DNA of 59,454 nucleotides, taken from assembly GCA_024434165.1 (NCBI GenBank), contig QMIW01000013.1, forward strand, positions 1 to 59,454, in the 5' to 3' direction. Origin of the DNA: Chloroflexota bacterium (GTDB taxonomy: Bacteria; Chloroflexota; Anaerolineae; Anaerolineales; Villigracilaceae). Below the pieces are notes generated by a model, which saw only the letters and a list, made by a program, of their open reading frames with translations, did not search any database and was not told the DNA's origin. Numbering within the stretch: the first letter of the stretch is position 1; every line of letters starts with the position of its first letter. Made by a program: the position numbers and the translations under genes. Of the stretch, positions 1-59,454 are shown in pieces.

Positions 1-6
1 ATTCAT

Positions 7-61
7 GGAAGCCTCCCGATCAAGTTTTGTTTCTCAACTAAACTTTACTCGGAAGGCTTCC
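7..61. repeat. Imperfect inverted repeat, long loop
   Basis: Arms at 7-19 and 49-61 are complementary at 12 of 13 positions around a 29-nt loop. It lies downstream of the tRNA-Lys gene in the tRNA's direction. It could be a weak terminator or a remnant of a palindromic element. I see no gene in 1-193. Confidence 0.5.
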
Positions 62-96
62 TCTTTTCAATCCCCTCAACTAAATAGCCAAAGTCA

Positions 97-133
97 AGGA
101 CTAATTGAGGAAGTGAGCGCGGAGAGGATCGAA
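97..133. repeat. Duplicate of tRNA-Lys 3' end (copy 1 of direct repeat)
   Basis: This 37-bp segment is identical to 177-213 with an 80-bp period. The second copy contains the last 20 nt of the tRNA-Lys gene (T-arm 3' half and acceptor strand) plus downstream flank. Duplicated tRNA 3' ends are typical of integrase attachment sites, but the 43 bp between the copies are too short for an element, so this is a scar or a simple tandem duplication. Confidence 0.8.
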
Positions 134-155
134 TACATCCCTCGATGGGGCTCGA

Positions 156-179
156 AACAAAAAGCCCTCCACATGGAGG
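156..179 (-). terminator. Terminator of tRNA-Lys
   Basis: Read on the minus strand, a CCTCC/GGAGG stem with a 4-nt loop is followed by GGC and a run of five T's, a short intrinsic terminator about 15 bp past the tRNA 3' end. Confidence 0.6.
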
Positions 180-213
180 ACTAATTGAGGAAGTGAGCGC
201 GGAGAGGATCGAA
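177..213. repeat. Direct repeat copy 2, overlapping the tRNA-Lys 3' end
   Basis: Identical over 37 bp to 97-133. It begins in the terminator stem and runs into the T-loop of the tRNA gene. Confidence 0.8.
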
Positions 214-265
214 CTCTCAACAAACGGCTTAAAAGGCCGCTGCTCTGCCATTGAGCTACGCGCCC
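194..265 (-). tRNA. tRNA-Lys (anticodon UUU)
   Basis: Folded by eye on the minus strand. The acceptor stem GGGCGCG pairs with CGCGCTC (one G-U), followed by discriminator A. The D-stem is GCTC/GAGC. The anticodon stem GCGGC/GCCGT closes the loop CTTTTAA, giving anticodon TTT. The variable loop is TTGTT and the T-stem GAGAG/CTCTC carries TTCGATC. The 3' CCA is not encoded. All arms are intact, so the gene looks functional. Confidence 0.93.
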
Positions 266-346
266 GCTTTGCTTCGAGCGGGCAATATTCTAACATGCGA
301 AAGTAATACCGGCAAGGCACGCCGCGTCCAACAGAAGGAGGTATCA

Positions 347-670
347 ATGAGCAACGTCAAATACGTAACCGAACAGGACTTTCAACAGGAAGTCATCAAC
401 GCAGAAACCCCTGTGCTGGTGGATTTCACCGCCGACTGGTGCCAGCCCTGCAAAATGATCTCACCCATCGTGGAACAACTTGCCGGGGAATGGGGCGGCA
501 AAGTCAAGGTTGTCAAGCTCGACGCCGACCAGAATCCCAACATCATGATGCAGTACGGCGTCATGGGCATCCCCACCCTGATGCTTTTCAAAGGCGGCGA
601 GATCAAGGAACGCATCACCGGCTTCACCCCCAAGGACAGACTGGCGGCAAAAGTCACACCGCACGTGTAA
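347..670 (+). CDS. trxA: Thioredoxin
   Basis: A 107-residue single-domain thioredoxin, the usual length, acting as a cytoplasmic dithiol-disulfide oxidoreductase. The active site is WCQPC near residues 28-32, so the usual WCGPC has Gln in place of Gly. The buried Asp region (VDFTADW) and the cis-Pro loop (MGIPTL) are present. The start is chosen because AGAAGGAGGT sits just upstream of the ATG; an in-frame upstream extension overlaps the tRNA and is unlikely to be translated. It appears monocistronic, with a terminator downstream. Confidence 0.95.
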   Translation: MSNVKYVTEQDFQQEVINAETPVLVDFTADWCQPCKMISPIVEQLAGEWGGKVKVVKLDADQNPNIMMQYGVMGIPTLMLFKGGEIKERITGFTPKDRLAAKVTPHV

Positions 671-745
671 ATGCGTATTGCACGAATGCCTGCGCCCGCA
701 AATTACGCTTTTGATGGGCGGAGCGTAATTCGTGGACGCGGCGGG

Positions 746-751
746 TATAAT
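746..751 (+). promoter_or_regulatory. Candidate -10 element (TATAAT)
   Basis: A perfect TATAAT immediately before the trxA terminator hairpin and about 45 bp upstream of the next GTG start. No convincing -35 is visible. If used, transcription would start inside the hairpin. Confidence 0.35.
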
Positions 752-781
752 AGAGCCGACTAAGTTCGGCTCTATTTTTTT
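752..781 (+). terminator. Intrinsic terminator after trxA
   Basis: An 8-bp stem AGAGCCGA/TCGGCTCT with a 6-nt loop is followed by A and seven T's. Confidence 0.8.
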
Positions 782-795
782 ATCAGGACAGAAAT

Positions 796-3327
796 GTGTC
801 AGAAGAAGAACAATTAAAGACGGCCATTTCAGCCATGAAATCAGGCGACCGCGCGCGGGCGTCTGCCATATTGGCAAAACTTGTCCAGCAATACCCGCAA
901 TCAGAACGGGGATGGTATCTGTTGGGAATGTGCGTTCCCGACCGGGAACAGCGCCTGTTTTGTTTTCGACGCGTCCTCGCGATCAACCCGAACAATCCCG
1001 ATGCCGGCAGACAGATCGCGCTTCTTTCCAAGCCCGAAGCGGCTTCATCTCCCCCTGCCTGGGCAGCCCCGACGCCTCCCCCCGTCGAACCGGAGCCGGT
1101 CTCCAAAACGTTCACACCCACCCAGCCGCTCCCGGAGACGGTTTCGCCTTTTGTTTATGAAGAGTCCGAACGTGAAGAGGGAAATTTAGAACCGCCGCCC
1201 GGGGAACCGGCTGTTCCCCAAAAGACGACAGAGAAGCAGCCACTCGCGAAAAAGAAACGATCCAACGCGCCCATCTATTATGCCGTGGCGGCATCCGTTG
1301 TCATTCTTTGCGTCGTCGGGTTGGGGGCAATCTATATGCTCGGCACAAGCGGCATGTTGGCTTCGCCTTTCCAGGCAGCGCAGACCCCCACACTAGTTAT
1401 TCCGCCCACCCTTGTCGTCCTGCCAACCGCCACACCGATCCCGCCGACCTTGATCCCAACACCCATGCCCACGGTGGCATACACACCGAAATATGAAGAC
1501 GCCCCCTGTCCGTTCGATGCGCCTTCCAACGTCAGAGTCACGTGCGGATACGCCATCCTGCCCGAAGACCGCACCGGCGACCCCAACCGCACCATCCGGC
1601 TGGCTGTGGCTGTCTTTCACAGCAGGAGTTCAAACCCGGCCCCGGACCCGGTCATGTTCCTGCAAGGCGGACCGGGCGGAGAAGCCGTCCAACTCAGCGC
1701 GGATGCGTACCGGGTCCTCGTCCAGCCTTTCCTTGCCGAGCGCGATTACATCACCTACGACCAGCGCGGCACGGGGCTTTCCGAGCCAGCCCTGATCTGC
1801 GACGAACTGGATAAGGTCTATCGGCAGGATATTTACGGAACCATCGAAACCAGCACGCGGGAACTGGTGTATCAGAACGCCTTTTTATCCTGCGCGGGTC
1901 TCTTGCAGGCGAAGGGCATCAACCTGCAAGCCTACAATACGGTCGAAAATGCGGCGGATTTGAAGGATATTGTCAAACTGCTGGGGTATGAAAAGGTCAA
2001 CCTTTACGGCGCATCATATGGGACCCGCCTCGCGCTTGTGACGATGCGAAATCACCCCGAGGTGGTGAAAAGCGCCATCCTCGATTCGGTCATGCCGGTG
2101 GAAACGAATTGGATCCATGAATTTCCGAACGTCGCCAACTACACGTTGACCAACCTGTTCGCCTCCTGCAAAGCGGACCCCGCCTGCAATTTCGCCTACC
2201 CCGATCTGGAAACCGTGTTCTGGGATCTGGTCCGGGAGTTGGACGCCAACCCCGTCACATTGACCACTTCCGCCTACCCGATGGGAACCGTCACCGAGAC
2301 CATTGACGGCTCATATCTCCTCTCGGTCGTCATGGGGCTCTCGAAAAATACCAGCCTCATCAACACCGCACCGCAGACCATCTACCGCCTGAGGGGCGGG
2401 GATTATTCCACGTTGATTGCAGCGCAATATGCCCTGCCCTACGCGCTCGACGGCATCAACCCCGGCTTGTATATCTCCGTGATGTGCCGCGAACATGTTC
2501 TGGATACAACCCCCGAAAACCTCAAAGCGGCGTCGGAACAATTGAATGTGGAAAACTTCATCTGGCGCCCCTTCTACGGCGATTTGGAGAAAATGTTCAA
2601 CGCCTGTAAAACCTGGGGGGCGGTCGGACCCGTACTCGGTGAGAAGGATGCGGTCATCAGCGAAATTCCCAGTCTGGTCATCGAGGGCACGTTCGATTCC
2701 GCCACTCCGCCCCAGTTCGGGAAGCAGGTCGCGGAGAAACTGCCCAACAGCTATTACGTCGAATTTCCCAACCAGGGTCACGTGCCGACGGCGGCTGATT
2801 CGAGCGGCTGCGCCATGCAGATGGCGCTGGACTTTATCGCCAACCCCGCCATCGAACCGGACCGCTCCTGTTTGGGCGAACTGCCCGGCGTTGAATTCCT
2901 TGTCCCGTATACGGGGAATCCGCCGCTCGAGATGGAAAAGCAAAGGGTCTTCGGCGTCACGCTCGATGTTCCCAAAGACTGGCTTTTCACGTTCGATGGT
3001 TTCTTCGTCCGGGCGAGTTCCCCCTTCGATATTACCCAGGTGAGCGCGCTGCGCGCGGCAATCAGCGTGCAGGAATTGAAGGATTTTTTCTCGTCCAGCA
3101 TTCACGGCTACCGCGGACTGGACGGCGCACCGGTGGAGGCGGGCATCCGCAGCGCCAATGGATACACCTGGAAACTGTATTACGCCACATCCAACGCCCG
3201 CCCTGTGGATATTGCCGCGGCGGAGGCTGGCAGTACGTCCCTGATCATCATCATGTTCAGCCACCCGGACGAGCACGATGCGCTCTACCGCACTGTCTTC
3301 CTGCCGATGGTTGATTCAGCGCGTTAG
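796..3327 (+). CDS. Membrane-anchored alpha/beta hydrolase (TAP/proline iminopeptidase-like)
   Basis: 843 residues. The N-terminus (about 1-75) looks like a short TPR-type helical repeat, then come a Pro/Glu-rich linker, one membrane segment at about 160-183 and a Thr/Pro stalk to about 230. The rest is predicted outside the cell. The catalytic domain has the oxyanion motif QGGPGG (about 290), nucleophile GASYGTR (Ser about 408), acidic residue in FDSATPP (about 633) and His in NQGHVP (about 661). This is the order in tripeptidyl aminopeptidase/proline iminopeptidase families with a TAP-like C-terminal section. Residues 700-843 form an extra domain I cannot name. The start is GTG with a weak AGGACAG upstream. 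It is likely an extracytoplasmic peptidase; the substrate is unknown. Confidence 0.85.
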   Translation: MSEEEQLKTAISAMKSGDRARASAILAKLVQQYPQSERGWYLLGMCVPDREQRLFCFRRVLAINPNNPDAGRQIALLSKPEAASSPPAWAAPTPPPVEPEPVSKTFTPTQPLPETVSPFVYEESEREEGNLEPPPGEPAVPQKTTEKQPLAKKKRSNAPIYYAVAASVVILCVVGLGAIYMLGTSGMLASPFQAAQTPTLVIPPTLVVLPTATPIPPTLIPTPMPTVAYTPKYEDAPCPFDAPSNVRVTCGYAILPEDRTGDPNRTIRLAVAVFHSRSSNPAPDPVMFLQGGPGGEAVQLSADAYRVLVQPFLAERDYITYDQRGTGLSEPALICDELDKVYRQDIYGTIETSTRELVYQNAFLSCAGLLQAKGINLQAYNTVENAADLKDIVKLLGYEKVNLYGASYGTRLALVTMRNHPEVVKSAILDSVMPVETNWIHEFPNVANYTLTNLFASCKADPACNFAYPDLETVFWDLVRELDANPVTLTTSAYPMGTVTETIDGSYLLSVVMGLSKNTSLINTAPQTIYRLRGGDYSTLIAAQYALPYALDGINPGLYISVMCREHVLDTTPENLKAASEQLNVENFIWRPFYGDLEKMFNACKTWGAVGPVLGEKDAVISEIPSLVIEGTFDSATPPQFGKQVAEKLPNSYYVEFPNQGHVPTAADSSGCAMQMALDFIANPAIEPDRSCLGELPGVEFLVPYTGNPPLEMEKQRVFGVTLDVPKDWLFTFDGFFVRASSPFDITQVSALRAAISVQELKDFFSSSIHGYRGLDGAPVEAGIRSANGYTWKLYYATSNARPVDIAAAEAGSTSLIIIMFSHPDEHDALYRTVFLPMVDSAR

Positions 3328-3433
3328 ACCCATTTTCGTTGACGATTCCCCAATCTTCGTGGTATCATTCGCCCGCCAAAAAACCAGCCCAATGCTGGAT
3401 TTGTTTTGTCTATTGTACAAAGAGGAGAAGCAT

Positions 3434-4006
3434 ATAAGCGCCAACGAATTTCGAGTAAATGAGGGCATCCGCGTTGCGGAGGTGCGCCTGATCGGTCCGG
3501 ATGGAGGCAACGTCGGAGTTGTACCCATCAAGGAAGCGTTGAAGATCGCCCGCGAAGCGGACCTGGACCTTGTGGAGGTCTCGCCCGGAGCCAACCCGCC
3601 CGTCTGCCGTGTGATGGATTTCGGCAAGTTCATTTACGAACGGGCAAAGAAGGAACGCGAGGCTCGGAAATCCCAGACCAAGATCGAGGTTAAGGAAATC
3701 CGCCTGCGCCCCAAGACGAACGAAGCCCATCGCGGTTTCAAGGTGGACGATGCCCGCCGCTGGCTCAATCAGGGCCATAAGGTGCGCGTGACCGTCAAGT
3801 TCCGCGGACGCGAGATGGATTACCCCGAAATTGCGTTGGAAGACCTGAAGGAAATCGCCCAGGACCTTTCCGATGTCGCAACCATCGAGGTCCCGCCGCA
3901 AATGGAGGGACGCACCATGCTCGTGGTGCTGGCGCCCACCAAAGGCGGCGCAAAAAAGAAAGAGAAACCCGAACAGGCTGAGGTCAGGAAAGAGGCGGAA
4001 GCCTGA
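3434..4006 (+). CDS. infC: Translation initiation factor IF-3 (AUA start proposed)
   Basis: IF-3 binds the 30S subunit and checks initiator tRNA and start codon. The N-domain begins NEFRVNEGIRV; the linker and C-domain (SQTKIEVKEIRLRP, FRGREM) are typical. The length is 190 residues from an ATA codon that lies 6 nt after AGAGGAG, with a longer Lys/Glu-rich tail than usual. The nearest upstream in-frame ATG is at 3392 and has no ribosome-binding site. infC is known for rare AUU/AUA-type starts used in self-regulation, so ATA is the more likely start. It heads the infC-rpmI-rplT operon. Confidence 0.93.
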   Translation: MSANEFRVNEGIRVAEVRLIGPDGGNVGVVPIKEALKIAREADLDLVEVSPGANPPVCRVMDFGKFIYERAKKEREARKSQTKIEVKEIRLRPKTNEAHRGFKVDDARRWLNQGHKVRVTVKFRGREMDYPEIALEDLKEIAQDLSDVATIEVPPQMEGRTMLVVLAPTKGGAKKKEKPEQAEVRKEAEA

Positions 4007-4032
4007 GCGGCGCAAGCCCCAAAGATGTTGAT

Positions 4033-4070
4033 TCGTCCGCGGGCGTGAGTTCATGTCCGCGGTTTATTTT
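4033..4070 (+). promoter_or_regulatory. Possible attenuator hairpin between infC and rpmI
   Basis: Two CCGCGG hexamers about 14 nt apart can pair, followed by TTTATTTT just before the rpmI ribosome-binding site. Leader structures that bind ribosomal protein L20 regulate this operon in other bacteria; a similar role here is inference. Confidence 0.3.
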
Positions 4071-4092
4071 GTCTGAAAGGAGAAATTCCAGA

Positions 4093-4326
4093 ATGCCCCG
4101 CAAAGCAAAACCTGGAAAAAAGTACAAGCTGAAGACGCATAAAGCGACATCCAAGCGGTTTCGCCTGACCGGCTCCGGCACCCTGGTACGCACGAAAGGC
4201 GGCAAGAGCCATCTGCGCTGCCGCACGTCCGACCGCACCAAGGCGCTCTTGAGCGAGATGGTCCCCGTTTTAGGACGCAAGTACGTCAAACGCATCAAGC
4301 GTCTCGCGCCCAACATGGAAGAGTAG
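4093..4326 (+). CDS. rpmI: 50S ribosomal protein L35
   Basis: 77 residues, highly basic, starting MPRKAKPGKKYKLKTHK with the later motif RRTSD-like segment CRTSDRTK, as in L35. Slightly longer than the usual 64-66 residues owing to a C-terminal extension. GAAAGGAG lies about 9 nt before the ATG. An upstream in-frame ATG at 4045 has no ribosome-binding site and lacks family similarity. Middle gene of the infC-rpmI-rplT operon. Confidence 0.95.
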   Translation: MPRKAKPGKKYKLKTHKATSKRFRLTGSGTLVRTKGGKSHLRCRTSDRTKALLSEMVPVLGRKYVKRIKRLAPNMEE

Positions 4327-4346
4327 GACGAAATTCATTTCGTCCG
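4327..4346 (+). promoter_or_regulatory. Hairpin in the rpmI-rplT spacer
   Basis: GGACGAAA/TTTCGTCC form a perfect 8-bp stem with a 4-nt loop directly after the rpmI stop codon. No T-run follows, so it is not an ordinary terminator. It could be a processing or L20-responsive structure. The rest of the 119-bp spacer holds only the rplT ribosome-binding site GGAGG. Confidence 0.35.
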
Positions 4347-4445
4347 AAAATGCAAAATAAATTTTGATTTGCGGCTTTCGGGTGTGCGCAACTGGCATGG
4401 CTTACAGCCCGCCGACGCCCGCGAGTTTGCAGGAGGTACTGAAAC

Positions 4446-4787
4446 ATGCGCGTTAAGGGAGGCCCGCAAGGGCATCTACGTCACAAGAAAGTTTTGAAGA
4501 TCACGAAGGGTCAGCGCGGAGCGAAGCACTTTTTGTTCAAGCGCGCCAACGAGGCAATGCTCAAGAGCCTCTGGTATGCCACTCGTGACCGCCGCGTGCG
4601 CAAGCGCGACCTGCGCAAGTTGTGGATTGCCCGCATCAACGCGGCTGCCCGCCTGAACGGCACCACGTACAGCCGTCTGGTGGCGGCGATGAAGAAGGCG
4701 AACATCGAGATCAACCGCAAGATGCTTGCCGACATCGCAGTAAGAAATCCGCAAGCCTTCGCCGCAGTGGTGGCGAAAACGAAATAA
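4446..4787 (+). CDS. rplT: 50S ribosomal protein L20
   Basis: 113 residues. The N-terminal [15 protein letters not shown] region, [15 protein letters not shown] and the C-terminal NRKMLADIA block are standard L20, an early 23S rRNA-binding assembly protein that also represses its operon in several bacteria. AGGAGG lies 6-7 nt upstream of the ATG. Confidence 0.97.
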
Positions 4788-4793
4788 TACGGA

Positions 4794-4822
4794 GCAGGGA
4801 CGGTCCGACGGGCCGCCCCTGC
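4794..4822. repeat. Palindromic element, GC-rich (class F), possible rplT terminator
   Basis: Arms GCAGGGACGG and CCGCCCCTGC are complementary except at one position, around a short G/C centre, followed by GATTTTATT. It resembles the GTAGGGGCG-type palindromes scattered through many bacterial genomes and may end the ribosomal operon. Confidence 0.5.
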
Positions 4823-4836
4823 GATTTTATTGGGGG

Positions 4837-4842
4837 TAAAAT
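4837..4842 (+). promoter_or_regulatory. -10 element (TAAAAT) 6 nt before the start codon: possible leaderless mRNA
   Basis: TAAAAT ends 6 nt before the ATG of the macro-domain gene and no Shine-Dalgarno sequence is present, so transcription would start at or beside the A of ATG. No clear -35 is seen. Confidence 0.4.
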
Positions 4843-4848
4843 ACTGGC

Positions 4849-5433
4849 ATGAACACCGTGCTGGTCGAGAAAAAATTTCCATCCGGTCAAACCCTGCAGA
4901 TCGTTCAAGGCGACATCACCAGCGAAGAGGTGGATGCCATCGTCAACGCGGCGAACGAACGCCTGGCACATGGCGGCGGCGTGGCATGGGCGATCTCGAA
5001 AAAAGGCGGGGCGGCGATTCAACGGGAAAGCGACGACTGGGTCCGCAGGCATGGACCTGTCTCCCACGCGCATCCCGCCTGGACCTCGGGCGGACTCCTG
5101 CCTGCGAAGTACGTGATCCACGCTGTGGGTCCGGTGTGGGGCGATACCCTCGATGCGGGCGCAGGCGGCGATGAAGATAAAAAATTATCAGACGCCGTGA
5201 CCGGTTCTCTGCATGTGGCAGACGAGTTGAAATGCAAGGCGATCTCCATGCCTGCCATCTCCACCGGCATCTTTGGCTTTCCAAAAGATCGCGCTGCGGG
5301 AATTATTTTCCAGGCGATCGCATCCTATTTTGAAAAGAATAAAAATACAAGCGTGAAGCAGGTCCGCATTGTGTTATTTGATAAGGCAGCCATCGAAGCG
5401 TTTCTAGCCATTTGGAAAACAACCTTCCAATAA
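4849..5433 (+). CDS. Macro-domain protein (ADP-ribose binding/hydrolysing)
   Basis: 194 residues, essentially one macro domain. Visible signatures are QGDITSEEVDAIVNAAN, the HGGGVAWAI loop, GPVSHAHPAW, the AKYVIHAVGP strand and PAISTGIFGFP near the ribose-binding loop. Family members bind ADP-ribose and often remove it from proteins, nucleic acids or O-acetyl-ADP-ribose; which activity applies here is not readable from sequence. It precedes the methyltransferase gene by 27 bp, all of it heptad repeat. Confidence 0.9.
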   Translation: MNTVLVEKKFPSGQTLQIVQGDITSEEVDAIVNAANERLAHGGGVAWAISKKGGAAIQRESDDWVRRHGPVSHAHPAWTSGGLLPAKYVIHAVGPVWGDTLDAGAGGDEDKKLSDAVTGSLHVADELKCKAISMPAISTGIFGFPKDRAAGIIFQAIASYFEKNKNTSVKQVRIVLFDKAAIEAFLAIWKTTFQ

Positions 5434-5461
5434 TTCATCCCTCATCCTTCATCCTTCTCAA
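5434..5461. repeat. Heptad tandem repeat (4 units, TTCATCC type)
   Basis: TTCATCC, CTCATCC, TTCATCC, TTCTCAA. It fills the whole gap between the macro-domain stop and the next ATG, leaving no Shine-Dalgarno site for the downstream gene. Confidence 0.8.
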
Positions 5462-6243
5462 TGATCACCTCCAGCCAAAACTCGAAGATAAAACTTGTCC
5501 GCGCCCTGCTGGGACGCGCCAGAGAACGCCGCGAGGCGGGGGCGTTTGTGGCGGAAGGCGTTAGGCTGGTTGAAGAGGCGGCAAAGGGAGATTGGAGATT
5601 TGAGATTGTTTTGTTTGACGAGACCTTGAGCGAACGGGGAAAGGAGATACTCAAAACGCTCAGCACAAAAGGTGTGGAAATCGAAGAAGTTTCTGCCAGT
5701 GTGATGAAATCCTTGAGTGACACCGAATCTCCTCAAGGAATTCTCGCTGTGCTCAAGTTCTACCAATCTCCAATCTCTAATCATCTAAACTTCATTCTCA
5801 TCCCCGACCAGATCCGCGATCCAGGCAATTTGGGGACGCTGCTCCGCTCGGCGGCGGCTTCGGGCGTGCAGGCGGTTTTGATCCCGCCCGAAACGACGGA
5901 TGCCTTCGCGCCGAAAGTCCTCCGCTCCGGCATGGGCGCGCATTTCAGGCTGCCCATCCATTCGATGGGTTGGGAAGAAATTGAGAAGGTTGTGAAGATG
6001 GAAGGTTTGAATGTTTATGCCGCAGATATGGACGGTCCATCCTGCTGGGAAACGGATTTGAGAAAACCGCTGGCGTTGATTATTGGAGGCGAAGCCGAAG
6101 GCGCGAGCGAGTCCGCGCGGAAACTGGCAAATCGGAAAATCGGTATTCCAATGTCCGGCGCGGTCGAGTCCCTGAATGCAGGGGTGGCGGGAAGCGTGTT
6201 GATGTTCGAGGTGATGAGGCAGCGATCCGTGAATAGGGAATAG
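5461..6243 (+). CDS. TrmH/SpoU-family RNA 2'-O-methyltransferase
   Basis: 260 residues. The N-terminal substrate-binding domain (RREAGAFVAEGVRLVEEA) precedes a SPOUT knot domain with the three family motifs: PDQIRDPGNLGTLLRSA, LIIGGEAEG and IPMSGAVESLNAGVA. It methylates ribose in rRNA or tRNA using S-adenosylmethionine; the exact target is unknown. The linker between domains (about residues 101-111, QSPISNHLN) is encoded by a 7-bp repeat block, and the last residues and stop codon lie in another repeat block. Confidence 0.92.
   Translation: MITSSQNSKIKLVRALLGRARERREAGAFVAEGVRLVEEAAKGDWRFEIVLFDETLSERGKEILKTLSTKGVEIEEVSASVMKSLSDTESPQGILAVLKFYQSPISNHLNFILIPDQIRDPGNLGTLLRSAAASGVQAVLIPPETTDAFAPKVLRSGMGAHFRLPIHSMGWEEIEKVVKMEGLNVYAADMDGPSCWETDLRKPLALIIGGEAEGASESARKLANRKIGIPMSGAVESLNAGVAGSVLMFEVMRQRSVNRE
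5763..5790. repeat. Heptad tandem repeat inside the TrmH-family gene (4 units)
   Basis: CCAATCT, CCAATCT, CTAATCA, TCTAAAC. In frame; encodes the linker between the N-terminal and SPOUT domains. Confidence 0.8.
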
Positions 6244-6300
6244 TAAATAGGGAATAGTAAATAGTAAATAGGGAATAGAGAATAGAGAATAGTAAATGGC
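6231..6300. repeat. Heptad tandem repeat (10 units, GAATAGG/AAATAGT)
   Basis: Ten consecutive 7-mers built on RAATAGN without interruption of phase. The stop codon of the methyltransferase gene lies inside it, and it runs to 11 bp before the next ATG. Confidence 0.9.
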
Positions 6301-6311
6301 GAGAGAACAAG

Positions 6312-7550
6312 ATGAAAATCCGTTCCGTCACGTATTTTTGTAACCCCAAATATCCGCTCGATGAAAAAAGCCTGCGCAAAGCGGGAGACTTTTTATCGAG
6401 GGCAAAGTCTGCGTATGAAGCGGCGGGATATGAAGTCCAAACCACGCGGCTGGCGACGATCCCATTTCCGAAATTGCTGGGGGAAAAACATCTCGATGAG
6501 CTGCCGAAGTTTGCGAATGGACTATCGAAAGCGATGCAGGAAGTTGGCGTTGCGTACGCATCGCTGGGACCCGCCCTGCCCGGAACGCCGAAAAGTTATC
6601 AAGTCATACCGGAGGCGGTTGCCGCGAGCGAAAACATCTTCTTCGGCGGCATGATGGCGGGAAAATCCGGCAGAAAACCGGACAAGTCATTAATTTATAT
6701 GGAACAGGTCAAAGCCTGCGCAGAGGTCATCGTCAAATGCGCGCCGATTGACCCGGACGGTTTTGCCAATTTACGTTTCGCCGCGCTGGCAAATGTCGGT
6801 GCAGGCGCGCCGTTTTTCCCGGCGGCGTATCACGACTCGACCACGCCCGCGTTTGCAATTGCCGTCGAATCCGCCGACCTTGCTGTTGACGCTTTCAACA
6901 ACGCGAACGCAATCGAAGAAGGCCGCGAGACTCTCATTGTTCAAATCAACAAACATGGAAAAAAACTCGCCCAAATCTCCAATTCCCTGGTCTCCAATTC
7001 TCCCAAATTTCTCGGTATTGACTTCTCCTTCGCACCCTTCCCCGATGACGCGCATTCGCTCGGCAATGCGGTCGAGAAAATGGGCGTGCCAAAGGTTGGT
7101 TTGCACGGTTCGCTTGCCGCCGCCGCGATTCTCACCGAAGCCATCGAACGCGCGGACTTCCCGCATGTCGGCTTCAACGGCTTCATGCAGCCGATATTGG
7201 AAGATTCCGTCCTCGCCAAACGCGCTGCCGAAGGAACGCTGACGGTAAAAGACGCGCTGTTGTATGCCACTGTGTGTGGAACGGGATTGGATACGATTCC
7301 ATTACCCGGCAATACAACCGCCGAAGAACTTGCGCCTCTCCTTCTGGACCTTTGTGCTTTGTCGCTTCGATTGAGCAAGCCTCTCACTGCAAGGTTGATG
7401 CCGGTCCCCGGAAAGAAGGCGGGGGACGCTACCGGGTTCGATTTTGCCTTCTTTGCAAACAGCAGGGTGATGGCATTGGAGTCTCTGCCGATGAGTCTGC
7501 CATTGAGTGGGGACGACTCCTTCTCCCTGCGTCCAAAGGCGGGGCGATAA
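6312..7550 (+). CDS. DUF711/UPF0210 (PFL-like) protein
   Basis: 412 residues. The C-terminal block (GTGLDTIPLPGNTTAEEL, LTARLMPVPGKKAGD, FDFAFFANSRVM) and the internal LGPALPGTP and GMMAGKSG segments mark the DUF711 family, distantly related to pyruvate formate-lyase-like folds. No function is established and I assign none. It begins with weak GAGAGAAC upstream. Residues about 221-233 (ISNSLVSNSPKF) come from a heptad repeat. Confidence 0.85.
   Translation: MKIRSVTYFCNPKYPLDEKSLRKAGDFLSRAKSAYEAAGYEVQTTRLATIPFPKLLGEKHLDELPKFANGLSKAMQEVGVAYASLGPALPGTPKSYQVIPEAVAASENIFFGGMMAGKSGRKPDKSLIYMEQVKACAEVIVKCAPIDPDGFANLRFAALANVGAGAPFFPAAYHDSTTPAFAIAVESADLAVDAFNNANAIEEGRETLIVQINKHGKKLAQISNSLVSNSPKFLGIDFSFAPFPDDAHSLGNAVEKMGVPKVGLHGSLAAAAILTEAIERADFPHVGFNGFMQPILEDSVLAKRAAEGTLTVKDALLYATVCGTGLDTIPLPGNTTAEELAPLLLDLCALSLRLSKPLTARLMPVPGKKAGDATGFDFAFFANSRVMALESLPMSLPLSGDDSFSLRPKAGR
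6971..7005. repeat. Heptad-like repeat inside the DUF711 gene
   Basis: CCAAATC, TCCAATT, CCCTGGT, CTCCAAT, TCTCCCA. More degenerate than the others but of the same CCAATYN style, and in frame. Confidence 0.5.
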
Positions 7551-7863
7551 AATCGTCCGCGAAAGAAAGCCGGGGAGGGAGGGACAACTTCCAGTCAGAA
7601 AAGAGGCGGGAAAATCTTCTCTATCGTACAAATAAGAGCCAAATCCTAAATTGATCCCTGCGCTGCCCCCGGCGCGGCGGCGTAAGTGTTGTCATGTACG
7701 GTGGAGAAGGAAAATCTGTTAATGTTATAAGGTCCCAAAAAAGATATAATGACTTTGCATAATTGTCAGGTTGTTTCCCGCATAAAAAGGAGGCTCTCGA
7801 CACTTTGGGTTCCCGACGTGGTCTTCCATACTTTCATCCAGTTTCAACCAACAGGAAAACTAT
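7551..7863. other. Intergenic region, 313 bp
   Basis: No open frame with recognisable content. It holds a TATAAT at 7745-7750 and a ribosome-binding site (AACAGGAAAA) just before the nucleotidase gene. A G/C-rich stretch near 7660-7680 could pair weakly. I see nothing else. Confidence 0.5.
7745..7750 (+). promoter_or_regulatory. Candidate -10 element for the 5'-nucleotidase gene
   Basis: Perfect TATAAT about 115 bp upstream of the ATG. No strong -35 is seen. Confidence 0.35.
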
Positions 7864-9651
7864 ATGAAAAAAACTCTGCACGTTCTTTCGATCCTGCTGA
7901 TCCTAAGCCTGCTGCTTGGTTCGGCGACAATCGCTTCAGCGGCTCCAAAGAAACCATTCTTTACGCTGACGATTCTGCACAACAACGACGGCGAATCCAG
8001 GCTCATCAATGCGGGGGATGGTCCCCTGGCGGACTTCGGCGGCGTGGCGCGTTTTGCCACCGTGGTGGATAACCTGCGCACGCAGGCGTTGAGCAGCGAC
8101 CGGAAGGTGGGAGTCATCATGCTGTCTTCCGGCGATAACTTTCTGGCGGGACCTCAATTCAATGCCAGCCTGACCAAGGGCGCTCCCTACTACGACACAA
8201 TCGCAATGAGTTTGATCGGCTACGATGCCTCTGCGATCGGCAACCATGAATTCGACTTTGGTCCCGATGTGCTGGCGGAATTTATCGGCGGCTTCAACGG
8301 CGCAATTCCCTTCATCAGCGCGAATCTGGACTTCAGCGCCGAACCGAACCTGCAGGCGCTGGTGGATGACGGCGTGATTGTGAAGAGCCGTATCCTGAAG
8401 CAGGAGGGGCAGCTGATTGGAATCGTCGGCGCGACCACCCCGCTCCTTCCGGCGATCTCCAGCCCGCGCGGCGTGACGGTTGACCCCGATTACGTGACCG
8501 CCATTCAAACGGAAGTGGACGCGCTGACCGCGCGGAAAGTCAAAATCATCATCGTTATCAGCCATCTTCAGAATGTCAATGAAGACCTGGCGCTGGCGCC
8601 CATGCTCAGCAATGTGGACGTGATGATCGCGGGCGGCGGCGATGAACTGCTCGCCAACCCGGGCAGCCTGCTCGTGCCAGGCGATGTGCTGAATCCCAAC
8701 CTGCCGTATCCGTTATACGCCACCGGCGCGGACGGCGCGCAAATCCCTGTGGTGACCACCGCCGGCGACTACAAATACGTTGGACGCCTGATTACGAACT
8801 TCAATAAAGACGGGCAGGTCATCAGCGTTGACTCGATAAGCGGACCTGTGCGCGTGGCGGGCGGAACGAACCCCGACGCGGTTTTGCCCGACCCGGAGGT
8901 ACAGGCTCTAGTGGTTGCCCCCGTTCAGGCGTATGTGGCAGGGCTGGCGGCGAATGTGATTGCCACATCGGAAGTGCCGCTGGAGGGCAGGCGCGCTCCC
9001 GGCGTTCGCACCATGGAAACCAACCTCGGCAACCTCTTGGCTGATTCCCTGCTCTGGCAGGCGAACCAACTGGCGGGAGATTTCGGGGCGCCCCTTGCAG
9101 ACATCGCCATTCAGAACGGCGGCGGCATCCGCAATAATTCCCTGATTCCCGCCGGACCGATCACAGAACTGACCACGTTCCAGATTGCAGCGTTCACGAA
9201 TTTCGTGTCCATTGTTCCCAACATCCCTCCGGCGCAGCTCAAGGAAATCATGGAAAATGCGGTTTCCAGGGCGCCGCTGGCAGATGGGCGCTTTGCCCAG
9301 ATTGCCGGTTTCACGCTGGTCTATAACACATCGGGCACGGCGCAGGTGGTGGACAATGCCGGAAATGTGCTCACCCCCGGCAGCCGCGTGGTGGAAATCC
9401 GGCTGGATAACGGAACTTACATCGTTCAAAACGGCGCGGTTGTATCCGGCGCTCCATCGGTCAACATTGCGACGCACGATTTTTCCGCGCGGGGCGGCGA
9501 TCAGTACCCCTTCCGCGGCGCGCCATTCACCACGCTCGGGGTCACCTACCAGCAGGCGCTTTTCAATTACATTGTTGACGAGCTGAATGGGCTGATTTCG
9601 GCGGCGGATTACCCGGCTGGCGGCGAAGGACGCATCATCGTTGTCCCGTAG
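7864..9651 (+). CDS. Exported 5'-nucleotidase/metallophosphatase (UshA-like)
   Basis: 595 residues. A Sec signal peptide (MKK, then a hydrophobic core ending IASA) precedes a calcineurin-like metallophosphatase domain with LTILHNNDGES, SSGDNFLAG, GNHEFDFG and an ISHLQN-type segment, then a 5'-nucleotidase C-terminal domain with QNGGGIRNN and AFTNFVSIVP. Such enzymes hydrolyse nucleotides or sugar nucleotides outside the membrane and scavenge nucleosides. The first metal motif is NDGE instead of the usual NDxH, a variant subgroup. It could supply nucleosides to the BMP-type importer 14 kb away; this is inference. Confidence 0.9.
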   Translation: MKKTLHVLSILLILSLLLGSATIASAAPKKPFFTLTILHNNDGESRLINAGDGPLADFGGVARFATVVDNLRTQALSSDRKVGVIMLSSGDNFLAGPQFNASLTKGAPYYDTIAMSLIGYDASAIGNHEFDFGPDVLAEFIGGFNGAIPFISANLDFSAEPNLQALVDDGVIVKSRILKQEGQLIGIVGATTPLLPAISSPRGVTVDPDYVTAIQTEVDALTARKVKIIIVISHLQNVNEDLALAPMLSNVDVMIAGGGDELLANPGSLLVPGDVLNPNLPYPLYATGADGAQIPVVTTAGDYKYVGRLITNFNKDGQVISVDSISGPVRVAGGTNPDAVLPDPEVQALVVAPVQAYVAGLAANVIATSEVPLEGRRAPGVRTMETNLGNLLADSLLWQANQLAGDFGAPLADIAIQNGGGIRNNSLIPAGPITELTTFQIAAFTNFVSIVPNIPPAQLKEIMENAVSRAPLADGRFAQIAGFTLVYNTSGTAQVVDNAGNVLTPGSRVVEIRLDNGTYIVQNGAVVSGAPSVNIATHDFSARGGDQYPFRGAPFTTLGVTYQQALFNYIVDELNGLISAADYPAGGEGRIIVVP

Positions 9652-9673
9652 GCATTTCTGAATTACGGGTCTA

Positions 9674-9799
9674 CCGTTTTCAACGGGAATCTTTTTTTCA
9701 ACCACGAAGGAGACAAAGGGGCACAAAGGGAAAAAGCCAAAAACATCCTATGTGTACCTTTGTGACCCTTCGTGGTAAGGGTTTTCCCGCCAGAAACGG
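9674..9799. repeat. 126-bp inverted-terminal element, copy 1 (class B, MITE-like)
   Basis: Termini CCGTTTTCAACGGGAA and TTCCCGCCAGAAACGG are inverted repeats matching at 12 of 16 positions. Inside, ACCACGAAGG pairs with CCTTCGTGGT. A second copy in opposite orientation, about 90% identical by eye, is at 34057-34183. No coding capacity. Confidence 0.8.
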
Positions 9800-9813
9800 A
9801 AATGTCTGAATTA

Positions 9814-9850
9814 CAAAAAGTCCCCGGATTTTTCTGGGGACTTTTGTTTT
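9814..9850. terminator. Bidirectional terminator
   Basis: AAAAGTCCCC and GGGGACTTTT pair, flanked by A's on the left and T's on the right. It serves the converging nucleotidase (+) and regulator (-) genes. Confidence 0.8.
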
Positions 9851-9852
9851 CC

Positions 9853-10410
9853 CTACCCTTCCCTCCAATACTCCCCGCCCCCGCCTTCGCGCTTCATCAG
9901 CCCGGACCCGACGAGCTCACGCCGAAGGGATGCGGTATCCGCATGGTAGGCGCTCAGGATTTCATTGACCTGCTTCTCGCTGTAGCGCTTCCCAACCTTG
10001 AAGGCTTTGACCACGTAGCGCAGGATGGCTTCCAGTTTCTTGTGCTGGGCGGGAATGGTCTTCAAACTGCCGTCCCTGCGGGTGTAGTCGTTGATGACTT
10101 TGCGGTCGTAGGCGTCGGCATCCACGTCGGCGACGGAAGCGGAGAGTCTTTCCTGCGAGAACAGGCTGCGCGATTTTTCCTCCAGCGCCTTTTCGTTCAG
10201 TTGATAGACGTTGTAGTAGCCATCTGCCCTGGCGCTGACCAGGCCGATTTTGGAGAGTTTCGACAGGTGATGCGAAACGGTGGATGCTTTCAAATTCAGC
10301 AGCGCGGCAAGTTCCTCCACGCTGTAGGGCTGCCGGGCGAGCAGTCCGATGATTTTGAGACGATTCGCATCCGAGAGGACTTTGAAGAAGGAAACTAGTT
10401 CTTCGCTCAT
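9853..10410 (-). CDS. ArsR-type regulator with DUF2087 domain
   Basis: 185 residues. Residues 1-75 are a winged-helix ArsR/GntR-like domain (FFKVLSDANRLKIIGLL, LLNLKASTVSHHLSKL). The C-terminal 65 residues are DUF2087 (YSEKQVNEILSAYH, SLRRELVGSGLMKR, ending in YWR). DUF2087 may bind DNA or a ligand; no inducer is known. There is no Cys metal motif in the helix-turn-helix. It is a tandem paralogue of the next gene upstream, separated only by a palindromic element. Confidence 0.88.
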   Translation of the reverse strand: MSEELVSFFKVLSDANRLKIIGLLARQPYSVEELAALLNLKASTVSHHLSKLSKIGLVSARADGYYNVYQLNEKALEEKSRSLFSQERLSASVADVDADAYDRKVINDYTRRDGSLKTIPAQHKKLEAILRYVVKAFKVGKRYSEKQVNEILSAYHADTASLRRELVGSGLMKREGGGGEYWREG

Positions 10411-10422
10411 GGTTTAATTCCT

Positions 10423-10481
10423 GTCATTGCGAGGAGGGCATTCTTCTCGACGAAGCAATCTCAATCAAGCAGGAGAATGAC
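10423..10481. repeat. GTCATTGCGAG element, copy 1 (class A)
   Basis: 59 bp, ends GTCATT and AATGAC; begins GTCATTGCGAGGAGGGC and contains CGAAGCAATCTC, a sequence style dispersed in many bacterial genomes. It starts one base after the stop codon of the upstream regulator gene and ends 12 bp before the next start. Confidence 0.8.
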
Positions 10482-10482
10482 A

Positions 10483-11019
10483 TTATGCGACTCTCCAATA
10501 TTTTGAACCGTCGCTCTCGCGCGCGAGCAGGCCCGCATCCACCAGGTCGCGCCGCAGACCGGCGGTATCCCGGTGGAAGCGCTTGATGATGGCGTTGACT
10601 TCGCGTTCGCTGTAGGTCTGGTCGAATTCAAAGTTTCGAATCAGATAATCCAGAACGGGTCGGATTTTCCTTTGTTCCGGGATGTGCCGGATGCTGCCGT
10701 CCGCGTCGAGACAATCCTTCAGAATCTTTTTGGAGTCTTCGTCCAAACTTTCATCGGGAACGAAAACGTCGTTTGTGCCGGTCAACGTTTCCCTGCCCAG
10801 GGCGGCAAGTCTGTCGTTGTTCAGCGTGAAGACGCCATCGGTCTGGCTTACGACGCCGATGAATTCGAGAAAACCGAGGTGGCTGTGGGCTTCCCTGGCG
10901 GATAGATTCAGCCGTTCCGCGACCTCCCTGCGGGTGGCGGGACTCTGCGAGAGCAGACCGACGATCCGCAGCCGGCCGGGGTGGGACATGGCTTTGACAA
11001 AATCGAGCATTTTATTCAT
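10483..11019 (-). CDS. ArsR-type regulator with DUF2087 domain (paralogue)
   Basis: 178 residues with the same plan as its neighbour: helix-turn-helix (FVKAMSHPGRLRIVGLL, LNLSAREAHSHLGFL) and DUF2087 (YSEREVNAIIKRFH, LRRDLVDAGLLARE, ending KYWRVA). The recognition helix differs from its paralogue, so the two probably bind different sites. It is divergent from the aminotransferase gene. Confidence 0.87.
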   Translation of the reverse strand: MNKMLDFVKAMSHPGRLRIVGLLSQSPATRREVAERLNLSAREAHSHLGFLEFIGVVSQTDGVFTLNNDRLAALGRETLTGTNDVFVPDESLDEDSKKILKDCLDADGSIRHIPEQRKIRPVLDYLIRNFEFDQTYSEREVNAIIKRFHRDTAGLRRDLVDAGLLARESDGSKYWRVA

Positions 11020-11163
11020 GGTTCACATCCGTAGATTTATTTCGATGAATATCGAATTGGATTGTAGAGCCGAATCCGCCCGCTGTCAAGGGAAGACTTC
11101 GAGGGCAGCCGGCAGGCGCGGGCGGAGTCCGAAGCGGGTAAATGTCAACGGTGTTGTATAGGT

Positions 11164-11169
11164 TATAAT
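11164..11169 (+). promoter_or_regulatory. Candidate -10 element for ilvE
   Basis: Perfect TATAAT 35 bp before the start codon; a TGTCAA about 15 bp upstream is a poor -35. Confidence 0.45.
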
Positions 11170-11204
11170 CCCGCCAGACCAACCCAACCCAACAGGAGGT
11201 GCAA

Positions 11205-12125
11205 GTGGATCTTACGAAACATGCTTTCTTTGAGGGAAAAATCGTTCCCTTGAGCGAGGCAAATATCAACATCGCCACGCACGGATTTTTATACGGTACC
11301 GCCGTCTTCGGTGGCATGCGGGCATACTGGAACGAAGAGAAGCAGCGTCTCTTCGTTTTTCGTCCCTATGACCATTTCCGACGCCTGCTCAACTCCGGGC
11401 GCATGATGGCAATGAGCATTCCGTACGACGAAGAAAGTCTGATTCAATTAACCCTCGATCTTCTGCGGACGGATAACTGGCAGAGGGACGTGTACCTGCG
11501 CCCCACCATCTACAAGGCGGATATGGGCATCGGCGTGCGCCTGCACGATCTGAAGGACGAGTTCTGCATGTTCGTGATCGCGTTCGAGAAGTACGTCAAG
11601 AACGACACGAACGCGCACGTGACGGTCTCCTCCTGGCGGCGCATTGACGACAACGTCATCCCGGCGCGCGGCAAGGTGGCGGGCGCGTACGCCAACTCGG
11701 CGCTGATCAAGACCGATGCAAACCGCGCCGGGTTCGATGAAGCCCTTGTGCTGGACCAGAACGGACACATCTCGGAAGGCTCGGCGATGAACGTCTTCAT
11801 GGTGCGCGACGGCGTGGTGGTCACGCCGCCGGTGACTGATAACATCCTCGAGGGCATCACCCGCCGTTCGATCATCGAGATCGCGCGCAAGGAACTCGGG
11901 CTGGAGGTGGTGGAACGTTCGATTGACCGCACCGAAGTTTTCATCGCAGACGAAATGTTCATGACCGGGACCGCCGCGCAGGTGGTGGCGGTGACGATGA
12001 TTGATCACCGCCCGGTTGGGAACGGCTCGATGGGACCGGTCACTGCAAAACTGCGCGCGCTGTTCGACGACATCGTACGCGCCAAGAACCCGAAGTATGC
12101 CAGTTGGAATGTGGAAGTGAAGTAG
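11205..12125 (+). CDS. ilvE: Branched-chain amino acid aminotransferase
   Basis: 306 residues, class IV PLP-dependent aminotransferase, last step of Leu/Ile/Val synthesis. Visible are HGFLYGTAVFGGMRAY, the PLP-lysine segment ARGKVAGAYANSALIK (Lys about 158), GHISEGSAMNVF and TGTAAQVVAV. The start is GTG at 11205 because AGGAGGT ends 4 nt earlier; another GTG at 11199 overlaps that ribosome-binding site. D-amino acid aminotransferase or ADC lyase are less likely given the overall match. Confidence 0.92.
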   Translation: MDLTKHAFFEGKIVPLSEANINIATHGFLYGTAVFGGMRAYWNEEKQRLFVFRPYDHFRRLLNSGRMMAMSIPYDEESLIQLTLDLLRTDNWQRDVYLRPTIYKADMGIGVRLHDLKDEFCMFVIAFEKYVKNDTNAHVTVSSWRRIDDNVIPARGKVAGAYANSALIKTDANRAGFDEALVLDQNGHISEGSAMNVFMVRDGVVVTPPVTDNILEGITRRSIIEIARKELGLEVVERSIDRTEVFIADEMFMTGTAAQVVAVTMIDHRPVGNGSMGPVTAKLRALFDDIVRAKNPKYASWNVEVK

Positions 12126-12162
12126 GGCAAGGCAGTCAGGTATACAAGAAAACAGGTAAAAC

Positions 12163-12195
12163 AAAAAGTCCGTTGCATCTGCGACGGACTTTTTG
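12163..12195. terminator. Bidirectional terminator
   Basis: An 11-bp perfect stem AAAAAGTCCGT/ACGGACTTTTT with a 10-nt loop lies between converging genes. Confidence 0.85.
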
Positions 12196-12219
12196 TTATG
12201 GTTTCTTCTTCTTTTCCGG

Positions 12220-12957
12220 TTACGGGTTCTTCTTGAACTTTACCAGCACAAGGTTCTTTTTGCAATCGTTGAACGTGTCAATCGGAATGTTATCCGAGAG
12301 CGGCAGCCCCGCCTGGTCGAAGATTTGAATGGAAAGCAGGTCTTCGGACGAGATCGGCACCGTCCCCAGGAAGAACTCAAAGCCCGACCTCCCGTACGCG
12401 GGCGCAATACCGCTCACCGTCAATTCGTTTTTGGTCTTGTTGTTGTAAAAGCCCGTCACGCGCACGGCGATTCCGATCATATCCGCATTGTTGGCGTCCA
12501 CAATCGTACCGGCGATGCCCTGCCAGTTGCAAGCCGCTTCCGGGTGGATGATGGTGCTTTCAATGTATGTGACGGTGGCGGAGAAGGGCGCTTTGGGCGT
12601 CTTCGTCGGGGTGGGCGTGCTGGAGGGCGTGATCAGCGAAACGACGGTCGAGGTCGGCGGAGGCGTATGCGTGGGCGCAAGGGTCATTGTGGGGGTCTCG
12701 GATGCGCCCGGCAGGGTGGAGGTCCACGTGGGGAGCAGCTGAATCTCCGTCATTGTCGGGGTGGGCGGAAGTTTTGCCGCCGCCCTTGCCGGGCTTAATG
12801 GGTTGATCGCGGAGTTTGGCGCAAGGAAAATCGCGATGAAATACAAACCGAGACAAAACGTAAGGAGCAGAGACATGATGCTCATCAGGTCCCAGATGTC
12901 GAGGCGGGATTCCTTCTTTTGTCCTGTTGAATAATCGTCGTAATCGTATTTGCTCAT
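12220..12957 (-). CDS. Single-pass membrane protein with Thr/Pro stalk, unknown function
   Basis: 245 residues. An acidic cytoplasmic N-terminus is followed by one membrane segment at about residues 24-48, then a long Thr/Pro/Ser stalk to about 125 (repeated TPTP). The C-terminal globular domain of about 115 residues has two Cys (EAACNW and NDCKKN) that could form a disulfide, plus alternating hydrophobic strands suggesting a beta-sandwich. I do not recognise the domain. It is 41 bp downstream of the parvulin gene, probably one operon. Confidence 0.75.
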   Translation of the reverse strand: MSKYDYDDYSTGQKKESRLDIWDLMSIMSLLLTFCLGLYFIAIFLAPNSAINPLSPARAAAKLPPTPTMTEIQLLPTWTSTLPGASETPTMTLAPTHTPPPTSTVVSLITPSSTPTPTKTPKAPFSATVTYIESTIIHPEAACNWQGIAGTIVDANNADMIGIAVRVTGFYNNKTKNELTVSGIAPAYGRSGFEFFLGTVPISSEDLLSIQIFDQAGLPLSDNIPIDTFNDCKKNLVLVKFKKNP

Positions 12958-12998
12958 TGCGTCACTCCAAACTCATCTTTTGTGCCGTTCACCCGACG

Positions 12999-13877
12999 CT
13001 AGGGCGTCAGGATAATATCGCTCGCGGCGCGGCGCGCGGCAAGCCATTCTTGCAGCGCCAGTTCCTGCATGGTCAAAAGGGCATCGGGAGATAACGGATG
13101 TTCGCCGCGTTCGACAGCTTTGAAAATGTGAAAGCCCGCCGGTGTGGCGACAATGCCGCTCATTTCGCCAGCCTGCAAGGCGAAGACCGCTTCATCGGCG
13201 CCCGCGTCCAGCAGGTAGCCCTGCGGCACCCAGCCCAACTCGCCGCGTGTGACCGGGTCGTACAGCGCCGCCAGTTCGTCGAAATCGGCTCCAGCGTTCA
13301 ACTCCTGCAATGCCGCCTGCGCGTCCGCCTCATTATAGGTCAAAATCTGGCGCAGATGAATCTGCTCGACCGAAGCCGGCACATCCGCAATGATTTTGTC
13401 ACGCATCCATGCCGCTTCGATGGAGCGTTTCAAGGCAAGGCGGAAGGAGGCGTCGTCATACCCGTGCGCGGACTGCCACCGGGTCAGCGCGTCGGCGCTC
13501 CCCAGTTGGGATACGAGCGCATCCATCCGCGACTGGAGGTCTGATTCCGTCACCTCGAAGTTTTCCTCCCTCGCGGCTTGACTCAGCAACACCTGCGCGA
13601 TCAGGTCCTCCAGCACGATACGGTTCGCTTCCTCTTCCGAGACCGTGTTACCCAGCGCGGTTTGCGCGGCTTTGTAACGCGCCAATTCCGCCTCGAACTC
13701 GGCAATGGTGATGTACTCTCCATTGACCACTGCCGCCGAAGGCGGCGGAGTGGGGGTGGGCGGCAAAGGCGTAGGCGTAGGTATGGAGGGAGTGGGCGTG
13801 CTTGAGGTCCCGAAGGAGGCGCAGGCGGATACCCCCAGCGTGAGGAGCAGAGTCAAAATTGTCCGTTTGAAATTCAT
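12999..13877 (-). CDS. Parvulin-type peptidyl-prolyl isomerase lipoprotein (SurA/PrsA-like)
   Basis: 292 residues. A lipoprotein signal ends in GVSAC, followed by a Thr/Pro stalk, a SurA-N-like helical chaperone part (VNGEYITIAEFEAEL) and a PpiC/parvulin domain (IHLRQILTYNEADAQAAL, LGWVPQGYL, GFHIFKAVER). It is expected to help fold exported proteins at the outer membrane face. The ATG start lies 7 nt from a TATAAT (extended by TG), suggesting a leaderless transcript; an in-frame TTG lies 6 nt earlier. Confidence 0.87.
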   Translation of the reverse strand: MNFKRTILTLLLTLGVSACASFGTSSTPTPSIPTPTPLPPTPTPPPSAAVVNGEYITIAEFEAELARYKAAQTALGNTVSEEEANRIVLEDLIAQVLLSQAAREENFEVTESDLQSRMDALVSQLGSADALTRWQSAHGYDDASFRLALKRSIEAAWMRDKIIADVPASVEQIHLRQILTYNEADAQAALQELNAGADFDELAALYDPVTRGELGWVPQGYLLDAGADEAVFALQAGEMSGIVATPAGFHIFKAVERGEHPLSPDALLTMQELALQEWLAARRAASDIILTP

Positions 13878-13884
13878 TATCAAA

Positions 13885-13890
13885 ATTATA
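13885..13890 (-). promoter_or_regulatory. Extended -10 (TGTTATAAT), possible leaderless start
   Basis: On the minus strand TATAAT is preceded by TGT and ends 7 nt before the ATG of the parvulin gene, with no Shine-Dalgarno sequence between. Confidence 0.5.
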
Positions 13891-13897
13891 ACAAAAT

Positions 13898-13922
13898 CCC
13901 CTCTCCCATTTTGGGAGAGGGG
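13898..13922. repeat. CCCCTCTCCC palindrome (class D), copy 1
   Basis: CCCCTCTCCC/GGGAGAGGGG perfect 10-bp stem, followed by a GCAGGGAGTTGAGGGC tail that recurs in the class. It lies between the groEL stop and the parvulin promoter, where it could also help end groEL transcription. Confidence 0.7.
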
Positions 13923-13941
13923 CAGGGAGTTGAGGGCGATC

Positions 13942-15585
13942 TTAATAGTCCATGCCGCCCGGAGGCATGGCGGGAGCCTTTTCCTTTTCGGGGATGTCGG
14001 TGACCAGCACGTCGGTGGTCAGGATCATCGCGGCAATGGAGGCGGCATTTTCGAGCGCGCCGCGCACGACCTTCACAGGATCAATCACGCCAGCCTTGAT
14101 CATGTCGGTATATTCGCCGGTGAGCACGTTGTAGCCGATGTTGGGGTTCTTCTTCTCGGCGGCGGTGCGGCGCACGGTGTCAATGATGACGGAGCCGTCC
14201 TGACCGGCGTTCGAAGCAAGTTTGCGAATCGGGGCTTCGAGCGCCTTCCTGACGATGCTGACGCCCATGCGGGTCTCTTCGTCTTCCTCGTTCTTGATGA
14301 TCTTGTCGAGCTTGACGGCGGCATTGATGAGGGAGATTTCACCGCCGGGGACGATGCCTTCCTCCACTGCGGCGCGCGCGGCGGAGAGGGCGTCTTCGAC
14401 GCGGTGTTTCTTTTCCTTCATTTCGGTTTCGGTCGCCGCGCCCACGCGGATGATGGCGACGCCGCCGCTCAGTTTGGCGAGGCGTTCCTGGAGCTTCTCG
14501 CGGTCGTAATCGCTGGTGCTCTTCTCGATCTCGATGCGGATTTCCTTGATGCGTCCTTCGATATCCGCCTTCTTGCCTTTGCCGCCGACGATGGTGGTGT
14601 TCTCCTTGTCGGAGACGACCTTCTCAGCCTTACCCAGGTCTTGAATGGCGACGGACTCAAGTTTGCGTCCCATCTCTTCCGAGATGACCTGGCCGCCGGT
14701 GAGGATGGCGATATCCTGGAGCATGGCTTTGCGGCGGTCGCCAAAGCCGGGGGCTTTGACTGCCAGCACGTTCAACATGCCGCGAATCTTGTTGAGGATC
14801 AGGGTGGCGAGGGCTTCACCGTCCACATCTTCGGCGATGATGACCAGTTCGCGCTTGCCGACCTGCACCAGTTTTTCGAGCAGGGGCACAATATCCGCCG
14901 CGGCGGAAATCTTCTTATCGTAGATCAGCACATACGGGTCGCTGATCTGGGCTTCCATCTGTTCGGCATTGGTGATGAAGTAGGGCGAGAGATAGCCGCG
15001 GTCGAACTGCATACCTTCGACGAATTCGGTCTCGAACTGCATCGTCTTGGATTCTTCGACGGTGATGACGCCGTCCTTGCCGACCTTGTCCATCACATCC
15101 GCGATCAACTGACCGACTTCCTCATCCGCCGCGGAGTTGGTGGCGACGGAGGCGATCTCTTCCTTGGTGTCAATCTTGACCGAGTTCTTCTTCAGTTCCG
15201 CCACAACGGTCTCGGTGGCGAGTTCGATGCCGCGCTTGAGGAGCATGGGGTTGTAACCGGCTTCGAGCGCCTTCAAGCCTTCGTTCACGATGGCATGCGC
15301 CAGCACGGTGGAGGTGGTGGTGCCGTCGCCGGCAATGTCGTTGGTCTTGGACGCGGCTTCCTTGAGCAGCTGCGCGCCCATGTTCTCGAACGGGTCTTCG
15401 AGTTCGATCTCCTTGGCAACGGAAACGCCGTCGTGGGTGATGGTGGGGGAGCCGAACTTGCGGTCCACCGCCACATTGCGTCCCTTCGGACCGAGCGTGG
15501 CGGACACCGCATTTGCAACCACGTTCATGCCGTTCTTAAGCTTACGGCGGGCTTCTTCGGAAAATACCAGTTGTTTTGCTGCCAT
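13942..15585 (-). CDS. groL: Chaperonin GroEL (Hsp60)
   Basis: 547 residues, full length. It forms the double-ring ATP-driven folding chamber. Recognisable are [13 protein letters not shown], the ATP-site [33 protein letters not shown], the apical [22 protein letters not shown] and [20 protein letters not shown]. The tail is short and ends PPGGMDY rather than in a long GGM repeat. It follows groES, with only a palindromic element between, under CIRCE control. Confidence 0.98.
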
Positions 15586-15612
15586 AGTTTCACTTCCTTT
15601 TTAGATTATTCT

Positions 15613-15694
15613 GTCATTGCGAGGAGGGCTTTAGCCCGGCGAAGCAATCCCATATTGAGGGAGGCTGCTTCACCGCTTAGCGTCTCGCAGCGAC
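15613..15694. repeat. GTCATTGCGAG element, copy 2 (class A)
   Basis: 82 bp with ends GTCATTGCGAG and CTCGCAGCGAC, imperfect inverted termini (10 of 11). It occupies the groES-groEL spacer, ending 5 bp from the groES stop codon, so it must be transcribed in the heat-shock mRNA and may fold there. Confidence 0.85.
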
Positions 15695-15699
15695 ACTAT

Positions 15700-15996
15700 T
15701 TATCCAACAATTCCGAGAATATCGCTCTCGCGCAGGATCAGCAGTTTCTTGCCGTCCATCTTCACTTCCGTGCCGGAATATTTGGCGAAAAGAACCGTAT
15801 CGCCCACCTTCACATCCATGGCGATGCGTTCACCGTCCTCGTTGCGGTCGCCCGGACCCGCGGCAAGGATCTTGCCCTGCTGGGGTTTTTCCTTGGCGGT
15901 CTCAGGCAGGACGATACCGCTGGCGGTCACTTCTTCCTGCTCGATGGGCTCAACAAGCACACGGCTGCCCAAAGGTTTGAACGAGATTTTTGCCAT
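15700..15996 (-). CDS. groS: Co-chaperonin GroES (Hsp10)
   Basis: 98 residues. It caps the GroEL ring. The mobile loop [16 protein letters not shown] and the C-terminal [17 protein letters not shown] are standard. AATGGAGG lies just upstream of the ATG. First gene of the groES-groEL operon. Confidence 0.98.
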
Positions 15997-16040
15997 TTCT
16001 TGCCTCCATTAAGGGTTTTGAGTTTGGGATAATCACACAA

Positions 16041-16067
16041 TTAGCACTCAAATCAATTGAGTGCTAA
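16041..16067 (-). promoter_or_regulatory. CIRCE operator (HrcA binding site) of groES-groEL
   Basis: TTAGCACTC, 9-nt spacer, GAGTGCTAA: the exact consensus. It overlaps the expected transcription start and lies 45 bp upstream of groES. HrcA is the repressor in characterised systems; hrcA is not in this window. Confidence 0.97.
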
Positions 16068-16072
16068 TTGCT

Positions 16073-16101
16073 ATCTTACACACTTAAAGTATCAAAGTCA
16101 A
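16073..16101 (-). promoter_or_regulatory. Housekeeping sigma promoter of groES-groEL
   Basis: Minus strand: -35 TTGACT (16096-16101), 17-bp spacer, -10 TAAGAT (16073-16078). The predicted start falls at the edge of CIRCE. Confidence 0.85.
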
Positions 16102-16193
16102 GGGGATTGGAAAAATTCTTACACAATTCTGATGACTTTCCCCGCTTCTGCCCGACCCCGGGGCTGCTCCGCCAGCCAGAGATGATTCGCCCC

Positions 16194-17642
16194 TTAGCCC
16201 TCTGGCGTGGGCGTTGGCGTGATTCCCTCCGGCGCAGGCGTGGATGAGCCGCCTGTGGAAGTATCGAACGAGCAGATGCTGCGCACCACCGCCATGTCGG
16301 CGGCGATGTTCGGGTCTTCGATGAATTCGGAGGCTTCGATGATTCTGGCAATCTCAAGCGCTTCCGGGCATTTGTTGTTTCTTGGCGTGCTCAACGCCGC
16401 CAGTTCCGAGGCGTACACGTCATAGTAATAGACTGTGGCGGCAGAAAGCGGCAACCCAACGACATCGGACGGCGTATCGTTGGGACCGCAACCCCCGCGC
16501 CCATCACAGGATTCCTCCGCCGTACAACCTTTAATCGCGCACTTCAAGGCAAGGATGCCCGTCTCGTAGTTGCGGTTCTTGTGATACAGCACGCCCAACT
16601 CGCCGTAGAACACGGGATTATCCGGCTGGAACTCGATGGTCTTCTGCACGTTGCGGATGGCGATGAAGAACTGACCCATTTGGGAATAGGTGCGGGCGAT
16701 GGAAAGATACGGCGTGGGGTCCTGCACGCCCAACTGTTCGTTGATGCGTGCGGTCTGCGCAAAGTATTCCAGGGACTTTTCGTACAACTGACTCTGGACT
16801 TCCTCATTGGGGCTGTCGAACGCGAGGCGGCGGTAGCCCGCGCCCGCGCGGAGGTAGAGGAAGGTCAGGTTCGGCGTGATTTGGATGGCGCGGTCATAGG
16901 CTTCGATGGCAAGCGCATACTCACCCAGCGACTCGAGCACATAGGCATGGACGCGGTGCACGTCCATTTGCGAGGCGTCCTGTTCCAAAGCCCGCTCGAT
17001 CACCTGCTGTGCCTGGGTCCATTTTTGCTGGTCTACCAGCACCTCGGCGTAGAAAGCCTGCGCGAGGACGTTGGTGTTATCCAACTGGATTGCGCGCACC
17101 GCCTCCTGCTCGGCGGTGGTCAACAAGTCCTGCCGCTCGCGCGCATCGGAGGTGTAGGAGGCTTTCCAGTTCAAGGCAAAGGCTAGGACCGCATGGGCGT
17201 AACTGCTGTCTGGGTTGACCTCCACTGCTTTTTGCGCCGATTCGATGGCTTCGTCGAGGCGGTTGAGAATATCGTCCTGTTTGACGAGCAGGGCGGTGGA
17301 GTACGTCTGCACGCGCGATAACTGCGCCCAGACTTCCGCATTGTTCGGGTCTACGCGGGATGCTTCCCGATACGCAGAGATGGCTCCGGGAGAAATACCG
17401 CCGGCGGGCGAAACGGAGTCATCCAGTTTTCCTGCTGTAAAGAGGGCATCCCCTTCGAGGATGAAGGAACTGGCAAACCGGGTGGGCGTGGGGGTGGGCA
17501 GGAACAACGGCTTGACATCCCCCTCCATCACCGAGCGAATCAACCAGATTCCGCCGAGGATCAGGACCACCCAAAAGAACATGCGATAGACGGCGGTCTC
17601 ATCGCGCCGTCTGAAAATGGAGCGCCGCTGATAGATGTTCAT
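16194..17642 (-). CDS. Membrane-anchored TPR protein
   Basis: 482 residues. A basic N-terminus, one membrane segment at about 20-40, a short Thr/Pro stalk, then several TPR units (AISAYREASRVDPNNAEVW, ALAIEAYDRAIQITPN, IRNVQKTIEFQPDNPVFY) and a Ser/Pro/Thr-rich tail ending TPTPTPEG. A Cys-rich insert (CTAEESCDGRGGC) follows the last TPRs. TPRs are protein-interaction scaffolds, here predicted outside the cell. The start overlaps the previous stop by 4 bp (ATGA), so the pair is translationally coupled. Confidence 0.82.
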   Translation of the reverse strand: MNIYQRRSIFRRRDETAVYRMFFWVVLILGGIWLIRSVMEGDVKPLFLPTPTPTRFASSFILEGDALFTAGKLDDSVSPAGGISPGAISAYREASRVDPNNAEVWAQLSRVQTYSTALLVKQDDILNRLDEAIESAQKAVEVNPDSSYAHAVLAFALNWKASYTSDARERQDLLTTAEQEAVRAIQLDNTNVLAQAFYAEVLVDQQKWTQAQQVIERALEQDASQMDVHRVHAYVLESLGEYALAIEAYDRAIQITPNLTFLYLRAGAGYRRLAFDSPNEEVQSQLYEKSLEYFAQTARINEQLGVQDPTPYLSIARTYSQMGQFFIAIRNVQKTIEFQPDNPVFYGELGVLYHKNRNYETGILALKCAIKGCTAEESCDGRGGCGPNDTPSDVVGLPLSAATVYYYDVYASELAALSTPRNNKCPEALEIARIIEASEFIEDPNIAADMAVVRSICSFDTSTGGSSTPAPEGITPTPTPEG

Positions 17643-18949
17643 GGCGTCGGGGTGGCTGCCGCTGTCGGTTCAGAACCAGCCGTCCCGATGGGAGATGCGG
17701 TCGGCGAGACGGGAGGAGTCCCCTGGGGCTGGGTCAAATTTTCCTGACAGCGGGTGATGATCTCATTGGCTTTTTCAATCGAAAATTCATCCGCCGGGAC
17801 GCGGGAGATGATCAACTGCGCGATCTGCAAGGCTTCGCCGCATTGGTTGGTGCGGGAGAGCGCGAAGCCGTAGGTGTAGTAATACTCCGCGATGCGCGGG
17901 AAGTTCGGCGTCAGTTCGATGGGTTCCAACTGCGTGCCTTCCTTCGACAAGCCGCCCTTGACGACAAAGGACAACTCTTCCACCGCCTCGTCCCAGTAGG
18001 CGTTGTAATAGAGCATCACGCCGAGGTTGCCGCGCAGGTTGGTATCGGCGGGGTCGTCCGTCACCGCGGAATTGGCGTACTGCATGGCTTTGCCGTATTC
18101 GCCCAGCGTGGCATACGTGCGGGACATGAGCAGGTCTGGCATGGGGTCTTGCGGGTTGAGCGCGTTGGCGCGCGTAAAGGAATCCACCGCTTCGTTGTAG
18201 ATCCCCAGGATGCGCTGGTTGCGTCCAATGGCGATATACAGGTCGGCGATGTTGGGGTTGATGGCGATTGCCGCCTCGTATTCACGAATGGCTTCTTCGT
18301 AGTTCCCGGTCGCCTCCAGGATGTAGCCGCGCGCGCGGTGGGTTTCGAGCAGGTCCGGGGCGAGCGCCTGCGCCACACGCGATTCTTCCGCGGCTTTTTC
18401 GAGGGCGTCGAAAGCGCCGATGCCGCTGTAATAGGAATCCACGAGAATCTCGACATAATAGGCATGAGCCAGCGCGTTGTTGGGGTCGAGCTCGAGCGCG
18501 CGGAGGATTTCGTTTTCCGCCTGTAAATAATCGCCCTGAAAATTAAGCGCCCAGGCGCGCACGGCAAACGCCATCGAATTGCCGGGGCTGAGCAGGAGCG
18601 CGTCTTCGGCGGCGGTTTGCGCTTCTTTGTATTTCCCGGCAAAGACAAGCGTACGCGCCAGCATGATATGGGTGGCGGGGTCATCGGGACGGGAGACAAT
18701 CGCCTTCTGATAGGCGTCAATTGCCGGGAGGAGTTTGCCTTCCTTGAACAGGGTTTCCGCTTCGGCGATCAGCGTCTCGGGCGAGGTGGTGGCAGTGGAG
18801 GTGGGGACGCCCAACGGCTGGATCTCCGCCACCACAAAGCGGTTGACGTATGCCCCCGCGAGCACCAGCAGGCTGAGCAAAATAATGCGGAACCAGTTTG
18901 GCTTGGTCCGCCGTTTGTTCATACTCCATTTACTTCCTCGCAGATACAT
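17639..18949 (-). CDS. Membrane-anchored TPR protein (paralogue, first of pair)
   Basis: 436 residues with the same plan: basic N-terminus, membrane segment at about 22-42, Thr-rich joint, then TPR units (LLPAIDAYQKAIVSRPDDP, EAAIREYEAAIAINPN-like block, EAVDSFTRANALNPQDP) and a Pro/Thr tail. An alternative ATG nine codons later (18922) is equally plausible. It is divergent from trmD and directly upstream of its coupled paralogue. The duplicated pair suggests a heteromeric scaffold, but no partner is identifiable. Confidence 0.82.
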   Translation of the reverse strand: MYLRGSKWSMNKRRTKPNWFRIILLSLLVLAGAYVNRFVVAEIQPLGVPTSTATTSPETLIAEAETLFKEGKLLPAIDAYQKAIVSRPDDPATHIMLARTLVFAGKYKEAQTAAEDALLLSPGNSMAFAVRAWALNFQGDYLQAENEILRALELDPNNALAHAYYVEILVDSYYSGIGAFDALEKAAEESRVAQALAPDLLETHRARGYILEATGNYEEAIREYEAAIAINPNIADLYIAIGRNQRILGIYNEAVDSFTRANALNPQDPMPDLLMSRTYATLGEYGKAMQYANSAVTDDPADTNLRGNLGVMLYYNAYWDEAVEELSFVVKGGLSKEGTQLEPIELTPNFPRIAEYYYTYGFALSRTNQCGEALQIAQLIISRVPADEFSIEKANEIITRCQENLTQPQGTPPVSPTASPIGTAGSEPTAAATPTP

Positions 18950-19051
18950 TCTTCACCTTGCACTCATCGAAATCGAGCGTTTTTCATATTACCATCCGCG
19001 CAAATGCGCGGTCAAGCAGGGGGGCTAAGTTCTAATTTGCCTCTTATATGC

Positions 19052-19057
19052 TAAAAT
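19052..19057 (+). promoter_or_regulatory. Extended -10 (TGCTAAAAT), possible leaderless trmD
   Basis: TAAAAT, preceded by TGC, ends exactly 6 nt before the trmD ATG; no ribosome-binding site fits between. Confidence 0.45.
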
Positions 19058-19063
19058 CGCTTC

Positions 19064-19846
19064 ATGCAATTCGAGGTGTTTACCCTCCTGCCTGAAGTCT
19101 TTCCTGCGTATCTGGATACAAGTATTATAAAGCGCGCGCGCGAACGGGGGCTGATTCAAGTCAACGTTCACAACATCCGCGATTACACCCATGACAAACA
19201 CCACACTACCGACGACACGCCCTACGGCGGCGGCGGCGGAATGGTGATGAAGCCGGAGCCGGTTTTCGAGGCGGTTGAGACGGTTTTGGGATTTCCCCTC
19301 GTTCAAGCCGCCGCTCCTGGCGGCGAGGACGCCGCCAGGAGTGGTAAGAATATTCCCATCATTCTGCTCACCCCGCAGGGACGGGTTTTCAACCAAAGCA
19401 TCGCCCGCGAACTGGCAGGATATCCGCGCATCGCGCTTCTTTGCGGACGCTACGAAGGCATTGACGAGCGCGTCCGTGAGCATCTCATCACTGACGAAAT
19501 TTCCATCGGCGATTACGTGCTGACGGGCGGGGAACTGCCCGCGCTCATCCTGATTGATGCGGTGTCGCGCCTCCTGCCGGACGTGTTGGGCGATCCCACC
19601 GGCGCGGAGGATGACTCGCATGCAATGGGTCTGCTCGAATATCCGCATTACACCCGCCCGCCCGAATTTCGCGGCTGGAAGGTGCCGGAGGTGCTGCTCT
19701 CCGGCGACCACGGCAGAATCGAAAAATGGCGCAGGGAACAGGCGCTGCTGCGCACGCTCAGAAAACGACCCGACATGCTCGAAAAAGCAGATTTGAGTGA
19801 AGCAGATAAAAAATTCGTCAATAGTCTAAAGTCAAAAGTCGAATGA
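19064..19846 (+). CDS. trmD: tRNA (guanine-37-N1) methyltransferase
   Basis: 260 residues. It adds the m1G37 mark next to the anticodon, preventing frameshifts. The trefoil-knot SAM motifs are clear: [31 protein letters not shown] and [17 protein letters not shown]. Two oddities: a loop after [10 protein letters not shown] carries an in-frame 28-bp palindrome (coding roughly [12 protein letters not shown]), and the last residues (SLKSKVE) come from a heptad repeat. Neither disturbs the conserved core. Confidence 0.96.
19314..19341. repeat. GGCGGCG palindrome inside trmD (class E)
   Basis: CTCCTGGCGGCG and CGCCGCCAGGAG form a perfect 12-bp stem with loop AGGA. In frame in a variable loop of TrmD. 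Related palindromes are at 41164-41205 and 58681-58721. Confidence 0.85.
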
Positions 19847-19879
19847 CCTTCGACCTGTGATCTTTGACCTTCGCCTTGT
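19824..19879. repeat. Heptad tandem repeat at the trmD 3' end (8 units)
   Basis: GTCTAAA, GTCAAAA, GTCGAAT, GACCTTC, GACCTGT, GATCTTT, GACCTTC, GCCTTGT. The first and second halves are roughly inverted. The trmD stop codon is inside. Confidence 0.85.
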
Positions 19880-19909
19880 AACAAATCAGACCCACACTCG
19901 GAGGAATTT

Positions 19910-21217
19910 ATGTCATCAGCGCGCTTGAATTACGGCAAGACCTTCCTATTGGGTTTCGGCTTTTTTGGCGTGAGCGTGATCTGGGGCGTGTACAACGCCT
20001 TCGTCCCGATCTTCCTCGCCGATAAATTCGGGCTCGCCCCCGCCCTGATCGGATTCTTCATGACGCTCGATAACATCGCGGCGTTGTTCATCCAGCCGCC
20101 GGTGGGGGCATGGTCCGACCGCCTGCGCACCCCGTTGGGACGGCGCATTCCCTTCATTCTCGTTGGCGCGCCGGTCACCGCGGTGGCATTCGGTTTGATT
20201 CCGATTGCGGCGGTCCTGCCGCTGTTCGTCGCCTGCACCAGCACCCTGCTGTTGAGCGCGGCGCTGTGGCGCACGCCCGTTGTGGCGCTCATGCCGGATA
20301 TCACCCCCTCGCAGTTCCGCTCGCAGGCGAACGGCATCATCAACTTCATGGGCGGCGTCGGCACCATCGTCGCCTTGCAGACGGGCGGCATGTTATACAA
20401 GATGAGTCCCAACTTCCCGTTCTGGCTGGGTTCCGGTCTGGTGCTCCTTGCCGCGCTGATCGTTTATCTCTTCATCGAAGAGCCGAAGGAATACGAAACG
20501 ATCGAAAAACAACCCGGCATGTTCCAAAGCCTGAAGGAAGTCTTCAACAACCCGGATAAGAGCGGCTTGCGCATCCTCTTTGCCATTTTCTTCTGGTTCA
20601 TCGGCTTTTCGGCAGTGGAGACCTTCTTCACGCTGTACGCCAAGAATCACCTCGGCTTGAACGAAGGCGACGGCGCAACCCTGCTTTCCGTCCTGCCGCT
20701 GTTCTTCGTGCTTTTCGCCATTCCCTCCGGTTTTATCGCCGGCAAGATCGGACGCCGCACCACCATCGCCACCGGCTTGATCATCCTCGTCATCATGCTC
20801 GTCCTGCTTTACATCACCCCCGCCGAAGCCCTGCTGACGGGCATCGCGCCCCTGCCGCTGGTGGGCATCCCATTGGTGGAGGACGGTCCGCGCATGTTGA
20901 CGCTCGCGGGCGTCCTGCTCATCCTCGGCGGCATTGGCTGGGCGTTCATCAACATCAACTCCCTGCCCATGATCGTGGACCTGACCAGCGCGGCGCGCAT
21001 CGGAACGTTCACGGGGTTGTATTATCTTTTCTCCACGCTCTCAGCCATCGTCGGTCCGAACATGAACGGCTGGGCGGTGCAACTGGCGGGAAACAATTAC
21101 AACATCATCATGCTCATCGCGCCGTTCTTTATGTTGATTGCATTCAGCTTGATGATGGGCGTGAAACGCGGCGAGGCTGTGGTTAGCGAGCAGGTCTCAG
21201 TGAGCAGTAATCAGTAA
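19910..21217 (+). CDS. MFS transporter (GPH/SLC45-like)
   Basis: 435 residues with about 12 membrane segments. The loop after helix 2 reads GAWSDRLRTPLGRRIPFILVG, the signature of the SLC45/sucrose and glycoside-pentoside-hexuronide-type group; the matching loop in the second half is GKIGRRTT. Substrate unknown, probably a sugar or glycoside by cation symport. CGGAGGA lies before the ATG. The stop codon falls within a heptad repeat leading into the next gene. Confidence 0.85.
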   Translation: MSSARLNYGKTFLLGFGFFGVSVIWGVYNAFVPIFLADKFGLAPALIGFFMTLDNIAALFIQPPVGAWSDRLRTPLGRRIPFILVGAPVTAVAFGLIPIAAVLPLFVACTSTLLLSAALWRTPVVALMPDITPSQFRSQANGIINFMGGVGTIVALQTGGMLYKMSPNFPFWLGSGLVLLAALIVYLFIEEPKEYETIEKQPGMFQSLKEVFNNPDKSGLRILFAIFFWFIGFSAVETFFTLYAKNHLGLNEGDGATLLSVLPLFFVLFAIPSGFIAGKIGRRTTIATGLIILVIMLVLLYITPAEALLTGIAPLPLVGIPLVEDGPRMLTLAGVLLILGGIGWAFININSLPMIVDLTSAARIGTFTGLYYLFSTLSAIVGPNMNGWAVQLAGNNYNIIMLIAPFFMLIAFSLMMGVKRGEAVVSEQVSVSSNQ

Positions 21218-21253
21218 ACAGTAATCAGTTACGTGTTACGTATTCCGCATTAC
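21198..21253. repeat. Heptad tandem repeat joining two genes (8 units)
   Basis: CAGTGAG, CAGTAAT, CAGTAAA, CAGTAAT, CAGTTAC, GTGTTAC, GTATTCC, GCATTAC. It contains the MFS stop codon and the proposed GTG start of the next gene, and encodes the first residues of its signal peptide. Confidence 0.9.
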
Positions 21254-22234
21254 GTTTTTCTGATGATGGCAGCATGGGCGCTCGCCGCCTGCCTGGGATC
21301 GCCGGATTGTTTTAGGGAGGAGGTCTTTTGCGCGGCGCTGGTGACCGACACACAGGGGCTCGACGATCACGGCATTCATGCAGATGCCTGGCTGGGGTTG
21401 CAGGAAGCGCAGGAGAACGGACTGGCAGACAGGATTGATTACATCGAGTCGGTGGATTCGCGCGACTATTTGAAGAACATCGTCTATTTTGCGGATCGCG
21501 GCTACGACGTGATTCTCACCTCCGGGATTGCCCTGGCGGATGAAACGCTTCAAAGCGCGGACCTCAAGCCTGATTCCGTTTTCGTGGGTTTGAGCCAACC
21601 CTTTGAGGAATCCCGCCCAAACCTCGTCTCCGTGACCTTCCCCGAAGACCAGATGGGCTTTGCCGCCGGTCTGCTCGCGGCACGAATCTCCAGGACGGGC
21701 ATCGTGGCGGGGATTTGCGAAACCTCCGGCATTGACTCGATGCGGCGGTATTGCGAGGGGTTTCGGGCAGGCGCGGAATACATCCCCGAAACGAACGTCG
21801 AGGTGCTGATCGCATACCGCGAGGACGGCGACAGTGAAACCCTGTTCCTGGATGACGCTTGGGGCTACGAAACCGCCTCCCTGCTCGCCAAACGCGGCGC
21901 AGACGTGATCTTTGCGGCAGGCGGGGGGACGGGTCAGGGGGCGCTGCGGGCGGCTTCAGATCTGGGCATCCTGTCCATTGGGGCAGAGCGGGACCAGGCG
22001 GCGGTTTTGGGAGAATCCGGTTCCAGCGTGGTGACCTCTTTTTATGGGGCTGCCAGGCTCGAGGTCCAGGAGGTGATGCGCTCGCTGAGGGCGGGGGGCA
22101 TGTCGGGGGCGCGGAGCGGTCAAATCCAATTTGTGCCGCTTGGGGCGGTTTTTCCTCCAAACCTGGGGATCGAGGTGGATACGGCGCTGAAAATGCTCGA
22201 AAATGGGGAAATTCTTACGAATGTCACGCCTTAA
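21233..22234 (+). CDS. BMP-family substrate-binding lipoprotein (first of two)
   Basis: 333 residues if begun at GTG 21233; ATG codons at 21263 and 21266 are alternatives. With the GTG start a full lipoprotein signal results: MLRIPHYVFLMMAAWALAAC, with Cys as lipid site. The GTG and next seven codons lie in a heptad repeat and no ribosome-binding site is visible. The mature part is a BMP/PnrA-type binding protein (LDDHGIHADAWLGLQEA, VGLSQPFEESRPNLVSVTF, GFAAGLLAARISRTG). It precedes the second binding protein and the ABC genes, so it may be an alternative receptor. Confidence 0.82.
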   Translation: MLRIPHYVFLMMAAWALAACLGSPDCFREEVFCAALVTDTQGLDDHGIHADAWLGLQEAQENGLADRIDYIESVDSRDYLKNIVYFADRGYDVILTSGIALADETLQSADLKPDSVFVGLSQPFEESRPNLVSVTFPEDQMGFAAGLLAARISRTGIVAGICETSGIDSMRRYCEGFRAGAEYIPETNVEVLIAYREDGDSETLFLDDAWGYETASLLAKRGADVIFAAGGGTGQGALRAASDLGILSIGAERDQAAVLGESGSSVVTSFYGAARLEVQEVMRSLRAGGMSGARSGQIQFVPLGAVFPPNLGIEVDTALKMLENGEILTNVTP

Positions 22235-22350
22235 TCACATTAGCATTGCGCAGGCTTGCACAAAGAGTGGAGAAGATTTATACTTGCATTGTCGTTAGGC
22301 TGTGCTGGAAAGCAGCCTTTCATTCCATCTTCTAGAGGAGAAGAAACAAC

Positions 22351-23418
22351 ATGAAGAAGCTTTACTTTTTAATGACCGCGTTGATTGTTGCGTCGTTGGT
22401 CCTCGCTGCTTGCGGCGGTGGAGGCGCAGCCGGTGGCGATGTCGTCAAAGTTGGTCAGGTGACCGACCTCGGCGGTATTGACGACAAGTCCTTCAATGCC
22501 ACTGCGTATGCCGGTATCGAGAAGGCTGTGGCTGAACTTGGCGTGGAAGGCAAATACCTGGAATCCACCCAGCAGTCCGACTATAACAAGAACATCCAGC
22601 AGTTCATTGATGAAGATACCGACCTGATCGTGACGGTCGGCTTCCTGCTCGGCGTGGATACCGCTGTGGCGGCAAAAGCCAACCCGGAAACCAAGTTCGC
22701 CATCGTGGACTACGCCTACCCCGACTGCTTCGGCACCGACTTTGTGGAAGGTCAGACCTGCGGTTCCGCAACCGAACTGCCCAACGTCCTGGGCCTCACC
22801 TTCGCCACCGATCAGGCGGCTTTCCTCGCAGGGTATGCGGCGGCTGCCACCACTCAGACCGGCAAGGTTGCCACCTTCGGCGGCATCAACATCCCGCCTG
22901 TTACGATCTTCATGAAGGGTTTTGAAGCGGGCGTGAAGTACTACAACGCCCAGAAGGGCACGAACGTGGAAGTGCTCGGCTGGAGCACCGAAGCCAACGA
23001 CGGTTCCTTCACCGGCAACTTTGAGTCTCTCGACGACGGCCGCTCCTTCGCTGAATCCTTCGTCCAGGAAGGCGCCGACATCATCATGCCTGTGGCTGGT
23101 CCTGTGGGTCTCGGTTCCGCCGCGTACTGCCAGGAGACCGGTTCCTGCAAGATCGTCGGCGTGGACACCGACTGGACCGTTTCCGCCAGCGAATACAGCG
23201 ATGTCATCCTCACCAGCGTGATGAAGAACATGAACGTCGCCGTGTTCGACACGATCAAGGCGGTTGTGGACGGTACCTTCAAGGGCGGTGTGTACGTTGG
23301 TACGCTCGCCAATGGCGGTATGGGTCTTGCCGAAGTCTCTGGTGCTTCCGATGAGCTCAAGGCTGAACTCGAAGCCATCAAGCAGGGCATCATTGACGGC
23401 TCCATCCCCGTTCAATAG
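22351..23418 (+). CDS. BMP-family nucleoside-type ABC substrate-binding lipoprotein
   Basis: 355 residues. The lipoprotein signal ends VLAAC, followed by a Gly-rich spacer. BMP-family features are VGQVTDLGGIDDKSFNATAY, a YNKNIQQFIDEDTDLIVTVGF segment, DQAAFLAGYAAAATTQTGKV and GVDTDW. BMP lipoproteins (BmpA/PnrA) bind purine and other nucleosides. GAGGAG lies before the ATG, and a strong terminator follows, so it may be expressed at higher level than the membrane genes. Confidence 0.92.
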   Translation: MKKLYFLMTALIVASLVLAACGGGGAAGGDVVKVGQVTDLGGIDDKSFNATAYAGIEKAVAELGVEGKYLESTQQSDYNKNIQQFIDEDTDLIVTVGFLLGVDTAVAAKANPETKFAIVDYAYPDCFGTDFVEGQTCGSATELPNVLGLTFATDQAAFLAGYAAAATTQTGKVATFGGINIPPVTIFMKGFEAGVKYYNAQKGTNVEVLGWSTEANDGSFTGNFESLDDGRSFAESFVQEGADIIMPVAGPVGLGSAAYCQETGSCKIVGVDTDWTVSASEYSDVILTSVMKNMNVAVFDTIKAVVDGTFKGGVYVGTLANGGMGLAEVSGASDELKAELEAIKQGIIDGSIPVQ

Positions 23419-23430
23419 TTCGTTTGAAAT

Positions 23431-23466
23431 AAAAAGCCGGGGGAGGTTTCTCCCCCGGCTTTTTTC
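23431..23466 (+). terminator. Intrinsic terminator after the binding-protein gene
   Basis: A 10-bp perfect stem GCCGGGGGAG/CTCCCCCGGC, 4-nt loop, six T's. Confidence 0.92.
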
Positions 23467-23597
23467 ATCCCATTTGCATTAGACCCCGAAGGTGTTTTCA
23501 TTCCGATGGCGATTCGGGCGCGCCTTCTCACAAGCAAAGCCGGTACGAAAAGACCTTTCGGGTTTAATGGACAATTAAAACGCACGGAGGGCATGTC

Positions 23598-25130
23598 ATG
23601 ACCAACGTTCTGGAACTGCGAGGGATCACCAAGCGCTTCCCCGGCGTGATTGCAAATGAAAAAGTGGATATCGCCTTGAGGGAGGGAAAGATTCTCGCAC
23701 TGCTGGGGGAAAATGGCGCGGGCAAAACCACGCTGATGAATATTCTTTATGGGCTGTACAAACCGGATGAAGGACAAATCTTTGTGCGCGGCAGGGAGGC
23801 GCACATTCACGGTCCGAACGACGCCATTGCGCTGGGAATCGGCATGGTGCACCAGCACTTCATGCTCGTGCCGGTGATGACCGTGACCGAGAACGTGATG
23901 CTGGGCGTCGAACCGACCCGCAACGGCATGTTCCTGGACAAGGAAAAGGTCTCCAGGCGCATCCGCGAGATTTCCGACCAGTACGGGCTGGAGGTGGACC
24001 CGAACGCCTACATCAAGGACCTGCCGGTGGGCATCCAACAGCGCGTGGAGATCATCAAGGTTTTGTACCGCCAGGCGGATATTTTGATCCTCGACGAGCC
24101 AACGGCTGTGCTGACGCCCCAGGAAGTGGAAGGGCTGTTCAAAATCATCAATACGCTCATCAAGTCGGGGAAGTCCATCATTTTCATCACGCATAAACTG
24201 AAGGAAGTGCTCGCCATTGCCGACGACATCACCGTGCTGAGGCTCGGCAAGGTGGTCGGTTCGATTGACCCGAAGGAAGCCACCACCGAAAAACTCGCCT
24301 CCATGATGGTGGGACGCGACGTCAACCTGGTGGTGGAGAAAAAGCCCGCCAAATCCGGCAAACCTGTGCTCATGGTCGAGAACCTGTTCGTCCGCGACGA
24401 ACGCCAGCACATGACCGTTCAGGGTGTTTCGTTCGAGGTGCGCGAAGGCGAAGTACTCGGCGTTGCGGGCGTGCAGGGCAACGGTCAGACCGAGCTGGTC
24501 TATGCGCTGACCGGGCTGCTGCCCCTGGAAGCCGGGACCATCCGCCTGCTCAATGAACCCATCCGGCATACCTCGCCGCGCGAAATCCTCGAACGCGGGA
24601 TGGCGCACATTCCCGAAGACCGCCAGCGTCATGGTCTGATCCTCACCTTCCCCGTCCACGATAATTTGGTGCTGTGCACCTACTACAAGGAGCCGTTCGC
24701 GCGCGGCATCTCGCTGCAGGAGAAAGCCATCTTCAGCAACGCCGGGGAACTGGTCAAGCAATACGACGTCCGCACGCCGAACATTTACGTCAACGTGGGG
24801 ACGCTCTCCGGCGGCAACCAGCAAAAGGTGATCGTCGCCCGCGAGTTCTCCCGTCCCATCAAACTGCTGATCGCCTCCCAACCGACCCGGGGGCTGGATG
24901 TCGGCTCCATCGAGTACATCCACCAGCAGATCATCAAAAAACGCGATGAAGGTACCGGGGTGCTGGTGGTCTCCTCCGAACTGGATGAGATCCTCGCCCT
25001 CTCAGACCGCATCGCCGTGATGTACAAAGGTCAGATCATGGATATCCTCGATGCCGACAAGACCAGCAAGGAAGAACTGGGTCTGCTCATGGCGGGCATT
25101 CATCCGTCTGACAACAAGAAAACGAAATAG
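23598..25130 (+). CDS. Nucleoside/sugar ABC importer ATPase (two fused ABC domains)
   Basis: 510 residues, two ABC domains in one chain as in YufO/NupA and RbsA. Domain 1 has Walker A GENGAGKTT, signature VGIQQR and Walker B ILILDEPT. Domain 2 has a degenerate Walker A (VQGNGQTE, no Lys), signature LSGGNQQK and IASQPTRGLD, where Gln replaces the catalytic Glu. Such asymmetry is normal for this family. It energises the two permeases that follow; 10 bp separate it from the next start. Confidence 0.94.
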   Translation: MTNVLELRGITKRFPGVIANEKVDIALREGKILALLGENGAGKTTLMNILYGLYKPDEGQIFVRGREAHIHGPNDAIALGIGMVHQHFMLVPVMTVTENVMLGVEPTRNGMFLDKEKVSRRIREISDQYGLEVDPNAYIKDLPVGIQQRVEIIKVLYRQADILILDEPTAVLTPQEVEGLFKIINTLIKSGKSIIFITHKLKEVLAIADDITVLRLGKVVGSIDPKEATTEKLASMMVGRDVNLVVEKKPAKSGKPVLMVENLFVRDERQHMTVQGVSFEVREGEVLGVAGVQGNGQTELVYALTGLLPLEAGTIRLLNEPIRHTSPREILERGMAHIPEDRQRHGLILTFPVHDNLVLCTYYKEPFARGISLQEKAIFSNAGELVKQYDVRTPNIYVNVGTLSGGNQQKVIVAREFSRPIKLLIASQPTRGLDVGSIEYIHQQIIKKRDEGTGVLVVSSELDEILALSDRIAVMYKGQIMDILDADKTSKEELGLLMAGIHPSDNKKTK

Positions 25131-25140
25131 GAGAAGTCCT

Positions 25141-26319
25141 GTGAGCGAAACAGCCACTCCCTCCAAACAATCCAATGGCGGACGCAGTTCCCTTGCGCAG
25201 GAACTTCTGGTGCCGGTTCTGGCGGTGGTCACCGGCTTGCTGATCGGCGCCGTCGTGATCATTGCCAGCGGCGCGAACGTATTCGATGCGTACGGCGCGC
25301 TGTTCACCGGTTCGTTCGGCAGCCCCGCACGGCTGGTCGAGGGTTTGCAGGTGTACTTCAGCACCGGCGAAACCAGGGAATTGTTGAGAGCCATTTATCC
25401 CTTTACGGAGAGCCTTGTCACCGCCACGCCGTATATCTTTGCGGGGCTTTCGGTGGCGCTCGGCTTTCGCGCCGGTCTCTTCAACATCGGCGCGGAGGGT
25501 CAGTTCTTCATCGGCGCGTTATGTTCCGCGTTCATCGGGTACAGCCTCAAGGGGCTGCCGATGATCGTCCACCTGCCGCTGGCGCTGCTGGGCGGCGCGC
25601 TGGGCGGCGCGATCTGGGGCATGATACCGGGCTACCTCAAGGCAAGGTTCGGAGCGCACGAGGTGGTCAATACCATCATGATGAACTGGATCGCCTTCCG
25701 CCTGAGCGACTGGCTGTTGAACGGACCGATGAAGGCTTCCGGCTTCCGCCCGGTGACCCCGAACGTACTCGCCAGCGCGGAACTGCCGCGCTTCTTCCCG
25801 GACCCGCTGCGCTTCAACCTCGGATTTTTCATCGCGCTCCTGGTGGCGTACCTGGTCTATTGGTTCCTGTTCAAGACCACCACCGGTTTTGAAATCCGCT
25901 CGGTGGGTGCCAACCCCGATGCCGCCAAATACGCGGGCATGAACATCGTCAAGAACCTGGTGCTGGTCATGGCGCTGGCGGGCGGACTCGCCGGCATGGC
26001 TGGTTCCGCTCAAGTTCTCGGCGTGGATCACTGGGTGGGTCAGGGATTCTCCGCCGGGTACGGGTTCGATGCGATTGCGCTGGCTCTGCTCGGCAAAAGC
26101 CACCCGTTCGGCGTCGTTCTCTCCGCGCTGCTGTTCGGCTTCCTGCGCAGCGGCGCGACCAACATGCAGTCGCGGGCGGGCATCCCGATTGACATCATCT
26201 CCATCATCCAGGGTCTGGTGATCGTGTTCATCGCCGCACCCGCCATCATCCGCTGGTTCTACCGCCTGCGCTCGATCAAAACCGAAGAGACCGTCCTCAC
26301 GCGCGGCTGGGGCAAATAG
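25141..26319 (+). CDS. ABC importer permease (YufP-like)
   Basis: 392 residues, about 9-10 membrane segments, BPD_transp_2 family. Signature regions are RAGLFNIGAEGQFFIGAL, KARFGAHEVVNTIMMNWIA and the later GANPDAAKYAGMN cytoplasmic loop that contacts the ATPase. GTG start with AGGAGA 6 nt upstream. It pairs with the next gene to form the membrane channel for a nucleoside-type substrate. Confidence 0.93.
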   Translation: MSETATPSKQSNGGRSSLAQELLVPVLAVVTGLLIGAVVIIASGANVFDAYGALFTGSFGSPARLVEGLQVYFSTGETRELLRAIYPFTESLVTATPYIFAGLSVALGFRAGLFNIGAEGQFFIGALCSAFIGYSLKGLPMIVHLPLALLGGALGGAIWGMIPGYLKARFGAHEVVNTIMMNWIAFRLSDWLLNGPMKASGFRPVTPNVLASAELPRFFPDPLRFNLGFFIALLVAYLVYWFLFKTTTGFEIRSVGANPDAAKYAGMNIVKNLVLVMALAGGLAGMAGSAQVLGVDHWVGQGFSAGYGFDAIALALLGKSHPFGVVLSALLFGFLRSGATNMQSRAGIPIDIISIIQGLVIVFIAAPAIIRWFYRLRSIKTEETVLTRGWGK

Positions 26320-26330
26320 GCGAGGTTTGA

Positions 26331-27593
26331 ATGACAACTACAAACTTGGAATTCAGCGCTGCCGCTGAAAAACGCAAACGAATCTCCTACGGTCTGACCC
26401 TGCTGGCGGCAGGCTTGTTTATCTTCTTCCTGTTCGGGCTCAACACCCAGCCGGGTGTGCAAACCACCTTCGGCTTGAATCTCGCCGGGTCGCAAGCCGT
26501 CGAAGTTCCCGATTTCGTCGTCCCGGCGCAAATCACCGTCTACCTGATGGCTGCCATGGCGGTCTTCGCGGGCGCCTTTCAGTTGGCGCGCGGCGTGCGC
26601 TCCACCGGCTGGCTGATCGGCATTCTGTCATTCACGTTTGTGGTGGCTTTCCTCACCTGGGCGGCGCAGGACAAATCCTTCAACCTGACCGGCATGTTGG
26701 GCAGTTCGCTCGTACGCGCCACGCCCATTGCGCTCGCCGCCCTGTGCGGGGTCATCAGCGAACGCTCGGCGGTCATCAACATCGGCATCGAAGGCATCAT
26801 GCTCATGTCGGCGCAGACGGCGGTGGTCACGGCAACCGTGACGGGAAGTCTGTTCATCGGCTTGGTCGCCGCCATCCTGGTCGGCGCGTTGATCGCGGCG
26901 TTTCATGCCTTCCTGGTCATCCGCTTCAAAGTGGACCAGGTCGTAAGCGGCGTCGCCATCAACATCTTTGGCACGGGGTTTACCTCCTTCATCAGTTCCC
27001 GCTTCCTGCAAAGCGCAACCGATACGCTCAACAACTCCGGCACTTTCCCCATCATCTCCATCCCCCTGCTGGCGAAGATCCCCGTGCTCGGACCGGTGTT
27101 GTTCGAAAACAACATCGTTGTCTATCTTATGATTCTGATCGTGGCGCTCATGCACATCATGCTCTTCTACACCCCCTGGGGGCTGCGCACGCGCGCGGTG
27201 GGCGAGCACCCCAAAGCGGCGGATACGCTGGGCGTCAACGTCTACCTCGTGCGGTACGTCAACGTCATCCTCGGCGGCATGATCGCCGGTCTGGGCGGCG
27301 CATATTTCACCATCGGCTCGGTGGGGCGCTTCGACGAAATCATGACCGCAGGCAAGGGCTTCATCGGTCTTGCGGCAATGATCTTCGGAAAATGGAATCC
27401 CATCGGCGCGTTTACCTCGTCCCTGATCTTCGGCTTTGCAGATTCGCTGCAGGTGAAATTGCAGATTCTGCGCGTGCCCATCCCCTCGGAATTCCTGCTC
27501 ATGGCTCCTTACATTGTGACCATGATCATCCTGACCGGCGTGGTGGGACGCGCCATCCCGCCCGCGGCAGACGGTCAACCTTACGAGAAGTGA
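26331..27593 (+). CDS. ABC importer permease (YufQ-like)
   Basis: 420 residues, about 10 membrane segments. It carries GVISERSAVINIGIEGIMLM, the ATPase-contact loop GEHPKAADTLGVN and GRFDEIMTAGKGFIGLAAM. The N-terminal extension with two extra membrane segments precedes the BPD_transp_2 core. Last gene of the importer, followed by a terminator. Confidence 0.93.
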   Translation: MTTTNLEFSAAAEKRKRISYGLTLLAAGLFIFFLFGLNTQPGVQTTFGLNLAGSQAVEVPDFVVPAQITVYLMAAMAVFAGAFQLARGVRSTGWLIGILSFTFVVAFLTWAAQDKSFNLTGMLGSSLVRATPIALAALCGVISERSAVINIGIEGIMLMSAQTAVVTATVTGSLFIGLVAAILVGALIAAFHAFLVIRFKVDQVVSGVAINIFGTGFTSFISSRFLQSATDTLNNSGTFPIISIPLLAKIPVLGPVLFENNIVVYLMILIVALMHIMLFYTPWGLRTRAVGEHPKAADTLGVNVYLVRYVNVILGGMIAGLGGAYFTIGSVGRFDEIMTAGKGFIGLAAMIFGKWNPIGAFTSSLIFGFADSLQVKLQILRVPIPSEFLLMAPYIVTMIILTGVVGRAIPPAADGQPYEK

Positions 27594-27624
27594 CCGCTTC
27601 TTTCCGACCCGCAGCCTGATTCTG

Positions 27625-27657
27625 AAAAACAGGAGTTGCAGCAACTCCTGTTTTTTT
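27625..27657 (+). terminator. Intrinsic terminator of the ABC operon
   Basis: CAGGAGTTGC and GCAACTCCTG are perfect 10-bp arms around one base, flanked by A's and seven T's. Confidence 0.88.
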
Positions 27658-27824
27658 CTTTCGATCCTCCCGCCTAACCTGCCAAATCGCTTGCCAGGCT
27701 GCAAGCCTGACCTGCAATTGACCTATACATAAGGTTTGGCGCAGACCCGGAGAAGCGCTAAGAAATGCGGGGGATAAACGCATAATCATCTTGGGGTAAA
27801 ATAATTTTGAAAGAAGGAGAAACG

Positions 27825-28943
27825 ATGAACAAAACGACCCGCCTGCTTGGTTTTTTTATCATTTTCGCAGTAATTTTGACCGCCTGCAACCTGCCGTCCG
27901 GCGACCCGGAGGATGTCAACGCCACCGCCGCCGCACAGACCCTGGAAGCGCTGCTCAGCGCCACCCCCTCGATCTCCACAACCACGCCCACCGTCCCGGC
28001 AACCATTACCCTGATTCCCTCGCCAGCGTTTACAAGCACGCCCGTCCCCACCGCCACGCCAAACTGCCCGCTGGCGCAATTCGTCACCGATGTGACCATT
28101 CCCGACGGAACCATCATGACCCCCGGGCAGACCTTTACCAAAAAATGGCGTCTGCGGAACACCAGCGCCTGCGCCTGGAACGGTTACAGCCTTGTGTTCG
28201 ACAGCGGCGATTCCATGAACGGTCCCGCCAGCAAACCGATCGGCGTCATCAACCCCGGGCAGGAGGTTGACCTGGAAGTCAACCTGACAGCCCCCAACTC
28301 CCCCGGAAACTATCGCGGGTACTGGCGCATCGTCACGAACACGAACGTGCTCGTTCCCATTGTGAACGGTTATCAGGGCAGGTCCTTCTACGTGGACATT
28401 AAAGTCCAGGCGCCGCCGACCGTGACCAATACTTCCGCGCCTTCCAGCACGACCATCACCCTCGACAACATCGCCGGGGAAAGCGGACAGGTCCGTTCCG
28501 ACGGGACAGTGCTGGGACCGCCCAACACCGGCGACATCGAATCGAACGCCGCCGCGCAGGCTTTCTTCAGTTTCAACATGAGTTCCATCCCCGCCGGCGC
28601 GACGATCACAAAGGTGGTTGTCAATTTCAGTTCGTACGATACGCTGGGCAACCCCTGGTCGCTGGCAGACGGCTGTCTGCGCGCCTACGTGCAAAACTAC
28701 GGCACGCTGGACGCCGGCGATTTCTTCCCCGGCGACCCCACCAGCGCGGTCATCCGATGGTGCGGGGCGGCTGAGTTGAGCTCCGTGTTCGAGGACAGCG
28801 GAATGAAAGCCGTGGTTCAAAGCGCGGTCGGCTCTTCGCGGCTTCAATTGAGGGTCCAATTCCGCGCGCCCACCACGAGCAGCAACGGCATTGCGGATAT
28901 GATACGGTTCGGGACCGTAAAACTCATCATCACCTATCAATAG
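27825..28943 (+). CDS. FW/NBR1-Ig-like lipoprotein 1
   Basis: 372 residues. The lipoprotein signal ends AVILTAC, then comes a Thr/Pro stalk to about residue 80. The NBR1-type Ig-like (four-tryptophan) domain spans about 82-200: TDVTIPDGTIMTPGQTF, KKWRLRNTSACAW, VINPGQEV, GYWRIV. A Cys opens the domain (NCPLAQF) and another sits in SACAW. A second, C-terminal beta-type domain of about 150 residues (TNTSAPSSTTITLDN onwards) is specific to this copy; I cannot name it. The start has AAGGAGA 6 nt upstream. First of five consecutive genes sharing the domain. Confidence 0.85.
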   Translation: MNKTTRLLGFFIIFAVILTACNLPSGDPEDVNATAAAQTLEALLSATPSISTTTPTVPATITLIPSPAFTSTPVPTATPNCPLAQFVTDVTIPDGTIMTPGQTFTKKWRLRNTSACAWNGYSLVFDSGDSMNGPASKPIGVINPGQEVDLEVNLTAPNSPGNYRGYWRIVTNTNVLVPIVNGYQGRSFYVDIKVQAPPTVTNTSAPSSTTITLDNIAGESGQVRSDGTVLGPPNTGDIESNAAAQAFFSFNMSSIPAGATITKVVVNFSSYDTLGNPWSLADGCLRAYVQNYGTLDAGDFFPGDPTSAVIRWCGAAELSSVFEDSGMKAVVQSAVGSSRLQLRVQFRAPTTSSNGIADMIRFGTVKLIITYQ

Positions 28944-29001
28944 CATTTCAGGCTGAGACGCGGATAATTGCATAAAACCCGATTTAGAAAGTGCTGAGAA
29001 C

Positions 29002-29026
29002 CGAGCGCCCGCAATCCGGGCGCTCG
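29002..29026. repeat. Perfect 10-bp stem between lipoproteins 1 and 2
   Basis: CGAGCGCCCG/CGGGCGCTCG with a 5-nt loop, followed by AAATTT. It could be a weak terminator for lipoprotein 1. A TATAAT follows at 29038-29043. Confidence 0.6.
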
Positions 29027-29037
29027 AAATTTAACAG

Positions 29038-29043
29038 TATAAT
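29038..29043 (+). promoter_or_regulatory. Candidate -10 element for lipoprotein 2
   Basis: TATAAT 26 bp upstream of the ATG; no good -35. Confidence 0.4.
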
Positions 29044-29069
29044 CATTTGCTGAAAGTGAAAGGAAAAAA

Positions 29070-30008
29070 ATGACCAAATCGAAAATATATTTGCTGTTTA
29101 CAACCATCATCGCTGCCGCCCTGCTCCTTGCCTCCTGCGGCGAAAACACGGATGCGGAGTCCGTCATCCAGACTTCCGTTGCCGAGACGGTTGCCGCACA
29201 GCCCCCCGTGGTGATCACCGAGACCCCTCCAGCCGTCACGCTCGTTCCAACTCAAACGCCCTTCGCGCAGCCCACCACCGGCACACTGCCCCCAACCCCC
29301 ACCCTCTCCACCGCCTCGAAAGCCGAGTGCGCCAAAGCCAGCCTTCAGGATGAAACCATCGTGGACGGCAAAATCTTCAAGCCCGGCGAGCAATTCACCA
29401 AGACCTGGTACATCACCAACACCAGCAACTGCGTCTGGGATACCAGTTACAAGATCATCTTCTGGGATGGCAACATCCTCGGCGGCGCCTACGTTTACAA
29501 CCTGCCGCAAATAACAGGACCCGGTCAGACCGTGCCCGTCTCGCTCGTTCTCACCGCCCCCACCCAGGACGGGACCTACCGCTCCGAATGGAAACTGCAA
29601 ACCCCCGATAACATCAATTTCGGCGTGGGCGTTTACCAAGCCGCCTTCTACACCGAGATCGTCGTCTCATCGGCAGACAAGCCCAGCTACGCCGTCACTT
29701 CGGTGGAACTGACGATTGACCGCGAACCGGATTACGGCTGCCAGCCGGCAAACATGGTCTATACCGCCTATGCCACGTTCACCACCAACGGTCCGCTGGA
29801 ATTCAAATTCCGCTGGCTCCAACAGGACGGCAACAATTCGGGCATCCAAACCGTGAAAATGACCGAAGCGGGGAAGAAAACCTTCACACGAGTCTGGAAA
29901 CTGGGGCGCGCCGCCTCGCAGAACAGCAACCGCTGGTTCCAGATCGTGGTGCTGGAGCCGGTCTACAAGGAATACCCGCAGGTCAAATTCACCTTCGAGT
30001 GCCCGTAA
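29070..30008 (+). CDS. FW/NBR1-Ig-like lipoprotein 2
   Basis: 312 residues. The lipobox is LLASC, then a Thr/Pro-rich stalk. The FW-like domain (about 85-205) has VDGKIFKPGEQFTKTWYI, NTSNCVWDTSYK, GPGQTVPV, a Trp in RSEWKL, and the opening Cys in AECAKA. The C-terminal 100 residues form another beta-rich part with a Cys pair (GCQPANM and the final FECP). Followed by its own terminator. Confidence 0.85.
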   Translation: MTKSKIYLLFTTIIAAALLLASCGENTDAESVIQTSVAETVAAQPPVVITETPPAVTLVPTQTPFAQPTTGTLPPTPTLSTASKAECAKASLQDETIVDGKIFKPGEQFTKTWYITNTSNCVWDTSYKIIFWDGNILGGAYVYNLPQITGPGQTVPVSLVLTAPTQDGTYRSEWKLQTPDNINFGVGVYQAAFYTEIVVSSADKPSYAVTSVELTIDREPDYGCQPANMVYTAYATFTTNGPLEFKFRWLQQDGNNSGIQTVKMTEAGKKTFTRVWKLGRAASQNSNRWFQIVVLEPVYKEYPQVKFTFECP

Positions 30009-30023
30009 GGCGAATTTCACGAA

Positions 30024-30050
30024 GAAGCCGGAGATTTCCGGCTTCTTTTT
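30024..30050 (+). terminator. Intrinsic terminator after lipoprotein 2
   Basis: GAAGCCGGA/TCCGGCTTC, loop GATT, then five T's. Confidence 0.9.
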
Positions 30051-30157
30051 ATTGGGAACCCGCCGCCCCCGCCCTTCGTCTTTAATACTTGAGCGACTCA
30101 CCTTGCGCGCCGCTGAATACCCTGCGTGAAAGGTGAGAAAATGAAACGGAGGAAGCC

Positions 30158-31459
30158 ATGAACAAAAAATATTCACCTTTTATCCTCGCAGTCATCGTAT
30201 TATTGACCGCCCAACTTGCCTGCAACGTTCCGTCCGATGCGGGGACGCCCGACACCTTTGCCACCCTCAACGGACTCTACACCGCCTCTGCCCTGACGCT
30301 CGAAGCGGCTGGCACGCAATCGGGTCTGACTGCCACCCCGGGCCTGCCCCTGCCAACCGTGACCATCGCGGGGTCGCCCTCAGCGACGAACCCGCCCGCG
30401 CTGCAGTCGCCAGCCCCACAGTCCAGGTGTGATGCGGCGCAGTTCCTGGCGGACGTCACCTACCCGGACGGCAGCGTCCTCCAGCGCAGTACGACCTTCG
30501 TCAAAATCTGGCGCATCAAAAATATCGGCACATGCACCTGGACCACCTCGTATGCGCTGGTCTTTGCGGGCGGCGATGCGCTGGGCGGACCGGCGGCGGT
30601 GGGCATGCCGGGCACGGTGTCTCCCGGTCAGTACATCGAAATTCCCGTTACGCTCAATTCGCCCAACAAGGACGGCAGTTACACCGGCTATTGGAAACTG
30701 CGCAACGCATCCGGCGCGATGTTTGGAATCGGCGCGCAGGCAGATACGGCGTTTTGGGTCAAGATCCGGGTGGCAGGAACCGTGCACGCTGCCTACAACT
30801 TTGCGGATAACTACTGCAAAGCGGACTGGTCGAACGGCAAATCATCCCTGCCCTGTCCCGGCTCCGACGGCGACCCGAGCGGTTACGTCATCCGCCTGAA
30901 CGCGCCGAAGATGGAGAACGGCGTAAAGGAGGACGAACCGGGTCTGCTGACCGTGCCGCAGGACAAACAAAACGGCTCCATCAGCGGAGAGTTTCCGGCG
31001 TTCACCGTGCAAGCCGGGGATCGTTTCCGCGCGCTGATTAACTGCCAGTATGAGGCGGTGAAATGCAATGTGATTTTCAAACTGGAATACAAAAACAACG
31101 GGCAGATCCGAACTCTCGCCAGTTGGGCGGAGGTCTACGAAGGCAAGTATTACCCGGTTGACCTGGACCTGAGCAGTCTCGCCGGCGAGACGGTGAAATT
31201 CATCCTGACCGTGAACGCCAACGGCGGCAACAAACACGATTATGCCATCTGGCTCAATCCGCACATCGCGCGGCAGGGCAATGCGCCCACTGCCACCGCC
31301 ACGAAACCGCCAACCAAAACCTTCACGCCGACAATCACCTTCACGCCTACATTGACGTTTACCCCCACAATCACGTTCACTCCGACCTCTACGTTCACCC
31401 CCACCGCCCCTCCAACGGCGACCAGTACCGAAACACCCATCAGCACGGCAACCCCGTAG
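30158..31459 (+). CDS. FW/NBR1-Ig-like lipoprotein 3 with C-terminal Thr/Pro repeat
   Basis: 433 residues. The lipobox is TAQLAC. The FW-like domain (about 90-205) has all four Trp positions: FVKIWRIKN, GTCTWTTSY, GYWKLRN and AFWVKIRV. The region 210-370 is a second beta-sandwich-like module with several Cys (NYCKADW, LPCPG, NCQYEAVKCN). The tail, about residues 373-433, repeats a TFTPTI-type hexapeptide several times and ends without an anchor. GGAGGA lies before the ATG. Confidence 0.85.
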   Translation: MNKKYSPFILAVIVLLTAQLACNVPSDAGTPDTFATLNGLYTASALTLEAAGTQSGLTATPGLPLPTVTIAGSPSATNPPALQSPAPQSRCDAAQFLADVTYPDGSVLQRSTTFVKIWRIKNIGTCTWTTSYALVFAGGDALGGPAAVGMPGTVSPGQYIEIPVTLNSPNKDGSYTGYWKLRNASGAMFGIGAQADTAFWVKIRVAGTVHAAYNFADNYCKADWSNGKSSLPCPGSDGDPSGYVIRLNAPKMENGVKEDEPGLLTVPQDKQNGSISGEFPAFTVQAGDRFRALINCQYEAVKCNVIFKLEYKNNGQIRTLASWAEVYEGKYYPVDLDLSSLAGETVKFILTVNANGGNKHDYAIWLNPHIARQGNAPTATATKPPTKTFTPTITFTPTLTFTPTITFTPTSTFTPTAPPTATSTETPISTATP

Positions 31460-31465
31460 GTGCGT

Positions 31466-31471
31466 TATAAT
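31466..31471 (+). promoter_or_regulatory. Candidate -10 element for lipoprotein 4
   Basis: TATAAT 30 bp upstream of the ATG, 6 bp after the previous stop codon. Confidence 0.4.
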
Positions 31472-31501
31472 AACGTTACCATTTTCGGAGGTTCAAAAAT
31501 C

Positions 31502-32245
31502 ATGAAATTTCGCAAGTCACTCTGGCTGGTGATGTTGACCCTTGCCGCTGTGGTTCTCAGTTCCTGCAACATCGGAGCCTCGCCCGCCCCCACAGAGGAC
31601 CCGGGCATCATCCAGACGCAGGCATTCGGGCTCGTCCTCACCCAGGCGGCAGACCAGCAGACGCAAACCGCCGCGGCGGCTCCGCCCACGCCCCTCCCGA
31701 CCAGAACTCGCACTCCGACCCTCTCCGTGACCATCACTGTGGGCATTCTCCCCACGACCTCGCTCCTGGGCGGCTCGCCCACACCCTTCGCCTTCAACAC
31801 CCAACAACCAGGTCTGACGCCGCAGCTGCTCGTCACACCCAGCCTGGTGGGCACGCTCGGCGCAGTGGGAACGGTTACCACGAAGAATGGATGCAACGAC
31901 GGCTACCTCGTCAGCGAATCCCAGCCGTACGACGGCAAGACCATCCTGCTCGCCACCGAATTCACCAAAAGCTGGGAGTTCATCAACACCGGCACCTGCG
32001 TTTGGGATGAAGGCTACACCTTCGCGTACGTGGAGCAGTTCTCCACCGGTCCGCGCTACGGCAAGGATTACATCATTCCGAAGGATGGTCCGTTTACAAA
32101 ACCCGGCGAATACCGCACCTTTACAGTCACGCTGAAGGCGCCCAAAGTGCCCGGCGAATACACCTGGTATTACAAACTCAAGGACGATGCCGGTAATTTC
32201 TTCGGTTCGCTGGTCTGGGTCACGATCAAGTCTGTGACAGGGTAG
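31502..32245 (+). CDS. FW/NBR1-Ig-like lipoprotein 4
   Basis: 247 residues. The signal ends VVLSSC, then a long Gln/Ala/Thr/Pro stalk to about 130. The C-terminal FW-like domain has FTKSWEFINTGTCVWDEGY, KPGEYRTFTV, a PGEYTWYYKL strand and LVWVTI; the opening Cys is in NGCNDG. The start was placed at the ATG with CGGAGG 9 nt upstream. This copy has only the one domain. Confidence 0.85.
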   Translation: MKFRKSLWLVMLTLAAVVLSSCNIGASPAPTEDPGIIQTQAFGLVLTQAADQQTQTAAAAPPTPLPTRTRTPTLSVTITVGILPTTSLLGGSPTPFAFNTQQPGLTPQLLVTPSLVGTLGAVGTVTTKNGCNDGYLVSESQPYDGKTILLATEFTKSWEFINTGTCVWDEGYTFAYVEQFSTGPRYGKDYIIPKDGPFTKPGEYRTFTVTLKAPKVPGEYTWYYKLKDDAGNFFGSLVWVTIKSVTG

Positions 32246-32259
32246 AAAGCAGGGACATC

Positions 32260-32892
32260 ATGAAAAAACTGTTCGCTCTCCTTATGCTGGCGGCGGTGCT
32301 GACCGGTTGCGCTCCCGCCACACCGGTCGAACCTACGCCGGATGTGAACGCCATTCGCACTTCGGCGGCTAACACAGTGGTGGCAGAGTTTACACTGACG
32401 GCGGCAGTTTCCACACCCACCTCCCAGCCGCCCACCGAAACGCCCACCCAGGCTGCGCCGCCCACCGAGACCCCCACCGTGGCGCTTGCCACCAACCTCA
32501 CCGAGGTGGCGCTCGGCACACCCGCCGCCATCTGCGACGATTATTCCTTCGACCTCACCACGCTGGACGTCACCATCCCGGATGGCACGCCGATGTCGCC
32601 CGGTCAGGAATTCGTGAAGACGTGGCGAATCAAAAATACAGGCATCTGCACCTGGGACACGAACTACAAAGCCATCTTCTCCTACAGTTCGCCCCCCAAC
32701 GAAGACATGGACGCCCAACCCATTCCACTGGCGGCGCTGGTCGCGCCAGGGCAGGAAGTGGAAGTCTCGGTGCAATTCAAAGCGCCCACCACTCCGGGCG
32801 AATACACCGGCTATTGGCAGATGGTGAACTCCAAGGGCATTTCCTTCGGCAAAAAAGAGTACACCCTGATCGTCAAGATTGTTGTCCAATAA
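32260..32892 (+). CDS. FW/NBR1-Ig-like lipoprotein 5
   Basis: 210 residues, the shortest of the set. The lipobox is AVLTGC, then a Thr/Pro stalk to about 90. The FW-like domain is the cleanest copy: LDVTIPDGTPMSPGQEF, VKTWRIKNTGICTW, VAPGQEVEV, TPGEYTGYWQMV, ending in VKIVVQ. The fourth Trp is replaced by Leu in this copy. Fourteen base pairs after the previous stop, so probably co-transcribed with lipoprotein 4; its end overlaps queG. Confidence 0.86.
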   Translation: MKKLFALLMLAAVLTGCAPATPVEPTPDVNAIRTSAANTVVAEFTLTAAVSTPTSQPPTETPTQAAPPTETPTVALATNLTEVALGTPAAICDDYSFDLTTLDVTIPDGTPMSPGQEFVKTWRIKNTGICTWDTNYKAIFSYSSPPNEDMDAQPIPLAALVAPGQEVEVSVQFKAPTTPGEYTGYWQMVNSKGISFGKKEYTLIVKIVVQ

Positions 32893-33931
32893 CCCAAAAC
32901 TCAAGCAAGCCATAAAAGACAAAGCGCGCCAGCTGGGATTCATCCTGGCTGGCGTTACTTCTCCCGACCCGCCCGCGCATTACAACGTCTTTGAAACATG
33001 GCTGGAACGGGGGCATCACGGCGCGATGGATTATCTTGCCAGCGAACGAAACCGCATCCGCCGCGCCGACCCCAGGCAGATTCTCCCCGAATGCCAATCC
33101 ATCCTCGTGCTGGCGCTGCCGTATTCGCCCCATTCTGAATTCAAAATTCAAAATTCAGAACCCAGAATCGCCGCCTATGCCCTCGGCGGCGACTACCACG
33201 AAGTCATCGCGCCGCGCCTGCGGCAAATCGTCCAATTCGTCGAAGAACAAGCCGGGCATCCCGTCCCAAACCGCTATTACACCGACACCGGTCCCATTCT
33301 CGAACGCGAACTCGCGCAGCGAGCCGGCCTTGGCTGGGTCGGCAGGAATTCCATGCTCATCAACCCCAGGGCAGGCTCGACCTTCCTGCTTGCGGAGATC
33401 CTGCTCGGCATCGAACTCGAACCCGACGACCCCTTCCCCACCGACCACTGCGGAACCTGCACGCGCTGTCTCGACGCCTGCCCCACGCACTGCATCCTGC
33501 CAGACCGCACGCTCGACGCCCGCCGCTGCATCTCCTACCTCACCATCGAAAACAAGGGCGAAATCCCCGAAGATTTGCGCGAGCCGGTGGGCGGCTGGGC
33601 GTTTGGATGCGACATCTGCCAGCAGGTCTGCCCGTGGAATCGTTTCTCCCCGCCGGCGGACCCCGCCCTCGAGCCGTCCATTCCGCTTCCAATCCCGACC
33701 GACGACCTGCTCTTGTTATCCTCCGAGTTCAACCAACGCTTCAAGCGTTCGCCCGTCAAACGCGCAAAACGGCGCGGCTATTTGCGGAATCTCGCCGTCG
33801 CAGTTGGAAACACGGGAACCGAAAAAGATTTGCCTGTTTTAGAGCAAGCCGCACAGGACGAAGAGCCCCTGGTGCGGGAGCATGCGAAGTGGGCGATGGA
33901 TAAACTCATTCGCAGGTCGGGTTTACAGTAA
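32879..33931 (+). CDS. queG: Epoxyqueuosine reductase
   Basis: 350 residues. It performs the last step of queuosine tRNA modification using cobalamin and two [4Fe-4S] clusters. Cluster ligands are in CGTCTRCLDACPTHC (about 192-206) and CDICQQVCPWN (about 244-254); the catalytic region is YYTDTGPILEREL, and HEAT-like helices form the C-terminus. The start is TTG (32879 or 32882), overlapping the preceding gene by up to 14 bp, because the N-terminal domain requires it. Residues about 87-98 (EFKIQNSEPRIA) are encoded by a heptad repeat. Confidence 0.93.
   Translation: MLSNNPKLKQAIKDKARQLGFILAGVTSPDPPAHYNVFETWLERGHHGAMDYLASERNRIRRADPRQILPECQSILVLALPYSPHSEFKIQNSEPRIAAYALGGDYHEVIAPRLRQIVQFVEEQAGHPVPNRYYTDTGPILERELAQRAGLGWVGRNSMLINPRAGSTFLLAEILLGIELEPDDPFPTDHCGTCTRCLDACPTHCILPDRTLDARRCISYLTIENKGEIPEDLREPVGGWAFGCDICQQVCPWNRFSPPADPALEPSIPLPIPTDDLLLLSSEFNQRFKRSPVKRAKRRGYLRNLAVAVGNTGTEKDLPVLEQAAQDEEPLVREHAKWAMDKLIRRSGLQ
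33137..33171. repeat. Heptad tandem repeat inside queG (5 units)
   Basis: GAATTCA, AAATTCA, AAATTCA, GAACCCA, GAATCGC. In frame, a surface-loop insertion before the conserved AAYALGGDYH segment. Confidence 0.9.
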
Positions 33932-33998
33932 CGCGGAATTCATTCCGCAAATTCAATGCGATATAAATATCGAATTACAGACTCACCTTACGCAGTGA

Positions 33999-34039
33999 AC
34001 CGCCAAGTTTTTTATATCTTTTACTCTTCCCTTGGCGGT
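33999..34039. repeat. ACCGCCAAG/CTTGGCGGT inverted repeat (class C), copy 1
   Basis: Perfect 9-bp arms around a 23-nt T-rich loop, followed by seven A's. The arms recur in modified form inside a glycosyltransferase gene at 44603-44677. Confidence 0.75.
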
Positions 34040-34056
34040 AAAAAAAGGCGGCTCTT

Positions 34057-34183
34057 CCGTTCCTGGCGGGAAAACCCTTACCACGAACGGTCACAAAGGC
34101 ACACAAAGGATGTTTTTTTGGCTTTTTCCCTTTGTGCCCCTTTGTCTCCCGGGCAGTTGAAAAAAGATTCCCGTTAAAAACGG
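34057..34183. repeat. 127-bp inverted-terminal element, copy 2 (class B)
   Basis: Opposite orientation to 9674-9799, with the same 16-bp imperfect terminal inverted repeats and the same CACAAAGG-rich interior. Confidence 0.8.
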
Positions 34184-34242
34184 TGGAACCAAAAAGGCTT
34201 GACTGCGTAACATCAGTTACAGAATCTTTGGAAGACAAATTC

Positions 34243-34842
34243 ATGAATAAACTTCTCATTGCCACCAACAACAACGGAAAAATACTCGAACTCCAGGATT
34301 TGCTCAAAGACAGCGGCATCGAACTGGTTACGCCGGAGCAAATCAACCTTGAACTGGAAGTGGAGGAAGACGGCTCGACCTACGCCGAGAACGCCGGCAG
34401 GAAAGCCATCGCCTTCGCCCAAGCCAGCGGATTGATCTCCCTCGCCGACGACTCCGGTCTCGAAGTGGATGCGCTCGATGGCGCGCCGGGTCTGTACTCT
34501 GCGCGATACTCCCCCAAGCCTGGCGCAAAGGATGCCGACCGCCGCGCCCTCCTCCTGCAAAACCTCCAGGGCAAGCCGCGCCCGTGGAAGGCGCACTTCC
34601 ACGCCACGATTGCAATTGCCTCATCATTGGAGGAGGTCCAGTTTGCGGAGGGGAACTGCTTCGGCGAGATCATCCCCGAAGAACGCGGCACGGGCGGGTT
34701 TGGCTACGATCCGATATTCTTCATCCCCGAATTGGGCAAGACCATGGCAGAGTTGGATATGGACGAGAAGAATCGTCTCAGCCACCGCGCAAGGGCGGTG
34801 ATGAACGCCATGCCGATTCTGAAAAAGTTGTTTGGGTACTAG
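34243..34842 (+). CDS. rdgB: RdgB/HAM1 non-canonical purine NTP pyrophosphatase
   Basis: 199 residues, typical length. It hydrolyses dITP, XTP and ITP to monophosphates, keeping deaminated purines out of nucleic acids. Motifs are LLIATNNNGKILELQ, LADDSGLEVDALDGAPGLYSAR, GTGGFGYDPIF and the C-terminal LSHRARAV. The start at MNKLL is chosen by family length; the longer frame reads back into a repeat element. Confidence 0.95.
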   Translation: MNKLLIATNNNGKILELQDLLKDSGIELVTPEQINLELEVEEDGSTYAENAGRKAIAFAQASGLISLADDSGLEVDALDGAPGLYSARYSPKPGAKDADRRALLLQNLQGKPRPWKAHFHATIAIASSLEEVQFAEGNCFGEIIPEERGTGGFGYDPIFFIPELGKTMAELDMDEKNRLSHRARAVMNAMPILKKLFGY

Positions 34843-34874
34843 CAAAACCCTGATGGTCTGAATCAGCCGCCGGG

Positions 34875-35651
34875 TCAGGAAAGAGGCGGGATTTTATCCA
34901 TGAATTGACCCAACAACTCTGCGACCGTCTCCGGTTGTTCGAGCGTCAGCATGTGTCCCGTCTTTTCCAAAATGTGCAGTTCCGCGTGCGGGATGCGGTC
35001 TTTGAGAAACTGGGAATGCTTCGGCGGCGTCATCACATCCTCCGCGCCGCAGAGAATGAGCGTGGGAATGCGGATTTGATCCAGCCGGGCGGTTACATCG
35101 AATTCATTGCAGGCGCGGAAGTCGTTGAGCAGGTCGGCGGGGCGCATGGTGAGCATGTTCCGCCTGGAGAGCTGCACCAAATCCGGCGGGGCGTGGGCGC
35201 TGAAACAATTGGCGTTGATCATCTCCACTGCGGAAGCGAACGTATCGGGGCTGCCTGCCGTGTCGAGGATGGTTTTTGCTACACGCAATTTTGCGCCGCC
35301 GCCAAGCAGAGCCAGCGCACGGACCTTTTGAGGTCGAGTCAATGCCATCGTCAATGCAATGCCGCTTCCCATCGAAAGCCCCGCGATGATTCCCGCTTCG
35401 ATTTCGAGCACATCCATGAAGGCGGAAACGCTGCCGGTGTATTCCGCGATGGAGCCCCTGCCCTCGCCGCCAGTTTCACCATGACCGGGCAGGTCGAGCG
35501 CGTACACCGTTGTATTTTTCAGCCGCCGGATGTACGGATGCCAGGATAAAAGACTGCCGCCCGCGCCGTGAATCAGAATCAGGGGCGGGCGGCGGGCTGG
35601 GGTTTTGCCTGGGTTTGAAACGGAATAATGAATACCGTTGGCGAAGGGCAT
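34875..35651 (-). CDS. Alpha/beta hydrolase
   Basis: 258 residues, cytoplasmic, one alpha/beta-hydrolase domain: LILIHGAGGSLLSW (oxyanion), nucleophile elbow GLSMGSG, acid in CGAEDVMTPP and His in KTGHML. The substrate cannot be predicted; similar proteins range from esterases to lactonases. The ATG lies one base after the stop of the sensor kinase gene, so the two are one operon. Confidence 0.86.
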   Translation of the reverse strand: MPFANGIHYSVSNPGKTPARRPPLILIHGAGGSLLSWHPYIRRLKNTTVYALDLPGHGETGGEGRGSIAEYTGSVSAFMDVLEIEAGIIAGLSMGSGIALTMALTRPQKVRALALLGGGAKLRVAKTILDTAGSPDTFASAVEMINANCFSAHAPPDLVQLSRRNMLTMRPADLLNDFRACNEFDVTARLDQIRIPTLILCGAEDVMTPPKHSQFLKDRIPHAELHILEKTGHMLTLEQPETVAELLGQFMDKIPPLS

Positions 35652-35652
35652 G

Positions 35653-37410
35653 TTACTTTCTGCGGCGGGCGTGGTGCAGGCGGTCGGCGGCTTCTTCGGT
35701 GAGCGGGATGTAGACCTGCACCTTGGTGCCTTTGCCGGGTTTCGAGTCAATTTGCAGGAGACCGTTGACCAGTTCGGAACGTTCGCGCAGGTTGACCATG
35801 CCGAGGCTGCTGCTCGAACGTTTATCGTAGGATTGCGTGACGGCGTTTACATCGAAGCCGACGCCGTTATCCGCGATTTCCAACAGGAGCACGCCCGGCT
35901 CGAACTGGCGCAGGCGCACGGCGATGGTTTCGGCGGCGGCGTGCTTGCGGGCGTTGTTGACCGCCTCGTCAATGATGTAGAAGATGACGCCCTGCTTGCC
36001 CATCTCCAACTGCTGGGTGGCTTTTTCGTCAATATCCACGACCACCTTTTGCGAGAACGTTTCCATCATCTTGTCCGCCATTGCCTGAATGGCGGCGGTC
36101 AACCCCTGCGACTCGAGGATGAGCGGACGCAGGGTGAAGAGCATGTGCCGAATCTCTTTCGTGGTGCGGTGCGCCAGTTCCTCCAGTTTGACGATCTCCT
36201 CGGCGGCGGCTTTGGCGTCCTTGACGAGCATTCGTTTTGTGATGTTCAGGCGCATCGCCATCGCCGCCACAGACTGGGTGGGACCGTCGTGCAGGTCGCG
36301 CGCCAGTTTCTTGCGGGCTTCTTCGTACACTTCTGCCATGCGCTCCTTTTCCTCCACCAGATCCTGGTAGAGGCGCGCGTTTTGAATGGCAATGACGGAC
36401 TGCCTGCCGATGATATCGAGGAGTTTGATGCGTTCGGTTGTGAAGTAATCGGGTTCGGGGTGGGCGAACAACAAGACCCCGTACACGTTGAACCCGCTGC
36501 GCAGCGGGAAGCAATACCCGCTGGTGCAGTTGCGCAGGGCGATGACCCGCCCCAGTTCGGGGTCGTACCCGATGTCTTTGAGGACGATCGGTTCGCCGTC
36601 GTCCAGCGCGCGTTTGAGGACGCCCTCCGCCCCGTCGAAGGTGACGCGCATGTCCGCGCTGGTGAAACGCCGCGCCGAACCGATTCGCAGTTTCCCGCCG
36701 TGGAAGAGCATCACCACGCCCACCAGCGGGTCGCTGACGGACAACTCCTCGACCTCGGGGTTCAGCGCCGCAGCGCTCAAATCGAGGGCGGAATCGAGCA
36801 CCCGTTTGTAACTAAGCGTGGATGAGAGTGTGGAGGTCAGTTCGTAAATGGCGCGCATACGCTCATTTTGAATGGCGCGCCTCTTTTCCTCGGCGTCAAT
36901 CCACAGGGCGCGGTTCTTCCGCATGTGCGCCATCAGGCTGCGTCCAAGATAGCCGAAGATGATCCCCAGAATGATGAGGACGACCGCCACCGCCACAGAC
37001 AGGGCGGGGTTATCCTCCAGGCGCGTGCCGGTATAAAAGACAAGCCCGGCAAACAATGATGCGGTGGTCAACCCGCCCCACAGTTCGAAATAGATCGAGC
37101 TGGTGAGGATGGGCATCAGCCCGACCCAGAACGCCGGTCCCTGGACGCCGCCCTGTCCCCAGAAAAACGCCCCGGAGAGCAAAAGGTCCACGGCGATGTT
37201 CAAGCGGCGGTGATAGGTGACGCGCAGGTTCAAACCCGCCAGCGCGGTCATCGCAAGGTTCCAGAAAATCATCAGCCCCAGGGGCCACGTCAAAGCGATT
37301 TCCAGTCTCTGTCCCAGCCCAAGCGATACAAAAAGCCCTACCACCATGATCCAGCGCAATGTGATGGCAAACCAGTCTGCCATGTAGGGGGTTTCAAATC
37401 GCTTTATCAT
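35653..37410 (-). CDS. Membrane sensor histidine kinase (NarL-type, HisKA_3)
   Basis: 585 residues. About six N-terminal membrane segments (residues 10-160) are followed by a GAF-like domain (about 185-340), the dimerisation/phospho-acceptor motif ARDLHDGPTQSVAAM (His about 373) and an HATPase domain (DEAVNNARKHA, ADNGVGFD, GMVNLRERSELVNG). The membrane sensor replaces a periplasmic domain, suggesting an intramembrane or ligand cue. No response regulator is adjacent; the linked gene is a hydrolase. Confidence 0.9.
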   Translation of the reverse strand: MIKRFETPYMADWFAITLRWIMVVGLFVSLGLGQRLEIALTWPLGLMIFWNLAMTALAGLNLRVTYHRRLNIAVDLLLSGAFFWGQGGVQGPAFWVGLMPILTSSIYFELWGGLTTASLFAGLVFYTGTRLEDNPALSVAVAVVLIILGIIFGYLGRSLMAHMRKNRALWIDAEEKRRAIQNERMRAIYELTSTLSSTLSYKRVLDSALDLSAAALNPEVEELSVSDPLVGVVMLFHGGKLRIGSARRFTSADMRVTFDGAEGVLKRALDDGEPIVLKDIGYDPELGRVIALRNCTSGYCFPLRSGFNVYGVLLFAHPEPDYFTTERIKLLDIIGRQSVIAIQNARLYQDLVEEKERMAEVYEEARKKLARDLHDGPTQSVAAMAMRLNITKRMLVKDAKAAAEEIVKLEELAHRTTKEIRHMLFTLRPLILESQGLTAAIQAMADKMMETFSQKVVVDIDEKATQQLEMGKQGVIFYIIDEAVNNARKHAAAETIAVRLRQFEPGVLLLEIADNGVGFDVNAVTQSYDKRSSSSLGMVNLRERSELVNGLLQIDSKPGKGTKVQVYIPLTEEAADRLHHARRRK

Positions 37411-37499
37411 CGTGAACCAATCATAACGAAAAACGTGGGGTTCGGCAACTTTTCCGGCGTTACAGTCGGATTACATCTGCGCGCCGGCGGGAATCTTTC

Positions 37500-38228
37500 T
37501 CATTTTTCGTATCCCATGCGCTCCAAATAACCGCTTAACCTATCCAGCAGAATTTCCTTTTGCCCGGTTGTATAGGCATCACGGAAGCGCCCGACCTTGC
37601 CTTTGTAGAAATGGAGTCCCTGCTGACCGTCATTGGCTCCGGGGCGGTATCGCTCGATCACTGCGCGGACCTCGGGGTTGGTCTCGTCCAGTTTGAGGTA
37701 GTCCACCAGTCTGGCGGATTCGGCATCATAGTTCATGAGCAGGTCTTCGTAACGGGCGACGAGCACTTTCTTCTCTGCCATCCACTTCTCCCAAATGCGG
37801 ACGTAGTCCATGATGAAGTCCAGGCTTTTCTCGAACGTGGAGAGATGCGAGAAGGCGTTGGGGCGTCCCTTTTCGAGCGCACGCTGTCCGAAGTCGAACG
37901 CGGAGAGCATGGCATCGCGCGGGTCGCGGTAGATGTAGGTGATGCGCATGAGACCCAGGTTCGAGAGCAGGCGCGAGGCGTTCGTGGGCGCCGCATGGGC
38001 TTTGATGACGAAGGTGTTGCCCATCAGCGCGGGCAGGGCTGCCATCGCCAGGCGGCGCGGGGAAAGCACACCGATGTTGCAGTTGACCTCGGTGAGTATC
38101 TTTTGCAGTTTGTACTTTTCACGAATCTCGCGCGCATCGGCACAGCCTGTCGTCTTCATCAGGTCGTGGATGAGGTTATAGTGCCAGCCCGATCCGGCGC
38201 GCGGCATTCCAACAGAGAGAACGATCAT
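37500..38228 (-). CDS. Sulfotransferase-fold protein
   Basis: 242 residues. PAPS-binding features are the 5' loop VGMPRAGSGWHYN and the 3' region YIYRDPRDAMLSAF, with the C-terminal LHFYKGKVGRFRDAYT typical of cytosolic-type sulfotransferases. It is predicted to transfer sulfate to a glycan or lipid acceptor of the surrounding locus; it could also be an inactive relative. Its ATG overlaps the previous stop by 4 bp. Confidence 0.82.
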   Translation of the reverse strand: MIVLSVGMPRAGSGWHYNLIHDLMKTTGCADAREIREKYKLQKILTEVNCNIGVLSPRRLAMAALPALMGNTFVIKAHAAPTNASRLLSNLGLMRITYIYRDPRDAMLSAFDFGQRALEKGRPNAFSHLSTFEKSLDFIMDYVRIWEKWMAEKKVLVARYEDLLMNYDAESARLVDYLKLDETNPEVRAVIERYRPGANDGQQGLHFYKGKVGRFRDAYTTGQKEILLDRLSGYLERMGYEK

Positions 38229-39667
38229 TGCACTTCCTTGTTCGATTGATGTGCGGCAAGCCCCGCCAAAATCCCCGGCACGATCCAGATATTCGGGGTG
38301 GTAAGCGAATCCTGGGTGAAATTATACAGGGCGACAGCCAGCCACGCAAATACGCCGGCAATCGCGGCAAAGCGCGCCCAATCCTCTCTGCGGTTGAGCA
38401 GGGAGAGCGTTTCGCCCAGCAGGTTGAACTGAACGGCGAGGTAAAGGACAAAGCCGATCAAGCCGGTTTCGGCGAGCAGGCGCACGTAGAGATTTTTCGG
38501 GTTCGGATACAAACGGCTGGCAGGATTGAGTTGTTTGGCAATCTCCGGGACGGTCGTCAGCGACCAGTCCGGCAAATTTTGATAGATGTAAAACCCGCTT
38601 CCGCCCAAGCCGACGCCTGTGAGCGGATATTCTTCAAACGCTCCCAACGCCCCCACGGAGTACGCTCCGCGCGCGCCGGCATTGATATCCACGATGTATT
38701 CGCTCAGGCTGCCGGCGTTGATCTCCCACAGGCGGCGGAAGTAGTTCTTCTGGCTCAGGAAAATAAACGCGCCTGCAATGACGCCGGCGATTGCGAGGAC
38801 GATGGAAAGACGAAAGATGAAAGCCGTGAAGCGCCGTTCTGTAAAGCCGCGCATGAACCACGTCCACATCGCGCGGAGAACATCCCGCCCGAAGAGCAGC
38901 GTCACCAGGCCGGTCACGCCGAGGGTGATGAGCAGACCGCCGCGCGAGTAGGTAGCCAAAAGCACGAGCGTGGACAAGCCCAGAAGCGCAGGCTCCAGCC
39001 ATCGCACGAGCGTGATGCGGTACTTCGTCAACACGGCGGCAAACAGGAGGGGGATGTAAATCGTCGCCAGTTGACCCGCGAGCCATGCCGGTTCATACGT
39101 CAAGCCGGAAATGCGGTTCGTACGGACGAGTTCGCGCATCGAAAACGCCAGCTGCCAGTGCGTGACCATTTCCTTATCGAGCCAGCCGGTGTAGAACGTG
39201 ACCGCCTGCAAGCCGCTCCATGCGAGGTTGAGGCACAAGCCCGCAAAAATCCATTTGACGGTGAAACGCAGATCGGCTTCATCCTTGTTCATCCATACCG
39301 CGCCAATGAAGAAGGCGATGCCGATGAAGAGTGTGATCAGCGCGCGAAGGGCGCGCCCGTCGTAGGTTTGTCCGCGCAGGGGGATGGGGTTGATGAGCGC
39401 GCCGAAGCTGGCGGAGAACAGCGTGAAAAGCACAAACACACCCAATGCCGTGAATGCGCCCGCCCAAACCAGGCTGATCTTTTTGCGCTGCGCCAGAACG
39501 AGCAGGAGCGGCAGCAAAAACGCCAGCGGATACAACGCCAGCGGGCGGACGAGCGCGCTCTCGCCCAAGCCGGGGAACCAGCGAAAACTGGTGACGGGCA
39601 GGGTAAGCATGGCAAGCGCCCACAGCAGGCGGGGAAGAGTTTCAGGTGAGAGGAAGGATATCTTCAT
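38225..39667 (-). CDS. O-antigen ligase/polymerase-like membrane protein
   Basis: About 480 residues, with some 11-12 membrane segments and a large extracytoplasmic loop near GLGGSGFYIYQNLPDW, the arrangement of the O-antigen ligase/Wzy superfamily (Wzy_C). It would polymerise or transfer glycan chains at the outer face. An alternative ATG seven codons upstream (39688) lies inside a palindrome. It sits between a Wzz-like gene and a sulfotransferase gene. Confidence 0.82.
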   Translation of the reverse strand: MKISFLSPETLPRLLWALAMLTLPVTSFRWFPGLGESALVRPLALYPLAFLLPLLLVLAQRKKISLVWAGAFTALGVFVLFTLFSASFGALINPIPLRGQTYDGRALRALITLFIGIAFFIGAVWMNKDEADLRFTVKWIFAGLCLNLAWSGLQAVTFYTGWLDKEMVTHWQLAFSMRELVRTNRISGLTYEPAWLAGQLATIYIPLLFAAVLTKYRITLVRWLEPALLGLSTLVLLATYSRGGLLITLGVTGLVTLLFGRDVLRAMWTWFMRGFTERRFTAFIFRLSIVLAIAGVIAGAFIFLSQKNYFRRLWEINAGSLSEYIVDINAGARGAYSVGALGAFEEYPLTGVGLGGSGFYIYQNLPDWSLTTVPEIAKQLNPASRLYPNPKNLYVRLLAETGLIGFVLYLAVQFNLLGETLSLLNRREDWARFAAIAGVFAWLAVALYNFTQDSLTTPNIWIVPGILAGLAAHQSNKEVQ

Positions 39668-39676
39668 GCGAGAATT

Positions 39677-39703
39677 GTAGAGCGACATAATATGCCGCTC
39701 TAC
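39677..39703. repeat. GTAGAGCG palindrome (class F)
   Basis: GTAGAGCG and CGCTCTAC arms (8 bp perfect, 12 with one mismatch) fill the gap between the Wzz-like stop codon and the ligase gene. Confidence 0.65.
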
Positions 39704-40296
39704 TTTGGTTTGATGAAGAGAACAACGAGCACAGCGAGAAAAAGAAATCCGCTTGCGCCTGCGAGCAGGTAATTGCCAAGCGAAAGGCTGCGTTCCTTCG
39801 GCAGGTTTGCGGATTGCGTCACTTCGAGTTTGATGAACTCGTTCAGGCTGCCCGCCTCGATTTCGGCTTGGGCTTTTTCGGCGAAGGCATTTGCCCACGC
39901 GGAGGCAAGTTCCTCCGCTTTTTGCGGGTCGGCATCGTCGGCGTAGAAATGCCAGCCAGCCTCGGCGGGCTGGGAGAGATGCAATTTGCCGCCGCGCAAT
40001 TCTTCGATGGGGGCATTCAACTGTTTCAGCACACCGTCCGACCAGGCGAGTTCCACCAGTTTGCGCGACTCGCGTTCGAGATAATAGAAATCCTGGCGGT
40101 CGGTATTGGACGGGAAGGCTTCTTCAAAGTTGAAGTCCACGTTGACGGCGGCTCTGGCGCGGTACGGCGGCGGAGCGATGTAGTAAGCAGCCGCGCCAAT
40201 GGCGGAACCGATCACTGCGCCAAGCGCCCAAAAGCGCCACGCTTTGAGCAGGCGAATGAGGTCGTCGAGGGAGGGGGAGGTAAAGATGAGTTTCAT
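39700..40296 (-). CDS. Wzz-like chain-length determinant protein
   Basis: 198 residues. Membrane segments lie at about 22-42 and 172-194, with a helical extracytoplasmic part between, the two-helix plan of Wzz/polysaccharide co-polymerase proteins. The Pro-rich motif before the second segment is reduced (SANLPKERSL). It would control polymer length with the neighbouring ligase/polymerase. Shorter than most Wzz proteins (about 300), and without a tyrosine-kinase domain. Confidence 0.75.
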   Translation of the reverse strand: MKLIFTSPSLDDLIRLLKAWRFWALGAVIGSAIGAAAYYIAPPPYRARAAVNVDFNFEEAFPSNTDRQDFYYLERESRKLVELAWSDGVLKQLNAPIEELRGGKLHLSQPAEAGWHFYADDADPQKAEELASAWANAFAEKAQAEIEAGSLNEFIKLEVTQSANLPKERSLSLGNYLLAGASGFLFLAVLVVLFIKPK

Positions 40297-40299
40297 GGG

Positions 40300-40348
40300 A
40301 GATTGGTTATTGGAGGCTGGAGGAGCGCAATTACCAATTACAGATTAC
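40300..40348. repeat. Heptad tandem repeat filling a gene gap (7 units)
   Basis: AGATTGG, TTATTGG, AGGCTGG, AGGAGCG, CAATTAC, CAATTAC, AGATTAC. It spans the gap between the GT2 stop codon, which lies in the last unit, and the Wzz-like start. Confidence 0.85.
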
Positions 40349-41157
40349 TTTTTTATGCGCCACTTCCAGAGCGGACCGATGATCTTTCGCAGGTAGTATT
40401 TTGCCACAATCGGCGCAAAGAACGAGCCGCCGTCGCGGTAGTGGACTCGCAGCATTTCCTTCCAGCCGCGTTCGTCGTTGATGTGGGTCTTGCTGGAAGT
40501 GTGGATTCTAAAATTCGCCCACGTCCTGCCCGGCAGGTATTGGATCGGCGCGCGCCTGGCGATGCGCACCCACAGATCGTAATCCATGGCGAAATAGAAC
40601 GACGGGTCGAGCGGACCCAGTTCCTTCCAATATTTCGCGCGGAAGAACATCGTCTGCTGGGGGATGTGGACATAGCCGCGCCGCAGCCGGGCGTAGTCCG
40701 TTTGGCGCGAGGCGAACCTGCCAATGATCTTCCCATCTTCGTTGATGAAATTGCAGTCGGCATAGACCATTGCCACTTCAGGATTCGCCATGAGGAAGTC
40801 AACCGCCTCGGCGACGGTTTCGGGGGCGGCATAGGTATCGTCCGAGTTGAGCCAGGCGAGGATGTCGCCGGCGGCTCTGGCAAATCCCTTGTTGATCGCA
40901 TCGGTCTGACCCTTGTCCGGTTCGCTGACCCAGAAATTGATGCGGTGCCGAAAGTTCCCCGGCGGCAAGCCCTCTGACCCCATGGCATATTTTTTGATCA
41001 CATCCACGCTTCCATCCGTCGAGCCGCCGTCAATGACGATGTATTCGATGCGCGGGTGGGTTTGTCTGAGCACGGACTGGATCGTCGCTTCGAGGAAGTT
41101 TGCCTGGTTGAACGACGGCGTGACGATGGATACGAGAGGGAGGGCGGGTGGTTTCAT
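40345..41157 (-). CDS. Family 2 glycosyltransferase
   Basis: 270 residues, GT-A fold. LVSIVTPSFNQANFLEATI opens the nucleotide-binding region, DGGSTDGSVDVI and AWLNSDDTY give the metal-binding acidic cluster, and MDYDLWVRIARR is the acceptor-side motif. It adds one sugar to a lipid-linked or surface glycan; donor unknown. Related to the second GT2 enzyme at 48577-49533. Confidence 0.9.
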   Translation of the reverse strand: MKPPALPLVSIVTPSFNQANFLEATIQSVLRQTHPRIEYIVIDGGSTDGSVDVIKKYAMGSEGLPPGNFRHRINFWVSEPDKGQTDAINKGFARAAGDILAWLNSDDTYAAPETVAEAVDFLMANPEVAMVYADCNFINEDGKIIGRFASRQTDYARLRRGYVHIPQQTMFFRAKYWKELGPLDPSFYFAMDYDLWVRIARRAPIQYLPGRTWANFRIHTSSKTHINDERGWKEMLRVHYRDGGSFFAPIVAKYYLRKIIGPLWKWRIKK

Positions 41158-41163
41158 TCAGGC

Positions 41164-41205
41164 GGCTCAAGGCGGCGTCTCGCCGCCGGGGACGGCGGCT
41201 GAGCC
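41164..41205. repeat. GGCGGCGTCTCGCCGCC palindrome (class E)
   Basis: Nested arms: outer GGCTCA/TGAGCC and inner GGCGGC/GCCGCC. Lies between the GT2 start and the sulfotransferase stop. Confidence 0.75.
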
Positions 41206-41209
41206 AATT

Positions 41210-42151
41210 CTATTTCCATTCCTCGTCCGAATAGAAAGACTCGGAAACACCCTCGGTGATCTTTCGCACGCGGGAAATTTCTTCAGGAGAGAGGATCGTC
41301 TTCCAGTTATCGAGGTTGGCGCGGCTGTCGAGTTTGACGGAGTGGGTCTTGTTCCTTGCCAGCCTTGCGGGGTTTTCGGAACTGCTGGAATTGAGGATGA
41401 TATTCTGCGCGCGCTCGGTGAAGCTCAACCCAAGTGCATTGTATAAAGCCCGGTATCTGCCGAGCGGGTCGAGGGAAAGGTCTTCGTGGCGCACCACCTG
41501 AAATTGCGGGAACAGGCTCGAGGTCCGGTGGACGAAGCGGTAGATGATCTTCCAAAGCAGCGCCGCCTGCCCAACGATGTCATCCTTCAACATCGCTTCC
41601 ATTGCGGCGCGGTCTCCTTCGAGATGGTCGCGCATGAAAAGCGGCTGATTCAGAAAATTACCGAAGTCGAAATTCCAGCCGAGGCGTTTGAGGCTGCCCA
41701 CAAAACCGGCGGGATGACGGACGGTGACGACCACCCTGCAGTTCAAACGGCGTGCGAACCAGGGCGTGGAGAAGACCGCGAACGGGTCTTTGATGAGCGC
41801 GCGCTGACCGTGCATACTGCCGTTGAAAAAGATGCGAAAGTCGCGCCCCATACGCAGGAAGTCTTTGACCGAACGGATGGATTTGATTTCCAACAGGAGG
41901 TGATACTGGAAATCGAGCAGTTCCCGGAAGGCGGGCAGGTATTCCGCTTCGTTCTCTTCGGTGATGTAGGTGTACCAGTATTTGACCGGCACACGAAACA
42001 CACCGGGGCGGTGCAGGACGTTGAGCGGTTCGCTGATGTAGGCGGTGTCGGCATCGGCGGCGAGCATCTTGCCGACCCAGGTTGTGCCGCTGCGATGCGA
42101 GCCGGTGACCAGGATGGGGGTCAGGTCATTCGCTGAAATAGTTGAGGACAT
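41210..42151 (-). CDS. Sulfotransferase family protein
   Basis: 313 residues. LVTGSHRSGTTWVGKML is the PAPS 5'-phosphosulfate loop, and VVVTVRHPAGFVGSLKRLGW the 3' loop. VVRHEDLSLDPLGRY matches the Sulfotransfer_3 group. It probably sulfates the polysaccharide made by this locus. The start at MSSTISAND overlaps the previous gene by 26 bp. Confidence 0.86.
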   Translation of the reverse strand: MSSTISANDLTPILVTGSHRSGTTWVGKMLAADADTAYISEPLNVLHRPGVFRVPVKYWYTYITEENEAEYLPAFRELLDFQYHLLLEIKSIRSVKDFLRMGRDFRIFFNGSMHGQRALIKDPFAVFSTPWFARRLNCRVVVTVRHPAGFVGSLKRLGWNFDFGNFLNQPLFMRDHLEGDRAAMEAMLKDDIVGQAALLWKIIYRFVHRTSSLFPQFQVVRHEDLSLDPLGRYRALYNALGLSFTERAQNIILNSSSSENPARLARNKTHSVKLDSRANLDNWKTILSPEEISRVRKITEGVSESFYSDEEWK

Positions 42152-43568
42152 CTTCTTCTTCCACGGAAATTGCTGTGATGGTGCCGACGCCGTAATACCG
42201 CGCCGCGCATTGATTGACCCAGAAAAACGGACGGACATCCAGTTCCTTGGTGCCTTCGTAGCCGTCCAGCGCAGGGATGACCAGATCCTGTTCGCCGCTG
42301 GCTTTCATTTCGTGGATCATTTGCTCGCGTTCGTCCCAGCGCAGGGCAAACAGGCGGCGGAATTCGTACGTTGCAAGCGGCTGGCGCATCATCCAAAACG
42401 GATAGAGCAGGGCAAAAAATGCGAGCGCAATCACGCTGTAACGGACAGCCGCCGGGAATTTCACATAGGATAGCACATAACCGGCGCAAATACCGAGCGC
42501 GGTCAGTGCAGCCGTAAGGATAAAATGCGCCGGGAAGCGCACCCGCTCCACCGGGTAGGATTGTCCATAAGCGCTGGGCGCAAAGGAAGCGAAGACCAAG
42601 CCATAGAGCAGGATGGGAACGAGCAGGAACAGCCAATACACACGCGCCTCAAACCGGACTTTGGGCTGGTCCTGCAAAAGGAGCATGGTCATCAGGGACG
42701 AGACCGCCAGCAGAGCCAGGCTTGGCAGGGGCAGCGTCGTTACCGCAATGCGCAGGAAGAGGAACGAATATTCAAACGTGCGGAAAAGCACCGTGCTCAA
42801 AGCGGGCGAACCGTTCTCCGCGTTGATGCGTATCGCATTGGCGGGCGCAAGGAACATCGCCGCCAGGGCAGCCAACGCGCCGGTGAGCAGGGCAATCAAC
42901 AAAATCAGCGCGGGTTTACGGCACGGAGACCGATCGAAAAAGAAAACCCCGGCAGTGGCAAGCGAGAGGATAGCAATGTGCAAAGCGCCAAGCGTTTCGG
43001 AGAGACCGCCGATGAAAAAAGCAAGGAAGGCGAAAAGGAACGCCAGCGGGATGGATACCCGCCCCTTGCGGACGAGGTTCACGAGCCAGGCAGTAACGAA
43101 AGCAAAGAAAACCAGCGGCGTGAGGTAGGTCACCTGTCCCGGACGCCAATAGAGGACCTGAAAGATGTTCGGCGCGGTAAAGAAAGAAAACAGGACAAGG
43201 GTCTCCGCGCCCAGGAACAGAATTGGGAATTTCAATTTCAAGCCGAAGAGTTTGTTCAACTCTGCAAACAGCCAGTATAACCCGCCCACCCACAAAACGG
43301 CGTGCACAGCCGGGACAAAGGCGATATTCTGCGGAAAGAGTTCCCAAAAACCGAGCACGAACAGGTTCGAAAAGCGGTTGGAACTGAAGAGATATTTGTT
43401 CCAACTGGCGGTAAAAATATCGCCCAATTGCAAATCCACCAGCAGACAGTAATCGTCTGCCATGTAGCGGGAAAAGAAGCCGAGATAAGCGTACACCGCC
43501 AGCGTCGTCGTCGCGGCGAGAACGCCAAGCCAGGCAAGATAAGTTAAGGTTTTGTTGGAAGAAGGCAT
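42126..43568 (-). CDS. Polytopic membrane protein, DUF6056/GT-C-like
   Basis: 480 residues with about 11 membrane segments. The first extracytoplasmic loop has YMADDYCLLVDL, the paired acidic motif of GT-C glycosyltransferases that use polyprenyl-phosphate sugars and of DUF6056. The C-terminal 70 residues are soluble. Likely adds a side sugar outside the membrane; donor unknown. Confidence 0.75.
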   Translation of the reverse strand: MPSSNKTLTYLAWLGVLAATTTLAVYAYLGFFSRYMADDYCLLVDLQLGDIFTASWNKYLFSSNRFSNLFVLGFWELFPQNIAFVPAVHAVLWVGGLYWLFAELNKLFGLKLKFPILFLGAETLVLFSFFTAPNIFQVLYWRPGQVTYLTPLVFFAFVTAWLVNLVRKGRVSIPLAFLFAFLAFFIGGLSETLGALHIAILSLATAGVFFFDRSPCRKPALILLIALLTGALAALAAMFLAPANAIRINAENGSPALSTVLFRTFEYSFLFLRIAVTTLPLPSLALLAVSSLMTMLLLQDQPKVRFEARVYWLFLLVPILLYGLVFASFAPSAYGQSYPVERVRFPAHFILTAALTALGICAGYVLSYVKFPAAVRYSVIALAFFALLYPFWMMRQPLATYEFRRLFALRWDEREQMIHEMKASGEQDLVIPALDGYEGTKELDVRPFFWVNQCAARYYGVGTITAISVEEEDVLNYFSE

Positions 43569-43626
43569 GTCTGTGTTCTGGAGGATTGCGGTGGGCGGTG
43601 AACCGTGTCCGATCTACGATTCACAG

Positions 43627-45198
43627 TCAGTCCTGCGTCAAATCGTAGATTATGTACCCGTCCCCTTCGGCGAAAACGGGAAAAGATTTCAACTTCTCTT
43701 TGAGGAAGGGCTGGCGGTTCAGGTCGTAAAAGTCGGTCACGAGGAACAGGTCCTTTTTTCCGGCAATTTCTGCGAACTGTTCTTCGAGGTCGCGGTTTCC
43801 ACCGCGTTCGTCCGCGTAGCGCAGGTCGCCGTAGGAGGGCCACGAAGTAATGTTCCTCCAGCCCCAATAGGCGAGGCGCGCGCCATAGTCCTGCGTCAAG
43901 CCTGCCAGATTATACCCGTCCGTGCGTCGAGCGATTTCCGCCCACAGCGCGGCTTCGGGGCGATAATCCACGGCGTTGAGCTGGCTGCGGGTGTTCCATG
44001 TGACGGCGAGCAGACCGATAACAAGAAAGAAGAAAGAGGTAAGACGGGCAGGGCGGGATTGAGTCAATTGCGCCAGTTTGGCAAGGAGCGAATCCGCCAG
44101 CGGGGCGATGGACAACGCCGCCACAGGAATCAGCGGCAGGGAGTAGTAATCATGGGTGGAAATGTGATAGTTGAAGTAAAGCCCAAAGAGGGCGTACCCA
44201 GCCCAAAGTCCGAGAAGGAAGCGGCGCTTTTCCTTATCAAAGAAAAACAGACCGAGCAGGGCAGCCGTCAAGACAAATCCGCCCAACACGAGGTTGAGCA
44301 TGTTCAACCAGCCGAGGTAATAGGACGGGCTGAGAAAAAGCGCGGGGATGAAACGCCCGCCAAACTGCTGACCAAGATAACCCGCCATGAAAACGCCGTA
44401 GATGAGATACCCCGCGCCCGGCAGGATGCCCAGCAGCGCCATGACGTACACCTGCGGATTCTTGAGCGCCTCTTTCACAGACCCGCGGCTGAGCGCCGCT
44501 CCCAAGCCTCCGCCAACGACGAAGAACGCCGCCGGGAATTTGACGAAAATGGCAAGCCCGCCGAAGAGCCCGGCAAGGGCGGCGAAGAACCAGGAGCATT
44601 TTGAACCGCGAAGCACGCCAAGATCGCGAAGGCTTTTTTCCTCTCCCTTGGCGTTCTCCGCGCTCTTAGCGGTAAAACAACTTGACCACTCCCGGACCGC
44701 CCATAAAAACATGACGATCAACATCGTCATGAGCGGGTCGGGTTGGAAGCTGCGGCTGGCTATGATGGCGTAAGGCAGGAAAAGATACAAGGCGGCTGCG
44801 GCAACGGCTCCATCTTCCGAGGTGAGGCGGCGCGCAAGCAGGTAAAGAAAGATTCCCCCGATCGCCCAAAACGCGGACGAATAGATGCGCGCGATCCACA
44901 CTTTTTCGCCGGTGAATTGATACGTCCATGCGGCGATGCGTTCGAAGAGTTCCGGTTCCACCGAGGCGCGGAACTTCCACTGCTGGATGGCGAAGGCGCG
45001 TTCCTCCGGCGGGACGTCCGTGCGGGTTTCGTAATACATCCCGCGCGCCTTGAGCGCCGAGAGCAGCTGGCGGGTGGAATGAAACTCCAGCGGCAGGTCG
45101 GTCAGATCGTACAGGCGGATGGCGATGCCGAGGACGAAGACGATCAAAAGCGCGATTTTTCGGGCAGCCGGGGAGAAAAAGGAGGTTTTCTGGTTCAT
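43627..45198 (-). CDS. GT39/ArnT-like glycosyltransferase with in-frame repeat insertion
   Basis: About 523 residues, about 10-12 membrane segments. LPLEFHSTRQLLSALKARG replaces the usual acidic first-loop motif; a later SRSFQPDPLMTMLIV segment is conserved with the paralogue at 49562-51094. Between two membrane segments an insertion (WSSCFTAKSAENAKGEEK and onward to RGSK, about 30 residues) is encoded by a class C palindromic repeat. The ATG follows GGAG-type sequence at MNQKTSFF. First gene of the minus-strand glycan operon. Confidence 0.82.
   Translation of the reverse strand: MNQKTSFFSPAARKIALLIVFVLGIAIRLYDLTDLPLEFHSTRQLLSALKARGMYYETRTDVPPEERAFAIQQWKFRASVEPELFERIAAWTYQFTGEKVWIARIYSSAFWAIGGIFLYLLARRLTSEDGAVAAAALYLFLPYAIIASRSFQPDPLMTMLIVMFLWAVREWSSCFTAKSAENAKGEEKSLRDLGVLRGSKCSWFFAALAGLFGGLAIFVKFPAAFFVVGGGLGAALSRGSVKEALKNPQVYVMALLGILPGAGYLIYGVFMAGYLGQQFGGRFIPALFLSPSYYLGWLNMLNLVLGGFVLTAALLGLFFFDKEKRRFLLGLWAGYALFGLYFNYHISTHDYYSLPLIPVAALSIAPLADSLLAKLAQLTQSRPARLTSFFFLVIGLLAVTWNTRSQLNAVDYRPEAALWAEIARRTDGYNLAGLTQDYGARLAYWGWRNITSWPSYGDLRYADERGGNRDLEEQFAEIAGKKDLFLVTDFYDLNRQPFLKEKLKSFPVFAEGDGYIIYDLTQD
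44603..44677. repeat. Class C palindromic repeat inside a glycosyltransferase gene
   Basis: Outer arms ACCGC/GCGGT and inner arms CGCCAAG/CTTGGCG. In frame; encodes the FTAKSAENAK-type peptide commonly produced when this repeat is read through. Confidence 0.8.
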
Positions 45199-45251
45199 GA
45201 GGCGGAGCAATTGTAACGCAGGTTTATGAGGGGAAAATTTGGAGGGGAGGT

Positions 45252-45257
45252 TATAAT
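45252..45257 (+). promoter_or_regulatory. Candidate -10 element for the nuclease gene
   Basis: TATAAT 18 bp before the ATG; a TATAAC also lies 2 bp before it. Confidence 0.35.
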
Positions 45258-45275
45258 TCGGCAAGGGTATAACAC

Positions 45276-45929
45276 ATGACAAAATTAACCATCGAAAAAT
45301 TGATCAAGGAAGCAGCCGGCTTCTCAAGAGCAGAGTCCCGCCACACAGAGAAATCTTTGTACGGCGTGACCGACGGCAAGGCTGTTGGGACATACCTTGA
45401 GCACAAGTTCAAATCGCACCTGCGCGAAACATATACCTTTGAAGCGGGCAGTTCCGCCAGCGGCATTGATTTTCCCGAATTACAAGTGGACATCAAGGTC
45501 ACAAGCATCACCCAGCCGCAATCGTCGTGTCCGTTTAAGTCGGCAAGACAGAAAATCTACGGTTTGGGATACTCGCTTCTGGTCTTTGTGTACGAGAAAA
45601 TTGACAAAGTCTCGAACAAAACCGCCACATTGAGGATTCTTCACACAATTTTTGTCGAGTCGCACAGAACCGCCGATTTCCTGACGACAACGGGAATCCT
45701 TCGGATCTTGGAAAGCGGTGGAAACCGGGATGATGTTTCGGGGTTTATCCTTGACCGCAGGCTTACGGTGGATGAAATGGAAGCCAAAGCGATTACAGAT
45801 GAAATTTTCAATGTCTCTTTTGTTCAAGGTTTTCTGACTGTCTCGCCTCCTCTTCAATGGGCGCAATATTATGACAAAGTGATTGAACAGGCAGGACAGG
45901 TAGAGGGGATTCACAAGGTTATACATTAA
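45276..45929 (+). CDS. Putative PD-(D/E)XK restriction-type endonuclease
   Basis: 217 residues. GTYLEHKFKSHL supplies a helix with Glu, and ASGIDFPELQVDIKVTS gives D-X9-DIK, the spacing of PD-(D/E)XK nucleases. The strand YSLLVFVYEK follows. I do not recognise a specific family; a restriction endonuclease of unknown site is likely. Opposite strand and lower GC than the flanking glycan genes, next to an Mrr-type gene, with no methyltransferase nearby. Confidence 0.6.
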   Translation: MTKLTIEKLIKEAAGFSRAESRHTEKSLYGVTDGKAVGTYLEHKFKSHLRETYTFEAGSSASGIDFPELQVDIKVTSITQPQSSCPFKSARQKIYGLGYSLLVFVYEKIDKVSNKTATLRILHTIFVESHRTADFLTTTGILRILESGGNRDDVSGFILDRRLTVDEMEAKAITDEIFNVSFVQGFLTVSPPLQWAQYYDKVIEQAGQVEGIHKVIH

Positions 45930-45976
45930 CTCAAGTTGCCACCTTCCAATAGATTTTCCAGGTTTCCCGCCCAAAG

Positions 45977-46012
45977 CCCTCACCCTGCCCTCCCCCATCG
46001 GGAGAGGGGGAA
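45977..46012. repeat. CCCTC...GGGAGAGGG palindrome (class D), copy 2
   Basis: CCCTCCCCC ATC GGGAGAGGGGG arms with the CCCTCACCCTG tail, in the gap between the two nuclease genes. Confidence 0.6.
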
Positions 46013-46119
46013 GTCATCCCAGAAGATATAACCTTGTTTGGGATGAGGGAAGCCTCTTGAAACCAAGGCAGCAACTCGGGTTACATTAATAAAAGCCTGA
46101 CGGACATTGGGAGCATAAA

Positions 46120-47028
46120 ATGACCATACCAGATTACCAATCATTGATGTTGCCGCTTATAAAACTTGCCGCCGACAGGAAAGAGCATTCCTTACAAGAA
46201 TCGACCCAAATCATTGCCCAGGAACTTAAACTTTCCGAGGCTGATTTGGCTGAGCTATTGCCAAGCGGCAGAAAAACACGCTTCTATGATCGTATTGGCT
46301 GGGCGGTAACTTATCTGCGCAAGGCTGGACTGTTTAGTTCGCCAGGAAGGGGAAAATTCCAGATCACGCAAAGAGGCTTAGATGTGTTGAAGAACCCGCC
46401 CGCGCGAATTAATGTCGAATTCCTTGAGCAATATGATGAATTCGTCGAGTTTCGCGCGCGGCGCGACAAAAGCAACGATGAAATACCTATCGCAGAAAAA
46501 CTTGAAATTCAAACACCGGAAGAAGCCATCGAAGCCGCTTATCAAAATCTGCGGCAGACCCTCGTAGATGAAGTTCTCCAAACCGTCAAAGGCTGCTCGC
46601 CAGCCTTCTTTGAAAGATTAGTTATTGATGTGTTGGTTAAGATGGGTTACGGCGGCACCCGCAAAGATGCCGGAAAAGCCATTGGCAGAAGCGGAGACGG
46701 CGGGATTGATGGCATCATCAATGAAGACCGTCTTGGGCTGGACGTTATTTATATTCAGGCAAAGAAATGGGAAAACCCGGTAGGGCGCCCTGAAATTCAA
46801 AAATTTGCGGGCGCGCTCCAGGGGCAGCGTGCAAAAAAGGGGATTTTTATAACCACGTCAACGTTCACAAACGAAGCCAAGGAATTTGCATCGCGGATTG
46901 ACAGCAAAATCACCCTCATTGACGGTGAAACTCTAAGTCAGTTAATGATTGATTACAACGTGGGTATAAATTCCATAGCCACTTATGAGCTAAAGCGAAT
47001 CGACTCCGATTACTTTATCGAAGAATAG
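46120..47028 (+). CDS. mrr: Mrr-type restriction endonuclease
   Basis: 302 residues. The N-terminal Mrr_N winged-helix part (about 1-95) is followed by the Mrr catalytic domain: FFERLVIDVLVKMGYGG, GDGGIDGIINED, VIYIQAKKW (catalytic Gln-x-Lys) and FITTSTFTNEAKEFA. Mrr enzymes are type IV restriction systems cleaving methylated DNA. With the preceding nuclease it forms a small defence islet. Confidence 0.92.
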   Translation: MTIPDYQSLMLPLIKLAADRKEHSLQESTQIIAQELKLSEADLAELLPSGRKTRFYDRIGWAVTYLRKAGLFSSPGRGKFQITQRGLDVLKNPPARINVEFLEQYDEFVEFRARRDKSNDEIPIAEKLEIQTPEEAIEAAYQNLRQTLVDEVLQTVKGCSPAFFERLVIDVLVKMGYGGTRKDAGKAIGRSGDGGIDGIINEDRLGLDVIYIQAKKWENPVGRPEIQKFAGALQGQRAKKGIFITTSTFTNEAKEFASRIDSKITLIDGETLSQLMIDYNVGINSIATYELKRIDSDYFIEE

Positions 47029-47154
47029 CATATCACGGCAAATCTTTCTTCGCATTCAAGGGAGATTGCCTGAGCCAAGCGGTTCGTCACACACCCTCAA
47101 AAAGCAGTTGAGACCGCAGATGTTTTGTGCTATTCTAAATCAACGGAGTCCGCC

Positions 47155-48282
47155 ATGCTTTACAGGTATCGAGTTCCCCTCCTCCTTCTCCTCGCGCTTG
47201 CCGCTTTTGGGGCGGCGGTCTCAGCCGCAGGCTCCCTGCTCGTTTCGGGACTGGGCATTGCGGGGGCGGCGATCCTTGCATTCATCCTCTTTCGTCTCAA
47301 GCCCGCAGAGAACTCCCCGCCCAAGCCCGCTCCGCCGCAGACTGTGGAAGAGGCGCAAAAGGAATTCGACCGCTTGACAGACGGTCAATCCCGTCCGCAG
47401 TCCGCGGCGTTGAACTTCGATGTCACCGCAGACCCGCGCGCGCTCGATCATTATTTTCCAATCGTCAAGATGCTTTCCGAGCCGGAGATCGAAGCGTTTT
47501 ACCGTCTGGTCCGGCAGGTGGCGGAACATCCCAACTTCGATTTGCGGCTCTTCGGCGCGGACAAAACCGACCTCACAAGTCAACTGCCGAATTCGGTGCG
47601 GCATCTCGTCGCGGGTCATCTCGCAGAGATTTACTTCTTCCGGCAGGACCTGCTCATGCGCTTCCTGCACACCCCGCGTCATTTTCAACTCTACACCACG
47701 CCCGAAGCCTTTCAGCAGGACGGCGGCGTATCGGGCGGGTGTTACAACCCGAAACGCAAAAGCATCCAACTCGTCCTGTCGCGCCTGTTCGAGGGCTTCA
47801 ACGGCGCAGCGCCCGGCGTGTGTCCGTTCCTGCACGAGTTTGGGCACATGCTCGATCACTTCGACGCAGGTTCCGGGTCCATGGGAAGAGGCGGGGGATT
47901 GTATCCGGGGTTGAGATTGAGCGACCGGAAGTGGTTCAATCCGCGCGCGAGGGAGTTGTTCATCAAAGGCAAGCGCATCGAACTGGACCGGTATCTGGTC
48001 CGCCAGACCGGAGATGTATCCCAGCCGATGCCGATCGGACATCCCTACGTCTTTCAAAACGACGGGGAATTTGCAGCAGGCTACCTGGAAATGTTCTTCC
48101 GCAACCCGCATTACTTCGCCGGGCAGAACCCCGACCTGTTCGAGGCGTACCACGAACTTTTCGGGTACGATCCGCGCGGCGCCTGGGCAGAGGACTTCCC
48201 CCATTACGTCCACGCCAACCGAAGTTACTACCAGAGCGGACAAACCCCGCCCAAGACCGGGCTGACCATTCCCGAACATTGA
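47155..48282 (+). CDS. Membrane-anchored zinc metallopeptidase, M90/MtfA-like
   Basis: 375 residues. Two N-terminal membrane segments (about 5-50) precede a soluble domain. FLHEFGHMLDHFD (about 226-238) is the HEXXH zinc site, and NDGEFAAGYLEMFFRNPHYFAGQNP with GYDPRGAW resembles the third-ligand region of the MtfA (M90) family, which lacks such membrane segments. Substrate unknown. The start is the ATG with CGGAG upstream. The 97-residue gene follows by 12 bp. Confidence 0.72.
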   Translation: MLYRYRVPLLLLLALAAFGAAVSAAGSLLVSGLGIAGAAILAFILFRLKPAENSPPKPAPPQTVEEAQKEFDRLTDGQSRPQSAALNFDVTADPRALDHYFPIVKMLSEPEIEAFYRLVRQVAEHPNFDLRLFGADKTDLTSQLPNSVRHLVAGHLAEIYFFRQDLLMRFLHTPRHFQLYTTPEAFQQDGGVSGGCYNPKRKSIQLVLSRLFEGFNGAAPGVCPFLHEFGHMLDHFDAGSGSMGRGGGLYPGLRLSDRKWFNPRARELFIKGKRIELDRYLVRQTGDVSQPMPIGHPYVFQNDGEFAAGYLEMFFRNPHYFAGQNPDLFEAYHELFGYDPRGAWAEDFPHYVHANRSYYQSGQTPPKTGLTIPEH

Positions 48283-48294
48283 CCGGAGCGGCTT

Positions 48295-48588
48295 ATGAAA
48301 CAGGACGAGTTTGTCATCTTCGCCGAGTTGGATAGGGAGAAATTCGAGGACATCCTCGAAAGGCTGATGAAATTCTTTCAAATGGTGCAGTTCGGCAGGC
48401 AGGGCGACGACTGGATTTGGGTGCACTTCACCGACGGCAAGGTGGATATTGACTCGTTCACATCCCAAGCCCTGCAAGTCAAAGGCAGGCGCGCCCAGCA
48501 AAAATCCGCCAGGGAAATCCTCGATTGCCTGGAAAAGGAATGGATCATCAAAAAGTTCAATCCCCCGCAGGCAGACTCAACCCGATAG
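48295..48588 (+). CDS. Small protein of unknown function
   Basis: 97 residues, soluble, acidic first half (DEFVIFAELDREKFEDILERL) with a strand-rich middle (DDWIWVHFTDGKVDIDSF) and a basic helix at the end. No family recognised. Tightly linked to the metallopeptidase, perhaps an inhibitor or adaptor. Its 3' end overlaps the convergent GT2 gene by 12 bp. Confidence 0.65.
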   Translation: MKQDEFVIFAELDREKFEDILERLMKFFQMVQFGRQGDDWIWVHFTDGKVDIDSFTSQALQVKGRRAQQKSAREILDCLEKEWIIKKFNPPQADSTR

Positions 48589-49533
48589 GTTCCTTTTTCG
48601 CCGCTGCAAGACCGCTTCGCGCAACTTCCCCAACCCCAGCAAATTCAAAAGACTCGAAACGAGAATATTCATCCGCGCCAGGGCGGCGGGCGGATGAATG
48701 AACAGCGCGCGCATCCATGCGGCAAGCGCCCCGGCGGGCAAACCGCCGTCGAGCAGGTAGCGCGCATCCACACGGTGAGCGGACGCGCGGGCGCGGCGGC
48801 TTATCTTTGCAAGCGTGGACGCAAGATGTTCATCTTGCGCTGCAGTTTCCAGGATACGGAAGGCTTCGCGCCCAAACTCGGCGGCTTTGGCGCGGTTCTT
48901 TGCCTCGGCATGGTAACGCGCCGCAGACCAGGTTTGATCCACGTGCAAAATGCGTCCGTGCCGGGCGATTTGAATCCACAAGAGGTGGTCGAGCAGATAA
49001 TGGAAAGCGGGGTTGAGTCCGCTTGTCTTTTGCAGGGCGGTACGGCGCATGAAAACCGCAGGCTGACCGATGATCTGAAAACACAGCAGGTCTTCGAGGG
49101 TCAACTGCCTGTAGGTCAGGGTGTTGAAGGTTTTGCCGTTTTCGTCCACAGCGAGCATGTTTCCGTAAACCAAAACCACATCGGGGTTTTCCTCGAACAC
49201 TTTCACCGCCGCGCGGACCGTTCCGGGCAGGTAGTAATCATCCGAATTGAGCCAGGCAATGATTTCGCCCGACGCGCGTGCAAATCCCTTGTTGATGGCA
49301 TCCGCCTGCCCGTTATCCTTCGCCGATTCCCAAAAATCTATTTTTCTCCCCGGCGGCAAGCCGCCCGATTCCACAACATATTTTTTGATGATCTCCACGC
49401 TCTCATCGGTGGATGCGCCGTCCATGACGAGGTATTCGATGCGGGGGTAATCCTGACTCAGAACGGAGAGAATCGTCTGCTCAAGATATTTGGCTTGGTT
49501 GTAGGAGGGGGTAATGATGGAAACGAGGGTCAT
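48577..49533 (-). CDS. Family 2 glycosyltransferase
   Basis: 318 residues. LVSIITPSYNQAKYLEQTI, MDGASTDESVEII and AWLNSDDYYLPG are the GT-A donor and metal motifs; LDHLLWIQIARHG is the acceptor region. The C-terminal 70 residues form a basic helical tail that may bind the membrane. It resembles the GT2 at 40345-41157 closely in the first 130 residues. Confidence 0.88.
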   Translation of the reverse strand: MTLVSIITPSYNQAKYLEQTILSVLSQDYPRIEYLVMDGASTDESVEIIKKYVVESGGLPPGRKIDFWESAKDNGQADAINKGFARASGEIIAWLNSDDYYLPGTVRAAVKVFEENPDVVLVYGNMLAVDENGKTFNTLTYRQLTLEDLLCFQIIGQPAVFMRRTALQKTSGLNPAFHYLLDHLLWIQIARHGRILHVDQTWSAARYHAEAKNRAKAAEFGREAFRILETAAQDEHLASTLAKISRRARASAHRVDARYLLDGGLPAGALAAWMRALFIHPPAALARMNILVSSLLNLLGLGKLREAVLQRRKRNLSG

Positions 49534-49561
49534 AGTAAGATCGTCACGCTGAAAACGTGAC

Positions 49562-51094
49562 CTACGGGGTCAGGTCGTAAAGGGTATATCCCTCGCCTTC
49601 GACAGCAATCGGATACGTATCCAGAATCCTTTTCAGGCCGGGCTGCTTATCCAATTGACCAAAGGCAGTCACGAGGAAGTAATCCATGCCTGCCGTCAGG
49701 TCGGCGAAATCCTCGGCGTTGTTCTTATCCGGGTTGCGGGTTTCGCTCAAGCCGGTGGCGAGGGGCCACAGTTCCACCCGCCGCCAGCCGTACATCATCA
49801 GCCGGTAGCCGTAATCCTGCGTCAGCGCAATGACCTTTGCATCCGCCGGGATGGCTTCGCCCACTTCGCTCCAGAAGGCGGGTTCGTGGCGGAAATCTTC
49901 GGCAATGAGAACGGAGCGCGCCGCATAAGCCTGATACCCGATGACGGCAATCACCAACGCGATGAAGCCCACCTGTCCCCACGAAGGGGCGCGTCCGACT
50001 CCGCCGATGCCTGCTGCATATTCTGTGAGCGGGTTCAACGCCACAGCCAGCCCAAGCGCGATCAGCGGGATGAGTTGAATGTGGTAGTAACTGTGCGTGT
50101 ACATCTGGAACGGCAGCGTCAAGCCGTAAAGCACGTAACCGATCCACAAGCCGACCAACAGCCAGCGCATCCGCGCGGGAGCGATGAGCGCGCCTGCAAT
50201 GCTGAGGAAGAGGACGGTCAAGCCGAACAGCACGCCGAGGAACGCCAGCCATTTGGTGTAGAAGTCGGCGCTGGTGATGAGTTTCATCAACGCCAGCGAC
50301 CAGGCGAAGAAATATTCGGTGGAACGTCCCTGGTTGAGGAAGACGTAATAAAGCAGGGCAGGCACGACCATGATGAACGCCATCGCCCAGACCTGTTTGG
50401 ATTTCCAGAAATCCCTGCCAAGCGTGAAGAGTACCACCGCAATTGCGGCGGCTCCCGCCATGAACGCGATGACGATCTTGACAAAGGCTGCAAAGCCGAG
50501 GAAGGCGGCGGCGAGAAGCGCCCATTTCCAGGCTTCCCTCATCCCCCGCCCTTCTCCCTTTGGGAGAAGGGCGTTTTCAGACCAACGATAGAGGAAATAG
50601 ATACCAAAGACAAACGCGGAGGTCATCAATGGGTCGGGTTGGAAGGAACGGCTGGCTTGAACCGAAAATGGCAGGACAAAATAATACGCCAGCGCGATCA
50701 ACGCCGCCCAGGGAGATGCGGCGCGGCGCATCAGGTCGAAGAGGGCTGCGCCCGCCGCAAGCCAGAACAGGGTATTCCACACGCGGGCAGCGGCGATGTT
50801 CTCCCCGCCGGCGAGGAAATAGGAATAACCGACCAGCGTTTCGATGACAGGCGGTTCGTACTTCCCAACGGAATTGGCGAATGAAGCGGCGAGTTGGCGC
50901 TCTTCCTCCGTTGCGGAGGGCAGGGCGTTGTAATAGATCTCGCGCGCCACCAGCGAGTTGCGCAACTGACGCGAGGAATGAAAGTCGAGGGGCGGGTCGG
51001 TCAGGTCGAGGAGCCGGAGGAATCCGCCCAGGGCGAGGAGAAGGATGAGGACGAGGGACCAGGCTGAAGGTCGGGGGAGAGGCGCGGAATTCAT
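49562..51094 (-). CDS. GT39-like glycosyltransferase with in-frame palindrome
   Basis: 510 residues, about 12 membrane segments; paralogue of 43627-45198 (LDFHSSRQLRNSLVAREIYY, SRSFQPDPLMTSAFVF, DYGYRLMMYGWRR against DYGARLAYWGWRN). After the segment ending FLYRWS an insertion NALLPKGEGRGMREAW is encoded by a class D palindrome, at the same position where its paralogue carries a class C repeat. The start is the ATG of MNSAPLP; five extra codons upstream would come from a heptad repeat. Confidence 0.82.
   Translation of the reverse strand: MNSAPLPRPSAWSLVLILLLALGGFLRLLDLTDPPLDFHSSRQLRNSLVAREIYYNALPSATEEERQLAASFANSVGKYEPPVIETLVGYSYFLAGGENIAAARVWNTLFWLAAGAALFDLMRRAASPWAALIALAYYFVLPFSVQASRSFQPDPLMTSAFVFGIYFLYRWSENALLPKGEGRGMREAWKWALLAAAFLGFAAFVKIVIAFMAGAAAIAVVLFTLGRDFWKSKQVWAMAFIMVVPALLYYVFLNQGRSTEYFFAWSLALMKLITSADFYTKWLAFLGVLFGLTVLFLSIAGALIAPARMRWLLVGLWIGYVLYGLTLPFQMYTHSYYHIQLIPLIALGLAVALNPLTEYAAGIGGVGRAPSWGQVGFIALVIAVIGYQAYAARSVLIAEDFRHEPAFWSEVGEAIPADAKVIALTQDYGYRLMMYGWRRVELWPLATGLSETRNPDKNNAEDFADLTAGMDYFLVTAFGQLDKQPGLKRILDTYPIAVEGEGYTLYDLTP
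50547..50573. repeat. Class D palindrome inside a glycosyltransferase gene
   Basis: Perfect 12-bp arms CGCCCTTCTCCC/GGGAGAAGGGCG with a 3-nt loop. In frame. Confidence 0.85.
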
Positions 51095-51097
51095 CGA

Positions 51098-51146
51098 GTC
51101 AAAAGTCAAAGGTCGAAGGGCAAAAGTCGAAGGTTGAAGGTCGGGC
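51098..51146. repeat. Heptad tandem repeat filling a gene gap (7 units)
   Basis: GTCAAAA, GTCAAAG, GTCGAAG, GGCAAAA, GTCGAAG, GTTGAAG, GTCGGGC. It occupies the space between the DUF115 stop codon and the glycosyltransferase ATG. Confidence 0.9.
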
Positions 51147-51961
51147 TAGAAAAGTGAATTGTAGTCTACCTTGGGGAAGACGGTCAGTTTGCCGCCGATG
51201 GTCGCATCGAGGATTTCGCGGCCCGCTTTGCGGTAGGCTTCGCGCGCCAGGATGTAACCGACTTCGGAGGTGTCGAGGTCGGGCAGCTGCCATTTGACGC
51301 CCTTGCCGAAATAATTGGGCATGAAATGATTGGGATCGTCGCCCTGTGAAACGACAGTCTTGTTCGCATCGCCCTTGGACGTGAAGTTGTGATCCACGCC
51401 GATGAGGATGACCTGCCCGATGCCCATGTGAAAAGCAAGCTGCAGCGCAAGGTTCGTGACGGTGGCGCCCTCCCACACGCGCCCGCGGACATCGGCGGCG
51501 AAACGGGGACCCGTGTAGGTGGTGTAAACAAAGGTGGGCAATTGGGCAATCGGCAATTGGGGATTGTAATGACGGCGGGAACGCCAGGCGATGAACTGCG
51601 GGACTCGAAGCGCGAGAAAGTCGCTGACGAACTGCTCGACGACAAGGTCGTTGGTGACGCAGAGATAGGTGGTGGTAAAGCCGAGTTCCGGGAAGAGAAG
51701 ATAGATGCGGTTCAAGCCGAAGGTAATCTCGTTTTTGAGTTTGCCGAGATCGGTCTGTTTTAGCGAAGGTCCATTGCCGATGATGAAGGCGCGTTTGCCC
51801 TTGTGAATGTCTTTCAGCGCGGCGAGACGGCGGATGCTCTCGCGCCGCCAGGGATGAAAACAGGCGGCGGGAAGTTCAGGGATGCGGCGGAAGCCGTCGT
51901 AGGTATCGCGCGCAAATTGCCAGAGCGGCTGCGGGATGATGCGCTTGAAGGTTTGTTTCAT
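51146..51961 (-). CDS. DUF115 (MAF/MptE-like) glycan-locus protein
   Basis: 271 residues. AFIIGNGPSLKQTDLGKL is the nucleotide-binding-like motif shared by DUF115/MAF proteins and some sialyltransferase-like enzymes; GQVILIGVDHNF follows. Such proteins transfer nonulosonic acids or modify glycans, so a transferase is likely here. Residues about 131-142 (HYNPQLPIAQLP) are encoded by a heptad repeat. Confidence 0.78.
   Translation of the reverse strand: MKQTFKRIIPQPLWQFARDTYDGFRRIPELPAACFHPWRRESIRRLAALKDIHKGKRAFIIGNGPSLKQTDLGKLKNEITFGLNRIYLLFPELGFTTTYLCVTNDLVVEQFVSDFLALRVPQFIAWRSRRHYNPQLPIAQLPTFVYTTYTGPRFAADVRGRVWEGATVTNLALQLAFHMGIGQVILIGVDHNFTSKGDANKTVVSQGDDPNHFMPNYFGKGVKWQLPDLDTSEVGYILAREAYRKAGREILDATIGGKLTVFPKVDYNSLF
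51537..51571. repeat. Heptad tandem repeat inside the DUF115 gene (5 units)
   Basis: GGCAATT, GGGCAAT, CGGCAAT, TGGGGAT, TGTAATG. In frame. Confidence 0.75.
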
Positions 51962-52013
51962 AATCTATATCGGTCCATTGAATCCGCTGACGAGACGGCG
52001 GCTCGAGCAGCGT

Positions 52014-52397
52014 TCATGCTTCCTTGTAGTAAAACGATTTGAGGGGGATGAGATTGGCAAAGATGATCAGGTTGATCGCCAGCGAAACGACATCGAGAAT
52101 ATCCGGCAGTCCAAGCGCCAGCATGAGCGTGTTCGCGCCCGTGATGACGAGCGCAGCGGTGAACACCCATTTTTCCCGGTCGTCAATGATGCGCGCGGCG
52201 GCGACCAACGCCAGGATGTTGATGAAAAAGAAGAACCCCACCAGCGCGGCGGTGATTGTGTTCGAGTCGGCGAGCATTTTGGAGATAAAAATCGCGCCGT
52301 TGACCAGCCACACGACCGCGTTCAAATAGAACAGAAAACGCGCCGTCCTTCTGCGCTTTTCCTGGATGAGTTGGGAGCGTTTGCGCGGAACTTTCAT
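52014..52397 (-). CDS. Small four-helix membrane protein, unknown function
   Basis: 127 residues. A strongly basic N-terminus (KVPRKRSQLIQEKRRR) is followed by four membrane segments. No family recognised. It overlaps the SDR gene end by 4 bp (ATGA), so it is co-translated with it. Confidence 0.7.
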   Translation of the reverse strand: MKVPRKRSQLIQEKRRRTARFLFYLNAVVWLVNGAIFISKMLADSNTITAALVGFFFFINILALVAAARIIDDREKWVFTAALVITGANTLMLALGLPDILDVVSLAINLIIFANLIPLKSFYYKEA

Positions 52398-53164
52398 TCG
52401 GTGCTCAGTCTCGCAGTCGCGCCGCCGTCCACGATCATGGCTTGACCGGTCATGAACGACGACTGTTCATCATCGGCGAGGAAGTAGATGGCATGAGCGA
52501 TCTCTTCGGGTCTGCCCACGCGCCCGTTGACGGTCTTCCGCGCGAGGTTGTCGAGCCGCTCCTGCATGTCGCCGTGACCGACGTGCCCGCGCCCAAGACC
52601 GGCTCTCAGCATGGGCGTATCCACCGCGCCGGGCAGAATGGCGTTGACGCGGATGTTATCCGGCGCGAATTCGATTGCCATGGCGCGGGTGAGGGCGAGC
52701 AGCCCGCCCTTCGAGGCGGCGTAGGCGGCAATGTTGGCGGAGGTCTGCACGGCATGGACGGAGGAAACGTTCACAATCGCGCCGCCATTCCCGGCTTTGA
52801 GAAGCGGATACGCCAGTTTGACGCCCAGGAAAACCGAGCGCAGGTTCGCCGCCATGACCGCATCCCACTCCTCGACGGTGGTTTGCACGAGCGGTTTGGC
52901 GACCTGCAATGCGGCGTTGTTGACCAGCGCATCGAGCGAGCCGGTGAAGGCTTTGGCTTGCTCGAAGATGGATTCCATATCTTCGGGACGGGCGATGTCG
53001 GACTGGATGAAGAGTCCGTTTTGCGGGAAGCCCCTGCCCCCTTCGATTTCAGCCAGGGGTTTTCTATCCACGCCGATGACGCGCCAGCCTTTTTGGGAAA
53101 AGAGGGCAACCGTGGCGCGGCCGATCCCGCCCGCTGCGCCGGTGATGAGAACTGTTTTGGTCAT
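52394..53164 (-). CDS. Short-chain dehydrogenase/reductase
   Basis: 256 residues, classical SDR. TGAAGGIGRA is the NAD(P) glycine motif, NNAAL the structural motif, a Ser in NVSSVHAV with YAASK gives the catalytic Ser-Tyr-Lys, and PGAVDTPM follows. An Asp after beta-2 (GVDRKP) favours NAD. In this context it may reduce a sugar or sugar nucleotide; the substrate is not predictable. Confidence 0.9.
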   Translation of the reverse strand: MTKTVLITGAAGGIGRATVALFSQKGWRVIGVDRKPLAEIEGGRGFPQNGLFIQSDIARPEDMESIFEQAKAFTGSLDALVNNAALQVAKPLVQTTVEEWDAVMAANLRSVFLGVKLAYPLLKAGNGGAIVNVSSVHAVQTSANIAAYAASKGGLLALTRAMAIEFAPDNIRVNAILPGAVDTPMLRAGLGRGHVGHGDMQERLDNLARKTVNGRVGRPEEIAHAIYFLADDEQSSFMTGQAMIVDGGATARLSTE

Positions 53165-53357
53165 GGGTTAATTTTACGTCGAAACCCGGATTGGATCCTG
53201 CTTGACTTCCAATAATTCGTCTCCATTTTTTACGCCTCTCTTCCGTAATTTTTCTCTGCGCCGGAGATGGCACAGGGATTTCCTCGCAACTCGCCGCCGG
53301 GGATGGGCGGCTTTGAGCCTGATCTTGCGCTGTAACGGCAAAGTCCGTGCACAAAAA

Positions 53358-54923
53358 TCAATCCGAGTTAATCCTGAAGATAATACATTCATCAATCGTG
53401 TTCTCGATCCGGTAATTTCGCTCAACGAACTCGAAAATCTCATCCAGCCGCGGCGGGAGGTACATCTTGCGCTTCAACCCCGGCGTGGAAAACTGCTCCT
53501 CGCGCGTCACCGGGTCCAGCGAAGGGATGGCATCCACCGAGCGGGCGCAATCGAGAATCAGTTCCGGCGGATTCGTCGTCAGGTCCTCGATGTAGCGGGC
53601 TTCGATCTCCGGGGTCAGCGAGCCTTCCAGAAAAAGCGGATAGTACAAATACTTCACCGGCGAGGTCCGCCCTGCCATGAAACTGACGCCCATTTCGGGA
53701 TACCACGTCAGCACGAGGTCGCCGGGCTGGGTGTTGTCGCGGATGTAGGCGGAGACCGGGTCAACGTACGCCGCGCCGCCGCTGCGGAACGTCCCGGCAT
53801 ATCGTGTCCATGAAGCGGGGGAAATCGAAATCAACAGGACGATGAGCGCAAGCGAGGCGGCGGCGCTGAATCCGTCGCTCCAGCCTTCCAGCGGCGGGAC
53901 TTTGAACGCCGCCTGCCATGCCTCCGCAAAGAGGAATGCGGAATAGACCGCCGCCGCCAGGGTCCAACTGATGTAGTAATGCGTGAAATTCCTGCCGGAG
54001 AGGTTGCTCAACAGGATTTCCATCGGAAACCAGAGCAGGAGGAACACTTCAAAAACGGATACTTTCCTCTGCACAAAACTGGCCAGCACGCGGAAGCCAA
54101 GCACGAACCAGGCTGCCAGCGTGAACCAGCCGTACCAGTCCATGCCGTAGCGGCCGAAACCGCCGAAGATATCCAGCCATTCCCTGTCTTTTGCAGCAGA
54201 GTAGGAAAAGTTGAAGAGGATGGAGGCGTAAATCATCTCGCCCGCGCTCCCAAGCGCGGCAAAGTAAATCGTCCACAAAAGAAGCGGGAGGGCGAATCCC
54301 GCCGCCAGGCTGACGAGAATCCGCATCGCCTCGCGGAAGTTGCGGTGAAATCCGTAAAACGCAAGGTTGCAAAGCGCGATCGCAAAAAAGCCGCCGATGT
54401 TGTTGGCGCGGAAGGTGAAACTCAAGCCGAACAGCGCGCCCACCCAAAGATACTTCCAATAGTTTCGCTCCACATCCACCATCGAAAGGAAGAGCGCCAG
54501 TCCCGCCGCGTTGAAGAGAAGCGCATATTCTTCGGTGTAATTTCCGTACCCCAACACCGCGCGCAAACCAAGCCCCGCAAGCAGCGAACCGAACAGCGCT
54601 GCGCCAACGCCCCAGCGCTTCGATAAAGAGTTATACAAAAGAATCAACGTCCCGAAGATGCAGACGAACTCGACGAACCACACCCCCCAGCGCGAACCAC
54701 CGCCCAGCAGCAGCCCCAGCGCGTTGATGTAGAAAATCCCCGGTCCTTTGGAATCCCAAAAATCCCGATACGGAAGTTTCCCTTCCAAAATCTGCCCGCC
54801 CGCATACAGGAAAAAACCGCCGTCGCGGGCGGGCTTGTCGAAGTGCGGATTGGCAAGGTCGAGCGCGAGCGCCGTCAGCAGGAAGAGGAACACATAAGGC
54901 AGCGCGAGGCGGATCTTCGTCAT
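53358..54923 (-). CDS. GT39-like membrane glycosyltransferase
   Basis: 521 residues, about 11 membrane segments. ARDGGFFLYAGGQILEGKLPYRDFWDSKGP is represented by an acidic first-loop ARDGGFF, then LPYRDFWDSKGPG, the typical GT39-type acceptor/donor loop. The C-terminal soluble part (ISPASWTRYAGTF and on) is about 150 residues. It overlaps the dehydrogenase stop by 4 bp. Donor probably a polyprenyl-phosphate sugar. Confidence 0.84.
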   Translation of the reverse strand: MTKIRLALPYVFLFLLTALALDLANPHFDKPARDGGFFLYAGGQILEGKLPYRDFWDSKGPGIFYINALGLLLGGGSRWGVWFVEFVCIFGTLILLYNSLSKRWGVGAALFGSLLAGLGLRAVLGYGNYTEEYALLFNAAGLALFLSMVDVERNYWKYLWVGALFGLSFTFRANNIGGFFAIALCNLAFYGFHRNFREAMRILVSLAAGFALPLLLWTIYFAALGSAGEMIYASILFNFSYSAAKDREWLDIFGGFGRYGMDWYGWFTLAAWFVLGFRVLASFVQRKVSVFEVFLLLWFPMEILLSNLSGRNFTHYYISWTLAAAVYSAFLFAEAWQAAFKVPPLEGWSDGFSAAASLALIVLLISISPASWTRYAGTFRSGGAAYVDPVSAYIRDNTQPGDLVLTWYPEMGVSFMAGRTSPVKYLYYPLFLEGSLTPEIEARYIEDLTTNPPELILDCARSVDAIPSLDPVTREEQFSTPGLKRKMYLPPRLDEIFEFVERNYRIENTIDECIIFRINSD

Positions 54924-55870
54924 CGTTTCCTCATCTGCATTCCCAAACCTTCGATCAAATTCCTGATGGTGTTCCAATGCACCCGCTCCCACGCCGCCGG
55001 ACTGGAATTGGAGTTGTGCGGCGCAAGCAGGACGTTATCCATCTTCAACAGCGGACTATCGCCCGGGAGCGGCTCGAACTCGAAGACATCCAGCGCCGCG
55101 CCTCCCACCTGACCCGAAGCCAGCGCCGCGACCAAAGCCTTTTCCTCCACGATGGGCCCGCGCGCGGTATTGATGAGGATCGCAGCGGGCTTCATCAGCG
55201 CAAGCGTATCGGCGTTGATCAAGTGATACGAGGTCGGGTTCAAATCGCAATTGACGGAGACGAAATCGGAGTTGGAGAGCAGAGATTGGAGATTGGTCAT
55301 TTCGATTCCAGTTTCGCTGACGAAGACATGGTCAATGTCAACGATATCCGTGCCATAGACCTTCATCCCAAAAGCGCGCGCGCGGCGCGTCACCGCCTTG
55401 CCGATGCTGCCCACGCCAATGACTCCCAGCGTGCACTCGCTCAGCGCCCTGCCGGGAATTTTTTGCCACCTGCCGCTTTTCATCTCCCTGTCCATCCACG
55501 GACCGCGCCGGGCGAAGGCGAGCATGTAGCCCAGCACTGTGTCCGCGACGGGGGTGGTAAACGCATTCGGCGTGCGCCCAAGTTTCACCCCAAATCGGGA
55601 GCAGGCTTCGGCGTCAATCGAATCCACTCCTGTTCCCCACTTGGAGATGACCTTCAAACGCGGCGCGCAGGCTTCGATCACCCGCGCGGTATAACGGTCG
55701 TCGCCGCAAATCGTCCCATCGAATTGACCGGCGTATTTCAGCAAATCCTCCTCCTCCATCCTCTCCCGCACATCGGGGACGATCAGGTCAATGCCGTATT
55801 CCGCCAGCACGGGGCGGAAGCGGTCGAGAAAGGGGATCATGTAAGGGGCGGTCATCAAAACAGTGGGCAT
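54920..55870 (-). CDS. D-2-hydroxyacid dehydrogenase
   Basis: 316 residues. NAD-binding GVIGVGSIGKAV, substrate Arg in NTARGPIVEE, Glu in DVFEFEP and catalytic His in LAPHNSNS, as in phosphoglycerate/lactate dehydrogenase relatives. In a glycan locus it may act on a sugar-acid or nonulosonate precursor. A heptad repeat (55275-55295) encodes TNLQSLL. It starts 3 bp after the previous stop. Confidence 0.88.
   Translation of the reverse strand: MPTVLMTAPYMIPFLDRFRPVLAEYGIDLIVPDVRERMEEEDLLKYAGQFDGTICGDDRYTARVIEACAPRLKVISKWGTGVDSIDAEACSRFGVKLGRTPNAFTTPVADTVLGYMLAFARRGPWMDREMKSGRWQKIPGRALSECTLGVIGVGSIGKAVTRRARAFGMKVYGTDIVDIDHVFVSETGIEMTNLQSLLSNSDFVSVNCDLNPTSYHLINADTLALMKPAAILINTARGPIVEEKALVAALASGQVGGAALDVFEFEPLPGDSPLLKMDNVLLAPHNSNSSPAAWERVHWNTIRNLIEGLGMQMRKR
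55275..55295. repeat. Heptad tandem repeat inside the dehydrogenase gene (3 units)
   Basis: GAGAGCA, GAGATTG, GAGATTG. In frame. Short, so it could be chance, but it matches the ATTGGAG style of the other loci. Confidence 0.5.
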
Positions 55871-55873
55871 GGT

Positions 55874-57904
55874 TTACTCGCAAATCTTTTTTGTAATGAA
55901 ATCATTCACTTCGGTTGAAAGTGTTTCGTTCCCGGCGAGATACTTCATACTGTTGCAAACCTGCAATCGCAAATATTTATCGAGAACGATCAGTTTGGTC
56001 ATCCCGCGGATTTCCTCCACATTCCCCTGCACCGCGTACGCCTGCATGAACGGAATCCACTCAATCGGGTCGTTGGGGTAATACCCTTTCTCCAACGCTT
56101 CATCGAGCAAAATCGGGATCGCATCCCAATCGCCGCGCTGACGGGCAAGGTCTGCCTGCTGATAATAATAGCACCAGCCGCGTTCCGGCTCTTTTCCAAA
56201 CACTCGTTCGGGGACGTCAGGCGCTCCGCCTTCAGTCACGACTGAATCCAATTTCGAGTACGGCGCAACCATCACGATCCGCCCGTCATCGAACGAATTC
56301 AACTCCGGCGCATCCCCGTTGATGAACCGCACGCAGCTATTGGGGCTCGATTGAACCATCACCAGCACATTGCCGAAATCGCGCTCCAGGTAATTTCCGC
56401 GCCGCAGCGGAGTCTCCACCCCGCCGTTCGTGGTAACCTGCGTGACGGTATTCCCATCCAACACGGCGGCGGGCAGTTTGATCACCACCGGGCTGCCGCT
56501 TTGCTTTTCCGGGTAATAAATGAAATTCGCCGGACCCCAAATAAAATAATCCTCCGCCAGCGGGCTGTTCGGGTACAGCGCCAGCAGCGTTACGCCTTCC
56601 TTGATATGAGGCGCGCGCCATGCCACCTGCCACCAGAAGTTGCGCGTCGCCCGCGTCTCATCTGCATAGCGGATCGTATTGCCATAATGCGTCAATACCG
56701 CGATGGCAGCCAGCACACCCATCACAGTCCTTTGCACGCCGCGTCGTGAAATATTTTCGACAAGAAGCGCCAGCAGCATCACCGCACCCGCCGAAGCGAT
56801 CAACGTGTAACGTGAATAATCCGGCAGAGTGACATGGCGATTGACAAGGATGACGGGAATCAGCCCGCCCGCGATGGTGAGGAAACTGACGAACAAAGTC
56901 TCGCGCATCGTACTCGACGTCGAGCCTGATTCGGTTCCTCCAGCCTCTGCCCCCGCCCGGCGGATTCCGTAGAGCAGAGCCGCCGCCGCCAGCGCCGCCC
57001 AGCCCATTGCCGCCGCCATGTCCTTCAACCGCATGGGAAATGCCAGTTGATACACGGGCAAATTCCAAGCCGCCAGCGTGACCGTGAAGAAATCCTGAAC
57101 GAGATAATTGAGCCACCACAAAGCGATCAACGGGTCGGTGAAAACCTGCGAGACCTGCAAGCCTACATCCGTCGCCCTGCGCTCGGACTCGAAGAAGAAC
57201 AATCGCCAGGCCAAAAATCCCGCCGCGACAAGCAGGAACGGCAAACTTGTGGAGATAGTTTTCGCTGCCTTCCGACGGAAGGCTTCGCCCTGCGCGCGCC
57301 ACATCAAAACCATGATGGCGGCAAAGCGGAAGGCTTCGACCCCGATGAAATATTCCATCTGGCTCAGGCAGCCCCAGCCCGCAAGGATGGAGCCTGCAAT
57401 CAGCAGAATTTTTTGAGTGCGTCCAGCCGCCAGTATGGATTTGACCGTCAACGCCACAGAAAGCATGGCAAGGAACAAGCCGAGGATGTGCGATTGATAG
57501 TCAATGGCATTGGGCATGGAGAGAAAGCCGGGATAGATCGCAAACAGCAATCCCACCGCCAGCGCAAAGAAATTGCGGCGTTCTCCCCACATCATGCGCG
57601 CCGTCCAAAAGAGGAACACACCGCCAAAGACGCGGAACAGGAACGCGCTCAGGTGGTACCAAAGCGGGTTGAACCCGAACAGCGAGAACAAGGGAATCAT
57701 CGCCAGCGCGCGCCCGGGGCGGTCAATGCCGAAGATTTCGTGAAAGAAACCGGGATCCTTGACCTGCATGTCGTACATCAGATACCAGTCGTCGTTGAGA
57801 TAGCCGAGGTCTTTGACCAGCGGCAGATAGGCGATTCCCGCAATGACGAATATCAGCAGGACGCCAAACCAGAACGAACCGGGTTTTTGTTTAAGGGTTT
57901 GCAT
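55874..57904 (-). CDS. Large GT-C-like membrane protein
   Basis: 676 residues. About 11 membrane segments in the first 440 residues, with first-loop LNDDWYLMYDM, the acidic pair of GT-C enzymes, then RPGRALAM. The soluble C-terminal 230 residues include a region (YYYQQADLARQRGDWDAI) like TPR helices. The start at MQTLKQK is chosen because the longer frame enters a palindromic repeat. Confidence 0.76.
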   Translation of the reverse strand: MQTLKQKPGSFWFGVLLIFVIAGIAYLPLVKDLGYLNDDWYLMYDMQVKDPGFFHEIFGIDRPGRALAMIPLFSLFGFNPLWYHLSAFLFRVFGGVFLFWTARMMWGERRNFFALAVGLLFAIYPGFLSMPNAIDYQSHILGLFLAMLSVALTVKSILAAGRTQKILLIAGSILAGWGCLSQMEYFIGVEAFRFAAIMVLMWRAQGEAFRRKAAKTISTSLPFLLVAAGFLAWRLFFFESERRATDVGLQVSQVFTDPLIALWWLNYLVQDFFTVTLAAWNLPVYQLAFPMRLKDMAAAMGWAALAAAALLYGIRRAGAEAGGTESGSTSSTMRETLFVSFLTIAGGLIPVILVNRHVTLPDYSRYTLIASAGAVMLLALLVENISRRGVQRTVMGVLAAIAVLTHYGNTIRYADETRATRNFWWQVAWRAPHIKEGVTLLALYPNSPLAEDYFIWGPANFIYYPEKQSGSPVVIKLPAAVLDGNTVTQVTTNGGVETPLRRGNYLERDFGNVLVMVQSSPNSCVRFINGDAPELNSFDDGRIVMVAPYSKLDSVVTEGGAPDVPERVFGKEPERGWCYYYQQADLARQRGDWDAIPILLDEALEKGYYPNDPIEWIPFMQAYAVQGNVEEIRGMTKLIVLDKYLRLQVCNSMKYLAGNETLSTEVNDFITKKICE

Positions 57905-57915
57905 AATAGATCTAT

Positions 57916-58011
57916 GTCGTTGCGAGGGCGAAGCCCGAAGCAACCTCTACCTTTACAAAGAGATTGCTTCGTCGTCGTGGTGCGATTCGCGCCACTCTTC
58001 CTCGCAAGGAC
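57916..58011. repeat. GTCATTGCGAG element, copy 3 (class A)
   Basis: 96 bp, ends GTCGTTGCGAG and CTCGCAAGGAC (imperfect inverted termini). It begins one base after the cytidylyltransferase stop codon, in the same position relative to a gene as the other two copies. Confidence 0.8.
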
Positions 58012-58012
58012 A

Positions 58013-58675
58013 TCAAACTCTCTTCTTCATCAAAAAATCCGCGATCTCGAAATCCAGTTCTTCGTCAATATCCCAGGCTTCGTCGGCGGGAATCTCGAAC
58101 ATCAGCGGCTTGTCGCCGATGCGGTGTTTCTTGCGTTCCAAATTCTCGCGTGTGAAAATGTAGATGCAGGAATTTTCCTCGTACACGGGCGGCAAATCCT
58201 GGGTCTGAATCAATTCCAGCGGGTTGTGGTTGATGGCGCGCCCGTCTTGAAAATACAAGCGGGTTTGGAGGCGGGTGACGGAGAAGAGAGAATCGTAATG
58301 GGGGTAATTGGTAATTAGGGATTGAATCGCGCGTGAAATCGTTTCAGGTTTGAGCAGCGGGTTGGTGGAATGGGTCTGCAAATAAAAATCCGCCTGCACC
58401 TGCGCCGTGTCGTAGAGCAGGATGTCGTTCATGGGGATGTCGTCGGCGCGGAGATGCTCGGGACGGCGGATCAACTTCACGTCTGGAAAGAGGCGGCGCA
58501 CGCCATCCATCACCGGCTCGGAGTCGGTATCCACGATCACCGCCTCGATTTCAGGCACGGATTCCAGCGTTTCCAAAATGTGTTGAAAGAGGGGTTTGCC
58601 CGCGAGGGGACGATAATTTTTCCCCGGCACGCGCTGGCTGTGATGTCGCATGGGGACAAGGGCGGCAAGTTTCAT
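58013..58675 (-). CDS. CMP-sugar cytidylyltransferase (NeuA/CTP_transf_3-like)
   Basis: 220 residues. LVPMRHHSQRVPGKNYRPL is the CTP-binding motif, VIVDTDSEPVMDG and LQTHSTNPLLKPETI follow, and the C-terminal DIDEELDFEIADF is the usual acidic signature. Relatives activate sialic acid, legionaminic acid, pseudaminic acid or KDO as CMP derivatives. GAAACT-rich start at MKLAAL; longer forms run through a palindrome. Confidence 0.88.
   Translation of the reverse strand: MKLAALVPMRHHSQRVPGKNYRPLAGKPLFQHILETLESVPEIEAVIVDTDSEPVMDGVRRLFPDVKLIRRPEHLRADDIPMNDILLYDTAQVQADFYLQTHSTNPLLKPETISRAIQSLITNYPHYDSLFSVTRLQTRLYFQDGRAINHNPLELIQTQDLPPVYEENSCIYIFTRENLERKKHRIGDKPLMFEIPADEAWDIDEELDFEIADFLMKKRV
58303..58323. 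repeat. Heptad tandem repeat inside the cytidylyltransferase gene (3 units)
   Basis: GGTAATT, GGTAATT, AGGGATT. In frame, coding for part of SLITNYP. Confidence 0.6.
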
Positions 58676-58680
58676 TTTAG

Positions 58681-58721
58681 GCTCTTGGCGGCGTCCTCGC
58701 CGCCGAGACGGCGGCGAGAGC
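58681..58721. repeat. GGCGGCGTCCTCGCCGCC palindrome (class E)
   Basis: Nested arms: outer GCTCT/AGAGC and inner GGCGGCG/CGCCGCC copies. Between the cytidylyltransferase start and the acetyltransferase stop. Confidence 0.75.
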
Positions 58722-58739
58722 GATTCTATATATTTTATC

Positions 58740-59454
58740 TTACAGTACGCGGGACATTTGCCACTGCGAAAGCGACTCTCGTTCCATGCCGACATGCTCG
58801 AAGATGAAGCCCATTTCTTCGGGATAGATGGGCGAGACATGCCAGACCTTGTTCGGGAATTTTGCGAAGAGCGCGCGCAGCAGGATGGTGCTCAAGCCTG
58901 CCCCGCGCGAGCGAGCCTTGACCAACACCGACGAGATGGAGATGTCGGTCGCTTCGGGGTTGCTGATGAGGCAGTAGGCGTCGTTGAGACGGAAGGCGCG
59001 CGAGGGCGGCGTGTGCTGCATGATGGTCGTGCCGGAGAGCTGCCAGGGCAGGTCTTTCATGCCGTGATAGGTGACTTGCCGCGCCAGGTCGCGGATGTCA
59101 ATTTCTTCGAGTTGTTCATCCGACTCGATTTGCGGGTTTTCGAGTTTGTACCCCACCAGCCTGCGGACTTTGGTGAAGCCGACCTTTTCATACAACTTCA
59201 CGCCCGCTGTGTTCTGCTCGATGACTTCCAGCACCATTTCTTTTTCGCCGCGCGCTTTGGCTTCTTCGATCAGGCTTTGCATTGCCCAGGTTCCCACACC
59301 GCCGCTGCGGGCGTTGGATGTGATGCCCATCGCGGCGAGGCGGCTCACCCAGCCGCGGCGGGCAATGAGCGCCAGCCCAACGGGTTCGTCATCTTTCATC
59401 AAAACGCGGCTGGCGGTCAGGTCCACGCCGTCGCGGCGGAGCATGGTGTGCATT
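58740..59454 (-). CDS. GNAT N-acetyltransferase (5' end outside the window)
   Basis: At least 237 residues, truncated at the window edge. The first GNAT core has LAAMGITSNARSGGVGTWAM (acetyl-CoA loop) and LEVIEQNTAGVKLYEKVGF. A second, weaker GNAT-like half (SVLVKARSRGAGLSTILLRAL, ending in a MGFIFEHVGMERE segment) follows. It may acetylate an amino sugar of the glycan locus, as N-acetyltransferases do in nonulosonate pathways. Confidence 0.82.
   Translation of the reverse strand, partial: MHTMLRRDGVDLTASRVLMKDDEPVGLALIARRGWVSRLAAMGITSNARSGGVGTWAMQSLIEEAKARGEKEMVLEVIEQNTAGVKLYEKVGFTKVRRLVGYKLENPQIESDEQLEEIDIRDLARQVTYHGMKDLPWQLSGTTIMQHTPPSRAFRLNDAYCLISNPEATDISISSVLVKARSRGAGLSTILLRALFAKFPNKVWHVSPIYPEEMGFIFEHVGMERESLSQWQMSRVL

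Follow-up and report, generated by a model that had tools for sequence, protein, structure and literature searches.

A conserved array of five predicted FW-domain lipoproteins with exchangeable heads in Anaerolineales

The window analysed here, a 59,454-nucleotide stretch of a Chloroflexota bacterium genome (contig QMIW01000013.1), contains five open reading frames that fill positions 27825–32892 and that are designated fw1 to fw5. All five lie on the + strand, as do the other features described below, and their start codons were chosen among several possible ones. Five co-directional lipoprotein genes had been predicted at these positions, and both the reading of the open reading frames and matches to the Pfam family PF16158 (N_BRCA1_IG/FW) confirmed this. 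The search with the FW-family HMM, a check set beforehand, was passed by all five proteins with scores of 64.8–88.8 bits against a cut-off of 28; the genome has 16 FW matches in total. fw1 (27825–28943; 81.4 bits) carries an LTAC lipobox, an FW base (28095–28349), and an exchangeable, DNRLRE-like head (28413–28940). fw2 (29070–30008; 72.8 bits) begins with an LASC lipobox and joins its FW base (29355–29633) to an Ig/Fn3-like head (29670–30005). fw3 (30158–31459; 80.1 bits) has a non-canonical QLAC lipobox, an FW base (30458–30772), a jelly-roll head with a CBM51-like fold (30776–31309), and a Thr/Pro-rich C-terminal tail. fw4 (31502–32245; LSSC; 64.8 bits) has the longest tether of the five and a terminal FW domain (31931–32230) that is hypervariable between genomes, and fw5 (32260–32892; LTGC; 88.8 bits) likewise terminates with its FW domain (32572–32886). 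FW domains were delimited by profile search, and the heads of fw2 and fw3 were assigned through fold matches of structural models. The expectation that the copies differ in added C-terminal modules thus holds for fw1–fw3 only; no module follows the FW domain in fw4 and fw5. The motif string proposed for the domain (PDG-xx-xPG, KxW, CxW, PGQ, YxxxW) is not complete in every copy: fw2 has VDG for PDG, fw3 lacks the PG after PDG, and fw4 has YDG and PGE and no Trp in YxxxW.

The N-termini of the array proteins read as signal peptides with a lipobox. A lipobox had been predicted in each protein; it is canonical in fw1, fw2, fw4, and fw5 and non-canonical in fw3, in which QLAC is unusual at position -3 yet is kept in 38 of 74 fw3-type proteins that have a lipobox-like Cys. 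The proteins encoded at the five corresponding positions (slots 1–5) of related loci contain the strict lipobox pattern in 58/66, 62/68, 16/75, 61/63, and 59/62 cases, respectively. Among the array proteins, only fw5 matches the Pfam lipoprotein motif LPAM_1, with a score below the cut-off. fw1–fw5 are thus predicted lipoproteins, whose lipidation and surface location we infer from these N-terminal sequences. The stalks that follow are rich in Thr and Pro. The tether between the lipid-bearing Cys and the FW domain is near-constant in length and specific to the slot, with medians of 69, 71, 73, 105, and 81 residues in slots 1–5 and interquartile ranges of 67–73, 69–74, 72–76.75, 103–106, and 80–82. 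By comparison, the corresponding range for the Thr/Pro-rich tail behind the fw3 head is 31–44 residues.

Two Cys residues were found in all five proteins, one just before the FW domain and one in the CxW motif, as first read from the window. Both are invariant across the alignments of four slots (1, 3, 4, and 5) and across a 53-row alignment of slot 2; in a 12-row slot-2 alignment, the first Cys lies one column off in some rows. Both are present in 323 of 326 distinct slot-labelled FW domains. Another 88 FW domains contain both Cys (54), neither (24), the first only (10), or the second only (0), an association with a Fisher p of 5.6e-14 among rows that are related by descent and hence not independent. 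This co-occurrence fits the disulfide that was proposed to stabilise the FW base and supports it indirectly.

The FW domains of fw2 and fw3, the two proteins of the five that were modelled, adopt an Ig-like fold and superpose on 6vhi, 4ole, and 7vqo. The fw3 model matches the FW domain of ILRUN with a Z score of 17.1 (rmsd 1.4 over 108) and that of NBR1 with a Z score of 15.3; corresponding values for the fw2 model are 16.2 and 15.5. The absence of a family from these lists of structural matches carries no meaning. According to PMC9233695, the pocket of the Nbr1 FW domain holds an N-terminal dipeptide, the free amino end of which is gripped by acidic residues. In CtNbr1 numbering, site D658 is Asp in 333 of 333 slot-labelled domains that have a residue there, and site D654 is Asp or Glu in 331 of 333. 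Sites W672 and W682 are Trp in nearly all slot-labelled domains, W672 being represented in slot 4 by 51 Trp and 12 Phe. The aromatic walls of the pocket (F651 and W763) are kept in slots 1 and 3, with Trp at site 763 in 59 of 75 fw3 domains. Outside fw3, site 763 is mostly another residue, often Tyr or Phe, and in slots 4 and 5 many domains have a non-aromatic residue there; site 651 is mostly Leu in slot 2. In every group, D658 and W672 are found among the 15 columns with the highest conservation. Sites 651 and 763 are unremarkable in slots 2, 4, and 5, with ranks of 33–80 among about 100 columns. Conservation of D658 and W672 may reflect folding rather than ligand binding.

The fw1 head matches the DNRLRE model NF033679 of NCBIfam with 15.7 bits, under the cut-off of 34, and is the only DNRLRE-like head in its genome; six of seven relatives scanned scored 17.1–30.4 bits, the seventh having no match. 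The model of the fw3 head matches CBM51 chains with Z scores of 13.2–14.3 over 133–146 residues, although at 10–16% identity, and it also lies near other jelly-rolls such as the MAM domain of meprin (Z score 12.2) and domains of Eph receptors (about 10–11). A search for CBM51 in fw3 returned no Pfam match up to an E-value of 1, and the fw3 head has no Pfam match of any kind. The fw2 head resembles a domain of RbmA, a biofilm scaffold of Vibrio cholerae (Z score 9.7, rmsd 3.1 over 100 residues), at 8% identity in a common Ig/Fn3-like arrangement, a likeness of fold only. Among 66 slot-1 proteins, the head is Ig-like in 36, DNRLRE-like in 16, CBM-like in 11, and missing in 3. Slot 2 carries an Ig head in 67 of 68 proteins and slot 3 a CBM-like head in 74 of 75, a uniformity that is partly circular because slot names came from full-length BLAST.

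Slots are orthologous across loci. All five are present in 54 of 89 loci examined, and a survey of gene order in Anaerolineae-type genomes, proposed at the outset, found the same five slots in exactly the same order in 49 of the 89, which exceeds a chance arrangement. Loci were selected through fw3 or visible FW clusters, and the synteny counts are conditional on that selection. In a tree of 100 FW domains, one change per slot suffices, with support of 72, 0, 10, 53, and 88 for the groups fw1–fw5; this and the other trees are quick LG+G4 builds. The array persists where either flank is lost.

Upstream of the array lie conserved genes for a Bmp-type nucleoside ABC transporter (21233–27593), and downstream lie conserved queG-like and rdgB-like genes with uncertain starts (32879–34842); both sets were named by reading their sequences alone. 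The queG gene adjoins the array in 40 of the 47 five-slot loci that have room for it. The possibility that fw1–fw5 are accessory lipoproteins of this transporter, gathering or holding nucleosides or nucleic acids for import, draws on the finding that a transporter gene adjoins the array in 40 of the 47 five-slot loci with room for one, that two differing transporter gene orders occupy the same upstream place across loci, and that fw1–fw2 remain beside the transporter in two split arrays (L021 and L022). Nevertheless, the other 7 of the 47 loci have a complete array and no transporter gene like that of the window. The synteny also extends to a wider block around the array, such that the linkage may be inertia. 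Moreover, a terminator-like hairpin with a T-run (27624–27656; -18.5 kcal/mol, z -5.0) divides the array from the upstream permease gene in the window, and a search of scanned FW proteins from other orders revealed no transporter domain. We regard a transporter role as very unlikely. A second hairpin with a T-run lies 3' of fw2 (30021–30048; -19.5 kcal/mol, z -3.9), and a G+C-rich hairpin without a T-run lies 3' of fw1 (29002–29026; -21.6 kcal/mol, z -4.8). Given the terminator-like hairpins behind the permease gene and fw2, a single operon for all five genes was rejected as the default. A simple scan listed 14 terminator-like sites, where 10.0 (sd 3.0) were expected, and 3 promoter-like sites, where 2.6 were expected; the hairpins of the array were not among the sites it listed.

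Slot 1 keeps its FW base while its head alternates among three modules that do not resemble one another (Ig-like, DNRLRE-like, and CBM51-like). Head type changes 17 times on the fw3 tree (59 loci) and 19 times on a tree of slot-1 stalk and FW sequences (64 loci). In the sister loci L041 and L044, the stalks of fw1 are 84% and the FW domains 93% identical, compared with 28% for the heads; DNA identity drops sharply at the junction of FW domain and head and is regained further on. Among 139 locus pairs chosen for similar fw3, which are not independent of one another, identity fell below 50% for the fw1 head in 65%, for the fw2 head in 49%, and for the fw4 FW domain in 48%. The corresponding figures are 0–1% for the FW domains of fw1, fw2, fw3, and fw5 and 0% for both queG (84 pairs) and rdgB (81 pairs). 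The DNRLRE-like label clusters on the tree no better than when shuffled (207 of 500 shuffles were as low), which fits fast turnover as well as mis-assembly.

Several sources of the heads were considered. A DNRLRE-like head occurs only once in the genome, and a search of the fw1–fw2 region (27600–30100) revealed no long repeats; silent head cassettes and a phase-variation switch were rejected on these grounds, and exchange between lineages is therefore preferred. Intragenomic conversion from neighbouring slots was also rejected: in the head trees, a single branch separates the Ig heads of slot 1 (support 86), and likewise its CBM-like heads (support 100), from slots 2 and 3, and this argues against repeated copying out of fw2 or fw3. 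The genome has an Ig-head-like stretch without an FW domain (G000:C26; 37.2 bits) and a weak CBM-head-like stretch (G000:C122; 25.1 bits); given the former, a donor of Ig heads may exist within the genome itself. Repeated exchange between constant flanks, together with the hypervariability of the fw2 head and the fw4 FW domain, could also indicate that the tips act in conflict, as phage receptors or in kin recognition, with phages or competitors driving the exchange. This seems quite unlikely to us, as no toxin, immunity, or phage gene was recognised beside the array on reading the open reading frames, the FW domain of fw5 had no match in phage records, and exchange by itself cannot name the selective force. 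Mobile spread was likewise considered and rejected; the same fw5 query, which had no phage match, matched five plasmid records at 32–40% identity, two of them from Chloroflexota, and annotated plasmids carry an "NBR1-Ig-like domain-containing protein".

FW domains elsewhere in the phylum are associated with wall hydrolases. Wall-hydrolase domains occur in 14 of 20 FW proteins scanned from other orders, 12 of them above the Pfam cut-off, and the hydrolase-linked cases span 8 family-level groups. No such domain was found in 18 CARDB proteins encoded by genomes of the same list, a control that is unmatched in that its hits come from only 9 of the 27 genomes, and a Pfam search of the five array proteins also returned none. 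In the 14 hydrolase-linked FW domains examined, the acids at D654 and D658 are both kept; site 763 is Thr in 5. These domains mostly lack the two Cys and therefore may not work exactly like those of the array. If the FW domain were only a rigid Ig-like spacer on the stalk, with no ligand, the array would consist of generic surface adhesins in which the heads alone bind matrix, glycans, or neighbouring cells. The likeness of the heads to carbohydrate-binding (CBM51) and matrix-scaffold (RbmA) folds, the Thr/Pro-rich stalks, and the exchange of slot-1 heads would all suit such adhesins. Against them, fw4 and fw5 have only the FW domain at the tip, and that of fw4 itself diversifies; the pocket acids are kept; and wall hydrolases accompany the FW domain and not CARDB (14/20 versus 0/18). 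We consider the adhesin explanation rather unlikely.

Our preferred, still tentative explanation, which we would put a little short of an even chance, is that fw1–fw5 are membrane-tethered lipoproteins whose FW domains dock in the wall, perhaps by way of free amines on peptides, and present heads exchanged by recombination. This explanation assigns no part to the constant neighbours (the nucleoside transporter, queG, and rdgB). The lipidated Cys would anchor each protein in the cytoplasmic membrane, and an Ala/Thr-rich stretch and the Thr/Pro-rich tether would set a slot-specific distance to a disulfide-stabilised FW base located in or on the cell wall. The acidic pocket of this base may grip a free amino end, whether this belongs to a wall peptide or to a secreted partner protein. 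In slots 1–3, the DNRLRE-like, Ig/Fn3-like, and CBM51-like heads would point outward, with glycans or further surface ligands as possible targets; in slot 4, the tip would be the FW domain itself. Recombination between relatives would exchange or diversify the slot-1 head, the slot-2 head, and the FW domain of slot 4, such that the array shows variable tips on constant bases. Computation establishes the domain identity, the constant tether lengths, slot orthology, head exchange, the wall-hydrolase fusions elsewhere, and the retained pocket acids; what we infer are the disulfide, docking in the wall, an amine as ligand, the binding of glycans by the heads, and the selection that drives their exchange. 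The original prediction was partly supported: FW membership (by profile and fold), the conserved gene order, and the differing modules stood, and the role as surface-displayed binding proteins is plausible. It is tempting to speculate that the FW domain originated as an envelope module of bacteria that grips free amino termini on wall peptides (such as the stem-peptide end exposed by an amidase), that the cargo pocket of NBR1, the eukaryotic autophagy receptor, is a reuse of its pocket, and that in Anaerolineales it came to serve as the unchanging foot of five arrayed lipoproteins with tips swapped between strains, although we think this unlikely.

Beyond the original prediction, the analysis adds fixed tether lengths, exchange of slot-1 heads, and a link between FW domains and wall hydrolases. 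Bacterial FW domains, which are poorly understood, thereby gain a testable cell-wall role tied to the dipeptide pocket of Nbr1. In this conserved surface array, recombination renews the tips but leaves the bases, the tether lengths, and the order of the genes unchanged, which makes the surface biology of these bacteria, represented here mostly by metagenome assemblies, accessible to experiment.

Modular exchange of tips, in which a distal module is swapped on a constant base, is familiar from surface proteins and the tail fibres of phages; here, the exchange happens within a single slot of an array of lipoprotein genes on the chromosome. Judged by titles and the beginnings of abstracts, none of the listed open-licence papers deals with arrays of FW lipoproteins or fusions of FW domains with hydrolases in bacteria. 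Marchbank et al. (2012; PMC3357945) described bacterial FW proteins, including those of chloroflexi, with XRE-FW, tandem-FW, and transmembrane FW architectures; section 3.1 of that paper mentions no lipoprotein arrays, heads, or wall-hydrolase fusions, whereas the genes described here have both array and heads. A helix-turn-helix of the XRE-FW type before the FW domain had no Pfam match in the five proteins, and PB1, ZZ, and UBA domains typical of NBR1-type autophagy receptors were absent from all five in Pfam searches with E-values up to 1. The array shares with NBR1 and ILRUN the match to PF16158 (all five proteins), the Ig-like fold (fw2 and fw3), and the acidic residues of the pocket. Unlike NBR1 and ILRUN, its members are predicted extracellular lipoproteins with two conserved Cys residues, encoded together in an array of five genes.

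Five consecutive genes on the plus strand (fw1–fw5; 27825–32892) make up the array. Reading of the encoded proteins shows that each begins with a signal peptide and a lipobox-like cysteine, followed by a short Ala/Thr-rich region and a Thr/Pro-rich stalk. The original prediction that all five share an NBR1-like FW domain agrees with the profile search, in which PF16158 (N_BRCA1_IG) scores above the curated cut-off in every one of them. An additional C-terminal module, the head, is present in fw1, fw2, and fw3 and absent from fw4 and fw5, in which the FW domain itself forms the tip. An Ala/Thr-rich, helix-like motif (approximately T-A-A-x-T-V-x-A) lies just after the lipobox in all five slots (the positions of these genes, here and in relatives) and includes several invariant alignment columns. 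The genome contains 16 FW matches in total; a larger protein, L110 (contig G000:C66, 931–3126, minus strand), has the arrangement FW-CBM51-like-FW-CBM51-like and is related to fw3. Across the phylum, FW matches occur in 62 of 201 sampled Chloroflexota genomes (over the cut-off in 50) and in none of the 14 control genomes.

Loci for comparison came from two sources. A profile scan of genome contigs with the fw3 alignment supplied the best 80 of 410 confirmed stretches, titled mostly as Anaerolineales, Anaerolineae, Anaerolineaceae, Anaerolinea, or Chloroflexi/Chloroflexota bacteria, and in a few cases under other names such as Brevefilum, Herpetosiphon, and Chloroflexus. Another 17 came from relatives with FW matches in the phylum sample, clustered in most. 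Removal of 8 duplicates left 89 loci, which still include L073 and L075, a pair with common sequence. All five slots are found at 54 of the 89 loci and stand in the exact order fw1-fw2-fw3-fw4-fw5 at 49; most of the others run into a contig end, contain a split array, have one slot too many or too few, or carry a fw3-type gene away from any array (a fw3-type gene alone at 13 of 88 loci tallied).

Neighbors of the array were counted where a five-slot locus leaves 2.5 kb or more of room (47 loci). Transporter genes precede the array at 40 of the 47, and queG follows it at 40 of the 47; each is absent from 7, and L039 lacks both. These names (nucleoside transporter, queG, rdgB) were assigned by reading of the sequences rather than by family search. 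The upstream nucleoside-type ABC transporter genes (21233–27593 in the window) run abc-perm-perm at 19 loci and perm-perm-abc at 17, and 4 more have permease matches only. Two gene orders at one place imply that the transporter cassette was swapped and the array remained. The array is divided between fw2 and fw3 in two genomes, in which fw1-fw2 are found with the transporter (L021, L022) and fw3-fw4-fw5 stay with queG-rdgB (L019, L015). The position of the split fits a terminator-like hairpin 3' of fw2 in the window and the short gap between fw4 and fw5 (median 24.5 nt; 60 nt or less in 56 of 58). Synteny often extends to a wider block comprising further upstream genes, rdgB, a hydrolase gene, and a kinase gene. 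From about 37500 to 58000, mostly on the minus strand, the window carries a long run of genes that by reading resemble membrane glycosyltransferases and related functions.

In comparing the proteins slot by slot, we found that slot 1 combines a constant FW base with any of three mutually dissimilar heads. In the 66 slot-1 proteins left after exclusion of near-copies and proteins of uncertain slot, the head is Ig-like in 36, DNRLRE-like in 16, CBM51-like in 11, and missing in 3; with those proteins, L012, and L075 included, the corresponding counts are 37, 17, 12, and 5 of 71. The head label changes 17 times on the fw3 tree (59 loci) and 19 times on a tree of the slot-1 stalk and FW domain (64 rows). 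Well-supported branches of the fw3 tree force a minimum of 10 changes for Ig, 8 for DNRLRE-like, and 4 for CBM heads. Shuffling the labels on this tree gave as few changes in 0 of 500 runs for CBM and 15 of 500 for Ig, so these two cluster; for DNRLRE-like heads 207 of 500 shuffles were as low, and no clustering is seen. Rapid turnover would explain the unclustered label, and so would mis-assembly.

The sister pair L041 and L044 illustrates the boundary of exchange. The two slot-1 proteins are 84% identical in the stalk, 93% in the FW domain, and 28% in the head; DNA identity falls from about 80% to 15–36% at the FW/head junction and recovers at fw2. In head trees, a single branch sets the slot-1 Ig heads apart from the heads of slots 2 and 3, and another does the same for the slot-1 CBM-like heads, which makes exchange between slot-1 alleles of different lineages the more likely route.

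Pairwise comparison extended this analysis to all slots, using 139 non-independent pairs from 52 loci with fw3 FW identities of 75–99.5%. Identity falls below 50% in 65% of pairs for the fw1 head, 49% for the fw2 head, and 48% for the fw4 FW domain. The figure is 1% for the fw1 FW domain, 0% for the fw3 head and the FW domains of fw2, fw3, and fw5, and 0% for queG (84 pairs) and rdgB (81 pairs). The tips are therefore variable in slots 1, 2, and 4 but not in slots 3 and 5. When clusters with fewer than 3 members are excluded, identity clusters of the fw4 FW domain change 10 times on an fw3 tree (6 clusters, 48 rows) and those of the fw2 head 13 times (7 clusters, 43 rows).

Two further features are nearly constant. 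Both cysteines of the FW domain are present in 323 of 326 distinct slot-labeled domains; the exceptions are a row with masking immediately upstream, a truncated copy (L050), and a fw3-type gene away from any array (L020). Among 88 other FW domains, some cut by contig ends, 54 have both cysteines, 24 have neither, 10 have the first only, and none has the second only. This co-occurrence supports the predicted disulfide between them. Four of the 10 first-only cases (L094, L108 twice, and L109) are divergent domains in which a cysteine close to the end of the domain takes the place of the CxW cysteine, as though the bond had shifted. In L118 and L127, which encode the same protein, the second cysteine comes earlier in two FW repeats (NCGTSAW replacing ..CxW), possibly another shift of the predicted bond. 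The second feature is the tether from the lipobox cysteine, sought 45–135 residues before the FW domain and not found there in 8 of 334 proteins, to the start of the FW match. Its median length in slots 1–5 is 69, 71, 73, 105, and 81 residues, with interquartile widths of 6, 5, 4.75, 3, and 2 (n = 63, 66, 74, 62, and 61 proteins). The Thr/Pro tail beyond the fw3 head is more variable (interquartile range 31–44, range 0–163). A near-constant, slot-specific tether would reflect a length requirement.

FW proteins of other orders suggest a link between the domain and the cell wall. From 27 FW-positive genomes outside the window's order (1 of the same class, 26 of the same phylum) we obtained 30 loci of about 3.3 kb each; a Pfam scan covered 22, a main set of 20 and a further 2. 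Wall-hydrolase domains are present in 14 of the 20 FW proteins: Amidase_3 in 4, Peptidase_M23 in 2, SLT in 6 (two below the cut-off), CHAP in 1, and SpoIID, which we take to be wall-active, in 1. These 14 are not independent cases because they represent only 8 family-level groups. The other 6 contain RCC1 and a lipase, an alpha/beta hydrolase, a Ser/Thr kinase (L143, with the FW domain behind the kinase domain), sub-cut-off fn3, Ig, or cupredoxin matches only, or no further domain. The further 2 loci encode M23 with SH3 (L154) and TPR with PD40 repeats (L153). No wall-hydrolase match was found in the 8 FW proteins of the window's own genome or relatives scanned with Pfam; one of them, L106 of the own genome (G000:C81, 2029–3069, minus strand), contains a CAP domain. 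CARDB proteins of the same genome list served as a control: 0 of 18 have a wall-hydrolase domain, and one (L167) has a sub-cut-off SH3_3. This control is loose: CARDB matched in only 9 of 27 genomes, 2 of 20 loci were removed as repeats of counted proteins, 2 of the 18 have no family and perhaps a wrong frame, and proteins of both sets are cut at locus ends.

The best-supported picture is one of membrane-tethered lipoproteins whose FW base would dock in the cell wall and whose tips would present putative ligand-binding modules, with recombination turning over the tips in slots 1, 2, and 4; we infer the ligands, the localization, and the force behind the exchange. Chloroflexota are considered monoderm; multilayered envelopes are described for some, and a peptidoglycan layer is reported for one of them (PMC13319060), features that suit lipoproteins crossing a wall. 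FW domains of chloroflexi have been reported since 2012 (PMC3357945; reviewed in PMC9582228). Among the papers listed in literature searches and judged by title and abstract, none concerns arrays of FW lipoproteins, the exchange of their heads, or fusions of FW domains with hydrolases.

AlphaFold models of fw3 (59-row alignment, mean pLDDT 90.6) and fw2 (53 rows, 93.7) allowed comparison with known folds. The modeled FW domains resemble ILRUN (Z 17.1 for fw3, 16.2 for fw2) and human NBR1 (15.3 and 15.5). The modeled fw3 head matches CBM51 structures best (Z 14.3, RMSD 2.5 over 134 residues), but its fold does not fix a ligand because other jelly-rolls score close behind (meprin MAM domain, Z 12.2; Eph receptor domains, about 10–11). 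The modeled fw2 head bears a modest likeness to an RbmA domain (Z 9.7, RMSD 3.1 over 100 residues), in a common Ig/Fn3-like arrangement. Likeness of the fw1 head to DNRLRE stays below the cut-off of 34 bits, both in the window protein (15.7 bits) and in 6 of the 7 relatives scanned (17.1–30.4 bits).

A cryo-EM study of fungal Nbr1 (PMC9233695) reports that the N-terminal di-glycine of the Ams1 cargo sits in the FW pocket, with its free amino group close to D654 and D658. In that report, alanine at F651, D654, D658, or W763 abolishes binding, and D654E relaxes the second position (PMC9233695). We aligned the slot-labeled FW domains to Nbr1 numbering. D658 is Asp in 333 of 333 domains with a residue there, and D654 is Asp or Glu in 331 of 333; most slot-2 domains have the Glu (60 of 67). 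An aromatic residue occupies site 651 throughout slot 1 and, apart from a single exception in each, slots 3 and 5; slot 4 is mixed there, and in slot 2 Leu predominates (56 of 68 rows). At site 763, every domain of slots 1 and 3 has an aromatic residue, and slots 4 and 5 vary. In FW domains linked to wall hydrolases (14 domains of 12 proteins; L141, L142, and L145 excluded), D658 and D/E654 are kept in all 14, and site 763 is Trp in 9 and Thr in 5. Because D658 and W672 may be conserved for structure as well, the correspondence is suggestive; it points to a candidate amine pocket in the FW domains of the array that would resemble that of Nbr1.
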